Shown: one piece after another, positions 1 through 64,000 of the stretch
Numbering within the stretch: the stretch's first letter is position 1
How the letters are laid out: each line of letters starts with the position of its first letter
Assembly (NCBI RefSeq): GCF_003086295.3
Contig: NC_092048.1
Location: 36,394,425-36,458,424, forward strand
Source of the DNA: Arachis hypogaea
Taxonomy: Eukaryota > Streptophyta > Magnoliopsida > Fabales > Fabaceae
Direction: 5' to 3'
DNA: 64,000 nt
Made by a program: the position numbers and the translations under genes
Notes under the pieces: generated by a model
Databases searched by the model: none
Told to the model about the DNA's origin: nothing
The model's input: the letters and a program-made list of their open reading frames with translations, nothing else

Positions 1-777
1 TTGAGCATGGTTCCAATACTTTTTCCCACCTTCCATAGGAAATACTTATTGTATAACTCTGTTGGAAGGTTTGGTATTCTCACCCAAACTGCTACCTTTT
101 GAACTTCAGTCTCCTGTGGAAGAAAAAGAGGGCACCATCGCTGTATCAGCAGATAGTGATCTGCAATCATCCATGGTCCTTCAAAAAGCGCATATCCATA
201 GTCCTCCTGATCCGAAAAACGAATAAGAAAAAAAACCATCTTCCAAATCCATAACTCTGATCGTGCAATTCTTTGTCCACCTTCGATTAGCCCATCTCTC
301 CATGGTTTGGAGGCTAAGCTTATTTCCCAATGGTTTCACTATCAGAGATTGCTTCCAAGACCTGCACCACTCATCATACTCTTCCAGGGTAACTTCAATA
401 TTTGGTTTTGGATTGAAAGGAACTTTAGAAACCTCCTCATGGTCCATCACATCATCACCAGAAAGGTACTCTTCAGCCACCATTTCAACAATTTCTTCAG
501 GATTTAATTTTTCAAAACCATCATTCATCAACCTATCTCTATAAGAGGCTTTCTGAGGTTGCTGAAGAAACGTTTATGGAACCATATCAGCATCTTGCAT
601 ATCTTGTGTTGATACCACATTGTTCTCCTGCATTTCTGGAGGGGTTTTCTTCTCCTCCATGTGATAGTTCGCGTATCCTTCCTCGTGCATCTTAACTTTC
701 TTTGTGCTTCTGTCCAGAAGATCCTTCTCTTCTGGGGATCTTTTTTCAACGTCAGTAAATTAGCTTTCAAGAGCCAT
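1..777 (-). pseudogene. LINE (non-LTR retrotransposon) ORF1 fragment, DUF4283-like
   Basis: On the minus strand an ATG at 777 opens a frame that matches the N-terminal, nucleic-acid-binding ORF1 protein of plant L1-like LINEs. An acidic leader is followed by the DUF4283 pattern: W-x-x-S-L-I-V-K around 370, then a G-P-W-M-I-A-D-H-Y block near 175 and a V-W-V-R-I-P-N-L-P block near 80. The frame has two in-frame stops (TAA near 760 and near 572) and a frameshift near 215, where the protein moves to another frame, so it cannot be translated whole. The open piece 181-531 is the best preserved. The fragment runs off the left edge, so the zinc knuckle, endonuclease and reverse transcriptase would lie outside. 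Family assignment rests on motif recognition only. Confidence 0.7.
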
Positions 778-2549
778 TTTTTCAGAGAATCACAAGTTTC
801 ACTATATTTATGATTAAATCTGTATAGTTTAAAAAATGTTAACTCTTTAATTGTGTATACTAAATTTAAATTCGTGTATTGCAGAATTTAGATGGATATA
901 TAAATTAAAAAATAATAATATTAATATTATTTTTGATAATATTATTTTTATATAATTTTTTATAATGTATTTCATATGAATTTACAAAAAAAGTATTCTT
1001 ATTTTTTATAAATTAATATAAAATTTAATATTACTATAAAGAATTAAAAACTAAATAATTTCAGTAGTCATCTTTATTTTTTTTTTTGCTTTTTATTAAA
1101 GTTTTGTTCTTTTTAAACATACACTTTATTTATTATTTTTTGTCTTTTTAATTTATATTAAATATTATAAAAGAAGAATAATATTATTAGATGCAATTTA
1201 AATGCATATATTATATTTTAATAACATAACATTTAATTTTTAATATTATTATTATGGTTAAATAATATTAAAAATATAAAAGATTAAAATGATAAAAATG
1301 TGATATATATAAAAGAGACAAAGATAATATATAGACAAAAGTTAAAAAAAAAGTTGTAAAAATATACATTTAGTGTTTTAAGAAATTCATCTTTTAATAC
1401 ATAATGAGTTAATTGTTTAGCAAAATAAGAAAAATAACTTTGATTATAAAAATAATTGTGTAAAATATTAGCAAGAATGAAAGGGAAAAAGAATAAGAAA
1501 CATAGGATTATGTGAAGAAAAAAAAGATTAAAAAATATGTAAAATAAATATTGATTTATATAATAAATATAAGTATAAGTGAATATAATAACGAGAGGAT
1601 GAATTTAGTGGTTATGATTTAAAAATAAGTGAATGAGAAAAAATATATTATTGTGTGTAGTTAGTAATGATAATGATAGATATATAATTAGTGATTATAA
1701 TTAGTAAATAAAATGAATATAATTATAACAGTTTCTAAAAACATTATAAATAGAAAATAAATTTGAGTGGTAATAATACGAAAAAAAAAAGATAGATATC
1801 TATACAATAATATTTATATGGTAAAATTATAAAATGGTAAAATATTACGCTGTGAATTTCTTATTACATGAAAATAGTGGTATTAGTTTTTATATAATAT
1901 AAATATATAAATAGAGAGATAGATAAATTGTTAATTATATATTTGAGTCTAATGATAATTTAGATAAGTTGTGTTGGGGAAGCTGAAGAAAAGCAATACT
2001 AACTACCAAGTTTGATAGTGGTAGTGGCAATAAGTGGGTCCAATGTGCCATGCACTTTGCCTGCAGTAAACCAAACGTGCCACTCTATGATATAAGATAA
2101 GTCTTCCCTATATGCCCTATGGCCCTATCAGCCCACCACCGCACTCATCACGATTCTTTCTAATCTTTTTTACTCCACACTCACCATATCGCATCCTTTT
2201 TGAGCTTGGCCATCGAATATATATATACTGCACTCTCTTAGGTACTAATTCTCATTAATCATTATTAATAATAATAATATTATTATTATTACGTACGTAT
2301 GCCTTGTTCGAATCCACGATTATTCTTAGTATATAGTATGTTCAAATCTTTCCTCTCTCATGCTATACAAACACATATTCATGACAAATTAGATATTTAA
2401 GCACATTCTCAATAAAATTAGATAGTATTAATTTTGTTGAAGATATATTTTGTTTGTTGCTAGATTCCGACAATTTTATCAGGAGCATATACATTAGTTA
2501 AAACTTTTTGAAAAATTATTTGTCATCCAAGCGTATTTTTTCTCTTTTA
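778..2549. other. AT-rich intergenic DNA, no gene seen
   Basis: The first 1.2 kb is poly-A/T and dinucleotide-rich with no coding frame. From about 1975 to 2250 the composition becomes more GC-rich and pyrimidine-rich and ends in a TATATATA stretch near 2220, like a plant core promoter. I see no ORF downstream that would use it. A perfect AAT/ATT palindrome lies at about 2263-2290. Confidence 0.5.
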
Positions 2550-2995
2550 TAGCCTGTTTGAAATGCATCTGATTTAAAATCATAGATGAATTGAATTTTA
2601 TTCCTTACTTTGGAATAGAAAAAAAACATGAAGTTGAATTCAAGTGAGAATTTTAATTCTCATTTTACTCTATTTATAAATCAGACCTATAGGTCTGATT
2701 TCAAAATCAATTCTCACCTAAATCTTACTTAAATTGTACAATATCAAATATATCCCTGTCCAAATTATAATATTCTATAATCTCTTCATTTTCTTAATAT
2801 TTATTGAGGGGTAAAAATGTCTTAGAAAAATAATGTAATTCATCAACAAGTCATTCCAAACAATGGAATTCAATTCTATCTCATTAAATGAGTTAGTTGT
2901 TCAAAACTATGAAATTGAATTCCATTTCTTTAGGTATTCATTTCTTGATGGAATTGAATTCTAATTCTATCATTTAAAGGTGTCCAAACATGCTG
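2550..2995. mobile_element. Tourist/Harbinger-like MITE
   Basis: The segment has imperfect terminal inverted repeats: a left end with GCCTGTTTGAAATGC and a right end whose reverse complement has GCATGTTTGGACACC. A TTA flanks each side (2547-2549 and 2996-2998), which suits the 3-bp target duplication of PIF/Harbinger elements. The inside is non-coding and rich in GAATTGAATT-type motifs that can pair across the element. It is non-autonomous; the superfamily is inferred from the TSD and ends. Confidence 0.55.
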
Positions 2996-5900
2996 TTAGA
3001 ATTTGGGAGTTTTCAATTTTAGGCTACTGTGCAAATATTCTTCTTTATTTCAACATCTTAAACAAGGAATTTCAAGATTTTTCCTTCACCAAATACTAGT
3101 ATACATAAACATATATACACTACTGTAATAGCCTCGAATAATGCTGAATTATGTTATAAAAAAATGTAATGCATTAAATCTTTCCTAAGACAAGAGCAAA
3201 TGATTATTCTGACTGTTTGATCACTCTTTAACCCGTTACAAAGTTTCATGAAAAAGTGGGGAAAAAGAGAAAGAATTTACAGCTACCAGCAAAGAGTATA
3301 GAGACTTGAACAACAAAAGTCCTAAAGTCGAAAATGTGAATTTGGGTGTCATAATCGGACCATATACTTGATGATAAGGTGTAAGAGACAGCATGAATCT
3401 TTGAAACAAGACTCCCTTGGCCCCATCTTGGATTTGATTTAACATCAAGTGGAGTCCTTTAATTTTATAGTCTTAAATCGACTTTCATACTCCTATATGA
3501 ATTTGACACTCTGCATTTCATGACCCACCATTTCACTACCTTCCTCCACAATCAAGATGCTCTTTCACCAAATAAGAAACAACTATATATATATATACAC
3601 ACATACATGAGCGTACATATGTATATATATACGTGTGTGTGTGAGTGGGTGGCCTTGAATATATTTACATATTCATGGCCACAATGTGTGCAGCAGTGTT
3701 ATCTGTCAAAATCTAAAAGCTAATTATTTATAAATTGTTTAAACTATAAGTTTGTGTATAGTTGAGTAATAGAAATGGTGCGAAAATTTTTTGTAAAATT
3801 TTATTTATGTTTATATATGTACTCTGCATTTTGACAGAAAATTTGTGTCAGATTTTGTATTATTATTTATGTCCTATTTCAACTAATAATGGAGCCAACT
3901 GTATGTTGTAATTTTGAAATTAATACAAATGAAAAGGCAGCTTTTAGCTTATAAGATTAAAAGTAGGCAAAGTGAACCATTCATGTTCTTGGTAGTTCTT
4001 CATTTGGGTTTTCCACCAATAGTATCTTTAACTGGGCTATCTTTATGTTAGTAAATACTAAATACCAATCTTGGAAAGCCTTATAAGTTGTTTGTTTTTT
4101 GTGAGGGTACGAGTGGTCACAGATTTTATGCACAGATAGGGTACAAAAATTAAAAGATTGCAATGATGTTGTGCTGAAAAAGGTTCATTTAGAGAGATAA
4201 AAGTAATGATGCAGAAAATGCCAAACCATTTTGAAAAAACTAAGTGAAACCATGAATTCCACGGTTACTGGTTACTACAAAAGAGAACAAGGACCAAACA
4301 CTGGAAAAATTGTGGTTTCTCGTGTTTTGATATTTGCAATTCTTTCTAAAGAGAGACTTTTACGGTAACTCTTTTTTTAACATTAAACTAAGTTATCTTT
4401 TTGTGCTACAAAACGGGACATGGACCAATATTGAATTAAAATAAATGTGAGGACTCTATTATGTAATTATTATTTTGATAACCATAGTCCTCCTATTATT
4501 CCATAGTGTGGGCACAAAGGGGAAGATTGTAAGTCACAATTCACAAATATTCAGTGCAATCCACTTGCAAGCACTAACTAAGTCATTAGATCTAGTTTAT
4601 GCTGAATGGAATTTCCATTCATCCTTTTACTACAGGAGCTAAGTAGTAGTGGGATATATACCCTAAACAAAAGCCTGCAACTTTTGATGTGTTCCAACTT
4701 GCATTTCAATCACCCTGCATGAATTATTGGCACTCTAGGGGCCTCTATCTGCATCTCACCCTGCCTATGTACTTTGATTTAACTTGCAACTTATGCATCA
4801 CCGCATGTAAAATCTCAAAATCAGATGGACCCCATCACTTGGTATTTTTCATCTGAGTGAAGACAAGAGAGAAATGCTTAGCTGTTTACCATTGTTAAAA
4901 AAAAAAAAAAATCATATTTTTGTGTCATTAGTATGATCTTATAGTCAACAAGCATAAAGGTAACTTAATCCAAATGATATTCTAAACATGATTTCTTTGT
5001 TATGGACGGTGGGAAGCTTGGATTAGCAAGTGGCTGGAAAGAAATGTCTGTGGCTGGGAATATTCATTGTTCATTGATTTTATTGAAGCTTGATTTGTTT
5101 GAAAATTCTCTCTAACTTTTATTTGATCTCATCAAATTTGCTTTATAGCTTGCCTTGTAATGAAGGTACCATTGTACCATATAAAGAAAGAATGTCAGCC
5201 AACTTTTTAAGTCTTGATCATGATTCATGATACAGATACACTGCCACTCTTGGCTGTCAAAAAAAAAGAGAGCTTTTTACCACAAAGCTAAGAGACCTTT
5301 TTTGCAAAACCAATTGCTACTAGTTTTTACATGCATACAAGACATTATTTGAATCTTAGACATCATTTTGTTCCACACCATTACTTTTCTCATTCATTAT
5401 TGTTTAGTATGAGAGCCTTCTTGCTAGAATAATAGTCTTATAGCGATGGGAGTGGTAACTATATTGAAATGATGATAAATATTGAAACAACATATTTGGT
5501 GCATATAATATAAGTCAGAAAAGTGTGTGAAAGTAACACCAACTGTTGTAGCACTAAGTGAAAAGATGGTGTATACACACATTCACTAATTGACTCAATG
5601 CAGCAAGCATGCTAGACAGAATGAAATGTCCATATCAGTCAACCATTGTGGCATTGAATTAGTTGAATTTCAGTGGTAAATACTAAATACCATACCCCAC
5701 CATTTCCAACTAGCATCTGCAGCGGTTCATAATGTTTTTGTGCCTTTACATTGACAGCAAGAGTTTCAGTATATATAGTAGCATAGAAGAAAGGCGGCAG
5801 ATAAGATCATAAGAACCATATCTTATATGTAGATTGTAGACACATTCATGAATTTGTAGTAGATAGATAAATATATATATATATTTTTTTTAAAAAAAAA

Positions 5901-6799
5901 GGATGAAAAAGTAACCATTATCTACAATTACAAACATGGGCAACCTATCATTCAGAAACTGAAGTTAACCTTGAGTCTAGATTGCATAAATTAAGTGGAA
6001 AATCATATCACATAAGACCAAAATCTGAAGTAATGTTATACCAAACAACTTTATTTGTTCTTCATATATCAGAATGTCAAAGGTGATGAATGCAGCATCA
6101 AAAGTGAAGTTTCACCAAAGCAACTTAAACCAAATTCGGTTGATCCTCTGAAGTTAACATCCACAATTTTTTTTATTTTCCTTGAAATGTAGCAATCATT
6201 CGGAATCCACAACATGATTAAAATATTATAATCCAAGGAGTGTAATTAAACAGCAATAGATATTCTCTGCTATTAACTGTAAGGCTTTGAGTATCAGCCA
6301 CTTGAAGTGCTTGGTGGAATTTGACTTTGTAGGTACAATTGACAATCATGCATTTAATTGTCAAGCTATGGTTCCAAGCATACTAACCACTCTAGATGCT
6401 ATAATATATATAATCAATTAACAAGGAAAGAGTGGATGAAGAAATTGAGTGATAGGTTGAACAAATAATATTTAATTTTTCCTCAAAGCTAAGGCATGGC
6501 ACCACAACTAGACTAGTTACCATATCCCACATAGAAAGCTTAAGATAATGACAGTGAAACAAAGAGACAGAATTATCATAAGGGCAGTTGTTAAATACTT
6601 AAATATTAAAATTTAGAAAAAGTCTAGGTAAGAATGGATAACCTGTTTTGTCAACATTTTAATAAACCAACCAATTTTATAATAAAATAAAATATTAAAC
6701 AAAAAATATCTAAAATTATTGAAAAAAACTATTTAAAATCTAACAAAAATAAATATTTAATATCACTGAAAAAACATCTAAAAAAAATTTAAAATTTCT
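2996..6799. other. Low-copy-looking intergenic DNA, no gene seen
   Basis: About 3.8 kb with moderately AT-rich sequence. The ORFs present (for example near 3236-3448, 3520-3723 and 3981-4163) have no recognisable domain and no supporting start or splice context. I found no tRNA or rRNA gene, no LTR ends and no terminal inverted repeats here. Confidence 0.45.
3584..3645. repeat. AT/AC/GT microsatellite
   Basis: A compound dinucleotide tract of TA, CA and TG runs with short interruptions; likely length-polymorphic. Confidence 0.7.
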
Positions 6800-7200
6800 A
6801 AACTCTAAATATCTAAAATTCAAAAGTATTTATTTTTATTTATTTTTTAATATACATTCCAAGAATAAATTTAAAACCTCTAAAATTTAAACATCTAATA
6901 TAAAATCTAAATATAAGAAATATTCAAAATGACGACTTTATTTTTAATAATTTATTTTCATTTATTTTTAATTATACATTCCCAAAAAATATTCAAAACC
7001 TCTAAAATTTAAACTTCCAAAATTCAGGTATAAGAAACAATATCCAAAATAATGCATTCTTTTCTAGTAATTTTCTTTCATTTATTTGTTATTATACATT
7101 CCCAGAACAAATATTCAAAATCTCTAAATTTAAACATCCGAAATTTATGTATAAGAAATCTAAAAAATGATGCGTTCTTTTTAAACCATTATTAAAAAAG
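6800..7200. repeat. Tandem repeat, about 121-bp unit, about three copies
   Basis: The anchor TATACATTCC recurs at 6851, 6973 and 7093, giving periods of 122 and 120 bp. Each unit also has a CTCTAAAATTTAAAC block and a TATAAGAAA block. The copies are diverged. The array may be the inside of a larger element spanning roughly 6610-7480, but I could not fix its ends. Confidence 0.6.
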
Positions 7201-7540
7201 TTTTTATTGTGTTTAGATTTTGAAATTTTTTTAGATATTGGACATTCTTTTACAATAATTTTAAATGTTTCTATTTGTTACATTTTAAATGTTTCTTTCT
7301 GTTAAGTTTAAGATAGATATTCTTTTTATAATAATTTTAGATGTTTTTTTTTTATTTGAGTTTAGATATTTTTTTTCATTTGATTTTATATTTTTCTTTA
7401 CTTATTTATAATGCAATTAATAGTTGACTATTATTAGAGCATAGTTGTTTATCTAGCATGATTGTAAAATTTAGGATGAATACCATCCCGGTTCCTGACA
7501 AGTTTTTTGGAAAACCACGAGCAAAAAAATGTTATTTTTG

Positions 7541-8700
7541 ATTCTTGATCTTTAATTCTGTGAGTTTAGACTGTTTAGTTAGTCCTCTAACAAATTAAAA
7601 TCACATTATTCTCCAAGATCCAAATTTTTTTTGTTGTGTTTTTCATAAAGTTTGTCTAATAGATAGACTAACTTCAGTAATACCCACAAAATTCGCCCAT
7701 TACATTACCGAATTTGTCAATTTATATCGAGTTTGCCTATAAATTTAGTGATGTTTACGTTTTGATACAATTTGGTATTTTTATTTTTTAGTTAATTTAA
7801 TTTTATTTAAATAAATAATTTAAAATCTTAAATTATAAAATTTTTCATTTAAAATATAAATTAACGATTTAATTTAATTTGATAAAATTAAATATACTCG
7901 TATTATTGTATTCATATGATTAATTATATTTATTCGATTTTAAAAAAATTAACGGTTTGATACAGTTAATTTTAAACTAAAGTATAAGTGTACTCATATT
8001 ATTTTTAAATTAAAAATTTTACGTTAAAAACTTTTAAATAAACATACTCTTCTTTCTTTTAAAGTTTTTTAATTTAAATAAACATGCTCATATTATTTTA
8101 AATAATTTTAAAATTAATACAAGTAGATCTATTTAAAATTTTAAAATATTTAAATAAACATACTCGTATTATTTTAAATAAGTGTATTCTTTTAATTAAA
8201 AATAATATGAGTGTATTTATTTTTAATTTAAAATTAATGATTTTAAATAATTAATTTTTTTAGAATCAAATAAATATAATTAATCTTTAATCATATGACT
8301 ACAATAATACTAGTATATTATTTTTATCAAAGTAAATAAAATAGTTAATTTAAATTATATTTATTTAAAGTTTAAATTAAAATTTTACAAGTTTAAATTA
8401 AAAATTTTATAATTTTAAATTTTTAAATAATATTTAATTATTTATAAAAATAAAAATATACTAATACAATCCAAATTCTACTAAAAACGTAAGCAAGTTT
8501 GCCAAATCTATAGAAAACTTTATGTAAATAGACAAATTTTGTGTGCATTGCTGGAGTTCGCCTATTTATTAGCCAAATTTTATGAAAACACACGCAAAAA
8601 AAAAAAAAAAAAATCTTGGAAAATAATGTGTTTTTAATTTGTTTTGAAAATTAAATTTTGTTGTCAGAGGTTTCACTGTCTTTCAAGGATCAGAACAGTT
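7541..8700. repeat. Long inverted repeat (foldback), about 0.55-kb arms
   Basis: The sequence from 7541 rightwards matches the reverse complement of the sequence ending at 8700. The segment 7591-7620 pairs with 8611-8641, giving a centre near 8116. Shared blocks include CACATTATT-TCCAAGAT, a TTTCATAAA-TTTG block, TCATATGATTAA and TATTATT-rich stretches. The arms are diverged (old) and very AT-rich with a short loop. No coding potential; probably a foldback-type transposon or large MITE. Confidence 0.7.
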
Positions 8701-8807
8701 TATAATTTTTTTCTATTTTTTTATTTTTTTATATATATTGGTTAAATTTGTTGTCTAAAAATAGAGAAAAATTAATAATTTTTAATTTCTTTTACTTATA
8801 ATAATTG

Positions 8808-8811
<4 letters not shown>

Positions 8812-8851
<40 letters not shown>
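8812..8851. repeat. (AT)n microsatellite
   Basis: An uninterrupted AT dinucleotide run of about 20 units. Confidence 0.9.
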
Positions 8852-8855
<4 letters not shown>

Positions 8856-9145
8856 CATTGCTAATTGTTGTTATTAATTATTCTAAAATATTAAAATTTG
8901 AATTTTTGATATTATATCTATATTATTAGTTAACATAAATATTTTCATTTGTTGTATTTATTGGATAAAATTTTATGTCAATTTTTTATTATCTATTATA
9001 AAATAGAATATGTACTTCTAATAATAATAAGTTTATGTGAATTAGTAATTATCATGGTTAATTTAAATTGAATACGTCTAAAACTTAATGTAATCTTAAT
9101 AATATAATATCTTAACAATTTTTGTAAACAATAAAAACATCAAAA

Positions 9146-9225
9146 TAGCTCAAATGGCATAATCTTCTCATACTCAATTAAGAGGTTGCGGGTTCGAGTC
9201 TCCTATCTTTGGTAAAAAAAAAAAA
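9146..9225 (+). repeat. tRNA-derived short repeat (SINE-like), copy 1
   Basis: The segment has an A-box-like TAGCTCAAATGG, a B-box GGTTCGAGTC about 40 bp later, and then a poly-A run. This is the layout of an RNA polymerase III promoter from a tRNA-related SINE head. It is too short and too degenerate to be a functional tRNA gene, since no proper acceptor stem pairs. Confidence 0.6.
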
Positions 9226-9247
9226 CATCAAAAATGCCAATGAGTTA

Positions 9248-9330
9248 TAGCTCAAATTATATAGTCTCTCCATACTCAATTAAGAGGTTGTGGATTCGAG
9301 TATCCTATCTTTAGTAAAAAAAAATAAAAA
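9248..9330 (+). repeat. tRNA-derived short repeat (SINE-like), copy 2
   Basis: A second copy lies about 100 bp downstream in the same orientation and shares TACTCAATTAAGAGGTTG with copy 1. Its B box is damaged (GGATTCGAGTA) and its A box has lost the GG. A poly-A tail follows. Tandem placement suggests local duplication or repeated targeting. Confidence 0.55.
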
Positions 9331-10243
9331 CATCAAAATAATATATCCTTTATTCAGTTTCTATAAGTAAAAGAAATTTAAAAATTACTAATATTTTTTA
9401 GTTCATATATAATAAATTTAGCCAATATATAAAAAAGATAACAAAAAATTTAAAAAACTATGAATTATCCCTAGTAATTACTCCAAATTAAAGAGAACGA
9501 AATTTCTAACAAAAAATCTATTAATTCTAGTTAGTACTTAACAAATAAATCAGCAATTTAATTTCGTTAATCTAAAAAAATATTGACAAAAAAGTTAACC
9601 AATTTTATAAAAATAAAAATCAATGACCAAAAGAATTTTTTATTGAGGTTGTCATTATTTTTTGAAGTAATTATTAAAAGTTGTTTAAGTTTATTTTTTA
9701 AACAATAAATATTATAAAAAAATTTTAAATATTAAAATATTAATATTTTAATAATTTTAATTATTAATCTTAATTATAAAAATATATAATATATATTAAT
9801 TAAAATGAACCGTTAAAATTAGATTGTTCCGTTAACATTTGAAAATTTTCCAAATTTATATGTGGCTCAAGTGCATGGATAACAAGCTAAGGATAAAGGG
9901 CCGTCAAGGAATTGTGTTGAACATCACATTATTGTGCTGCGTACTTGGAAATAATGCAGCATATATACCAATCAAACATAACACGTGACACATGAGGGTG
10001 TAGCCTGGCTTTATGCAGCAGCCCGTGGATGGGTTATGGCCAACGTGGGTCAATATAAAAAAAAGTCCATTTATAACGATTCAGGGGAGTAAAGATATTT
10101 TGAGACAATAATTTCACTATGGAAGAAACCGTATGGTTATTTATGGTCTACAGCTCACGCCTCACGGGGGTTAATTCCATTCTCGGTGCGAGTGTGACTC
10201 AGTGACTGAGTGTTGGTCAACAAATGATGGTTTAAAAAGAAAT
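9331..10243. other. Intergenic DNA, no gene seen
   Basis: AT-rich to about 9850, then a more mixed stretch with ACGTG and CACGTG-like motifs. No ORF with recognisable content and no element ends. Confidence 0.4.
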
Positions 10244-10379
10244 GGAAGACAAAAAAGCACCGTTAGTTCATTTGGAATAAATCACTCCATAACATATTGA
10301 GATATTCAAATTTTTTATAATTTAAATATCAGAAATGATCGGAAAAACAAAAAAGCAGCGTTAGTTCATTTGAAATAAA
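10244..10379. repeat. Host tandem duplication (97-98-bp unit), left part, flanking the viral insertion
   Basis: Unit 1 runs 10244-10341. Unit 2 begins at 10341 with the same GGAA-ACAAAAAAGCA start and continues to TTGAAATAAA at 10370-10379, where the viral sequence interrupts it. The rest of unit 2 resumes at 17751. Units 1 and 2 differ at only a few positions, so a tandem duplication of host DNA pre-dated the insertion. Confidence 0.75.
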
Positions 10380-10502
10380 GAAAATTATATGGTACAGATC
10401 TAAATCTGTACAGATTTAAAGATTTGTTTACTTAAACCACATTTTCTAAAGCCACACTTTGCATTTAAAATCGTAGCTCTCCACAAAGAAAAGCGTCACC
10501 TA

Positions 10503-10922
10503 ATGGAAAAAAGTAAATTAGAAGATTTAAGAGAAGAAATAATTAAGTTATCAAAATTAATAGATCAAAAATTAATGATTTTAACTAATGTTAACTGTAA
10601 TGACACCGAATTCTTAAAATCAATACAAAATGATTTTTCTCAAAATCTTTATTTTACTATAAGTTTTATTGAAGGACTTCAAAAACCTGAAAAAACTTAT
10701 TTTTTACACAGAATTTCTAAAAAATGTTACCATGGAAATGATTCCCCACATTTTTATCATACTTTTAACCCACAATTAAATTTTATAGTAGATATGCTTG
10801 AAGAAATATTAGTATCCATAAAATTCCAAAGAAATAAGGAAAAAGAGAATCACAAAGAAGAAAAATTTCAAAATATAATCAACATAACAGATTTAAAAGT
10901 AAAACCACCACTAAAATTATGA
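10503..10922 (+). CDS. Small viral ORF upstream of coat protein (ORF II/III position)
   Basis: This is a 139-codon intact ORF, the first in the linear insert. The N-terminal third is a charged helix rich in K, E, L and I, likely a coiled coil. The middle has aromatic and histidine residues, and the C-terminus is basic. I do not recognise a domain. Its place directly before the coat protein matches ORF II/III or the A-C ORFs of soymoviruses, some of which may be virion-associated or transmission factors, but function cannot be assigned. Its TGA at 10920-10922 overlaps the coat protein ATG at 10919 (ATGA), a coupling expected for reinitiation on polycistronic pregenomic RNA. No signal peptide or membrane segment is visible. 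Confidence 0.7.
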   Translation: MEKSKLEDLREEIIKLSKLIDQKLMILTNVNCNDTEFLKSIQNDFSQNLYFTISFIEGLQKPEKTYFLHRISKKCYHGNDSPHFYHTFNPQLNFIVDMLEEILVSIKFQRNKEKENHKEEKFQNIINITDLKVKPPLKL

Positions 10923-12269
10923 ATATTGAAGAAAAATTAGAAGAAGTTACAATGCTTTTTAAACAATTAAAAATGGCTCAAGAAAATAATATTATGGAAC
11001 AGGGTTTTCAGATAGAAGAAGAATTAGTAAATTCTGAAAATATAGAAAATGAAGAACACATCCTAGATTATTCAAGTGACGAAGAACCAGCAATTCCAAT
11101 ACAAGTAAAAAATGAAGCTGGAACATCTAAGAATAATCAATCTCAATTTAAATGGGAAACAGGTTTTGATAATTATGCTTTTAAAAAAGGGTTTATAAAT
11201 AAAGATTCAAAATATACAAAAATACCATCAAAATACGTTCCTAAAATCCAGGAAATGGAAGGAGAAAGAATGCTCGATTTAGACTGTAAAAAGAATGAAA
11301 AAGAAATTTTCGAAAACTGGTTGAATTCCTTCTTATTAGAAGCCTTTACTAATCCAAAACTTAGCGAATTGTCTGGAAGAGACATTTGGAATTACATAGG
11401 GTTTCATACTAAAGGAACTATAAGAGATTATATGACATCAATAGAAAACCAAATAATAGAAGAATTAGCAACAAAAACCACAGCTTATGATAAGATATTA
11501 TATATAATGATGATTCTATATAAAGAATTTTTTGGAAAAAAATATTATAGATCATAGACAAGAAGTTTATAATAAAGAATATCAAGAAGCAAAAAACCAT
11601 TTAGCTAATATTCAGATATATGATCTATGTAATGTGGAGTCTTATATATGTGAATATAGAATACATTATTACAAATTAAAAGAAGAAGATAAAAATCATT
11701 ATCTTAGTATGTATATAACAAAACTTCCATATCCTGCTAATGAATTTATAATGGGAAGATTTATAAGAGAAATAAATAGAGGAACAATTGAAAGTAACTT
11801 TGGTGGAGCAACCTCTGCAATAAGAGAGGAAATAAAAGAACGTTGTATGCAAGAAGCAACTCAAAAAAGATTTGCAAATATAATTAGAATTTGCTGTCAA
11901 GATAATGAAGAAATACCTCAAAAATATGGTCTTAATAAAAATTTTTAAAGAAAAAGAAAATATCAATTTAGAAAAAGAAAATACTATCCAAACTGGAGAA
12001 AAAAGAGATATTTTAGAAGGGAAAATAATAATAAAAACAAAAGACAAAGAAATAACTATTGCCCGAATAAAAAAGAAAATTGTAAATGTTGGTATTGCCA
12101 AGAAGAAGGACATTATGCAAATGAATGTCCGAAAAAGAAGGATAAAAAGGATCTTACTAAACAAATAGAAATTGCTAAGTCTTGTTTCATGGAACCTTTA
12201 GAGGAATCTAATGATAACTTAGACTATATTTTTGAATATGTCTCGGAAACAGACTCAGAGACTGAGTAA
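10919..12269 (+). pseudogene. Pararetroviral coat protein (capsid), frameshifted
   Basis: The reading frame spans about 450 codons, the usual size for this family. An acidic, Glu/Asp-rich N-terminus (10919-11150) is typical of the caulimovirid coat precursor. The capsid core follows, then a strongly basic stretch, and a CX2CX4HX4C zinc finger at 12087-12128 that binds nucleic acid. There are two breaks. The frame changes in the overlap 11532-11557, and a TAA at 11946-11948 interrupts the second frame just before the basic region; the same frame is open again to the TAA at 12267. As it stands only truncated products could be made. The start overlaps the preceding ORF (ATGA), and the end overlaps the Pol start at 12238. 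Confidence 0.85.
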
Positions 12270-14229
12270 TAATGCTACATTTATTACTATAAAAATAACA
12301 GAAAAGTTTATAAATGCTTTCATAGATTCTGGAGCAACACAATGCTTTGCTAGTTCAAATATGAAACTTGATTGGAAAAAATTAAAGAAACCATTAAGAG
12401 TTAGAATAGCTGACAAATCAATACATAAAATTGACCAAAAAGTAGAGATGGTTGAAATTTTTATTCAAAATTATAGGTTCATTGTTCCATCTATATATAT
12501 GTTAGATTCTGGAATGGATTTTATCATAGGAAATAATTTTTTAAAGCTATATCATCCATTCATTCAAGAATTAACATATATAGTTTTAAAAGCTCCATAC
12601 GATTCTTCAATAAATCAAAAATCAAAACGTATAAAAATACCGACTACTACTATAGATAAGATCTTAAAATTTAAAATATTTTCTATATTAGAGGCATGTT
12701 ATTTAAATTTATACTTTCAGATAAATATCCCAAAAAATAATCTTGAAATAAAGATAGAAGAACTTTTGGATGAAATTTGTGCTGAAAATCCTTTAGATAT
12801 TAAAAATACAAATAACGAATTAGTAAGTATTAAATTAAAAGATCCTACAAAAGAGATAAATGTTCCAAATAAAATTCCTTATTCCGCAAGAGATAGAGAA
12901 GAGTTTTCACTAGAATGTAGAGATCTTTTGGAAAAAGGAATTATAAGATTAAGTAAAAGTCCTCATGCGGCTCCAGCCTTTTATGTCGAAAACAATAATG
13001 AAATTAAAAGGGGAAAACGAAGAATGGTTATTAACTATAAGAAGATGAATGAAGCAACTATTGGTGATGCTCATAAACTTCCAAGAAAAGATTCTATTTT
13101 AGAAAAAATCAAAGGAGCAACTTAGTTTTCATCTCTTGATGCAAAATCAGGATATTGGCAACTTCGTTTAGACGAAGAAACAAAGAAATTAACTGCTTTT
13201 ACTTGCCCAACAAAAGAATCAACAAGTGTGTTACTCTATGAGTGGAATGTATTACCATTTGGATTAAAACAAGCCCCAGGTATTTATCAAAGATTTATGG
13301 AAGAAAATCTAAAAGAGTTAAATGAATTTGTTTTAGTGTACATTGATGATATACTAATTTTTACAAAGCAGGATAAAGAAGATCATCTTCAAAAATTATT
13401 AATAGTTTTAGAAAGATGTAAAGAAAAAGGATTAGTTCTTAGCAAAAAGAAAGCAAGAATAACAAAACAAGAAATAGAGTTTCTTGGATTAATTCTATCC
13501 ACTCAAGGAAAGCTAAAACTTCAGCCAAATGTCCTAGAAAAGGTAAATTTATTTCCTAATAAAATAGAAGATAGAAAACAATTACAAAGATTTTTAGGAT
13601 GTATAAATTATATTTCTGATCAAGGATTTTTAAAGAATATAACAGAATACACTAAAAGCTTATTTCCAAAAATAAGTACTAAAAAAGAATGGAAATGGGA
13701 TGAAAAAGATAGTATGCAAATTCAAAAGATTAAAGTATTATGTGAAAAACTTCCAGAACTTTATATTCCAGAAGAAAACGACTACTTAATAGTAGAAACA
13801 GATGCTTCAGACATAACCTGGTCAGGATGTCTAAAAGCTAAGAAAGCTATAAAAAGTTTAGAACAAGAAAAAGAATCACTAGATTCTAAATATTCCCCAA
13901 AGAAATTACTTTACAGGTATATTTCAGGGACTTTTACTCCAACAGAATAGAGATATACCACTCATGAAAAGGAAACTCTAGCAGCAATTAAATCTCTTAA
14001 GAAATGGAAAATTGATTTACTACCCAGAGAATTTACATTAAGGACAGATTCAAGTTACCTAACAGGTTTCATACGATATAATTTAAAAGTTGATTATAAT
14101 CATGGACGATTGGTAAGATGGCAATTATTTTTATTACAATATCCAATAAAAATTGAATATATTAAGGGTGACAAAAATGTTATTGTAGATACATTAACAA
14201 GAGAATGGAGTTCGTCTACAACGCATTAG
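12238..14229 (+). pseudogene. Pararetroviral Pol: aspartic protease, reverse transcriptase, RNase H
   Basis: One frame of about 663 codons, normal length for a soymovirus-type Pol. The first ATG is at 12238, overlapping the coat protein end by 32 bp. The protease active site D-S-G-A is at 12325-12336. The RT region carries the Y-I-D-D catalytic box at 13339-13350, preceded by an L-P-F-G-L-K block near 13250. RNase H follows, with acidic residues near 13800, 13965 and 14045. Two in-frame TAG codons break it, at 13123-13125 (inside the RT fingers) and 13948-13950 (inside RNase H). There is no integrase domain, as expected for a plant pararetrovirus. All catalytic motifs that I can see are still present, so decay is recent or slow. 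Confidence 0.92.
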
Positions 14230-15551
14230 ATCAAGAAATTCAAAAATATGAGTAAGAACTCGAAAAATGCAAGCATTGTCAGCAAATAAGGACACAGATC
14301 CAATCTCTCAAGAAGGCCATCGAAGCAATGAAATCAACACAACAAGCAAAACCATCAGAGTTCAGCCAGCTAAGCGTGGTGGACAAATCAGGTGAAGAAA
14401 AAATTTCAGAAAATAAAACAATTGCTGAAATCATTAAAAAATCCACTCAAGATAAAAAATATTATGTAATTTATAATGGCCCTATGAAAGGAGTATATGA
14501 TGCCTGGGAAAAAGTAGCACCATTCACACACCAGTCAAAGATAATTCATAAAGGAGGGTTCCTAACACTGGAAGAGGCAAAGAAATCCTTCAAGGAATAT
14601 GAAACTCTCCATCCAGAGCAAACCCTAAAAAGAGCAGATAAAGCTCCAATTCAAACCCAGAGAACAGGGATAATAAGAAACATTCCTACAAGGGCTGAAA
14701 TCAAGGAAAAGAAAAGGGTCTGTAGATCTAATCTCAGAGAAACCCTTAACATAGTCCTGAATTGGACTGAAGAAAAAAGGGCAATTTTGGGATATTATCC
14801 TGTTGCCAAAGAATAGCTAACAAAGCTGGTTATATTTCCAGATGCTTCCCCATCTGACACCTATCAGTTTTTCCAGTATGGATTAATTGATACAATCTTA
14901 ATTTTTAATGATCTAAAAATTATTAGTGAGTTTCCTGCAGGATTCGTTGATGCAGTAAAGAGATTTAAAAATATGATTGACAATGTAAATCCAAGGGATA
15001 TATCCCTAAAATTTACAAACAGTCAACCTATTTTTAATGAAGAAGAAGAATGCTTGGTTCCAGCACACCAAGTAATATTCATGTCCGTCTTCCCAGGAAA
15101 TTTTCAACCAATTGATCAGATTCAAGATTTAACAATTTACAGTCATGAAGGAAGGCTAGCCAGCACATTGGCAAGGGTCTTTGAAAGAACTCAAAAAATA
15201 ACGAAGGAATCTCACACAAGGATTAATTATAAAAGTAGAAATACTCTGCTTGTGTCCAGTAAAAGAAATAAAATTGAAGAAAGAGAGATGAGACTCTTGG
15301 TAGAATCAGCATTCTACAACTTATCTGGACTTTTAGAAAAGCTCCCTGAAGGGATAAAGAGGAATCTCTGCTATTTGATAAAAGACAGAGAAGACCACAA
15401 GTGCCAGCTATGTGTCTCAGAGATATCTGAAGAAAGCAATAATGAAACGGAATCAACTCACATGATGAAGGAAGAAGACAATACATCTGACGGTCACATG
15501 ATAAAAGAAGAGGACAGCACATCTGAAGTATCTCTCAACATTATTGCATAG
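14205..15551 (+). pseudogene. Translational transactivator / inclusion-body protein (P6-like)
   Basis: An ATG at 14205 overlaps the Pol end by 25 bp and opens a frame of about 448 codons. The central part around 14457-14510 has the Y-Y-V-I-Y-N-G-P and G-V-Y-D-x-W pattern followed by a K-S-F-K-x-Y element. This is the RNase H1-like N-domain fold found in the transactivators of Caulimovirus and related genera. Family members allow reinitiation on the polycistronic RNA and form the inclusion bodies. Two in-frame stops break it: TAA at 14253-14255 and TAG at 14814-14816. The C-terminal part from 14973 is a long open stretch ending in an acidic tail with two M-x-K-E-E-D-like repeats near 15460-15520. 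Confidence 0.85.
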
Positions 15552-15700
15552 TGACGTAAGCACTTAGGTCATAGAGCACGAACAATGTAGCTGGTGAAAG
15601 AGAACAAACAATGACGTAAGCAATGACGTCATAAGAAGGGTAAGGATGGGAATTGTCCATCAAACCCAACTATTATAAATAGGCTGCTTAGGCAATTGTA
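15552..15700 (+). promoter_or_regulatory. Viral pregenomic RNA promoter (35S-type)
   Basis: Three TGACG motifs occur at 15552, 15612 and 15624. The last two are spaced 12 bp apart in a TGACGTAAG...TGACGTCA arrangement, closely like the as-1 element of the CaMV 35S promoter that TGA bZIP factors bind. TATAAAT at 15674-15680 is the TATA box, so transcription should start near 15705. The elements are uninterrupted. In this linear copy a transcript would cover the leader, movement protein, small ORFs and primer site, and then enter host DNA at 17751. Confidence 0.85.
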
Positions 15701-15944
15701 AAAGCATCAGACAATAGGAAGCAGGAGGCTAAGAGTACTCATATGCTAGGAGAGCAAGGAGGAAGCTGCCGAGGCGATCCTATAGTCTGAGGAAGAATCC
15801 CTTTAGGGAAAAATAGTTCTAAACTCCCCTCTGGAGTTAGTATCTACAATCTCCCCTCTGGAGATAAAAACCCCTTATGTAAAATATACTGAATAAAGGA
15901 AGTTTTTCTCCAGAAAGGTACATCTTCATTCTAGTCTTTTAATT
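15701..15944 (+). other. Viral RNA leader
   Basis: A 240-nt non-coding leader lies between the inferred start and the movement protein ATG. It has a repeated CTCCCCTCTGGAG motif (near 15825 and 15852) that can form small hairpins, and short upstream ATGs. The poly(A) signal lies inside it, as in caulimoviruses, where the signal is bypassed on first passage and used after a full circle. Confidence 0.6.
15876..15900 (+). terminator. Viral polyadenylation signal
   Basis: AATAAA at 15892-15897 follows an upstream TTATGTAAAATA element, about 190 nt after the inferred transcription start. Spacing and layout match the caulimovirid poly(A) signal. Confidence 0.7.
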
Positions 15945-16862
15945 ATGAATTATTTAGAAAGTTTAGAATTAACAGAAGAATCTGATTATTATAGATTAAC
16001 TGCTTTATTAGATAATGAAAAGCAGGCTATTCTAAAAACAGAATTAAATCTCAAATCAAATGAAAATTTTAATAAACAAAATCTTTTAAAAGAAGTTTTT
16101 AACAGAAAAAATATAATATACTATGGAAAAATTCAACTTGAAGCTCCTATAAAAATAAAATCTGCCAATGGAGAACTTGAAATAGCTTTGATAAATAATG
16201 AAGAATTGAGTAAACAGATTGAGAAAATTAAGGATCAACAAAAAAGATCTAAAATTGGATGGATTCATATTAGTACTATACAAGTCTTAATCAAATCTAC
16301 ATATATGAAAGGAATTAATTCACCAATAAGTTTAGCAATCTGTGACAAAAGAATTACTGATGACCCAATAGATCAAATAATTGGAATTGTTCATGGAAAT
16401 TTGGCAAACGTAAATGTTAAATTTAATGCCCATCTTGGATATGCTATACCTTTATCAACTGAAAATCTTGGAAGATCTGTAAGTTTGGCTTATAAATTTC
16501 ATAGAAAGAATCTAATGGAACAAGATGATGAACCATTTTCAATTACATATGCAATAAATTATGCTTTAACAAATAGCCATCATAGTATAATATTTAAAAA
16601 CAGAGAAAGAATTTATGTCGATGAATTATTTCAGAAAATTGTAAAAACAGAAATACCAAAATATAAAGCTATTGAAAACTCAGTTCTATTACTAAAAGAA
16701 CCATCAGGAAAATTAGTTTCATCAAATTTTCAAATAAGAGAATCTAAAATTAATAGTCCTTTAAGTTTATCTAAGTTAAAGATTAAAGAAGAAGATTCTG
16801 AAATAAAAGAATTAACAAAAAAGGTCGAAAAATTAAATGAAACCCTAAATACTAAATTATGA
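15945..16862 (+). CDS. Viral movement protein (30K superfamily), intact
   Basis: An uninterrupted 305-codon ORF that starts at the first good ATG after the leader. The sequence fits the 30K-type movement proteins of Caulimoviridae: an N-terminal region, a central beta-rich core with a G-W-I-H-I-S-T-I-Q-V-L-I-K-like strand near 16255, L-A-I-C-D-K-R-I near 16335, and G-x-V-H-G-N-L...V-K-F-N near 16390-16430. A charged, coiled-coil-prone C-terminus follows. Such proteins form tubules through plasmodesmata for virion passage between cells. Length equals that usual for the genus. It is the only long viral gene here without a stop. Its TGA (16860-16862) overlaps the ATG of the next ORF. Confidence 0.85.
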   Translation: MNYLESLELTEESDYYRLTALLDNEKQAILKTELNLKSNENFNKQNLLKEVFNRKNIIYYGKIQLEAPIKIKSANGELEIALINNEELSKQIEKIKDQQKRSKIGWIHISTIQVLIKSTYMKGINSPISLAICDKRITDDPIDQIIGIVHGNLANVNVKFNAHLGYAIPLSTENLGRSVSLAYKFHRKNLMEQDDEPFSITYAINYALTNSHHSIIFKNRERIYVDELFQKIVKTEIPKYKAIENSVLLLKEPSGKLVSSNFQIRESKINSPLSLSKLKIKEEDSEIKELTKKVEKLNETLNTKL

Positions 16863-17095
16863 CAATAAATAAAGAAGAAATATATGTAACTTATCAAGAT
16901 AAGAAACAAGAGCTCTTTGAAAGAGAAAATCGTTTGAATTATTTGCAGTTCTCTGAAATAAATCAAAGAGCATTTAAAGCTCTAAAAATAATCTATGACA
17001 AGTTAAAAAGAGAAGTTGAAGAGTTAGAAAAATTAATAGAATCTCTAGAAAAAAGTGATGAAGCAATGATAGAATTTGCAGAAATTCTAAAATAA
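16859..17095 (+). CDS. Small viral coiled-coil ORF
   Basis: A 78-codon ORF that begins with an ATGA overlap with the movement protein stop. It is nearly all charged helix with L/I heptads (K-L-K-R-E-V-E-E-L-E-K-L-like), so a coiled coil is likely. In this position soymoviruses have small ORFs of unknown or dispensable function, and the virion-associated protein of caulimoviruses is also a short coiled coil. No signal peptide. Intact; function not assigned. Confidence 0.6.
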   Translation: MTINKEEIYVTYQDKKQELFERENRLNYLQFSEINQRAFKALKIIYDKLKREVEELEKLIESLEKSDEAMIEFAEILK

Positions 17096-17098
17096 ATA

Positions 17099-17308
17099 AT
17101 GAAGCATACAAAGATTGAAAGACCAGAAAATAAAATAAAAAGAAAAAGAGCGAAAAAATTAAAAAGTAAAATAAAGGAGTATAAAAGGGAATTAAATAAT
17201 CTTCAGATCGAAATTGATGACCTTATAATAAAAAGGATAGAAATAAGAATAAATATAAACAAGTTGGAGTTAAACTTAAAAAATTTTGCCTGGAAAACCA
17301 TATTATGA
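17099..17308 (+). CDS. Small viral basic coiled-coil ORF
   Basis: A 69-codon ORF starting three bases after the previous stop codon. It is very Lys/Arg-rich at the N-terminus, then has a leucine/isoleucine heptad region (N-L-Q-I-E-I-D-D-L-I-I-K-R-like). Tight spacing again suggests reinitiation. Its TGA overlaps an ATG at 17305, but that downstream frame closes after two codons, so the coupling to the next ORF looks broken by a small indel. Function unknown. Confidence 0.55.
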   Translation: MKHTKIERPENKIKRKRAKKLKSKIKEYKRELNNLQIEIDDLIIKRIEIRININKLELNLKNFAWKTIL

Positions 17309-17513
17309 CTTAAAAGAATTAAAGCTGTTAAAAGAGAAAATGGAGAATGAGGTTGAAAAATTAAAAAGATATTTAGAAACAACAGAAAGTGTAGAAATAA
17401 AAGAAGTTTTTGAAGATTTGAAAAAATATATTAAAGAAAAAGACAAACAGATAAAAGATTTTATAAACAATAATCCATGCAAAAAAGAATATTATAAACT
17501 AAAACAAGATTGA
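17286..17513 (+). pseudogene. Small viral coiled-coil ORF with lost or shifted start
   Basis: An open frame of 75 codons, again charged and helical (E-K-L-K-R-Y-L-E-T-like, ending in a Cys-Lys-Lys stretch). The coupled ATG at 17305 is out of frame; the first in-frame ATG is 17340, leaving 57 codons. Either a short indel separated the start from the body or the protein starts internally. Unknown function; composition matches the two ORFs before it. Confidence 0.45.
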
Positions 17514-17539
17514 AAAACTATAAAAATGAAATCAGAATT

Positions 17540-17641
17540 ATGAATACTAGTAATAATAGAGATGGTCAACATCTTCAAATCTATACACATTATAAACATA
17601 AAAGAGTTAAAAATTGGTATCAGAGCCAAGTTAACGATTAA
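17540..17641 (+). CDS. 33-codon viral ORF containing the primer-binding site
   Basis: An ATG at 17540 overlaps the TGA (17541-17543) of a five-codon mini-ORF that starts at 17526. The frame runs to a TAA at 17639. Codons 25-30 fall on the tRNA-Met primer site. As I recall, the primer site of soybean chlorotic mottle virus lies in a short ORF (Ib), and this looks equivalent, though shorter. It may be a chance ORF, but the ATGA coupling supports it. Hydrophilic and basic; no domain. Confidence 0.4.
   Translation: MNTSNNRDGQHLQIYTHYKHKRVKNWYQSQVND
17615..17628 (+). promoter_or_regulatory. tRNA-Met primer-binding site of the pararetrovirus
   Basis: TGGTATCAGAGCCA is complementary to the 3' end of plant initiator tRNA-Met, the primer for minus-strand DNA synthesis in Caulimoviridae. 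It marks the conventional position 1 of the circular genome. The right end of the insertion lies about 122 bp further on. Confidence 0.9.
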
Positions 17642-17750
17642 GGGTAACACTTTCTCTTTAAGCAACACTTTTAGTGATACGCTTTTAAACCAAATAAAAA
17701 TAAAAATCTGTAAATCTGTACCAAAATGCATCTGTACACTAGATGGACCC

Positions 17751-17820
17751 TTGAAATAAATCACTCCATAACATATTGAGATATTCAAATTTTTTATAAT
17801 TTAAATATTAGAAATGATCG
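17751..17820. repeat. Right part of host tandem unit 2 (viral target site)
   Basis: The sequence continues unit 2 of the 97-98-bp duplication, beginning with TTGAAATAAA, the same ten bases that end the left flank. It matches 10272-10341 (unit 1) with two mismatches over 70 bp. Confidence 0.8.
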
Positions 17821-17954
17821 AGAAACCTAATCAGTAAACCTAATTATTCTCCTAATAACATAATAACATAATTTTGACATTTTGTTTATATGTAATTTTT
17901 TTTGTCCATAAATATTTTTTGATAGGCCAAAACTAATTTATCATAAATATTTTT

Positions 17955-18679
17955 TGATCACCTGGTTTTGCTTTTCTTCGACCTCGACAAGAAGTATCAA
18001 CTAAATTTTTAACAAAATTTCAATTTAGAAAACAGATATGACTTCTCTTATAGATTGTTCTTAAAATTTAGAGATCGTATCTAATGAAAGTGTAAAAACA
18101 AACAAAATAAATAAATAATTATAAAAAGTAAGAAATAAGAAAGAACAAGTGCAAAAAATAAAAAATAAAAAATTATAAGACTTGTATTAAAATGTGTAAA
18201 AATGGACAAATATTTGAATGAAAATGACAAAATTTAAATAACAAAAAGGAAAAACAGAATTGAAAATGACTGAAAGAAAAATGGAGTCTCCCAACAATTA
18301 TATGGACTCGTGACTCTTGTTTCCGTGCGTCAGTGTGACTAGGAATTTTTAAAGTGAGTGTGTGAATGAATGAAAGCTCCCTTAACTTATTGAAACTAAT
18401 CCTATTTATAGAGAAAAAAAATTCTAAACTAATTTATATAACCTTGGACTTCAAGTAAACTTGCTCTTCAAGTAGTCTTGAACTTCAAGCAAACTTGGAT
18501 TTCAAATAGTCTTGAATCTCAAGTAATCTTAGGCACCAAGCATAAGATAAGTTGACCATCAAGTCTAACCCATTTTTATTTTCTTTAACCATGGTATGTT
18601 TCATGCATATATGATCTTCGAATTTAATTATTAAATTCTTTTTTACGTCGACCATTTGTGCCAAATTTTTGGCACAACA
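17955..18679 (-). repeat. 3' LTR of the outer element
   Basis: Matches 45308-46059 along its length, including the CTTCAAGTAAACTTG-type short repeats near 18450-18520 and the terminal GGCACAACA. The minus-strand 5' end is TGTTGTGCCA at 18679; the other end reads TGATCACCTGG on the plus strand. Confidence 0.75.
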
Positions 18680-19943
18680 AAATGCCCCTTGAAGTTTTGG
18701 ATGGCTTCGATTTTGATGAAGCATTAGAAACTTCGAAATCACCACTGAACTCAATCCAAAATAGTAAAATTGATATCCGTCTTCTATATCAATTTTCACA
18801 AGTGCATCTTTTATCTTGACTCTTTGTTGACTACTTCTCTTTTTCTCTTTTGCAATACGCCTAAAGCACATAGTTATATTCATTTTCGACTTTCTTTGTT
18901 GGGTCAGAAAGTTTAACAAATTTCACCAGCCTTAGGAAATATATGTCTTACTTTGAGTATGCTAGTATCAAACTGAATTTCTTGATTTACCATCGCATTG
19001 ACAACAAACTCATCAAATTCAACAAAGTTCGAGGTTAACTCAAAGGATTTTTGCCAACCTTTGTATCTAGTATCCTGTTAGACAATCTTATCTTGTTTTT
19101 AATAATTTTCTTCTTTGGGAATACCTTTTCTTCGACAAAGTTAAGAGATTGACACATAAAATGAGATTTGTCTTTTGTTTCGACTGTAAACACATCATTT
19201 TCATCTTGCTCTTTTTCTTTTTGTAACTGTTACGGACTAGATCCCGGGTTTTCCCAGTTCGAACTAACCTCCAACTCGAATAACTAAGCCTTGACCCCCT
19301 TGCGGCCCAAACCAGCCCTACAATCACTAACCGACATTCAAAATCAAATATCCCTCTTATCTTAATAGATAAGATAAGATAACTACCCCAAACTATATAT
19401 AGGAGAGCCAGGGACCCCCTCAGGTAGGTCACTCATTCTACACACCCTATACCTCTCAGATCCATTCTGACTTGAGCGTCGAAATATCTTTGCAGGTACC
19501 ATCCCCCACCACTCCAATCAGACGCTCTGACAATCGCCTCGACTCGCAAGTCCTCGATCCATCTCGCTACCTGTACCAGAGACTTCTAGTATAGTAACCT
19601 TTTGATCTGTCGGACATTGTCTACCAATTGAGCAAGGTCAATAAATTGTTGGTTAACTAGCTTCTTTCTAATTTTGAAGTGAAGCCCATTAATCAATATC
19701 TTAACAATTTCAGGACATGGGATCAAATTATAACACTTATTTCTCATATTTTTGAATCGAATAAGATAATCTTCTATCATCTCTGCCTTGGATTTTTTAT
19801 TGAGAATAAATCAGAGAGTGTAACTTTTAGTTCTCCTCTAAAAAATTGATCATGAAAAATCTTCTCTAACTGTTTCCATGAATGGATCGACTTAGGCTGT
19901 AAATTTAAAAACCAAGTGAAAGTATTCGCAGTCAAAGAAGAAG
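18680..19943 (-). pseudogene. Outer element gag, 3' half (interrupted)
   Basis: Directly continues the gag broken at 44036. On the minus strand, from 19943 downwards, it reads the gag core (W-F-x-N-L...S-I-H-S-W...F-H-D-Q-F-F). It then has a TGA near 19781 and an open stretch 19586-19780 (D-Y-L-I-R-F-K-N-M-R-N-K-C-like). A solo LTR interrupts at 19228-19593. The remaining 0.55 kb to the LTR is degenerate, with many stops and no visible pol motif. It makes the coat of a virus-like particle in active relatives; here it is dead. Confidence 0.6.
19228..19593 (+). mobile_element. Solo LTR (366 bp) in the outer element
   Basis: Begins TGTTACGGACTAG, has a TATATATAGG promoter core near 19394, and is flanked by a perfect 5-bp duplication GTAAC (19223-19227 and 19594-19598). 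No internal element sequence is left, so it arose by LTR-LTR recombination. It probably belongs to a Ty3/gypsy family. Confidence 0.75.
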
Positions 19944-19948
19944 GAAAG

Positions 19949-20871
19949 TATTTTGAGGGTTACCTAAAACGTTGATTTGGGCCTGAACGTGAGGTCCATA
20001 CTCCTTATGGGGCAACATCCGACTTGTTCTTACGCCAAGGTGCCACCGTCTGAGTTCCTCATGAGGAGGTGGGGGGTGGGTGGTACTTGCTAGAGACTCT
20101 GATACTTAAGTCAACAAGGGCTTTAGGCAGGTTTTAGTAGATTAGAACGTAAAAAATACCTGAGGGGTGTCAGTGTATGTATAGTAGGGCTCATAACCAC
20201 CTTTGTTGGAGTAGTTCCACCTTTAGGCTGCGTTTGTTTCTGAGAACAGAACAGAACAAGACATTGAAAATAATACATAAAGGACAGAGACACAAAATTT
20301 TATGTTCTTGTATTCTATTTGGTGATAAACTAAAACAAATTATGAAAATCTAATTTATTCTCATTTTTTCTCATTCAAAAAATTTGAGATAAAAATATAA
20401 TAATAAAAAATATAATTATGAAAAATTAACTAGAATAATGAAAGAAAAAATATAAAATAAGTTGTGTCCCTTGTTAGTATCCCTGTGCCCTTCTTGTCAG
20501 GATGGACACAAAATACACTAATTCAGTGTCTTTGGACACATTGTCTCTGTCCATGTCTCTTCTGTCAAATATGATTTTGTATTTCTGTGTCCTTGTCTCA
20601 GTTTTCTGTCTCTGTAAATAAACGCAGCCTTATTGATGGATAACCGTTCCTTTTATCCAAGGAGTTTATTAGGATCTATCTTTTAACATAGATAGAGATA
20701 GTTAGAGAGATTTGCGGAGGCAGTTACTTGTTTGGGCAAGTAGAGCTGGGCTCCTTCACGGAGTCCGACCTCTTTAAAGAGGTCGGGTATGTGTAGCGGC
20801 CTCCTCTTTGGGTTGGGCCTTGTATCCTTATTGGACCTGGCCTTTTATGAATTAGAGCCAAGGTATGAACA
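19949..20871 (-). repeat. 3' LTR of element A (carries a MITE)
   Basis: Matches 43542-44030 when the 404-bp MITE at 20226-20629 and one TTA are removed. The minus-strand start is TGTTCATACC at 20871, preceded on that strand by a polypurine-like AAGCAGGGGCAC. Confidence 0.85.
20226..20629. mobile_element. Tourist/Harbinger-like MITE in the LTR of element A
   Basis: Terminal inverted repeats GGCTGCGTTTGTTT / GGCTGCGTTTATTT and TSD TTA (20223-20225 and 20630-20632). The other LTR (near 43810) preserves the empty site, which proves insertion and gives exact ends. Non-coding, with TGTCTCTGTC-type subterminal repeats. Confidence 0.9.
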
Positions 20872-21041
20872 GTGCCCCTGCTTGAGTCTGAGTTTTATAT
20901 GAGATCGGATTCAAGCATTTCATGGCTCCAGTCTCAACGTCAGGTACGCCGTCTTCAAGAGGTTGAGTACTCGACATATTTTTGAAAATTAGAAATTTTG
21001 AACGTTGCCTCTTTAAATGAAGAGAAAACATTTTGCGGTAG
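20872..21041 (-). other. 3' untranslated piece of element A, with polypurine tract
   Basis: Internal sequence of A between its 3' LTR and the site of element B. It continues at 31605 on the far side of B. The minus strand has the purine-rich tract AAGCAGGGGCAC directly before the LTR, the plus-strand primer. Confidence 0.65.
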
Positions 21042-21582
21042 TGTTCATACCCTGGGTCGAGCTACCCGACCCGGAATGATTTGCAACAAAGCGACCGACC
21101 TCTTCAGGTCAGACTACTCGACCTCTTCTAAAGAGCTCGGCCAAATCATCAGGAAAGCCCAAATAAAGGGCCCAAATAGAGGAACACGACCCAAATCCAA
21201 AGGCGATCCAAGCCTATAGAGATAAAGGCAGTTCCCTTGAAGATAAGCTGACTTCACCCAAAATAAGATAAGATAAGATAAGATAACTAACTTATCTTAT
21301 TAGAAAGGTCAGCCCACACTACTATAAATACACTGGAGTACCCAGGTATAACTCATACTCTGATTCTACATAAAACCTGCTTAACACCCATGCTAACTTA
21401 AGCATCGGAGTCTCTTGCAGGCACCCCCCACCCTCCGGTGGCCAAGGATCAGCAGTGTGGCAAGTCCAGTGAGTCGAACACGACAGCTCCGGCCGCCACC
21501 AGCCAGCTGGACACGCCGTCTCCGACTTGTATCGAAGATCTCATCTGAGATCGACCTCCAGTTTCAGGTAACCCTCGGAACA
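21042..21582 (+). repeat. 5' LTR of element B
   Basis: Starts TGTTCATACCC and ends CGGAACA. It has an (AAGAT)n tract near 21264-21290 with one repeat fewer than the 3' LTR, and a CTATAAATA core promoter near 21322. Confidence 0.9.
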
Positions 21583-21600
21583 TTGGCGCCGTTGACGGGG
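21583..21600 (+). promoter_or_regulatory. Primer-binding site of element B (tRNA-Asp type)
   Basis: TTGGCGCCGTTGACGGGG directly follows the LTR. Apart from one base it is the complement of the 3' end of plant tRNA-Asp, the usual primer for Tat/Athila elements. Confidence 0.75.
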
Positions 21601-21622
21601 ACCTGGAAGTCATCCCACCACC

Positions 21623-22760
21623 ATGGCGAACAGCCATGACAATGACCACGACTCAGATCTAGAAAACAGAACGCCGCACAAAAATGCGGGCACCACACTG
21701 AAAGATACCCCGGAACCCAACGGAGACAAAAATTTATCAAATCCGGGAGCAATAGAAGCGCTTCAAGATCGCTTGAAACAACTTGAGAAAGAAACCCAAC
21801 AACAACGAGAGATCGAAAAGGATCTACAAAGAGAGGTACGGCGACGTCGAGAATTGGAAGAAAAACTACAGCAGTTAGAAGCCGATCTCAAATCGAAAAC
21901 TCCTCGGACTACTCCTGAGGAAAATTCACGCAAAGAACAAGATCCATTCACCAGGGAAATCATGAAAACCAAAATTCCAAAAGACTTCAAACTCCCGGAT
22001 ATGATTTTGTACGATGGCACCATAGATCCCAACCATCATCTCAGCAATTTCAGAAGCAGAATGTACCTCACCGACGCCTCAGACGCTGTTCGCTGCAAAG
22101 CTTTCCAACAACTCTCACGAAGACAGCAATCAGATGGTTCGACAACTTACCTCCAAAGTCCATCTCAAACTTTGACGACCTGGCCAAAAATTTCCTGGCC
22201 AGATTCTCCATCCAGAAGGATAAGGCCAAGCACGCCCCCAGTTTACTAGGGATCAAGCAAGGAGATCGGGAGAGCCTCCGCAACTACATGGAAAGATTCA
22301 ACAAAACATGCATGGACATACAAAGTTTACCAACAGAGGCTGACATCATGGGACTCATCAATGGCCTACGAGAAGGACCTTTTAGCCAATCTATATCAAA
22401 GAAGTACCCTACCTCCTTAGACGAAGTACAGGAGTGAGCAGAAAAATACATCAACATGGAAGAGAACGCTCGGCTGGGAGAAACCTCAAAATCTAGGGCC
22501 CCTACCGAGACAAAGACAAGGAATCCAAAAGGAAAGAAGATCGACAAGGGGAGAAAATAAAAAAATACCATAATTACACTTCTCTCAGGGTATCCCTAGT
22601 CGACGTATACAAAGAAGTCTGCCATACGGAGAAAATTCCCCCAGCACGGCCACTTAAAGGCAAAAGAGGAGGAGGAAACCGGAAGGAATATTGCGAATAC
22701 CACCGAGTTCGAGGGCACTCCACCAACGAGTGCTTCGACTTAAAAAATATCATAGAAAAA
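21623..22760 (+). pseudogene. Element B gag
   Basis: The ATG at 21623 lies 40 bp after the LTR. A coiled-coil N-terminus (Q-L-E-K-E-T-Q-Q-Q-R-E-like, near 21770-21890) is followed by the retrotrans_gag core (P-K-D-F-K-L-P near 21980, Y-D-G-T-I-D-P-x-x-H near 22010). The frame shifts near 22115 and again near 22545, with a TGA at about 22436. The zinc-binding C-x-x-H...G-H...C motif lies near 22695-22735. Gag would form the cytoplasmic virus-like particle. The product from the first ATG stops at 22249, so it is non-functional. Confidence 0.8.
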
Positions 22761-23522
22761 TTGGTGAGAGAAGGAAGATTAGATCGATTTCTGGCCACCC
22801 GAGATGATGACCAAAGAAAGAGACGAAGGGACGAAGATGACGGACGAGCTGAGCGATCGCCTCGGACACCAGAAAGACACGTCCACATGATACACGGCGG
22901 ATTCGCAGGAGGTGGGATCTCCAAATCATCCCGCAAAAGATATCTCAAAGAAGTATATCATGTCAAGGGAAAGGAGGAAGCACCCGACATCCCTGCGATA
23001 ACATTCACTAAAGAGGACGCATCCGGCATCATCTCGGGACACGACGATCCCATGGTCATCACTATCATACTGGCAAACGCTAATCTACACCGCACATTAG
23101 TAGACCAAGAGAGTTCTGCCGACATCTTATTCAAGACAGCCTTCGATAAACTCGGCTTAGACGAAAAGGAGCTTAGAGCATACCCGAACAATCTGTTCGG
23201 ACTAGGAGACACCCCGGTACAACCACTAGGATACGTATCGCTACACATAACCTTCGGAAAAGGGAACCAATCCAGGACCCTTAAGATAGACTACATTGTG
23301 GTCGACGTAAGTTCAGCCTATAATGCCCTAATAGGTCGGACAACACTCAATCAACTCGGCGCAATAGTCTCGACTCCACATCTATGCATGAAATTCCCAA
23401 CTATAGAAGGGATAGCCATGATAAAAGCAGATCAAAAGATGGCACGCCACTGTTATAACGAAAGTCTAAACCTCAGAGGCAGAGGAGAAGAGTTTCATAC
23501 AATTGAACTTGGCAGAGTTTAG
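22761..23522 (+). pseudogene. Element B protease region
   Basis: An open stretch of 253 codons that starts in the gag C-terminus (basic R-K-R-R-R-D-E region) and passes into the retropepsin domain. The active-site block near 23100 reads V-D-Q-E-S-S-A-D-I-L, where the family has D-x-G-S-S-A-D, so the Gly next to the catalytic Asp pair is replaced by Glu. It closes with TAG at 23520. Further stops follow at 23646 and 23760 in the linker to RT. The enzyme would process Gag-Pol; this copy is probably inactive. Confidence 0.75.
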
Positions 23523-23783
23523 CGACGAGAAGAACTCCGTCCACAGCCAGAAGGTGAGACAGAGAAGATTCAGATCGGAGACACCTCGGATAAAACAACT
23601 AATATCGGCACGATTCTAAAAGGAGACTCAAAAGAATTACTGATATAATTCTTACGAGATAATGTTGATCTCTTCGCATGGAAGGCCGCAGACATGCCAG
23701 GAATAGACCCTAAGCTAATGTGCCACAAGTTGGCGGTCTATCCAAGATCTCGGCCAGTGTAGCAGAGACGAAGAAAACTTGGA

Positions 23784-24884
23784 GTGGAGCGATCCCAAGC
23801 TGTGGAAGAGCAGGTACAGGCACTACTGGAGGCAGGATTCATACGAGAAGTCAAGTATCCCCTATGGTTAGCCAACGCTGTCTTGGTGAAAAAATTAAAT
23901 GGGAAGTGGCGAATGTGTACTGATTACACCGATCTCAACAAAGCCTGCCCAAAAGATCCTTACCCACTCCCAAGTATCGACGCTCTGGTAGATGCTTCCT
24001 CCGGATATAGATACCTCTCGTTTATGGACGCATACTCGGGATACAACCAAATCCCCATGTATCCACCAGATCAAGAAAAGACCTCGTTTTTAACACCGAA
24101 AGCAAATTACTACTACATCGTGATGCCTTTCGGTCTCAAGAACGCAGGTGCTACTTATCAAAGGCTGATGAACAAAGTTTTCTCAGACCACATCGGAAAA
24201 ATCATGGAAGTCTATGTGGACGACATGTTAATAAAAACACAAAGCGAAGACACATTACTGTCCGACCTGACTCAAGTGTTCGACACTATAAGGAAGCACG
24301 ACATGCGACTCAATCTTGCAAAATGCACCTTTGCGGTAGAAGCAGGCAAATTCTTAAGTTTCATGCTCACACAAAGAGGAATTGAAGTAAACCCAGATAA
24401 ATGCCAAGCCATACTCAACATGAAGAGCCCCACCTGTGTCAAAGAAGTGCAGCAACTTAACGGGAGATTAGCCGCCCTATCCAGATTCTTAGCAGGGGCA
24501 GAGATAAGATCTCTCCCCTTCTACGCTACTCTAAGGAAGGAAAAGCAGTTCGAATGGACGACAAAATGTGAACAAGCCTTCAAAGACTTCAAAGAATTCT
24601 TAGGACGGCCGCCGATCTTATCTCGACCGCGAGAAGGAGAACCGCTCATATTATATCTCGCAGTGGGAAGCCGGGCAATAGCCTCAGCACTAGTCAAAGA
24701 AGACGAAAGTGGGCAACAACCCGTCTACTTCATTAGCAAAGCGCTACAGGGATCCGAGCTGAACTACCAGAAGATAGAAAAGTTTGCCTATGCTCTCATT
24801 CTAACATCTCGACAACTTCGCCCGTACTTCCAGGCTCACACCATTAAGGTTCGAACCAACCAGCCCATAAAAGGAATACTGTAG
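23784..24884 (+). pseudogene. Element B reverse transcriptase and degenerate gypsy RNase H
   Basis: 366 open codons. RT motifs are all visible: M-C-T-D-Y-T-D-L-N-K near 23915, F-M-D-A-Y-S-G-Y near 24025, M-P-F-G-L-K-N-A near 24125 and the catalytic Y-V-D-D near 24215. The connection domain and the first RNase H follow. In the RNase H the usual catalytic Asp position reads Y-L-A-V-G-S, a loss typical of the Tat lineage, where a second RNase H takes over. TAG at 24882 ends the stretch; the frame is open again right after. Copies the RNA genome into DNA in active relatives. Confidence 0.85.
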
Positions 24885-25934
24885 AAAACAGATTTAGCAG
24901 GTAGAATTTTACAATGGGCAGTAGAGTTATCAGTGTTCGACCTCCAATACGAACCTCGGACGGCCATCAAATCGCAGTATCTGGCCGACTTCATTGTAGA
25001 ATTCACAGATGCTCTGGAAACCCCCACAGAATGGAATCTTTATGTGGACGGCTCTTCAAATAAAACTGGAAGCAGCGCAGGCGTGATAATAGAAAGCAAT
25101 CAGGGAACCCAAGTGGAGCTCTCCCTCAAGTTTGGGTTCTCGGCCTCGAACAACCAGGCGGAATATGAAGCATTATTAGCTGGTTTGAAGCTGGCTAAAG
25201 AGGTTGGAGCTCAAAAACTTAACATTTACAGCGATTCACAAGTAGTCACCTCACAGATAACAGGGAGCTATCAAGCCAAGGACCCTACCATGAAAAAATA
25301 TTTAGACAAAACCAAGGAACAACTCGGACAACTCGGGGAATATAATATCTGCCACATACCCCGCGAACAAAATGCCCGAGCTGACGCACTCTCGAAGCTA
25401 GCCAGCACCAAACCAGGGGGCAACAATAGAAGCCTCATCCAGGAAATACTACAGAACCCATCAATCTCGGAAGAGGGAAAAGTCCTGGCCATAACAAATC
25501 AAGACCAAGGATGGATGACCCCCATAATCAACTACCTCAAAACAGGAACACTCCCCGCAGAAGAAAAGGAGGCAAAGAGGTTAAAAAGGGAGGCACAGTA
25601 CTACACCATCATAAACAACATCCTGTACAAAAGAGGAATCTCAATACCATTTCTAAAATACGTGCCGACCTCCAACATAAAGGAGGTGCTAGAAGAAGTA
25701 CACGGTGACATTTGTGGCAATCATCTCGGAGCACGGGCTCTCGCCAAAAAAGTACTTCGGGCAGGGTTTTATTGGCCAACTCTACAGAAAAAAGCTACAG
25801 AATTTGTAAAGACATGTCCACCATGTCAGAAACATGCCAATTTTCACATCGCCCCGCCAGAAGAGCTCATCAGCGTAACTTCGCCTTGGCCGTTTGCAAA
25901 ATGGGGCCTCGATCTTCTCGGCCCCTTCCCCTAG
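24885..25934 (+). pseudogene. Element B second (archaeal-type) RNase H and integrase N-terminus
   Basis: Same frame as RT. The second RNase H has D-G-S-S near 25050, A-E-Y-E-A-L near 25160, Y-S-D-S-Q near 25230 and A-R-A-D-A-L near 25375, the four acidic residues of the catalytic site. An acidic linker follows, then the integrase zinc finger (H-x3-H ... C-P-P-C-Q-K-H near 25700-25840) and the first catalytic block W-G-L-D-L-L-G near 25905. TAG at 25932 closes it. Dual RNase H is established for the Tat lineage. Confidence 0.85.
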
Positions 25935-26748
25935 GGATCAGGACAAGTTAAATTCCTCATAGTAGGGGTAGACTACTTTACAAAGTGGATCGAGGCAGAG
26001 CCCCTAGCCAATGCCACCGCTCAAAGAAGCCGGAAATTCTTATATAGAAATATTGTCACAAGGTTCGGGGTTCCATATTCAATAATCGCAGACAATGGCA
26101 CTCAATTCATAGATGCAGGCTTCAGAAAACTAGTAGCCGACTTGAATATAAAGCACCAGTACACCTCCGTTGAACACCCACAAGCCAATGGATAGGCCAA
26201 AGCTGCTAACAAAGTCATATTGGCCGGGTTAAAATGGAGATTACAAGATGCAAAGGGAGCCTGGGCAGAAGAGCTTCCACAGGTCCTATAGGCCTATTGA
26301 ACGATGCCACATTCCACCACGAAGGAATTCCCCTTCCGGTTAGCATACAGAATAGAGGCGATGATTCCAGTAGAGATTGAGAAAGGATCGCCTAGAGTAG
26401 TTCATTACAATGAGGGAGCAAACTCCCAACTTCAGAGGGAAGAGCTCCACCTGCTACCCGAAATTCAAGAAAGAGCTCGGATCAGGGAAGAAGCACTAAA
26501 ACGTCGAATGGCTTCCAGATATAATTTAAAGGGTAGTGCCGAGAAATTTCGCGGAGAACGATCTCATCCTAATCCGAAACGATATTGGAACAACTCGACC
26601 AGGAGAAGGAAAGTTGGTAGCAAACTGGAAAGGACCCTACCGAGTTGTAGAAGTACTTGGGAAGGGCTACTACAGACTGTCCGAACTTGATGGACGAGAG
26701 CTTCCCAGATCATGGCACGCCTGCAACCTAAGAAGGTACTACAGCTAG
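25935..26748 (+). pseudogene. Element B integrase core and C-terminus
   Basis: Continues the integrase: T-K-W-I-E-A near 25985 and the second catalytic D in A-D-N-G-T-Q-F near 26090. In the third block (H-P-Q-A-N-G near 26180) a TAG follows, and the catalytic Glu position codes Lys. More stops lie near 26289 and 26298. Then comes a C-terminal region in two overlapping frames (26304-26690 and 26536-26748) that ends with P-R-S-W-H-A-C-N-L. The DDE triad is thus broken; the protein cannot integrate DNA. Confidence 0.8.
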
Positions 26749-27199
26749 AAAAGTAAAAGATCTCACTATTGAATGCACTCTTTTTCCTGAAAAGGTTTTT
26801 TAATGAGGCACCAAGTTGAGACTCAAACACTATTCGACATAAAGGGATGAAAGATTCCCACATGTATATATTTGCACTTTCCTTTGAATAAAATATATAT
26901 TTTAGATATTCTACAAGTATTCAAGATGCATTAATCTGAAGCATTCATCGTCCGATTATAAAGCAACAGATCGGCAGAAAGTGAAAAAACAATTTCACTG
27001 CACGATCACGATAAAGATAATCGTCTGATAAAGGTGAAAACACGATTCACCCAAAAGACAATCTAAAAGATGACAACCACTTTCTACAAATCGGCAAAGA
27101 TGAACACAGAATAATGTAAGAAGTTATCGAAAGTGATCCAAAAAAGAACATGACGAGGTCTTACGGATTGCTAAAATAATAACTTAAAGACTGGCCGAC
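26749..27199 (+). other. Element B untranslated region after pol
   Basis: Non-coding spacer of the retrotransposon between integrase and the tandem repeat block. AT-rich, with an AATAAA at about 26885. No ORF recognised. Confidence 0.5.
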
Positions 27200-27725
27200 G
27201 TTAAGAAGTCGGACCACGTCAACCCAAGTTATAAGTAAACCCTGGAAAGAGGTCTGGCCAACCCTATTAAAGAGGATTACTTTAACTTAGAAGGGCCCGA
27301 CATGACAAAGTCAGCCCAAAATGAAAAAGTTATAAAAGTAGTCCCTGAAAGAGACCTGACAAAGGTCCAAGAAAGAGGACTACAAAAATAACTTAGAAGA
27401 GATCAACCTAACGAAGTCGGTCTCCTACAACAAACAAAGTTATAAAAGTAATCCCTGAAAGAGACCTGACAAAGGTCCAAGAAAGAGAATTACAAAAATA
27501 ACTTAGAAGAGATCGACCTAACGAAGTCGGTCTCCTACAGCAAACAAAGTTATAAAAGTAATCCCTGAAAGAGATCTGACAAAGATCCAGGAAGAGGATT
27601 ACAAAAATAACTTAGAAAAGACCGACTTCACGAAGTCGGACTCCTACTACTAAAAAGTTATAAAAGTAATCCCTGAAAGAGATCTGACAAAGATCCAAGA
27701 AAGAGGATTACAAAATCAACTTGGG
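27200..27725 (+). repeat. Tandem repeat in the 3' region of element B (about 110-bp unit)
   Basis: The anchor TATAAAAGTAATCCCTGAAAG recurs near 27231 (diverged), 27330, 27440, 27550 and 27658, with spacings of about 99, 110, 110 and 108 bp. Each unit also carries an AACTTAGAAGAGAT and GAAGTCGG block. Arrays of this kind in untranslated regions are a known trait of Tat elements and can seed satellites. Confidence 0.8.
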
Positions 27726-28219
27726 GGACCAACTTGAAGAAATCGGTTATAGATCGTCAGGAATACAAGCAAGAGCGAGAAAACCGAAAAACAAGTTAGA
27801 CCCACATAACCACAACAATAAAGGATTCAAGCTACAAAAGTACAAAGCAATCCAAAAAGGTCGAGCTGTAAGGTTCCAACATTCTCAAAAAACAGAAGAG
27901 ATCCCAAGTCAAGCACAAAAAGCATGATATAATCTACAAAGTTATAAAAGCCTCGGAGGCCACCAAAACCTACCTTAAAAAGCTAAGCGAGGTACCTTTT
28001 GTTTTTCAAAAATTAAAGTCGCTAGGTAAGCAATGAGAAAGTGTCAGCAGTTAACAAAACATAAAGAGTTTAAAAAGCCCACAAGCCGAGCCAACTACAT
28101 AAATATCCAGAATAAGTGAGCTAAGGGTCAGAAGACTTTTTATCAGCATCAATCCGAGGAGATGGAGGGCGAGTCTGGAGAGGAACAGCATTCACAGTAC
28201 CGTCATCCCGGTTTAAAAT

Positions 28220-30036
28220 CTAGCAGTCAGGATCAGAAGCGGAAGGGTCGACCTCGGCAGGAACAACAAAAGTCGACACCTTAGCAGAGGACACAAGGGG
28301 AGGTTCGACATTATCATCATCCTCGTCATCAGGAACAATCTTGCCATCCTTGACAACATTATCCAGGCTGAAGAGGGTTAGGTCGGGCTCAGGAGCAATG
28401 ACCCGAACTTGCTCCTTCAGGTTCTCATAAGCAGCAGTCACGCTGCCAACAAGATGACCTTGAAGTTCAGAATAATCTTCCCGGGCACTCTCCAGCTCCC
28501 CCCTCAGGCGCATCACCTCCCGATAGGACGTAACGTAACTATCCTTATGCATCATTGCCGTGTCCTCGGCCAACCGCACAGAAGCTGCCAGAGAAAGGGA
28601 ACTCGCCTTCTCGTTCTCTAGATCTTTTTCCATCTTGGCCACCTTTACCTCGAGCTCCTCCTTCAGCCCCTTCATCCGGTCGAACTCTTGCTTCGCCTCC
28701 TCCATAAATGCTTTGGTGGCATGGAGAGGAAGGTTCTGGGCAGTTCGGTGCAGAGCAGCCCCCATATACACCATCTTTATGCTGTTTCGGGTCATAAATT
28801 CCAAATGATGAAGGATGGACACATCGTCCATAGAAAGGGCACCATAGGGACCGATTTGCTGATCCACAAATTCAATTGCATTAAAATTGGGAGCATCGAG
28901 GTTGAAGGGCTCAACTGTTTTTTGTTTCTTATTGGGAGGAGCGACAGAAGGAGTAGCAGAAGTTGGAAGAGGGTCAGCCAGACGAACTCGGGGAGTGGGG
29001 ATCACCTTCCTCACCCAGGAGAACTCGGCATGGATGGCTTCACACGCACTAGGGAAGATCCCTCCCCGGCCGCCTTAGCCGAGATGTTTTTGGCAGTAGT
29101 CACCTTCTGGGCCCTCTTAAAAGCCTTCATAGATTCATTATTCTTGATCGCCTCTGCAAATAAGACACAACAGTAAGAAATTAAGCTACAAGTCAGAAAG
29201 GCATTCACAAGCAATATAAACAGATAACAAAGGAAACGCAAAATACCCAGCTCAGTTTGAAGAAGAGAGGGATTGGTTAAAAATTTCTTTGTATCAAGAT
29301 AGGGAGATTGACTCCAGTGTTCTTCCAAGACAGCCACAAAAGCTCGCTCAGCCTCATCCAACATTTCCCACGTATACCTGGACACTCTCACATCTTTTTG
29401 CCATTCTAAGGGAAAGGCGGGCTCATCATTCTCATCCAGGAAAAAGGGCCGAGCTCCTTCAACAGCTCGGACCTTGAAAAAGTAGTTCTTAAAATCGTGA
29501 AACAATTCATCAAACATGGAAAAGACCTTCTTTCCCTGGGAAGATCAAAAGGAGACCCAAGCTGCCTTCTTTTTTACTACTCCAGGCTTCGTCAAGACAA
29601 ATAGGTAGAAAAAGAGAGATTGCGAGGCAGGGATACCAAAACCATTACACAACAATTGAAAAATTTTAATGAAACCCCAGGAATTAGGGTGAAGTTGAGA
29701 GGGAGCAACATTACAGGACCATAACAGGTCTGTCTCAAATTCAGTAAAAGGAAGGGTAATACCCAGCTGACCAAAGAAGAAGTCATAAGCATAGAAAAAA
29801 GGGCGATCATTAACAACCCGAGTAGAGAAACAAACTCTCTCCTCAGAAGAGGGAGGGACGAGTTCATAATTCTTCTCATCACCAGGATTACTACAGACCC
29901 TATGAAACTGCCTAAGCTGCGCGCAAAACTCGGAATCAACCAAAGAGACACACATAAGAACCATCGAGTCCACCCAATCGGCCATGCCCTCGGGAACCTG
30001 GGAAGACATCTCTACAACATTATTGCGAGAAGACAT
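28220..30036 (-). pseudogene. Antisense accessory gene of element B (putative gypsy-type transposon domain)
   Basis: It runs opposite to gag-pol. ATG 30036 opens a frame whose core (F-F-Y-A-Y-D-F-F-F, then V-A-P-S-Q-L-H-P-N-S-W) resembles the Pfam 'putative gypsy type transposon' family (Transposase_28). A TGA near 29546 is followed in frame by 29517-29247. A GT-AG intron of 93 nt (29154-29246) is evident from the splice sites and its AT-rich body. A shift near 29012 leads to a 264-codon C-terminal part (28220-29014) with a proline-rich stretch, a long coiled coil and an acidic tail. Function is unknown. Element A carries the same gene, so it belongs to the element family. The Pfam assignment is from memory. 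Confidence 0.7.
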
Positions 30037-31059
30037 GAGGCCAACTAAATCCTACAATAAGAAAAGAAGAATGGATTACTAACAAAACATCTCGGACGAG
30101 GGGCAAAACAACTCGACAGACGAACAAACAGGAAAGGAAAACCCCATGACTCAAACTAAAATCCTGGAGTATCCTTTGGAGGCAGCAACGAAGCAAAGTT
30201 TCAAGAAAATTCTACAGCTTACGTCCCGACACTCATCAAAAAAGGAAAAAAATAAGGTTTCGAACAAAACAAAGGAAGTAAAAACACAAAAGTCACTACC
30301 TTTCTACAGTCTATCAACCAAAGCATTGTCAAAATAAAAAATGCCCAGCAGAAAATCACCAAAGATGCAAACTTTTTCAGAATCAAGCAAAACCATCATC
30401 GAAGGCACAAGCAAAAACAACAACAAACATGCAAAAGCCCCAATTTTTAGATTCAGGCAACAAGAAAAGGAAAAAGATTCACACCAAAAATGAAGAAATT
30501 TCAGAACACATCAGGTACAGCAAAAGCAGAAAAGATTCAAACTTTCTCTGAGCAAAATTCAAAAAACAGACATATAAAGAAACAGAGGAAGAAAATCGAA
30601 CCTGGAGAATAAGCTGAAGCACCAAAGCCACCCCTCGAAGCGGAAAACTGCAAAGATAGAAGGAGAAATCTGGAAATCACCCCTCTTCCTCAGAAAGCAG
30701 TAGCAGAACAGGCGTTGCGGGAAGGAACCACGAAAGAAACAGAAAATGAGAGAGTAAAGGGAGAAGTTACGAAGAAGAGCGAAGAAGAGAAACCATTTTT
30801 TGATTGAGAGATTCAAAATAAAAGCCAAGAGAGAACGGGGCAATTAATACCAATTAATGAAGGTATTAAACCCTCTTACATTCCCAAAAAACAAAGCGCT
30901 GATATAAAAGCGCGCGCTTTTAGAGGAAAACGTTCTACATTCAAAAAGAGTCTACAAAAGGAAGAAATCGACAAAATGCTTGAACTCGGTTTCACTAAAG
31001 AAGGATCGAATTCAAAGGACTCGACCTCAAAAAAGAAGACCGAGCTCAAGCAGGGGCAC
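30037..31059 (+). other. Element B region between antisense gene and 3' LTR
   Basis: It should contain the promoter and 5' untranslated part of the antisense gene. A CGCGCGC-bearing patch lies at 30908-30918. It ends in the polypurine tract AAGCAGGGGCAC directly before the 3' LTR. Confidence 0.5.
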
Positions 31060-31604
31060 TGTTCATACCCTGAGTCGAGCTACCCGACCCGGGATGATTG
31101 GCGACAAAGTGACCGACCTCTTCAGGTCAGACTACCCGACCTCTTCTAAAGAGCTCGGCCAAAGCGACAGGAAAGCCCAAATAAAGGGCCCAAATAGAGG
31201 AACACGACCCAAATCCAAAGGCAATCCAAGCCTATAGAGATTAAGGCGGTTCCCTTGAAAATAAGCTGACTTCACCCAAAATAAGATAAGATAAGATAAG
31301 ATAAGATAACTAACTTATCTTATCAGAAAGGTCAGCCCACACTACTATAAATACATTGGAGCACCCAGGTATAACTCATACTCTGATTCTACATAAAACC
31401 TGCTTAATACCCGTGCTAACTTAAGCATCGGAGTCTCTTACAGGCACCCCCACCCTCCGGTGGCCAAGGATCAGCAGTGTGGCAAGTCCAGCGAGTCGGA
31501 CACGACAGCTCCAGCCGCCACCAGCCAGCCGGACACGCCGTCTCCGACCTGTACCGAAGATCTCATCCGAGATCGACCTCCAGTTTCAGGTAAACTTCGG
31601 AACA
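31060..31604 (+). repeat. 3' LTR of element B
   Basis: Full-length partner of 21042-21582, with one extra AAGAT unit near 31285-31310 and about 28 substitutions. Confidence 0.9.
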
Positions 31605-32393
31605 AATAGCTTTCTTGAAATTTGCGCACGTCTTTAATAGGGGAACGAAAGGACTATTTTGCCCTTTTTCTTTTATAAAATGCTCCACATTTTTCTTCTT
31701 CTTCTTTCCCCATTCCTGAAAAAAGTTCCATTTGCCTTCATTCCCTTCAAGAGCTCTTTTCTTTCTTTGCTTCTTTCTTCATATCCGCTTTTCTATTTTC
31801 AAGATTTTCTCTATCTTGATTCGTTTGAGGAGGTCTTGGTACTTTGAAGAGGATCGTTCGTGTTCTGATGCTTGTCTCGCCTCCTCCTTTTGCATTTGTC
31901 AAGGTTGGTACTTTTCTCTATTTTTGTTTGTTTGCTTGAACTGTCCTGGATTCTTTGGACTATTCTAAATGGTACCCTGAGTAGTTATTATAGAATATTG
32001 ATGACAGTTTTATATTTTTTGTATCTTGGGGTTTCTTTGGTAGCTTTGTTTAAACTATGGTTGCTTTGCTTACTGGGAACCCCTTTTGAAAACTGTTTTT
32101 GTCACTGGAAACTAGTTTTTGTCATCGGATATTACTTATTACGAACGTTTGACTGTTTTTCTGGAATTTGGAGGGACTTGTTATCATTTATGACTTGTTG
32201 GTTGTGTTCGTGTTGCCCCCAATGGTATCGCTGTTGTCGGTGTAGGAGGGATGCCATTTTTGCTTATACTTGCTTTGAAAAGATGTTTTTCAAATCGTGT
32301 TTTGCATTTTGTTTCTTTTGTCCAACTTCTTTTGAATGACGCCTGAGTTTTGTAGTGACAATTTCTTTGTTGTATTTGTAGCTGTAGATTTTA
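31605..32393 (+). other. 5' region of the antisense gene of element A
   Basis: Internal DNA of A, next to B. A TTTTATAAAA box at 31671, a CTTCTTCTT pyrimidine run and several GT/AG sites suggest the promoter and untranslated exon or intron of the accessory gene that starts at 32394. ORFs here lack recognisable content. Confidence 0.4.
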
Positions 32394-34272
32394 TGTCTCG
32401 GTCAGTCATAAAAGATATGTCGACAAAAGTCCCCCCTCTCTTTTGACTTGGGTAGATACTCCGGTCCTTATCGCTGTCCCCGTAGTTGATAAGGAGTATT
32501 GTGAGGTGTTCTGTAGACATCGTAGATTATGTGAGAATAGAGAGGATGAGAGGAATTACAAGATAGTGGTACCCGATCCCAAAGAGAGGGTGTATTTTCC
32601 TCCTTTAGACACCTCGGGACGCTCTTTTTTCTATGCCTATGATTGCTTTTTCTCAAAACTGGATGTCAAGCTTCCTTTTTCTGATTTTGAAACAAATGTC
32701 CTTTGGGTCTGTAACGTTGCTCCCTCCCAGCTTCACCCAAACTCTTGGGCGTTTTTGAAGATTTATCATCTCTTATGTCGAGAGCTCGATGTCTGACCTT
32801 CGATTAAGGTCTTTTTCCATCTTTTTGTTTTGACCAAATCTTGGTCTTTGAAAGGAAAAATTTCTTGGCTTTCTTTTTGTGCCGTCCAAAGGTAAAAAGG
32901 TTTTTTTTCCATTTTTGATGAGTCTTTCCATGATTTTAATAACTATTTTTTCAAAATCCAAACTGTAGAAGAGGTCCGTCCTTTCTTTTTGGACGAGAAT
33001 GACGAATCCTGCTTCCCTTTATACTAGCAAGAAAAATCCGTTATAACCAAGTATAGCGTAGATACCTTAGATGAACTTAAGAAGGGTACAGTAGACGTGT
33101 TGGAAGAGTGCTAGGGCCGGGCTCCTCACTTGGACACGAAGAGATTCTTAGGGGATCCTAGTCTACTCCAGTCCAAGCTAAGTAGCCTTCTTTCCTTAGC
33201 TTTTTTACTTTGGCGGTATCATTTATGATTAATGTGATTTTTTTGTTTATTTTGTAGAGAAAATGGCTCCAAAATCTGCAGCAATGAAACAACTTTGCCA
33301 AACTAGAAAAATTGTTGTAGCTCGTGGTATTCAGGAAAAAGAGGCCGGGGGTACTTCTGCCTGACCTTCATCGAAGAAGTCAGAATTGGGTTCTTCTACT
33401 CAGAAGAAGATCATTCCCACTTCGTCAAGTCGGTTGGTCTCTTCCGACCCTCCTCTAAAGAGTTTGGTTGCTCCGCCTTTCCCTTCATCTTCAGAACTTC
33501 CACCTAAGAAACAAAAGACTGTAGAAGAGGTGAGCATTTATGAAAAAGGGTTTGTCGGATTTTCCTGGAGTGAGAGGAATATTCTTCCCTGTTGTTGCAT
33601 CAGCATGGATGATGTGGCTATTCAAAACCATCTCAATCTTATGGTCCGCAACGGAATTTGGCTAGCGGGAGTGTGTACGTCTCTAGCCAAGGAGTTAAAA
33701 AAGACTCCCCTCTACACCACTCAGAGCTCTCTTGAGGTAGCCCAAGCTGAAGTAGAGAGGCTTAAAGAGATAAAGAAGGAGCTGGAGGAGGAGAGAAATA
33801 GACTGTGTCCGACTTAGAGAAAGCTCGGTCTTGGATAAAGAAGGCAGAGGCGGCTGCGGCCATGGCAGAGGAAATAAAAAAGAAAGCGGAAGAAAGCCAT
33901 ACTCGGGTTTATGGGGAGAAAATTGACCTTCAGGAGGAGTTAAAAAATCCCAGAGAGGAACATGCTTCTCTTCAGGAGCCTGTAGTCGAGGGAATGGACG
34001 AAATGTTCAATAACTTGAAGGCTCAAGTCCAAGTCCTTGCTCCCAAGGTTGACCTCTCCTTGTTCAGCCAGGACAATATTGTGGTTGATGGGAAGGTCAT
34101 ACCGGCCTCCGAAGACGATCAAGAGGCATTGCCCAACCCAAAGTCTTTAAGTACTGGGGTCGGAAAAACTTCTCAGGCCCCTGAGTCTCTCCCCGAGGTG
34201 GTAAATGCCGAGCTTTCTAAAAATATTCTTTCTGCTCCTTTGATAATGAAGCTAGGTCTTTGTGGAAGCTAG
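32394..34272 (+). pseudogene. Antisense accessory gene of element A
   Basis: Homologue of the accessory gene of B, here on the plus strand and so again opposite to the gag-pol of its element. The segment 32443-32796 matches the N-terminal domain (F-F-Y-A-Y-D-C-F-F and V-A-P-S-Q-L-H-P-N-S-W). A frameshift near 32440, a TGA at 32794 and later stops break it. A polypyrimidine plus AG acceptor at about 33257 marks the intron end at the same place as in B. The parts 33386-33817 and 33805-34272 are the lysine/proline-rich and coiled-coil C-terminus, split by a small frameshift. Shared domain and intron position show an old, family-wide gene. Confidence 0.65.
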
Positions 34273-34764
34273 AATTAACTTTTATATAGTTGCTTAGTTT
34301 GGTGTTTTACCTTAGAAACTTTTTTTATGATGTTTCTTTGTTAAATTTAAGCAATGAATTCACTTATATAGATTTCCTTTTTAAGTTCTGACTTTGTGCA
34401 GTCAGACTTTGTTAAGTTAATTTTACACTTCATTTTTATTCCACCTTATAATTGAGGTTGGTTTTTACGAATTATTTATATAACTTCTTATATTAATTTG
34501 TACCTTGTCGCTTCAGCTTGCTGACCATTTTAGGTCGGACAATGATTTTTGTGGTTTGTTGAGCTTAAAATAATGCTTTTTTATTGAAAATTTTTAAAGA
34601 AAAAGCAGAAATTTTATTGATAAATTAGAAATTCCTTTATATAAGCCTACTTACTAAGGATTTGAGTACCCTTAGCCCTTGCTTTGGTGCCTCGTTAAAA
34701 CCCCCTTTAGGAAAAAAAATCTTAAGGTTGGAAAAAAAGAGTATACAAGGGAACAAGGCTTACT
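34273..34764 (-). other. Element A untranslated region after integrase
   Basis: AT-rich non-coding DNA equivalent to 26749-28200 of element B but without the tandem array. No ORF recognised. Confidence 0.45.
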
Positions 34765-37046
34765 TCCTAACTGTAGTTCTTCTTTAGGTTACATGCATGC
34801 CACGACCTCGGGAGTTTTCGTCCTTGCAGGTCGGACAATTTTTAGTAACATTTCCTTAAAACCTTGACAATTTTTTAGGGTCCTTTTCATTTTGCTGCTA
34901 GCTTCCCTTCACCCGACTTTTGAACTTCGATGTCACTTCGAATCAATATAATGTCATTTGTGGTGAAGCTTCTTTTTATCACCTTCTGATTATACTTTAA
35001 AGCCATCATCTGCTTTAGTGCTTCCTTTTTAACCTGAGCTCGTTCTTGGACTTTTGGGAGGAGGTCAAAATCCTTCCTTTGTGCCGGGTATTAGCCCCTT
35101 CATTGTGGAATATAACCCGAGGTGATTCTTCAATGATTTATATGGAAATCATGGCTTCCATTCCATAAGCAAGTCAGAATAGGGACTCTCCTATTGTGGA
35201 ATGAGGGGTTGTCTGGTATGCCCATAAGACTTGAGAGAGTTAGTCTGTCCATGCTCCCTTTGCCTCTTGTAGTCGGCATTTCAGCCCGGCTAGTATGACT
35301 TTTTTTGCTGCTTTTTTTTCCATTGGCCTGAGGATGCTCCACCGACATGAATTAGTGTTTTATTTTTAAATTGGCCACCATATTTCTGAAGGATAAGTCA
35401 GTAAACTGGACTCTATTATCCGTGGTGATGGAGTGGAAAACTTCAAATCTGGTGAAATGTTCTTATAGAGAAACTTCTGACTTCTTTGGGCAGTGATAGT
35501 TGCTAGTGGTTTTGCCTCGATCCATTTAGTAAAGTAGTCAATCCCTACTATGATGTATTTGACTTGTATTGGAGCTTGAGAAAATGGTCCAAGGAGATCG
35601 AGTCCCCATTTTGCAAATGGCCATGGTGAGGTAACACTAATAAGTTCTTCAGGAGGTGCCACATGGAAGTTGGCATGCTTTTGACAAGGCGGACTCCTTT
35701 TAACAAACTCGGCGGCTTCTTTTTGCAAGGTCGGCCAGAAGAAGCCGGCCCGGATCACCTTCTTTACTAGTGATCAGGATCCCAGATGGTTCCCACATAT
35801 GCCCCTGTGTACTTCCTCTAGGATCTCCTTTGTGCTAGAGGTCGGAATGCAATTCAAGAGAGGTGTAGACATCCCTCTTTTATATAGAACATTGTGGACC
35901 AATGTGTAGTTTTGTGCCTCCCTTAAGAGCTTTCAGGCATCCTTTCCATTCTCAGGGAGGATATCAAATTTGAGATAGTTGACTATAGGGGTCATCCATC
36001 CTAAATTTTGATTAGATATCGCCATTACTTCTGAATTATCGTCTCCTTTTAATATTGATGGTGCATGTAAGGTCTCCTAGATGAGGCTTCTATTGTTGTC
36101 CCTTGACTTGGTCCTGGCCAATTTGGAGAAGGCATCAACTTGGGCATTGTATTACCGGGTTATATGTCGAACTTCACCTTTTGAGAACTGTGCTAATTGT
36201 TCCCGTACTTCATCTAAGTATTTCTTCATGTTAGGGTCTTTAGCTTGATAAGTACCGTTAATCTGTGAAGTTATCACTTGAGAGTCACTGAGCACTATCA
36301 GTTTTTCAGTCTCCACTTCTTTGGCCAGTTTCAAGCCAGCAAGTAAGGCCTCATATTCTGTTTGGTTGTTAGAAGCGGGAAACTCAAACCTTAATGAGAG
36401 TTCTATTCGAGTTCTTTGTTCATTTTCCAGGATAACTCCGACTCCACTACCGGCTTTATTAGATAACCTATTTACATATAGGCTCCATGTTGTGGGAATT
36501 TCCCGACTTTCGGTATATTTTGCTATGAAGTCGGCGAGATATTGAGATTTGATTGATGTTTGAGTTTCATACTTTAGGTCGAACTCGGACAACTCCATGA
36601 CCCATTGTAGCATTTGTCCTACTAGGTCCTTCTTCTGTAGAACGTGTTTCATGGATTGATTAGTGCGGACCTTTATGGTGTGAGCCTGGAAATAAGGTTT
36701 GAGCCTTCAAGAAGTGAGAATAAGAGCATATGTGAATTTTTCTATCTTTTGATAGTTTAATTCGGCTCTTTGTAAGGCTTTGCTGACAAAGTAGATGGGT
36801 TGTTGTCCACTCTTATCTTCTTTAATCAAGGTCGAAGCTATGGCTCGACTTGCTACTGCTAGGTAGAGGACGAGCTCTTCTCCTGCTTACGTCAGGTAAG
36901 TGTGGGGGGTTGTCCCAAGAAGGCTTTGAAGTCTTGGAAAGCTTTCTTTCACTCTGAGGTCCATTCAAATTGCTTCCCCTTTTTGAGAATTGAGTATAGG
37001 GATAATGATTTTAGTGCTGATCCTGCTAGGAATCTAGATAGTGCTG
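34765..37046 (-). pseudogene. Element A RNase H, second RNase H and integrase
   Basis: Minus strand continuation of pol after the solo LTR. The segment 36152-36652 carries the second RNase H (A-E-like T-E-Y-E-A-L and L-S-D-S-Q blocks). Integrase is at 34765-35800: a zinc finger with one Cys replaced (K-R-S-P-P-C-Q), W-G-L-D-L-L-G-P-F, T-K-W-I-E-A, and the tail P-R-S-W-H-A-C-N-L near 34800. Many stops and frameshifts occur, for example near 35380, 35770 and 36700. Same order as in B, more decayed. Confidence 0.75.
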
Positions 37047-37051
37047 CCAAC

Positions 37052-40000
37052 TGTAACACCCTACCACAAAGAGCTTTACACCTAGGATGTAAAACAGAGG
37101 TGACGAGGCGCTACGACCTCTAAAAGTAAAATTACATATTTAATATAGGGAAAAAGGTTTATAACTAGGAGCCTTTGAAGAAAAGGATAAAGCAAAAATC
37201 GTTAAATCAAAAAGCGCAACACTCCATGTACGGTAAAGTAAGCAAGATAGAGCAAGCTAACGAATTTATATACTAAGAGTTCCAAAACACATGTAACAAA
37301 ACTCAAGACTCAACTTACGAAGATAAACCAGTCCGAGCACATAGTTATACATATATAGATATATAGAAAAACCCAAAATATAGAGTTACAAAACCTGAGT
37401 CTCCAAAATCACCTCTAAGAGGAATTAATACATCATATATATAATAGGTGGAGATAATAAGTATCTAAGCAAATACAGATAACCAAAATAAAGCCCAAAA
37501 GATAAAGGTCTTCGCAACATCAAAAGCTTCCAGCATGCCTCAGCGAGGAGCCTCATGTCCTGTATCTGAAAACCACAAAATCCACATGGGTGAGAACCAG
37601 AGGTTCTCAGCATGGTAACAATACCCACATATCTAAAATATAATGTTCTGGAAAAGCCGAAGGCAATCTTAGAACTTCCAACATATAATTAAAGCTTAAA
37701 AACATGACTAAACCATAAAGATAAAACAGGAAACTAGCTAAGGGTCTTCAGAGCTATCTAAAACTCCCATTTCCAAATCCTCCGAACCTCCGAACCACCA
37801 ACAGAACCAAATGCAACAACCACAATTATTACAAATAGAGAAATTACAAATAGGATTCAAATATAGCAGATAATCAAGTAGCATTTAGTTATGTAATCAC
37901 TTAGGCAATCCGAACAAGACACATAGATGCATATGATGCATGCTTATCCTAGTGGCTGATGAGTCTCATCTGTCGGTTATAAAGCCAACCCGACAAGTCC
38001 TGGTAGCTAACCATTTGGACCATTCCTCTGTCGCACATCCCCAACTCGAGTTATTCGGAACTTTCACAGTGTCCAACCACACTTACGACATAGGGTCAGC
38101 AGAGTATTGAGTCTCGACCTGGAGCACGTGGTGGCTAGTCATTGTTTTCATCCAGGAAAACTCGTGTCTCAGATAATCATTTCACATTCATTCATACACA
38201 TTCCATAATCATTCATTATGACCATATCATCAATTATACATCATATAACTCCACTTTTCATACGTCACTCATCATAACTCGGGGCAAGTGGGGGCGAAAC
38301 CACAACCCTTGCGTTCACCCGGGGAGCCTCTATACTAACCAACCTGGTGCAAGTGGAGCGAAACCACACCCTTGCGCACGCGTCGTTCATGCGCACGCAT
38401 GGAAAGCAGAGATGGAAGTGACGCGTGCGCGTCAGTTACGCGTGAGCGTGAAGAGGTTTTGTGCTCCGCGCACAAAGCCAGCATGGTACCATCACAACTC
38501 TCTGGTTTTTGTACCATGCTGCGGCATCAGTATCGCGACGCGTGCGCGTCGGCTCAGTGCACGCGTGGGAAGGAAAATTTAAGGGTGACGCATACGCGTG
38601 GGCGTACGTTTTCTTAAAAATAAAACTAAGTCTGAAAAGCTGCAAAATTTCATTTTTAAAACCCAAACTTCTGACGGTCATAACTTTTTCGTTTTAAAAC
38701 ATTTTTCATCCGTTCTTCAAACGACATAAACATCTCGGATCCAATTTTATTTCTAAATAAGTTTGACACAAATCGGGGATATGAAGACCAAGTTATGCTC
38801 CGTCAAAGTAGACCAAAAACCACAATTTCATACAAACCCACAAAATTCCATTTTCAAAACAAACCAATTTCAACCCTTTTCAAAACCAACCAAAACTTAC
38901 CAAAATCAACCTCAAGCCTCCTCAACTCATATTTTCAATATTCTTATTAAATTCACCATCCACCAATCCACCATTTTGACCAATCTCAATCAAATAACTC
39001 AATTTCAAACAAAATACCACACCCTATATCTTCCCTCATCCCAAGTTCCAACAATACGAATTCCATCAACCATCAATACATAAAATCAATATCATCCTTA
39101 CCATCAACATGGTTTCACCCATAATTCAATCTCAACCAATTATTAAGCATATATCAAAACATGCATATTTCTCATACATCATACCATCAAAACATCAAAA
39201 ATCCACTAATTACATATATAACAACACAATTCATCTCAACCAATCAACAACATCAATAGTTCAAATTCTATCTTAGGGTCTCTAGCCTAAGTTTTCACAC
39301 CACATTACATTTTAGATATAGGAAACCGAAACCATACCTTGGCCGATTCCCCACTCAACCCAGAACACCTCCAATTTCACTTTTTCCTCAAGCTTTCGGG
39401 ACTCAACACCTCACCAACAGAATTTCCATCTTGAAATCCACTTCCAAATACATTGCCTAATACACATAATATGCACCCACACATATAAACTCAATCCCCA
39501 ATCACAACAACTCAAGCATTAGACTTAGAGTTGAGAAATCTTACCACACTCAAGGATCAAATAGACAAGATTAAGCTTTTTCTTCAAACTAATTGGATCC
39601 TATAACATCAAAGAACCCAAAATCTCAATATTTTTACCCAAAAACTCGAATTCAAGGGTTGAGAAAACTGAACTGAAATCATCGCTTACCTCTTGAATAA
39701 AGTTATGGACTTTGTAGAACTCGGCGATGCGGTTGCGTGGCCGCAAACGGTGTGCCGATCGGAGCTCCGGATCAAAAGTTACGAGGATTTGAATTTCAAG
39801 TAAGGATTTATGTTTTTGGAAGAGTTTTCTTCCCTTCCATGGCTGCTTCAGCGTGTTTTGCTGAACGAGAAAGAGAGAGTAAGCTGAAGCTCACTAAGTT
39901 AAGTAGGTTAGTTGGGCCCACGGGCCTGGTTTGGATCAATTTTGGGCCAAATTCTTTAAAATTAGTGTCAAAATTTTCGTTTTAATTTTCTCTATCATAT

Positions 40001-40084
40001 TAAACCATAAAAATCACCTTTCTTATTTTCTAGAATAAATCTTAATTTATGAGTTAATTATTTATTAAATAACTGGATTTTACA
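37052..40084 (+). mobile_element. 3.03-kb solo LTR in the RT of element A
   Basis: Starts TGTAACACCC, ends TGGATTTTACA, and is bounded by a perfect TSD CCAAC (37047-37051 and 40085-40089). It interrupts element A between RT and RNase H. It has no gag or pol sequence and no second LTR, so it is a solo LTR of an element with unusually long LTRs. TGTAACACCC starts are common in Tekay/Del chromoviruses, a family guess only. It carries a CpG-rich patch with ACGCGT-type motifs at 38370-38610. ORFs inside it (for example 38142-38582) look non-coding. Orientation uncertain. Confidence 0.75.
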
Positions 40085-40089
40085 CCAAC

Positions 40090-41578
40090 CTTCTATTTAG
40101 TTGTTAAACTTCTTTAAGATAGGTCGGACTCTTCATATCTAGTATGGCTCTACACTTATCGGGTTTACTTCTATGCCTCTTTGAGTTAGTATGAAGCCTA
40201 AGAATTTTCTCGCCTCTACTGCAAAAGTGAATTATGATGGGTTTAACCTCATCCCTGTTTCCTTATTATAGAGAATACCTCGATGAGATTGGATAAGAGT
40301 TTCGAGTCAACCTTGGTTTCCACAAGCATCTCGTCCACATATACTTGCATAAGTTTCCTGATGTGAGGGAGAAACACCTTGTTCATCAATCTCTAGTAGG
40401 TGGCTCCAGCATTATTTAACCCAAAAGGTATTACCACATAGCAGTAGTTATCTTTTAGAGTTATGAATGAGGTCTTCTCTTGGTCTGGCTTATACATCGG
40501 GATTTGGTTGTATCCCGAGTAGGCGTCCATAAAGGATAGGTATCGATAGCCGGAGGCTGAGTCGACCAGGGCATCAATGCTAGAAAGAGGCCAGTGTATA
40601 GATCCTTGGGACAAGCCTTATTGAGGTTGGTATAATTGACACACATCCTCCATTTTCCATTTTGTTTCTTTACCAAAACTACGTTGGCCAGCCACAATGG
40701 ATACTTTACCTCTCTTATGAATCCTGCTTCTAATAGGACTTAAACTTGTTCCTCTACGACCTGTATTCTTTTGGGCTTGAGCTTTCATCGCTTTTGCTGG
40801 ATAGGCCTGGAACCCGGGTAGACGGGAAGTTTGTGAGACATCAGGTCGGGATCTATGCCAGGCATGTTGGAGGCTTTCCAAGCGAAGAGGTCGGCTTTCC
40901 TCCTCAAAAGGTCAATGAGTTTCTTTTTCAAACCTTCTTCCAAGTAAGTCCCTATATTCTTTGTTTTTTCAGGGTGATCCCCAATTTGCATTCTTCTACT
41001 TTTCCTCCGAGTTAGGAGCGTAGTTCCTCCCTAGTTCGGATACCTCCAAGCTCGATGGTGTTGACTTATTTCCTTCCAGGGCTACCTTTTAAATTAAGGC
41101 TTTCATTGTAGCACTTCCGTGCTAGTTTCTTAGCTCCCTTTATGGTGACAATCCCTTCTGCTGTGGAAAACTTCATGAATAGGTGGGGTGTAGAGACAAC
41201 AGCTGCAAGTCGGTTTAAGGTTGTGCATCTTATTAAGGCATTTTATGCCAAGGTGACGTCAACCACAATGTAGTTGATGCTCAATGTCTTTGACTTTGCA
41301 CCCTTTCCAAAAGTGGTGTATAGAGAAATATACCTAAGAGGTCGGATCGGCGTGTCCCCTAGTCTGAATAGACTATCTGGGTATGCCTTTAGATCCTTTT
41401 CTTCTAGTTCAAGCTTGTTAAAAGCAGGTTTAAATAGTATATCCGCCAAGCTGCCGTGATCTATTAGTGTTCTATGGAGGTTTGCATTGGCGAGGATCAT
41501 AGTTATCACCACGGGGTCATCATGGCCAGTGTTACCCCTCGAGCATCTTCTTTAGTGAACGAGATTGTTGGCAAGTCG
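40090..41578 (-). pseudogene. Element A protease and reverse transcriptase
   Basis: On the minus strand, 41243-41512 is the protease (L-I-D-H-G-S-L-A-D-I-L). The linker 40785-40991 has the conserved D-L-F-A-W-K block, and 40393-40697 the RT fingers and palm (F-M-D-A-Y-S-G-Y). The catalytic box near 40340 reads Y-V-D-E instead of Y-V-D-D, so the second active-site Asp is lost. Several frameshifts and stops. The downstream part lies beyond the solo LTR. Confidence 0.75.
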
Positions 41579-41583
41579 AGAGA

Positions 41584-42044
41584 TGTAACAGCCTAGACCA
41601 CCTGCTAGCACGATATTGTCCACTTTGGCACACAAGGCCTCACGATTTTGCCTTTGATGATAGGGATGATAGCCGAAACCCCCACACTCACTTGTCAAAA
41701 CGCATCATGTTAGGGAGAGGTATCCACACCCTTATAAGGCATGTTTCGTTTCCCTCCCCAACCGATGTGGGACCTTACAATCCACCCCCTAAGGGATCCC
41801 AGCGCCCTCGATGGCACATCGATCCGGGCTCCGGCTTTGATACCATCTGTAACAGCCCAGACCACCCGCTAGCACGATATTGTCCGCTTTGGCACACAAG
41901 GTCTCACGGTTTTGGCTTTGATGATAGGGATGATAGCCGAAACCTTCCACACTCACTCGTCAAAATGCGTCATGTTAGGGAGATGTATCCATACCCTTAT
42001 AAGACATGCTTCGTTCCCCTCCCCAACCGATGTGGGACCTTACA
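41584..42044 (-). mobile_element. TRIM retrotransposon (461 bp)
   Basis: Two direct repeats, 41584-41779 and 41848-42044 (196 and 197 bp), with TGTAA...TTACA-type ends, and a 68-bp inside. TSD AGAGA is perfect (41579-41583 and 42045-42049). On the minus strand the inside starts with TGGTATCAAAGCC (41833-41845), a tRNA-Met primer site with one change, and ends with a purine tract. No coding capacity: the layout of a terminal-repeat retrotransposon in miniature. It sits between gag and protease of element A. Confidence 0.88.
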
Positions 42045-42049
42045 AGAGA

Positions 42050-43501
42050 TCTGTTATCTTCCCCTACTTGGTACACTTCTTTAAGATCTCTTTTCTGTGA
42101 TGATTTAGTTATTCCTCCTCCAGAAAATTCCCAATTAATCATGCGTATGTGGCGCTCGGGGGTTTGAGGTTGACGTTCTGGTTGTCCCCCTTCTTCATCT
42201 CTTTTCCTCTTCCTCGGGTCATCCGACCTGCACGCCAAATACCTATCTAGTAGACCTTCTTTGGCCAACTTTTCTATGACATTCTTTAAATCATAATAGT
42301 TGTTGGTAAAATGCCCATAGATTTTGTGGTACTCACAGTATTTTGTCCAGCTTCCAGTCTTTTTGTGTTTAATTGGACGAGAAAGTGGAAGCTTCTCGGT
42401 GTGACATATCTTTCTGTAAACATCTACAAGAGAGACCTGGAGAGGAGTGTAATTATGATATCTTCGAAGCTTCTCCGGGTTGTATTCTTTCTTCTTCTTA
42501 GCTTCTTTGTCTTTTTTCCGAGATGGATAAGGTAGGCTGGGTCTCAGAAGTGGTTCTCGTAGTCGTGAATTCTCTTCCATATTGATATACTTCTCTGTCC
42601 ATTTTTGTACTTCGTACAAGGAAGCCGGGTGTTGCTTGGATATGGATTGAGGAAATAGTCCTTCTTTAAGGCTGTTAACTAATCCCATTATCACTGCTTC
42701 GGTGGGTAAGTTTTGAATCTCCAAGCACGCTTTATTGAATCTTTTCATGTAATCTCGGAGTGTTTCCCCGACTCTTACTTAACTCCCAACAAGCTCGGGG
42801 CGTGTTTTACCTTATCCCTCTGAATCGAGAACCTTGTCAGAAATTTCCTTGCTAAGTCATCAAAACAAGTCACCGACCTGGGAGGTAAGTTATCGAATCA
42901 CTTCATCACAGCTTTGGTCAAAGTTGTCGAGAATGCTTTGTAATGGGTAGCATCAGAGGCGTCGGTCAGATACATCCAACTTTTGAAGTTGCTGAGATAG
43001 TGTCTCTGGTCGGTCGTTTCGTCATAGTGATCCATGTCAAGGGTTTTAAAATTCCTTGGAACTTTAGCCTGCATGATTTCTTCTACTAATGGATCTTCTC
43101 CTCCTAGGGGCTTTCTTCCCAATTTGCTCAGTTACTATGTTTTCAGAGGTCGGCTTCCAAACTTAAGAGCTTTTCTTCCAGCTCCCTTCATCGCCGCACC
43201 TCCTTCCTTAGTTCTCACTCTGCTTCTCGTTGTCGTTCAGCTTCTTGTTCAAGCTGCTCTAGTCATCCATCACGGCTGTGCACCAAACCTAATATTTCTG
43301 TGGGATATAGTGGTTCTTCCTCTTCAGGTGGATGTACCTCTGAGTGAATCCGTCTCAGCTGGGGTTTTCGGACATTTCTTCTTCGTGAGGAATGTACGTC
43401 CTCTCGCGTGGTGGAGGTATTGAAAGTGCCAGGTCGTCCCGTTGAGGTTCGGGTTCTGATTCAGATGCCGTATGGCCGTCTTCATACAGATTATCTGCCA
43501 T
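42050..43501 (-). pseudogene. Element A gag
   Basis: ATG at 43501, 40 bp inside the 5' LTR. N-terminal part acidic and then helical. The gag core shows K-V-P-R-N-F-K near 43080 and M-Y-L-T-D-A near 42970. The open piece 41975-42748 has I-M-G-L-V-N-S-L, a zinc-binding C-E-Y-H...G-H block near 42320 and a basic tail. Stops near 42780 and 42900 and several shifts break it. Confidence 0.75.
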
Positions 43502-43541
43502 TGTTAAGGGTCGAGCTCCAGGTCCCCGGCAAGGGCGTCAA

Positions 43542-44030
43542 TATTCCGAAGGTTACTTGAAATATTAATTTGGGCCTGAACGTGAGGTCTAGACTCCTTA
43601 TGAGGAAGTCTTCGACTTGTTCTTATACTGAGGTGTCGCCATCCGAGTTTCTCGTGAGGAGGTCGGGGTTGGTACCTGCAAGAGACTCTGATGCTTAAGT
43701 TTGCAAGGGCTTTAGACAGGTTTTAGTAGATTTGAACGTAAAAAATACCTGAGAAGTGTCAGTGTATTTATAGTAGGGCTCATAACCACCTTTGTTGGAG
43801 TAGTTCCACTTTTATTGATGGATAACCGTTCCCTTTAACTGGAAAGTTTATTAGGATCTATCTTTTAGCGAAGATAGAGATAGTTAGAGAGATTTACAGA
43901 GGCAGTTACTTGTTTGGGAAAGTAGAGCTAGGATCATTCACGGTGTCTGACCTCTTTAAAGAGGTCGAGTATGTGTAGAGGCCTCCTCTTTGGGTTGGGC
44001 CTTTTATGAATTAGGGCCAGGGTATAAACA
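43542..44030 (-). repeat. 5' LTR of element A
   Basis: 489 bp; the minus-strand start TGTTTATACCCTGG is at 44030, with TSD GAAAG beyond it. It is followed on the minus strand by the primer site TTGACGCCCTTGCCGGGG (43524-43541), tRNA-Asp-like with one or two changes. Confidence 0.85.
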
Positions 44031-44035
44031 GAAAG

Positions 44036-45287
44036 TATCTCATTTTTAGGTGCTCATTGCTAGCTAGAATTTCGATTTCGACTGTGTAGCGAGCCATATG
44101 CTCGACAGCCAACAATCGACTCATCACTTTGTTCTGAAAATTTAGTGAGTGATTTTGGCACTTTGACTCCTTTAGGAGATATAGAATATGGCTGGTGAGT
44201 TAACTTTACGTTGAAACCTACCCTATTTAGCATATGCTCAACAGCTTGTGAAACATTCTGCTCATCAGCTTGTGTAATGTCACATTCCGTAAACTGATCT
44301 TGTCGAGCACTATTCACTACATTACCAGGATTTTTCCCCTTATTAATTATTACAGGTGACTGACGGCCTTTTAAGTCAGGTTGATAACCTCCTAGTGAAT
44401 TTTGTGCGTTATAATTTTCCTGAGATGTTTCAGTCAATTCATTCATCTGACTTGTTACTTGTTTAAACTTAACATTATTATTTTCTATCAAAGGGTTTAA
44501 GACAGTTGTCATCTAGTGAGTCAATGTGTTAAGGAAACCATGATGATTTTATGTTATTTGCTATCTAAAACCTGCTAAGGATTCTACAGTGTTAGGCAGA
44601 ACTGCCCCTGACATTGGTAATTCCCTCGATCTTCCTGAAAACAATGGGACTTTAAGCATTTCAGTAGATGTCGAAGGCATAACAGAAGTCGAACAAGGCA
44701 CCTCCATTTGTGTCGACGATTGAATCGGCAAATCAATCTAAGTTGATATTGCCTTTACATATGGTTGCATCGACATTGACAAAATCTCTCGTTGAGGTAG
44801 TTGTGATATCATGGGTCTCGATATCATCGATCCTAAATAGAAAGAATTGACCATCATATATTGATATAAGTACGGGTTGTATCCTTATGCAAAGTTTTGT
44901 GGATTTATTCCAACAATTGAGTTATACTGAACATTTGTATATACCCCAAGAATAGGTAGATTGGCCAAAAATGACAAATATTGAGGTAACTCATACATAG
45001 ACCAAGTAATTAGATTTACTTTGACTACACTAGGAGAACCACTGAAGTTACATTTGTGTTGTTCATATGCCTAGTCGAACTTCTAGCAAAAGTCATAGGC
45101 ACTTGTGTCGATTTAATGTCTTGTGGTTGTAGATATAGTACTATTTATTCAGAATCGTGGTCTGACCCTTCTACTGAAGAGGATAACTGAGATGACATAG
45201 ATGTGTTTGGACTGTTATAGGGTATAAATTTATCACTTCACAAATGCATACACAACAACTGCTTTAGGCAACTAATCTTATCCAAGG
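44036..45287 (-). pseudogene. Outer element gag, 5' half
   Basis: On the minus strand the part nearest the LTR is degenerate. The segment 44060-44512 is open and leads into the gag core (S-L-T-K-F-S-E-Q-S-D-E-S), then shifts frame into V-E-H-M-A-R-Y. It stops at the insertion of element A; the next bases are found at 19943. The split is exact, through the GAAAG duplication. Confidence 0.65.
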
Positions 45288-45307
45288 TTCCACTCGGCGT
45301 GCCAATT

Positions 45308-46059
45308 TGTTTCACCTGAATTTTGCTTTTTTCGACTTCGACAGGAGGTGTCAACCAAACTTGTATCAAGATCTCAATTCAAGGAGCAGATATGACTCCT
45401 CTTGTGGGTTGTTCTTAGAATTTAGAGATCGTACCCAATAGAAGTGTAAAAACAAACAAATAAATAAATAATTATAGAAAGCAAAAAGTAAAAAAGAACT
45501 AGTGCAAAAAATAAAGAATTAAAAATTGCAAGACTTATATTAAAATGTGCAGAAATTGACAAGTACTTAAATAAAAATGACAGAATTTAAATAATAGAAA
45601 GAAAAAACAAAGTTGATAATGACGGAAAAAAATAGAGTCTTCCAATACTTACATGGACTCATGACTCTTGTTTTCGTGCGTCAATGTGACTAGGAATTTT
45701 TAGAGCGAGTGAGTGTGTGAATGAATGGAATTGAAGCTCCTCTAATTTATTGAAACTAACCCTATTAATAGAAAAAAAAAAATCCTAAACTTATTGATAT
45801 AACCTTGGATTTCACGTAAACTTGCTCTTCAAGTACTCTGGGACTTCAAGTAAACTTGGACTTCAAATAATCTTGAACCTCAAGTAATCTTGAATCTCAA
45901 ACAAACTTGGACCTCAAATAATCTTAAACCTCAAGTAAACTTGAACATCAAATATAAGGTAACTTGACCATCAAATTTAACTCATTTTTATTTTCTTTGA
46001 CCATAGTGTCCTTCATGCACATATAATCTTCGACTTTAACTATCGAAATTGGCACAACA
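45308..46059 (-). repeat. 5' LTR of the outer element
   Basis: Partner of 17955-18679. The minus-strand start TGTTGTGCCA is at 46059. Next to its other end lies TTGGCACGCCGAGTGGAAC (minus strand, 45288-45306), which could be the primer site. Confidence 0.75.
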
Positions 46060-48229
46060 GTAACGAATTTGTCGTTAACTATCCTTGCCCTTTTGAATAA
46101 AGGCAACTTTTGCCATGTGAGAAAAATACAATAAAATTTTGAGCTTGCAAAAGCTTCGTTATAATATATATAGATCAATTTTTCTACCAACCCAATAAAA
46201 TATGTATTAGTAAGTAACCAGTAATAATAACAAGTAAATTATTTACTTCAGCAATTTTTCATAAAGCCATTAGCCAAGATCATGTTACATTATTAGTATT
46301 ACAACAATAAGCAATTATTATGCTGTTGTATGACTTCTTATCCATTAGCCTAAGTTTCAACAAAATTTGTTATTAATTTTTAAGTTCATAGTTTATATGT
46401 TGTGTCCAACTAACCATCTCTTATACGGTATCTGATGGGTTCCATAACACTAGGCACCATTGTACCTTTTAAACCTAACCTTAATCTGATGTAGGGCAGT
46501 TGACATAATACTGAAGATATACACATCATTGACACTTAGCTTGTAATGTTGGCATTATTGTGACCATCTTAGACCAAATTTATACTCTCGGGACTTGCCG
46601 TAACTCCACATGAATTTGAAGTTAAATAGGTTCCCTCTCTTGCAAGAAGGTCCAACTATAGACCAAATCCTATCAGAACCATAGGGTAGTAATTCTTTTT
46701 TGAGCTCAATCGGGACATACTAAAATCAAAGTTTTTATGAATATATTAGGATTTTAAGATAAAAGAGAAAAAGATTACCACAATAACTAACATATTAACC
46801 AAGTGTTTGGCCCGAATATCAGGTCCAGTAGTTGATGTCTTGCGATGTTCACTAATTGCATGATGCATGTATTAACTAAAAGAAGGTTTACTAAAATATT
46901 TCTCCTATCAAGTTTATCTATCACATGTGAGCAAGTCTTTTGAGAACTTCATAGTCCTGAATCATTTAAGAAACATAAATGATTATTTTTCTAGAAAACA
47001 GGATGCACAATGCATGAAGCTGAAAGAATAATTTCCAACATAATGTGAACAAAAAATTTCATCTATAATGTAATTTGTGCACATCATCAAGATATAATAA
47101 TCTCAGACCTAATCTTCATATTCTAAAAGAAAAGAGAAAAGCATATCAAACGAGAAAAAAAAAGCAAAATAGAGAATTAAACAAATTAATGAAAGAAAAA
47201 TTCAAGAGAATAAAAGAATGAAAAATGGTAAAAGATACCTGAAATAAGGTATAGGCATGTGACCTACAAAGAATTATCATTATTTCCATTACAATGTCAA
47301 AAGGAACAAAACAAAATATTAAAAAAGAGCAAAGAATATAATAGAGAAATAGTTATTGATAATCGTTATCAAGTGATACAAAATAAGGGTATACATAAAG
47401 ATTATTCCAACAACAATAGCAAAAATACAAAGATCACTTGATTGTTGATTGATATTATGACCTCAAATACTTTTGTCAAGAAGAAATTGTGATAATCTAT
47501 AGAAAAAGTTCGTATGAATAAACTACTAACTAATTCAATAGACCCAAAATATTATAGAAACAATAGCAATCAAACTAATCATAAAAGAAGTTGGTTTTCT
47601 AATTTCCTTAGACAAATCAAGTTCAATGCACAGCACAATTTGTATTTTAAGTTCAGATTTCAATAAGCATAAGAAGAAATATCACATGGTTGGCCTCTAT
47701 ATGGATCATTAAACTAAAAGATGTGACTATCAAATCAATCCAAGAAACGTAACGGGGTGTATTTGATTTTTCAAAAATATACCTTTAAGAAAACTCTGAA
47801 TTCGATTTTCTAAATTGAGTGCTTGTATCATAATATAAGCAATCCTAACTACTGAAAAGGATAAAATAAATAAATGGGCAATTTTATTGTTCTATTTATA
47901 AGATTCTCATCCAAAGAATCAATGGCAAAAAAGAAAAAGAAAATTATTTGTTATATTCAAAATGCCCCTTTCTTATACTAGCGTAGGAGGAAAAACAAAA
48001 ATACACCCATTCTGAAAGGGGGATTCATATAATTATTAATAAATATATTAAAGGATGACATATAATTTGAATTAATGAGTCATTTTTTTATTTATTACTT
48101 CCAAAAACTAAAACATAACAATACACACCACTCGCACATGTTTACTTTTACTTATACCAAAAACATAATCAATTACCAAAAAAATTAGAAAAGCCAATCA
48201 TGACTTGATTGAAATGAACCTATTTCAAT
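46060..48229. other. AT-rich DNA with one possible exon remnant
   Basis: Apart from the candidate exons at 46570-46870 no coding content is seen. The 47259-47441 ORF has no recognisable features. No element ends were found. Confidence 0.4.
46570..46870 (-). pseudogene. Possible two-exon gene fragment, unidentified
   Basis: On the minus strand an open segment from 46722 down to a TAA near 46571 encodes about 50 residues with G-S-D-R-I-W...K-F-x-W-S-Y-G. It is preceded by a plausible splice acceptor (TTTGATTTTAG). About 60 nt further upstream a GTAATC donor ends another open segment (P-D-I-R-A-K-H-L-V-N-M). Reading across the intron keeps frame. The pattern recalls plant B3 domains, but this is weak. 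It may also be chance. Confidence 0.3.
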
Positions 48230-49106
48230 AGAGTAAGTAAAGTATTATTTTTGTCCTCAATGTTTAGAGTAAATTCTAAAGTTGTCTCGAATATTTAAAT
48301 CATTTTATTTAAATCTCTAACGTTTCAAAATTGATTCAATACTGTTCTGCCGTTAGGGATCAGTTAACAGAATTGATCGCAGGGCAAAATTGAGACGATT
48401 TTAAAATATTAGGGATTTAAATAGGATGAAAACATTGAGGACGAAAACAATACATGCATAGAAATCAATTTTAATTTTATCCTACAATAATATCAATTTT
48501 TACGTACATAGTTATTCAATTATTTTTTAATCACATCTTAGTAAATTATATTTAATCACATTATTTTTTATTCTAAATAAATTTATTTTTTATAATTTTA
48601 TTCTTAAAGATTTTCACTCATCATAAAATGTTTGTAGAATGACTAGTACATAAACTTGTGGAAAAAAATGATATATATACAATAAAGTAATATGATTCTA
48701 GTCATTTTACAAACATTTCATGATGAGTAAAAATCTTTAAGAGTAAAATTATAAAAAATAAATTTATTTAAAATGAAAGTAATGTGATTAAGTGTAATTT
48801 ACTTAGATGTGATTAAAAAATAATTGGATAACTATGTATCGTAAAAGATTGATATTATTGAAGGATAAAATTAAAATTTATTTCTATGAATTGTTTTTGT
48901 CCCCAACGTTTTTGTCCTATTTAAGTCTCTAATGTTTTAAATCGTCCCAATTTTGTCCCCCTGTTAATTCTGTTAACGGATCCCTAATAGCAGGACAATA
49001 TTGAGTCAATTTTAAAATGTTAGGGACTTAAATAAGACGATTTAAACGTTAAGAACAACTTTATGACTTATCCCAAACATTAAGGATAAAAATAATACTT
49101 TACTCT
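48230..49106. repeat. Long, well-preserved inverted repeat (foldback), about 0.41-kb arms
   Basis: The left arm starts AGAGTAAGTAAAGTATTATT; the right arm ends with its complement, ATAATACTTTACTCT. Arms stay complementary inwards, through TTAACAGAATT near 48370 and its mate near 48970, to TTTTCACTCATCATAAAATG (48610-48630) and its mate near 48715-48730. The loop is only about 70 bp. The arms are much less diverged than those at 7541-8700. No ORF. Blocks such as TTAGGGACTTAAATA occur in both arms. Typical of a foldback or MITE-type repeat found in many copies in legumes (family recalled, not checked). Confidence 0.88.
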
Positions 49107-50280
49107 ATTTTAATAAATTTCTAAAATATCTAATTTCAATCATCATAGTCCTAAATAAATAATAATGACATAAAAATTATTTCTATTATGTGCGAAATTA
49201 CAAAAAGTTATTATCTGAGGATTATAAACAGTAAGATTCTTTTCCATTACTTATAAAGATAGTCTTGCAACTTTAAAGCATGAAGGTTAGAGGCAGAAAA
49301 AAAAATATATGTTGTACTTTATTCTGATAACTGTTTTAAATCTATATATGATTCATTTAATTTGATAATTGTTGTAATCAATAAAAAATTATTCAAAATC
49401 AATATTTTGAGATTTTGTTTTGAAAATAAATACTTATTTTTGGGATTCCTAGCCACTTTGATATATTCAATACAAACAACAAATAGACTAAATAAACAAC
49501 TATATCAAATACACAAAAAACTTAATAAACCAAAAAATGTTTAGAATAGAGAAAATCTATAAAACAGCTTTCATGATAGATTTTATTAATTCAAGAAAAT
49601 CAACAGATGTATTCATAAAATTAAATATCAAAATCTCTTTGCAAATTTGGAACCCAAAAATTGGTTTCATAATAGTTTCATATATGCAATTTGAAGTTTC
49701 TCAAAAAATCAGAAAATTTTTAATAACACCTTAATGTAATCAAAGAACTCGCTTGGAACAATCTGGGCATTAGAATCTATGACCTAGTACAATTATATTA
49801 GTATGAATTTGTGAATAATACTATAGAATTCAATACTCAATCAAAGGAATATAATCTAAATTTACCTCAAATTTAAGCTTTTCTACTTTTATGGCAGAAA
49901 GAGCTTTATTAATTTTGAAAAAAATACATATATCTATTAAGGTCTTCATTTTAAATGTTCTATTTCTTGGAGGGTTCTAAATGGTATCATTCCAAAGGAA
50001 TGAGCTTCAATAAAATTAACTAAAAAAAAGAAACTGATATGTACTCTTAGACTATGATGAACAACAATGAACAGTTAGAGCAATCGATACATATGAAGAA
50101 GTCATACGCAACTGACGCTCATGTTAGATTCTTCGCATTGCAATCGAAACACATCTGAAGTGAAAATATAAAAAATGAATTTAAAAATCACAAAAATTCA
50201 AAATATAATAGATCTGACAAAAAAAATTTGAAAAACATCAAACCAAAAATCTCGAAATTAAAATCTGGACATCAAAAGTG
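49107..50280. other. AT-rich intergenic DNA, no gene seen
   Basis: Two short ORFs (49362-49544 and 49537-49734) lack any recognisable domain. No repeats with clear ends. Confidence 0.4.
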
Positions 50281-50284
50281 ATTA

Positions 50285-50530
50285 AACCTTATTGAAAAGT
50301 CCCTTACAAAATGTCCAGAATTCCCATAGTTGTAGCAGATCTGCTGCTTCCTCCTTAGTTGCAACCCCTAACCATATGGCTCATCCTCACCACAGCTGAG
50401 GCAAACGCCATCACTTCCTCCTTTGTTATAATTCCAGGCCATGTGACCCATTCCAACCGCAGCTGTAGCAATCGCCACGGCAATTACGTCCTCCACCGTC
50501 ACTACTGCGACCATGATAACGAATTAAAAA
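50285..50530 (-). pseudogene. Zinc-knuckle (glycine-rich cold-shock protein-like) fragment
   Basis: On the minus strand, across two frames, three zinc-knuckle-like blocks occur in the spacing of plant CSD/GRP2 proteins: C-Y-S-C-G with G-H-M-A (near 50470-50440), C-L-S-C-G-E-D (near 50400) and C-Y-N-Y-G-N-S-G-H-F-V-R-D (near 50335-50300). Glycine-rich stretches separate the first two. Frameshifts, a TAG and lost Cys residues show decay. The cold-shock domain itself is not seen. Such proteins bind RNA; this piece is probably a captured or retro-copied fragment. Confidence 0.5.
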
Positions 50531-50784
50531 AAATAAAGAAGGGGAGTAGCAACCAAAAGAATATAGTGAAGACTGGAAGTAGGAGGTTATAAATATACTT
50601 GTTTTTTTCAATTGAAAATTAAAATTTGAAATTTTATGTTCTGTTTACTCATCTGAAGAGGTGGAAAATAAATGTAGGTGAAAAGAATAAGAAACTAGTG
50701 GTATTGAAAGAGAAATTGAAGAAAGGAGTTATCAATTTACTCAAACATAAATGAATAAATGACTAGAAGAGGTAAATGACAGAT

Positions 50785-51318
50785 CACTACAAGAAAAATG
50801 GTCTATGGTCACGCTTTTTTTGTCACGCTTTAAAAGCGTGGCCAAAAGTGGTTAGTGGCCACGTTTTTATGTGGGTGGCCACGCTTTTTTTTTAAATTTC
50901 ATAAGGCTATTGCCACACTTTTAAAGCGTGGCCGTATTTCTCGCTATTGTCACGCTTTAAAAGCGTGGCCATATCTTGCTCTATTGCCACGCTTTAAAAG
51001 CGTGACCATATCTCTCTATTGCCATGCTTTGAAAGAGTGGCCATATCTCTCTGTATTGGCATGTTTTAAAAGCGTGGCCATATCTCTCACATACGGCCAC
51101 GCTTTTAAGCGTGGCAATATGAAAACAGCGTGGCAAAAAAAAAGCGTGGCGACAGGTCACCAAAAGCATGGTGATAGAGCAACCGCCACGTTAGCAGTTG
51201 TGACCCTTTCAAAAGCGTGGTGGTAGCTCAAAAAACGTAGTGAAAAGCTATCGCCACGCTTTTTTAAGCTTTTCGCCACGCTTTAAAAGCGTGGCAATAG
51301 AAGTATTTTCTTGTAGTG
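50785..51318. mobile_element. CACTA (En/Spm) MITE with palindromic subterminal repeats
   Basis: Ends CACTACAAGAAAA and TTTTCTTGTAGTG, the hallmark of plant CACTA elements. Inside, about ten copies of GCCACGCTTTTAAAGCGTGGC or variants lie head to head. Such subterminal motifs serve as transposase binding sites in this superfamily. A clean 3-bp TSD is not visible (GAT and ATA). 534 bp and non-coding; ORFs over it only reflect the repeats. Confidence 0.85.
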
Positions 51319-51659
51319 ATAGACTAATACTGCAAGAACACCTTAAAGAGCTCAAATTTCATGTCTTCTCCTTTAAAATAAGTCAGCATTCCTTTCACTA
51401 AAAACCTATGAAGTACATATACTTTGTTAAGTTGTATAGTTGTATAGTTTGTGTGTCAAACATATTTTGGATATAAAAAAGTACAGGAAGACAATGAGAA
51501 TTCTAAACAATGTGAATAATAATAGAGTAAAAAAAAATTAAAATTATAAATCATATTATGAATTAATTATTTTTAATTTCAGATTTTGAAATTTGAAAAA
51601 TAAAGATTTGCAATTAAACCAAATTACAATTGTCACAGTTACTCCCAATATCACGTTAA

Positions 51660-52180
51660 CCTCCTATTCTCCATTTGCGATCTCCGGTTTGTAGAGTCAC
51701 CCTGGTGCCACTGCACTTTTCCGTTGTCCAGTCCGACACTGCCCATCCTCTCGCCGATGCCGCCCAGCCTCCCACTTGCACGCCGTATCAATGAGAGATC
51801 GCGCCGCAGCAACCCATGCGTCCTCATTACCGCTGCCCACCCGCTGCCTGCTGTGCAGGCCCCACCGCAGGTTGCAGCCTCCCGTTGCGCTGTTCGAGAC
51901 GTACGTTATCCCTGTCGTCTGTCCTCCCCGTCGCGCTGTTATTGTTGCTGTGCCACACGTCATCGACGTCGCCCTTCCTCCCACCAATTCGACTCCTTCT
52001 CCTCTTCCATCTTTGGACGCTGCGCATTCGGGTTCGAAGCCCACGGAGCAAATTCGCAACCTCGCCTAGCCGAAGTTGTGATTGCGTGGCTGCTCTATCG
52101 CTAAATCTCCTCCCCTACCTCATGCTTCGCCGTCGACTCTCTCCACTCTGCAAATGTGCTGGATGTTCAATTCACTAGGT
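51660..52180. other. GC-rich island of unknown origin
   Basis: About 500 bp with far higher GC than both neighbours, followed by AT-rich DNA with repeated GGATGGTTATTTT (52185-52300). Long overlapping ORFs on both strands are a by-product of few AT-rich stops; their Arg/Ala/Pro-rich translations match no domain I know. It could be a captured gene fragment in a Mutator-like element or the body of an old repeat. Confidence 0.35.
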
Positions 52181-53600
52181 ATGTAGATGGTTATTTTAAT
52201 TCTTAATTGGATGGTTATTTTGTTCGATTCAGTTTAAGTATATACGATTAACAAATTTGGATGGTCATTTCACTAGGTAGCCAGATGATTATTTTAATAA
52301 TTATGTGAATAGTTGTTTGATGACGATTCCGCGACGGTGATGGGAAAGGGAGCTACAGGGTGGACGATGATGGCCGGTGAGGGGTTTCTAATGCCAGAAA
52401 AGTGGGATAATTGATGAGGGTGGGGATGGCAGACGGTTTGGGGGAAGAGGGTGTTTGGGTGAATTTCTTTGGTAAATTAGGGTTGGGATGGATAGTTAAT
52501 TTTTTGAAATAACTTTTTGTGGTTTTTTGGCTTAGGTATTTTGTAGAATTTTCTTACTTTTTTTTGTATTGGGCCAAAGTCGAAGCCCATTGTTCACATG
52601 GTTTAGATTTCTCATTATCTCCCTAGCAGCGTCTAACATGCGTGTGTATTATGTCCAACTGTGTTTTAATAAAAAATAAAAAATTCTTTTCTGAATACAC
52701 TTTGACACACTTAAATACCATCACGTATTAGTATGTTCAACCTTATTCTTAACTTGTATTTTTTAAATGAGTTTAGAAAAAATATATATTATTATTTATT
52801 AAAATAAAAAATATTTTAAATACTTTATATAATTAAAAAATATTAAAATAGTTAGAAAATTATTTGATATTTTAATATTAATAAAATATCAAAATATAAT
52901 TATAATTTATCTAAAAAATACTTTATATTTTATATATATTTTATGTCCCTGTATTTTATAAAATTTTAAAATTTTAAAATTTGTATCTCCACATTTCTCG
53001 TGTCATGTCTATCGTGTCCAATGTCCACGTGAGTGTCCGTGCATCATAGCTCTATCCTCCTTTAAGAGTTTGATATTAGATGGGCCCAATCAAAGAAGTT
53101 ACATGTTATAAAATATAATGTGATGTAGTAGTTTTTTTCTTTATGTTTTTCTTATCTTTTTAGATCATAAATAGACCAAATTTTACTATGTGATTTTCTA
53201 ATCTAGTCATAAAATTTTAAATATAATTATAAAGATAATTTTAGAACCAAAATTACTTATTAGTAGTTGTGTTGAATGTGCAATTTTAATGAAATTTTAA
53301 ATTATATTCATATTAAAATATTATTTTTAGATATTTAAAAATTTATATTGTTAATTTAAATAATTTTATTAATTATTATTTGAGCTGGTTCAACCACGTA
53401 CAATAAAATTATGGTTAAACTATTAAATCTCTGAATCGATTATTCGACTAATTCATTGAACAGTTCAATTTTTAAAACCTTAATATCTCTGTTTTATAGT
53501 ATCCTTTCCTCTAACTTTTCAATACAAAATTTATTATTGAATTGTCAAGTGCACCTTTAATCTATAAATGGATTGAAAAATGGTTCAAATATTTTCCGTC
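52181..53600. other. AT-rich intergenic DNA, no gene seen
   Basis: Repeated GGATGGTTATTT-like blocks at the left and a TGTCC/CACGTG-rich segment near 52980-53040. No ORF of interest. Confidence 0.4.
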
Positions 53601-53813
53601 TGTTGTAAAATAACTAAATAGATAAATAAGGAAGAGGTAACAAATATAAAATATGAAAATATAATTAAATAACTCTAGTAGTAATATTCACTAGAATTAC
53701 TATATCAATAGGGACGGATCCAGAAATTCTAACATGGAGGGGCCGAATTTTAAATAATTTTTTTTATTCTATAAAAATAATTAACATATAGTTATTAAAG
53801 TTAGTTTTTTAAA

Positions 53814-53853
<40 letters not shown>

Positions 53854-54767
53854 TTTTCATAATTTTATTTTTAGTATGATAATTACATCATAAAAATATA
53901 ACAATATCAATAGTACATTATAAAATTATAAAATACTAATAATTTATAACGTGTTTAGGTAAAAATTATCACATATCTTATTAATTAAAATTAATTCATT
54001 CAAAATTTTTATAAAATTTGAAAATAAATTATAAATTATTAATTATTTGAAAGACACAGTACCCTTATAGAATACAAGATATAAGATATTTTTATAAAGT
54101 TTTTCTTTTAACAACGTAAATTTATAAGAAAAATGAATATTTTTTACAAAAAAATAATATCTAAAGTACATAATGTGATTACTAAAATATAACTACATAA
54201 GTTATTATTAATATAATAATATGAATGTTAAATATATTAATATAAAAAAATAAAAGATTTTTTTAAAAATAAATATAGAGATTATTATATAAAAATTAAT
54301 TTGAAATAGTTAAGTAAAAATATTAGTGAATTAAACAATTAAGACATAAATCTATTATATAATAAAAAATAATACATATAAAACTATTAAATTACATAAT
54401 ATTTTTTCTTATTTTTTAAACACATATCTTATATATAAATATAGTTTTTTAAAATTTTGGGGGGCCGAGGCCACTACTTGCCCCCTCTTGGTCCGTCCCT
54501 GTATATCAATACAATAGATATAATTAATATATTTAATAATATTATAATAAAGTATATAAGAGAGAGAATAGTATGAAAGAGAGAGTGAAGAATGTTTGAT
54601 ATTCTTATTGTTATGTAAATACATTTGATAATGCCTTCTATTTAAACAGGTAATGTGCTTTTATTTTCAACTCTCATTTATTTAAATTCATCCTTGAAAA
54701 GTGATTCCTTCATTGTTAACCTCCCAAGTCATAAATGGGCATCCATGTATTTGATCTTATCATAACA
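53601..54767 (-). repeat. 3' LTR of the copia element (with MITE inside)
   Basis: On the minus strand it starts TGTTATGATAAG at 54767, directly after the polypurine tract ATGGGGGAG, and ends TTTTACAACA at 53601. Without the MITE and its TSD copy it is about 0.37 kb. The TG...CA ends support the limits. Confidence 0.7.
53710..54501. mobile_element. Mutator-like MITE (792 bp)
   Basis: Ends AGGGACGGATCCAGAA and, inverted, AGGGACGGACCAAGAG, flanked by a perfect 9-bp duplication TATATCAAT (53701-53709 and 54502-54510). The 9-bp TSD points to Mutator-like elements. Inside is AT-rich with a (TA)n tract at 53816-53849. No transposase. Confidence 0.8.
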
Positions 54768-56638
54768 CTCCCCCATGGATGACCATTTAGGAATATGCCT
54801 CATTAAAACCTTACTAAAGAAAAACCCAGTGGAAAAAAACTTTCGTGAAGAAAAAAGAGTACAATATCCTTTATGATGGGGACTAGCATTATTAAAAATC
54901 TTGTCAAGAAAAACCCAATGGAAAAAAATCTGACCAAGGAAAAAAGAGTACAGTCTCCCCCTCTTGTCGACATCATTTAATATCTCGAAATCGGCGCATC
55001 CCAATCTCATGTACCAATCTTTCAAAAGAGGATTTTGGGAGTGACTTTGTAAACAAATATGCCAGATTGTCACTTGAGTGAATCTATTGGACATCAATTG
55101 TTTATTAATTTTGAAAATCATGAGTGAATAAGAATTTGGGAGAAATATGCTTTGTTCTATCGCCTTTGATATATCCATCCTTAAGTTGAGCAATGCATGT
55201 TGTATTATATTCAAACAGGACAGTTGGAGCTATCTTATGATCAATTAGTCCACATGATGATAGAATATATTGGATCAAACTCCTGAGCCAAAAATACTCG
55301 CGACTTGCTTCATGAATCGCTAGTATTTCAGCATGATTAGAGGATGTTGCTGCAATTGTCTGTTTCTTGGACCTCCATGATATAGTTGTACCACCATATG
55401 TGAACAGATATCCTGTTTGGGATCTCCCTTTGTGTGGATCAGACAAGTATCCAGCATCTGCATAGCCAACTAATTGTGACTTGGATCCATAGGGATAAAA
55501 CAACCCCATATCAACCGTTCTATGAAGATACCGAAAGATTTGCTTGATTCCACTCCAATGTCTTATGGTTGGAGAGGAACTATACCTTGCTAGTAAATTC
55601 ACCGCGAATGATATGTCAGGTCGTGTATTATTAGCAAGATACATTAGCGCTCTACTGGCACTAAGATATAGTACTTCAGGACCAAGGATATCTTCATTCT
55701 CTTTTTTAGGACGGAATTGATCATTTTCCACATCTAAAGATCTTACGATCATTGGGGTACTTAATGGATGTGACTTATCCATATAAAATCTTTTCAAGAT
55801 CTTCTCTGTGTATGTTGTTTGATGAATAAAGATCCCATTTTTTATATACTCGATCTGCAGGCCGAGACAAAATTTAGTCTTTTCAAGATCTTTCATCACA
55901 AACTCTTCTTTTAGAGTTTTTATAATTATTGGAATCTCTTCAAGAGTCCCAATGATATTTAAATCATCAACGTACACAGTAATTATAATGAATCCAGATG
56001 CAGATTTCTTTATGAAAATACATAGACAGATATCATCATTCTTGAATCCATTTTTGGCTAGATACTCAGTAAGATGATTATACCACATTCGTCCAGATTT
56101 CTTTAGACCGTATAAAGATATTTGCAATTTGACTGAGTATAACCCATGTGAATATTCATTGGATGGTTTAGATATCTTTAGTCCTTCAGGGACTTTCATA
56201 TAGATATCCCGATCTAATGAGCCTTATAAATAGGCTATTACCACATCCATTAAATGCATATGTAGTTTATGATATGCAGATAAACTGACCAAATAACGCA
56301 ATGTTATCGCATCCACTATAGGGGAATATGTTTCCTTATAATCTATACCGGGCCTCTGTGAAAAACCTTGTGCTACAAGTCGAGCTTTGTAACGTACAAC
56401 TTCATTTTTCTCATTTTATTTTCTCACAAATACCTATCGGTATCCAACAGGTTTTACATCTTCTGGTGTACAGACTACAGATCCAAAGACTTCACGTTTT
56501 GCAAGTGAGTCTAACTCAGCCTTCATGGCTTCTTTCCATTTTGGCCAATCATTCCTTTGTCGACATTCTTTGACTGATCTTGGCTCAAGATCCTTACTTT
56601 CATGCATGGTATTTAATGCCGCATTATATGCAAATATT
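54768..56638 (-). pseudogene. Copia reverse transcriptase and RNase H
   Basis: The segment 55105-56199 is a long open stretch (364 codons). It has the L-Y-G-L-K-x-S-G-R-M-W block near 56100, catalytic Y-V-D-D near 55975, Y-L-A-N-x-T-R-P-D-I near 55635 and the RNase H blocks A-D-A-G-Y near 55460 and S-S-N-H-A-E near 55330. The RT N-terminus lies at 56200-56630 (W-P-K-W-K-E-A-M near 56545) with a TAG near 56222 and other stops. A frameshift near 55110-55200 leads to the C-terminal tail. Enzyme of a dead copy. Confidence 0.85.
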
Positions 56639-58223
56639 TGATAAACCCCGTTTTTAGGGTTTATCTTGTATGGATTTTGGGGGATTCATCAATATTCTTT
56701 CACACTTATTCATACAAAATGCATGGTTTTGTGTTTCTTTCCTGATTTTGCTTTATGGTTGAAAACATGCTTCTTTTACACTAAATACGTTATATTTGAA
56801 GCCTCTTCTATTACCATTCAATACCGTGATCTGTTTATTAAGTGATTTCAGAGTTATAGGGCAAGGATGGCCTAGAAGAGAGGAAGGAAGCATGCATAAA
56901 TAGAAGGAGCATAGAAAATGGAGCTTTGGAGCTTGAGCAGCGACGCGTACGCGTGCCTTACGCGTACGCGTGGATGCGCGCTGCTAGGATCGGCGCGAAG
57001 AAGCCAAGGCTAGAAGCTGGCGCATTTGCATGGCTGGGCAAGAACCTCATGGACGCGCAAACTCCAGGGACGCGCACTCGTGCTTTACGCGTACGCGTTG
57101 GTGCTCGCACGTGATTTTTAAGTGAAAACGTGCTTGGCGATTTCACAGAGGCTGTGGGGCCCAATCTGAACCAACTTTGGCGCCAAAAAGCTTAAGAGGA
57201 CCAAGGGATGAGGGAATTGACATTCATTCACACATTTAGATATTTCTAGTTAGTTTTTGGAAGTTACATTTTAGAGAGAGAAACTCTAGCTTCTCTCTAG
57301 GTTTTTTCTTTCTCAATTTGGAATTCTCTTGGATCCATTGGTGAGATCTATTGTCAACTCAATTCTACATTGCTTCAAGTTGTAGATCTAATTCTCCTAC
57401 TCTCAATTTAGTTCTTGTTGCTCAAGTTACTTTGGATCCTAGATTTGGATATTGTTACTTTGATTTTCATTAATGCATTGAGGAATTTCATGTTCATTGT
57501 TGTTAATTGTTTTATTGTTATTGATTGTTTGTGTTAAATAACCTTGCTTTGGATTTTCTTCTCAATTTCGTAATGTTTTCCAATTTTGCTCACCAAGTGT
57601 TTGAGGAAATGTTCACTATAGCTATGGAGTAAATTTCTCATTTTTGGCTTAGGGGTTAGGTAATTGGAGACACTTGAATTGTCAATATCTTTTGTTAATT
57701 CATAATTGAAAATTGCTAATTGAATTGCATGCCACTAAAGCTAGACTTTTCCTTGGATTAGACTAGGACTTGTGGATCCAATTTGATTATCTTCACTTGA
57801 CTTTCCTTCATAGTTAGATGTTGACTAAGTGAACAATAACCAATTAGTGTCACAATTGGTAGAGATTATGATGATAGAACTTCCAATTCTCACCCCTAGC
57901 CAAGGATTTTACATTGATTGATTGCTATTTCTTCATTAGTTTGATCTCTTGGTTTTCTCATTCCAACTCTTAATTGCTTGTTGTCTAAACTCATGTCCAT
58001 TTACTTTTCTTGCACTCAATTCCAAAACACCAAGAATCCTAATCAATGATGTGCACTTTGGAACAACTCCTAGGGAGAACGACTCGGGACTTTACTCCCG
58101 GTTATTGATTTTGAATTGTGGTGACACAATCTCTTGTTTGATGCAGAATTGCTTGTCGGTTTAGACTATACTCATGATGGAATTTCATTGATAAATTCTA
58201 TACCGGCAAGAAATCTCTCATCA
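56639..58223 (+). mobile_element. 1.59-kb solo LTR in the copia element
   Basis: Starts TGATAAACCCC, ends CTCTCATCA, with a perfect TSD ATATT (56634-56638 and 58224-58228). The ends and the inner CTAGGGAGAACGACTCGGGA motif near 58070 recall Athila-type LTRs of legumes (inference). It carries ACGCGTACGCGT motifs near 56943-56972 and 57088. No internal element sequence remains. Confidence 0.78.
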
Positions 58224-58228
58224 ATATT

Positions 58229-58671
58229 TCATTGACAATTGTCTTATTTCGGTTCCATTTCTCTTCTGCAAAGACATAATTTATCGAGATCTCGTCATTT
58301 TCACAATTTTCAGGTACTTGAACGTCTTCTGGCGTTAAAATTATATCAGAATTTTGGACAACTGCAGGTGTCTTTACTATGTCTTTTTCAACAGGAATAA
58401 TATTTACCTCTTTTCTTTTTTGAGGATTTTTGTCTTTGGAACCGACAGGCCTGCCACACTTCTGGCGTGAATTTACTTCAGTGGCTATTTGTTCGACTGG
58501 GACATCAATTCGAATTGGAGAATTTTTCACTGGTATATAAGATTTGGTTATCCTCTTTGTATCGAAAAATGCATCAAGAAATTCATTTGCTATTCTTTGC
58601 AAATGTATAATATTTTGAACTTCTAGTTCACTTTGCCCTGACCGAGGATCTTTCCAAGGTGTATGTTCCAC
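58229..58671 (-). pseudogene. Copia integrase-RT linker
   Basis: Minus-strand open stretch with G-R-P-x-G-S-K-D-K-N-P near 58430 and E-N-D-E-I-S-I-N-Y near 58290, the spacer between integrase and RT in many plant copia elements. It continues at 56633 beyond the solo LTR and ends at 58671 by truncation. Confidence 0.7.
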
Positions 58672-59600
58672 TACTAGGCGGGAAGGCTCTAGTGAAGTTG
58701 CGGTTTGGTTGTATGCTTTTCCTTTCTCTCTTGAAGGGAGAGCTAAGGAGTGGTTTTATTCTTTGCCCAGTGAGACTGTTAGTGATTGGGACTTGCTTTG
58801 AAGGGAATTCTTAGACAAATTCTTTCCTGCGGTGGTGACCGATAAGTTGCGGAAAGAAATTTCATGCATTGTCCAAGGTGAATTGGAAACTCTATACGAG
58901 TATTGGGAACGGTTCCGAAAGCTTCTTGACTCATGCCTCAACCATATGATTGACACTCTAGTGTTGATTAGCTATTTTTGCCAAGGAATGAAATCACAAG
59001 ACAAGATCCTCCTAGATGCTTCAAGCAATGGTTCCTTGACAAAATATAGAACGGCGGAAGAGGCATGGCAATTGATCACCGATTTGGCCGAGTCCACCTT
59101 ACATGCTAGACAAAGGAGCAATCATCCTAGAGTCGTAAATGAAGTTTCTTCTAGTGGTGAGATCGCCGCCCTTACCAAAACCTTGGGCGAGATGACAAGT
59201 ATTCTAAAGCAACTCCAAATAAATCAACAACAACCTCCACTTCATCAACAACAACCTCCACCCCCTCAACAACAACAAAGTCAACAATTGGTCCCCCAAA
59301 GAGTGTGCGGTATTTGCTCTTGCTACTCCCATTATACGGATGAATGTCCGAGTCTCCAAGAGGACAACACCATAGCGGCTACTAATGCCTACTACAATCG
59401 TCCCAACCAAGGGTACCCTTAACAAGGAAGCAACTATAACCAAGGGTATCCCCAACAAGGAAGCAATTACAACCAAGGGGGTAACAACTATAATCATGGT
59501 TGGCAAGACAACTCCAACCAAAGATGGCGGGATAATTATAACCAAGGAGGTAGGGACAATGGAGGAAATCAAAGGTAGAACAACAACAATCCACAAAACC
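58672..59600 (+). pseudogene. Athila-type gag
   Basis: Gag core near 58700-58760 (L-E-G-R-A-K-E-W-F-Y-S-L-P), a TGA near 58798, then an open 196-codon run from 58832: Y-E-Y-W-E-R-F-R-K-L-L near 58895, a Gln/Pro-rich tract at 59218-59285, and a zinc knuckle C-G-I-C...H-Y-T-D-E-C near 59310-59350. The tail is a tract of Asn/Gln/Gly-rich repeats to about 59700. Capsid protein of the retrotransposon; N-terminus missing. Confidence 0.75.
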
Positions 59601-61157
59601 GTTACTCACAAAACTCTCCATATCAACAACCAAACCAAGGAAGAAACTACCAAACCTACCAACCACCTCATCAAAGACAAGCACCTCCACCCAACCAACC
59701 ATAAGCCCCTCAAATCACCTATCCTTCCCCTTCCTCCAATTAAGATGAAACACTCCGTTCCATCCTTCAAGGACAAAAATAACTTCAAACTACAATTGCC
59801 TCTAGCCTTACCGGTCTTACTTCCACTCTCCAAGATCTTATAGCCCGCATGGAACCACCTTCTACCTCCACTCTTCAAGATTCAAGTTCAAGCTTCAAGT
59901 TCTAGTGCCATACCCTTTCAACCTCTACCCAACCCCAAGGGTGGCATCAATGTTATTACCTTGAGGTCCGGAAGCAAATTGCAAGAGAGGGGTCCAAAGG
60001 AACCAAGCCCAATGATAGTCACTCAAGATGAGGATGTGGTTGAGATAGAAGAAATTGAAGAGGAGGATGAGGCACATGAGGTAGTTGAAGATGAAGTCCC
60101 CTAACCAAGAAGCGTGTAGAACTTGACCCCAAAATGGTAGAAATGTTCAAGAAAGTTGAGGTAACTATCTATCTCTTTGATGCTATCCATCAAGTACCTA
60201 AATATGCCAAGTTTCTTAAAGACTTATGCATGAATAAAGAAAGAATTCATGAGTTAGAAACTATTCCATTGGGGAGCTCTATTTTGGCTTTAATGGGAGC
60301 AATACCAGAAAAGTGTGGTGATCCGGGCCCTTGCTTAGTCACTTGTACCATAGATGGTGTCCAATTCATTGATTGTATGTGTGATCTTGGTGCATGCGTT
60401 AGTATTATGCCTCTTTCCGTTTATCATATATTGAAGCTCCCACCGTTGAAGCGGTCGGCGGCTAGGTTTGTCTTAGTGGATAAGAGCATAATAACTATGA
60501 CGGGGTATTGCGGAAGATGTGTTGGTAAACATAAAGGGTTTGGTATTTCCGATTGATTTTCACATCCTTGAGATACCGCCTAGAGAATCCAAAAGGACAT
60601 CGTCTATCTTACTTGGGAGGCCATTTTTTAGGACCTCTAGGTTCAAATTGGATGTCTATTCGGGAACTTATTCTTTTGAGATTGACGGAAGAGTTGTAAG
60701 CTTTAGTCTTGATGAAGCCATGAGGCACCCACCGGAGGATCATTCCATATTACGGTGTGACTTAATTGACAATGTTGTGGCCGAAGTACATTATGCTAAT
60801 CTTGATGAGAAGAGTACGACTGAAGGACCAAGTGTGGGGAGCCCCCACGAATGTGAAGAGAACACCATACCCCCTTCGGTCTTACCGGAAGTTCAAATGC
60901 CAAGTCAAGAACAAAGTGTAGAGTTGAAGCCACTACCACCCCACCTAAAATATGCCTATCTTGATGAAGCTCACAAGTTCCCGGTGATTGTTGCAAGGGA
61001 GTTCACTCCTCAACAAGAGGAGAAGTTGCTTCATGTTTTGAGGAGAAACAAAAAGGCCATAGGATGGAGCTTGGCGGACCTAGTGGGCATAAGCCCCCAA
61101 GTGTGTGAGCACCAAATCTTCTTAGAAGAAGGAGCTAGACCTGTTCAGCAACCTTAA
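59601..61157 (+). pseudogene. Athila-type protease and linker
   Basis: After the Asn/Gln-rich gag tail comes an acidic E-E-I-E-E-E-D-E stretch near 60050. The protease block is at 60134-60556, with C-D-L-G-A-C-V-S-I-M-P near 60380 (active-site D-L-G-A). A frame change near 60530 leads to 60519-61157, the long linker with L-G-R-P-F-F near 60615 and A-I-G-W-S-L-A-D-L near 61060, ending with TAA at 61155. Confidence 0.75.
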
Positions 61158-62700
61158 AAGCGTTTGAATCCTACCATACTAGAGGTTGTAAAGAAGGAGG
61201 TAACCCGGTTATTAGAAGCGGACATTATCTATCCTATTTCGGATAGTGAATGGGTAAGTCCCGTACAAGTCATTCCAAAGAAGCCCGGGGTTACTACAAT
61301 CAAGAATGAGAGCGGTGAGCTTATAGATACGAGGGTGCAAAACTCATGGAGGGTGTGTATTGACTACCGGCGTTTGAACACGGCCACGAGGAAGGATCAC
61401 TTTCCGCTACTGTTCATTGATCAAATGCTTGATCGATTGTTTGGTAAATCTCATTACTGTTTCTTAGATGGCTATTCGGGGTATTTTCAGATCCACATTG
61501 CTTTAGAAGATCAGGAGAAAATTATCTTTACATGCCCCTTTGGAACTTATGCCTACAAGCGCATGCCATTTGGCTTATGCAACGCACTGGCAACTTTCCA
61601 AAGGTGTATGATGAGTATATTTACAGATCTTCTAGAGCATTGCATGGAGGTGTTCATGGATGATTTTAGTGTCTATGGGGACTCCTTTGATCTTTGCTTG
61701 GACAACCTTGCAAAAGTGTTAGAGAGGTGTACTAAATCAAACATTGTTTTAAATTTTGAGAAGTGTCATTTTATAGTTAGACAAGGTATTGTTTTAGGAC
61801 ACATTGTCTCTAGTAGTGGTATTTCTATGGATCCGGCGAAGTTCAATGTTATATCTAGTTTGCTTTATCCCTCCTCCGAGAGGGAAGTCCGTGCGTTCCT
61901 TGGTCATGCAGGTTTTTACTGGTGATTTATTAAGGACTTTAGTAAGGTGGCACTACCTCTATCTTGATTGTTGCAAAAAAACTTTGAATTTGATCTAAGT
62001 GAAGAGTGCATGGAGGCTTTTGACAAGCTCAAAGTTGCATTGACACAAGCTCCCATTGTAAGAGGGCCCGACTAGAGTCGGCCATTCGAGATAATGTGTG
62101 ACGCATCAAACTATGCGGTGGGAGCTGCGCTAGCACAGCGTAAAGGTAAAGATCCATATGTCATTGCCTATGCCTCTAAAACTTTGGATGGAGCCCAATC
62201 CAATTACACTACCACCGAGAAGGAATTGTTGACTATTGTCTTTGCTTTGGATAAATTCCGAGCTTATCTACTTTGTTCCAAGGTAGTAGTGTACTCGGAT
62301 CATGCGGCTTTGAAATATTTGTTGGCCAAGAAAGAGTCTAAACCAAAGTTGATTAGATGGGTTTTGTTATTGCAAGAATTTGACCTGAAAATCAAAGATA
62401 GGAGTGGTTCGCAAAATCTAGTGGCGGATCACTTGAGTCGCCTTGAGCACACAAAGGGCGATTCCACTCCTATTAATGATGCTTTCCCCTTTGAGGGCTT
62501 GCAAGCAATCTCTAAAGTGATCCTTTGGTATGCACCTATTGCCAATTACTTGGTGTCTCACGCCTTTCCTCCCAATTTCTCCAAGCATCAAAAGGATAAG
62601 CTTAAAAGCGAATCCGAATATTATGTATGGGATGACCCATACCTTTGGAGATGTGGTGCAGATCAAGTAATTAGGAGGTGCATCCCACAAACCGAAGAAG
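61158..62700 (+). pseudogene. Athila-type reverse transcriptase and RNase H
   Basis: The same frame carries RT (61164-61925: C-I-D-Y-R-R-L-N near 61350, M-P-F-G-L-C-N-A near 61565, catalytic F-M-D-D near 61660). A TGA at 61923 is followed by a gap with further stops. RNase H lies at 62094-62500 ([27 protein letters not shown]). The zinc-finger start of integrase (V-I-R-R-C-I-P) near 62670 is where the homology breaks off. Confidence 0.8.
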
Positions 62701-63544
62701 CCACCTACGAAGAGGGCACCTCAAAGATCGACCACCAAGGCACACCAAGCACCAAAAGCTAAGTTTCCCAACCGTTATTGTGGGCTCATGTTCTCCCTTA
62801 TGATTGAAAGGAACTATCACTCTGAACCTCTTCTCGCCCCTCCGGCCTACATTGTTCAGTTTGTGATACCTCGCATCAAGGGGCGACAGTGGGGGTTTCT
62901 CATGAGAAGACCGCAGGAGGCCAACCTTTCTTGGTGGTGGAGTTTTACTCCAACTACCACTCACCTTCTCTCGCATCAGTTTTTGTGCGTCGAAAACAAG
63001 TCCCCGTCTCGGAGGAAGCTATTCAAGGAGTACTTAAGACCGGGCCATTGGGGGATGGGATGGACGTTTACCAAGAGGTCTTGACGTAGCATTGTGAATA
63101 TGGTTTCGATTGGGATGCCATTCTTCGGGTAATTGCCGAACCGGAAGTGTTTTGGACCCGAGGGAGAATGAGACCCCGGCCCAACGGCATTGACGCGCAT
63201 TTTTTCACTGTAGAGGCTCAGGCATGGGCCTAAATCTTATCCCATTATGTGCTTCCAACCACCCACGAGTCATCTATCACCGCAAAGCTAGCCCTATTGG
63301 TGTGGTGCATACTTATAGAGAAACCGGTCAACATCCCTCTTCTAATCCGACAAGCCATGGGTCGTGTCCATGCTAGGAGAAACCTACCCTTCCCCGCTTT
63401 GGTGACCGAGTTAGTTGCCGCTGCTGGTGTTCCCCGGGAGGCTAAGGACCGGAAAGCACTGATTCCAGTAGAGGACGACGTCGTCCCAACCGGAAAATAT
63501 CTCAAGCCTCTGGCGGACACCGGGAACATTGACATAGCTATTTG
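62680..63544 (+). pseudogene. 'Putative plant transposon protein' ORF (Transposase_32-like)
   Basis: A Lys/Pro-rich start (62690-62760) is followed by a domain seen in proteins annotated 'putative plant transposon protein': E-F-Y-S-N-Y near 62940, P-V-S-E-E-A-I-Q-G near 63002, and later L-P-T-T-H-E-S-S-I-T-A and L-L-I-R-Q-A-M-G-R near 63255-63365. It ends I-D-I-A-I at 63543. A frameshift near 62915 and TAGs near 63087 and 63231 break it. Function unknown; in legumes it accompanies Athila-like elements (recalled, not checked). Confidence 0.6.
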
Positions 63545-64000
63545 AAGCGTGGCAATCGACCGAGAGCACGGGTTTGGATTTTCACACTAAAATAGGATTG
63601 GCGTTGCAAGCATAGACCGAACCCAACAATCGATCGCCGATCAAATTGGAAATTCAAAAGATGTGTCACAATTCAAAACTAATTCAAAACCGAGAGTATT
63701 TGACTCCCAGGTCGTCTCCCAAGGAACACTTGAGAACAATGAGTGTGTGATTCTGGTTGTAGTGATCAAGGGGTTGTCAATGAAGAAATGAACATATAAA
63801 GCAATAAAAGAACATGCAAAATTGTAATGATTGAACTAATAAAGAAAGTAAAGAATTGACTATGTAATATAAACAAGTAAAGTATAAAAGAGATTAACAT
63901 AGAAGTGTAGGAAAGATTGAAAGCATAGAAAGAGTCTTGGCTTGGAGTGAGCTAAGAGTCCTTTCCTTGCTGGAACCACAACTATGACAATTATGATGGA
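63545..64000 (-). repeat. LTR-like segment, runs off the window
   Basis: On the minus strand it has GGGAGACGACCTGGGAGTC and a following Thr/Leu-free AT-rich run, the motif seen near the 3' end of the solo LTR at 56639-58223 (CTAGGGAGAACGACTCGGGA). Probably the U5 end of another Athila-type LTR in opposite direction. No coding content; the rest lies outside. Confidence 0.45.

What the first reader, a model, noticed from the sequence alone, without database searches (positions are those of the whole stretch)
10380..17750. Nearly genome-length endogenous soymovirus-like pararetrovirus
All core modules of a caulimovirid are present in one colinear copy: movement protein, coat protein with CCHC finger, protease-RT-RNase H, transactivator, promoter, poly(A) signal and tRNA-Met primer site. 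Gene order, with the primer site after the movement protein and a P6-type transactivator, matches Soymovirus as I recall it. Endogenous copies of most other genera are better known than soymovirus-like ones, so this may be an undescribed lineage. Only about five stops and one frameshift occur in 7.4 kb.
Basis: partly seen in the sequence, partly recalled or inferred. Interest (0 to 1): 0.92.

Follow-up and report, generated by a model that had tools for sequence, protein, structure and literature searches.

The report
Peanut pararetrovirus family with transposon-like ends
A plant DNA virus genome sits in this chromosome, apparently peanut's, as one of many near-identical copies; most of those sampled start and stop at the same bases and carry a duplicated nine bases of host DNA, which suggests that a jumping-gene enzyme inserted them and not accidental repair.

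Summary
Confirmed: window 10379-17750 is one colinear, near-complete soymovirus-like genome with 4 stops and 1 frameshift. RT phylogeny puts it among soymoviruses, sister to Cestrum yellow leaf curling virus. An endogenous Soymovirus cluster confined to Arachis is already in print at RT level (PMC9794742), so the lineage is probably not undescribed.

What appears new is how the copies sit in the genome. RT search scored 141 places. Of 20 copies ranked by left end, 19 match from base 10380 and one from 10381; their flanks are unrelated except one duplicated block. Of copies with both ends in view, 16 of 17 (ranked by left end) and 27 of 36 (ranked by RT) carry an exact, copy-specific 9-bp duplication; mismatched pairs give 0 of 270, and 0 of 380 and 4 of 240. 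The homoeologous locus lacks the virus.

Fixed ends plus a 9-bp duplication point to a DDE transposase of Mutator (MULE) type, not break repair. Constraint on RT suggests that reverse transcription also drove spread. The transposase itself is not proven; resemblance to one MULE end is suggestive only.

The parts
10370..10378 (.). left copy of the 9-bp target-site duplication TTGAAATAA
   Evidence: host flanks joined with one copy match the neighbouring host repeat over 107 bp without gaps
10379..17750 (+). whole element: soymovirus-like genome with fixed ends
10379..10434 (+). left end with subterminal inverted similarity to the right end and TACAGAT motifs (3 in 70 bp)
   Evidence: (0 of 285 random pairs reach the score)
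10503..10922 (+). small ORF of unknown function before the coat protein (frame open from 10404)
   Evidence: no Pfam family over its cut-off
10838..12269 (+). coat-protein region with CCHC zinc knuckle, broken by one frameshift and one stop
   Evidence: PF22909 (sub-threshold), PF00098
12223..14229 (+). protease, reverse transcriptase, RNase H, broken by two stops
14256..15551 (+). P6-type transactivator with Cauli_VI domain, broken by one stop
   Evidence: PF01693
15552..15944 (+). promoter, 5' leader and AATAAA region (as-1-like boxes, TATA 15674, AATAAA 15892)
   Evidence: leader fold z -1.27, not remarkable
15945..16862 (+). movement protein, frame open
   Evidence: PF01107; tree
16859..17759 (+). 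small ORFs after the movement protein (last frame runs 9 bases into the right flank)
   Evidence: no family over its cut-off
17615..17632 (+). tRNA-Met primer-binding site (exact 12-mer 17615-17626)
   Evidence: 12-mer present in 28 of 40 copies' right stretches
17695..17750 (+). right end with subterminal inverted similarity and TACAGAT motifs (3 in 70 bp)
17751..17759 (.). right copy of the 9-bp target-site duplication
10235..10369 (.). host repeat of about 98 bp, its second unit interrupted by the insertion; unit one serves as a built-in empty site

Best explanation
The interval is a member of a young, dispersed family made of a full soymovirus genome inserted as a defined unit. Shown: most sampled copies begin and end at the same or homologous bases, most carry their own exact 9-bp duplication, and their flanks are unrelated. 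Inferred: insertion was by staggered strand transfer of two recognised ends, by a DDE transposase of the Mutator (MULE) type supplied by the host. Inferred, weaker (about 55%): the DNA inserted was a fresh reverse-transcribed episome cut at one site in an inverted repeat, so that spread was 'copy by reverse transcription, paste by transposase'; the alternative is movement of integrated copies as DNA cargo.
For: Left end: 19 of 20 fetched copies match from 10380, one from 10381, none continues into virus in 0.6 kb upstream; flanks of 45 copies compared, only one pair (a duplicated block) is alike in register. RT-ranked sample of 40: left match from 10380 in 25, right match to 17750 in 26, both in 20. 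Exact 9-bp duplication: 16 of 17 with both ends in view in the left-end-ranked sample (two of the 16 are one duplicated block; right edge allowed +-14; null 0 of 270) and 27 of 36 in the RT-ranked sample (17 of 20 at fixed boundaries, null 0 of 380, or 1 of 380 reaching 9 bp if boundaries slide by 2; 10 of 16 in a +-16 search, null 4 of 240). Mean mismatch is 0.7 at length 9 but 4.45-6.7 at 7, 8, 10 and 11. Duplications are 90% A+T against 74% in the flanks (27 of them), as in peanut's AhMITE1 (9-bp TSD preferring TTATTTTAA, TIR beginning GGTG; PMC9277781 passages). MULE transposase domains are plentiful: 150 scored places over the cut-off. The virus is absent at the homoeologous locus. RT constraint: changes shared by 4 or more copies are 12 synonymous of 18, neutral model 25%.
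Against: No transposase domain was found in the element (14 pieces). The terminal inverted repeat is short and imperfect (43 nt, 74%). The link to a named MULE is thin: one of two copies compared shares 12-13 end bases with some subfamilies, the other copy differs at 2 of those 13; its far end was not reached, so its own duplication is untested; the one fetched soymovirus copy that shares all 13 showed no 9-bp duplication. Of 36 RT-ranked copies 8 lack a duplication and one has a mismatch; 4 of 40 lacked an end in view; some subfamilies seem to have other ends. In the left-end sample 11 of 19 RT pieces are broken (9 with stops, one 1-base deletion, one 10-base insertion), and private changes are also richer in synonymous ones than the neutral model (33 of 79), so the model may be off and selection does not separate the two modes cleanly (shared against private p 0.26).
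Confidence: 0.72

Rival explanations
1. Ordinary endogenous caulimovirid: viral DNA captured during double-strand-break repair, later copied by segmental duplication.
For: A widely held view in the review PMC10377300 (section 3.1 read); some blocks are duplicated (C4/C14, constant offset and identical flanks).
Against: Predicts variable ends, (TA)n flanks, rearranged arrays and no constant duplication; found instead are recurrent ends and copy-specific 9-bp duplications in unrelated flanks.
Confidence: 0.05
2. Pure DNA transposition: a soymovirus genome is cargo between MULE-like ends (Pack-MULE-like) and moves in trans without reverse transcription.
For: Ends and 9-bp duplication of Mutator type; one 3.9-kb unit with both ends looks like a deletion derivative; 12-13 end bases shared with one peanut MULE copy; 11 of 19 copies have a broken RT piece.
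Against: Signs of purifying selection on RT across groups of copies, primer-site 12-mer kept in 28 of 40, 11 of 13 paired ends are full length (7209-7443 bp, window included).
Confidence: 0.3
3. Integration by a hijacked LTR-retrotransposon integrase.
For: Retrotransposon machinery and a transposon-derived integrase are named as possibilities in PMC10377300.
Against: LTR integrases leave 4-6 bp duplications and use TG..CA ends (recalled); here 9 bp and mostly GG..CC.
Confidence: 0.05

Closest known systems
Cestrum yellow leaf curling virus (Soymovirus)
   Same: nearest named relative by RT tree; amino-acid identity 61% and 58% for the two RT-region pieces, 72% RNase H, 40% MP
   Different: an episomal virus; here an integrated family with fixed ends; nucleotide identity, the species criterion, was not tested
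Endogenous cluster Soymovirus-01 of Arachis (PMC9794742)
   Same: very probably the same family: 391 RT sequences, only in Arachis (table read)
   Different: described by RT domain; the sections and passages that I saw ('target site' occurs 0 times) mention no fixed ends or duplication for it
AhMITE1 of peanut (PMC9277781), a 9-bp-TSD element
   Same: 9-bp AT-rich duplication, ends beginning GGTG as in some soymovirus subfamilies (passages)
   Different: 205 bp with 25-bp inverted repeats; here a 7.4-kb viral genome with short imperfect ones; that it is Mutator-like is my reading, the word does not occur in that paper
Teratorn (herpesvirus fused to a piggyBac transposon, fish)
   Same: a virus genome that moves by transposase-type integration (recalled; only the title and abstract start of PMC10175614 seen in the listing)
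   Different: herpesvirus that encodes its transposase (recalled); here a pararetrovirus without one

Membership tests
Soymovirus | RT groups with named soymoviruses | tested here: met
   33-row clade 100/100 with all 9 rows that I labelled soymovirus (the two Chrysanthemum yellow edge viruses were put in the group by me)
Soymovirus | separate MP, CP, PR-RT-RH and P6-type transactivator ORFs | tested here: met
Soymovirus | primer site in the small-ORF region after the movement protein | tested here: met
   comparison with PMC6482551 passages
Soymovirus | seven or eight ORFs | tested here: inconclusive
   small ORFs after MP are not assignable; ORF number from the ICTV profile PMC7660458 (whole text read)
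Soymovirus | isometric virions, episomal infection | not testable with these tools
   -
Mutator-like (MULE) transposon | target-site duplication of about 9 bp (recalled hallmark) | tested here: met
   27 of 36 and 16 of 17
Mutator-like (MULE) transposon | terminal inverted repeats | tested here: inconclusive
   43 nt at 74% in the window copy, above 285 random pairs; 12-13 bp shared with one end of one MULE copy
Mutator-like (MULE) transposon | encodes a MULE transposase (autonomous members) | tested here: not met
   no such domain in the 14 window pieces
Endogenous caulimovirid captured by break repair | variable ends, no constant target duplication | tested here: not met

The most novel reading that the evidence does not exclude
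A caulimovirid that lives as a genome-resident mobile element: reverse transcription makes new DNA circles, and a host Mutator-type transposase recognises one site in them and pastes them in with a 9-bp duplication, giving an integrase-less pararetrovirus a true proviral stage.
Probability: 0.4. Interest if true: 0.95.

Novelty: new variant of a known kind. Interest (0 to 1): 0.87.

Why it matters
The review PMC10377300 (section 3.1) calls the mechanism of caulimovirid integration speculative and offers break repair or borrowed retrotransposon machinery. A family with recurrent base-exact ends and a 9-bp duplication makes one specific answer testable: end recognition by a Mutator-type transposase. 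It would explain how an integrase-less virus reached high copy number in one plant genus, and it gives a search rule (fixed ends, 9-bp duplication) for other abundant endogenous caulimovirids.

Tried and rejected
Rejected: contaminant (141 scored RT places; virus-free homoeologue); florendo/petuvirus affinity (with the limits named); a plain 10-bp duplication (the tenth base is a base of the left end, A in the 21 copies of the window type seen, A or G); a LINE-type insertion (no 3' poly(A)); shared RT stops as proof that broken copies multiply (the two shared ones are C>T and G>A changes that cut across other groupings).

Led nowhere: viral contigs gave no relative; PHROGs nothing useful; tRNA scan empty; leader fold not unusual; the far end of the candidate MULE was not reached, the two copies match over more than 13 kb, so a larger duplication is not excluded. 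No paper linking endogenous caulimovirids to MULE ends or constant duplications was noticed in the listings (held library only: no bioRxiv, few subscription journals; most listed papers not opened). Host identity comes from no tool: 2.557 Gb with 20 large contigs fits Arachis hypogaea as I recall its chromosomes; that C1-C10 and C11-C20 are its two subgenomes, and C3 the homoeologue of C13, is recalled too. The neutral expectation rests on mutation weights that I chose; the dN/dS (mostly 0.02-0.25, one pair 1.23) is from 8 copies ranked by protein score and so is biased low.
Full report
Observation. The window holds one colinear, near-complete caulimovirid genome. Stop-to-stop frames and Pfam give, in order, a small ORF, a coat-protein region with CCHC finger, protease-RT-RNase H, a Cauli_VI transactivator, a promoter and AATAAA region, a movement protein and several small ORFs with a tRNA-Met primer site. 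I count 4 stops and 1 frameshift; the movement protein is open. The order is that of a circle opened about 118 nt downstream of the primer site.

Kinship. Two unnamed environmental proteins are 97-98% identical (MP; RT); among named viruses Cestrum yellow leaf curling virus is the closest for each of the three RT-region pieces (58-72%). A maximum-likelihood tree of the unbroken RT piece (window plus 70 of the 335 fetched proteins; I chose 72, and two were dropped for short coverage) puts it in a 33-row clade with all rows labelled soymovirus (100/100) and with CmYLCV (100/99); Caulimovirus rows are one group by themselves. The program warned of long branches at the outgroup. The movement-protein tree (17 rows, CmYLCV the only named virus) agrees weakly: a 7-row set with CmYLCV and a Rutidosis protein at 100/100. 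No row labelled florendo-, petu- or badnavirus was available, so those refuters were tested only indirectly.

Host. This fits cultivated peanut, Arachis hypogaea, as I recall it; no tool gives the name. In PMC9794742 (sections with Tables 1 and 3 read) cluster Soymovirus-01, 391 RT sequences, occurs only in three Arachis species; the lineage is therefore probably known at RT level.

Copies. A search with the 274-aa RT piece lists 141 scored places, the window among them, all 96-100% identical (cut by score, so a lower bound, and a few lie in duplicated blocks). By my count of that table 119 of 141 have no stop in the matched stretch; ranking by protein score favours such copies.

Fixed ends. 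The left end of the window copy was searched alone: 40 scored places of 856 candidates. I fetched the upstream DNA of 20: 19 match from base 10380 and one from 10381, and none continues into virus within 0.6 kb. Of 45 left flanks compared (these 20 and 25 of the next sample) only one pair is alike in register, a block duplicated on C4 and C14. The query began at the end itself, so copies cut further in would rank lower. Right ends of the same 20: 12 match to 17750, one to 17749, four to 17712, three not in the fetched stretch. Of 17 with both ends in view, 16 have an exact 9-bp duplication (right edge allowed +-14); mismatched pairs give 0 of 270; the 17th has a 9-base duplicate in a shifted register.

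Sample not chosen by ends. From the RT list I took 40 copies and fetched both ends. The left match starts at 10380 in 25, the right match ends at 17750 in 26, both in 20. 17 of these 20 have an exact 9-bp duplication at the fixed boundary and one more has one mismatch; mismatched pairs 0 of 380, or 1 of 380 reaching 9 when the boundaries may slide by 2; lengths 7, 8, 10 and 11 do not fit. Of 16 others with both ends roughly placed, 10 have a 9-mer duplication within +-16 bases; mismatched pairs 4 of 240. Four had an end out of view. In total 27 of 36. Against: two copies with canonical ends and six others show none; some copies seem to have other ends. Virus past the end was seen in one copy only, which has a second copy nearby.

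The window copy itself. Host flanks joined with one copy of the duplication match the neighbouring unit of the same 98-bp host repeat over 107 bp, 91.6%, no gaps. The homoeologous place on C3 keeps both flanks (87% and 90%) and holds no viral match at E 1e-5 in 3.2 kb. C3 carries there its own 595-bp insertion, beginning GG and ending CC, with the 9-bp duplication TTTGAAATA, one base off the window's TTGAAATAA.

End anatomy. The two ends of the window copy have a 43-nt imperfect inverted similarity, score 21 against a maximum of 14 in 285 random pairs from the element, and 6 of its 7 TACAGAT motifs lie in the outer 70 bases at either end. Copies begin GGAGAA, GGTGAA, AGAAAA or the like and end GGACCC, GGCCCC or GGCACC among others. 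In the top 40 left and top 40 right ends of the window type, 38 of 40 each lie on C11-C20; among the 20 RT-ranked copies displayed, 9 of 9 of the GGAGAA type lie on C1-C10 and 7 of 10 of the AGAAAA type on C11-C20. Subfamilies thus appear to have multiplied mostly separately in the two subgenomes.

Which machine. A 9-bp AT-rich duplication with such ends is what peanut's AhMITE1 shows (PMC9277781 passages) and what Mutator-like elements show in general (recalled). Duplications are 90% A+T, flanks 74%. The genome search scored 150 MULE domains over the cut-off; some may be domesticated genes. In one family, of which I compared two 98.6% identical copies, the match begins at GGGTGAATTTTAG in one copy (two bases differ in the other), 1.1 kb before an 842-aa FAR1-MULE-SWIM frame. 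Three RT-ranked soymovirus copies begin GGTGAATTTTAG, one of them with a further G; two of the three have the 9-bp duplication, the one with the further G has none. A 12-base match at a fixed place has a chance of about 1e-7, but several ends were compared and the far end of that MULE was not reached. I take it as suggestive.

Is reverse transcription still involved? Among 19 copies ranked by left end, not by RT, plus the window, changes in the RT piece shared by four or more copies are 12 synonymous, 5 non-synonymous, 1 stop; private ones 33, 41, 5; a neutral model gives 25% synonymous. One of 20 fetched stretches had no RT match and was dropped. Shared against private does not differ significantly (p 0.26), and private changes also exceed the model. 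11 of the 19 RT pieces are broken. So RT seems to have been constrained in the lineages that multiplied, which favours copying by reverse transcription, though not decisively. The primer-site 12-mer is exact in 28 of 40 right stretches.

Age. The window copy has 9 private changes in 822 RT bases and its nearest sampled copy is 2.3% away; with a rate of about 8e-9 per site and year (recalled) this is of the order of one million years, a rough guess.

Conclusion. The finding is real, its virology is right, and its supposed novelty as a lineage is doubtful. The new point is that copies of this pararetrovirus family were inserted as a defined unit with transposon-like ends, most likely by a Mutator-type transposase.

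Noticed in passing
L157 (C3:34.389 Mb), homoeologue of window 10378: A 595-bp insertion (GG..CC) with 9-bp duplication TTTGAAATA sits one base from the window's insertion point: two separate insertions at one spot.
   Followed up: partly
window 9145-9332: Two tandem units (84% alike) with a GGTTCGAGTC box and A-rich tails, SINE-like by eye.
   Followed up: no
window 48236-49104: An 869-bp imperfect foldback (self-complementary at 84%).
   Followed up: no
window 21042-31604: Ty3-like element between direct repeats 94% alike (21042-21582, 31060-31604); further retroelement fragments at 55-63 kb.
   Followed up: no
G000 C5 and C15, also C4 and C14: Several matches have identical coordinates on C5 and C15 or a constant offset on C4 and C14: duplicated blocks, so such copies are not independent.
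   Followed up: partly
window 15458-15526: A 36-bp tandem repeat (1.9 copies) at the end of the transactivator region.
   Followed up: no
P0234-P0245: Twelve environmental proteins are 97-98% identical to a Trifolium repens RT of the soymovirus clade (P0234 in the tree): another endogenous or circulating soymovirus of clover.
   Followed up: no
C15:33253685-33257573: A 3.9-kb unit with both element ends, possibly a deletion derivative.
   Followed up: no
L103/L104 (C7:11567742) and L119/L120 (C149:17174): Copies whose left end differs (AGCCAAGTCTC...) and for which no 9-bp duplication was found.
   Followed up: no
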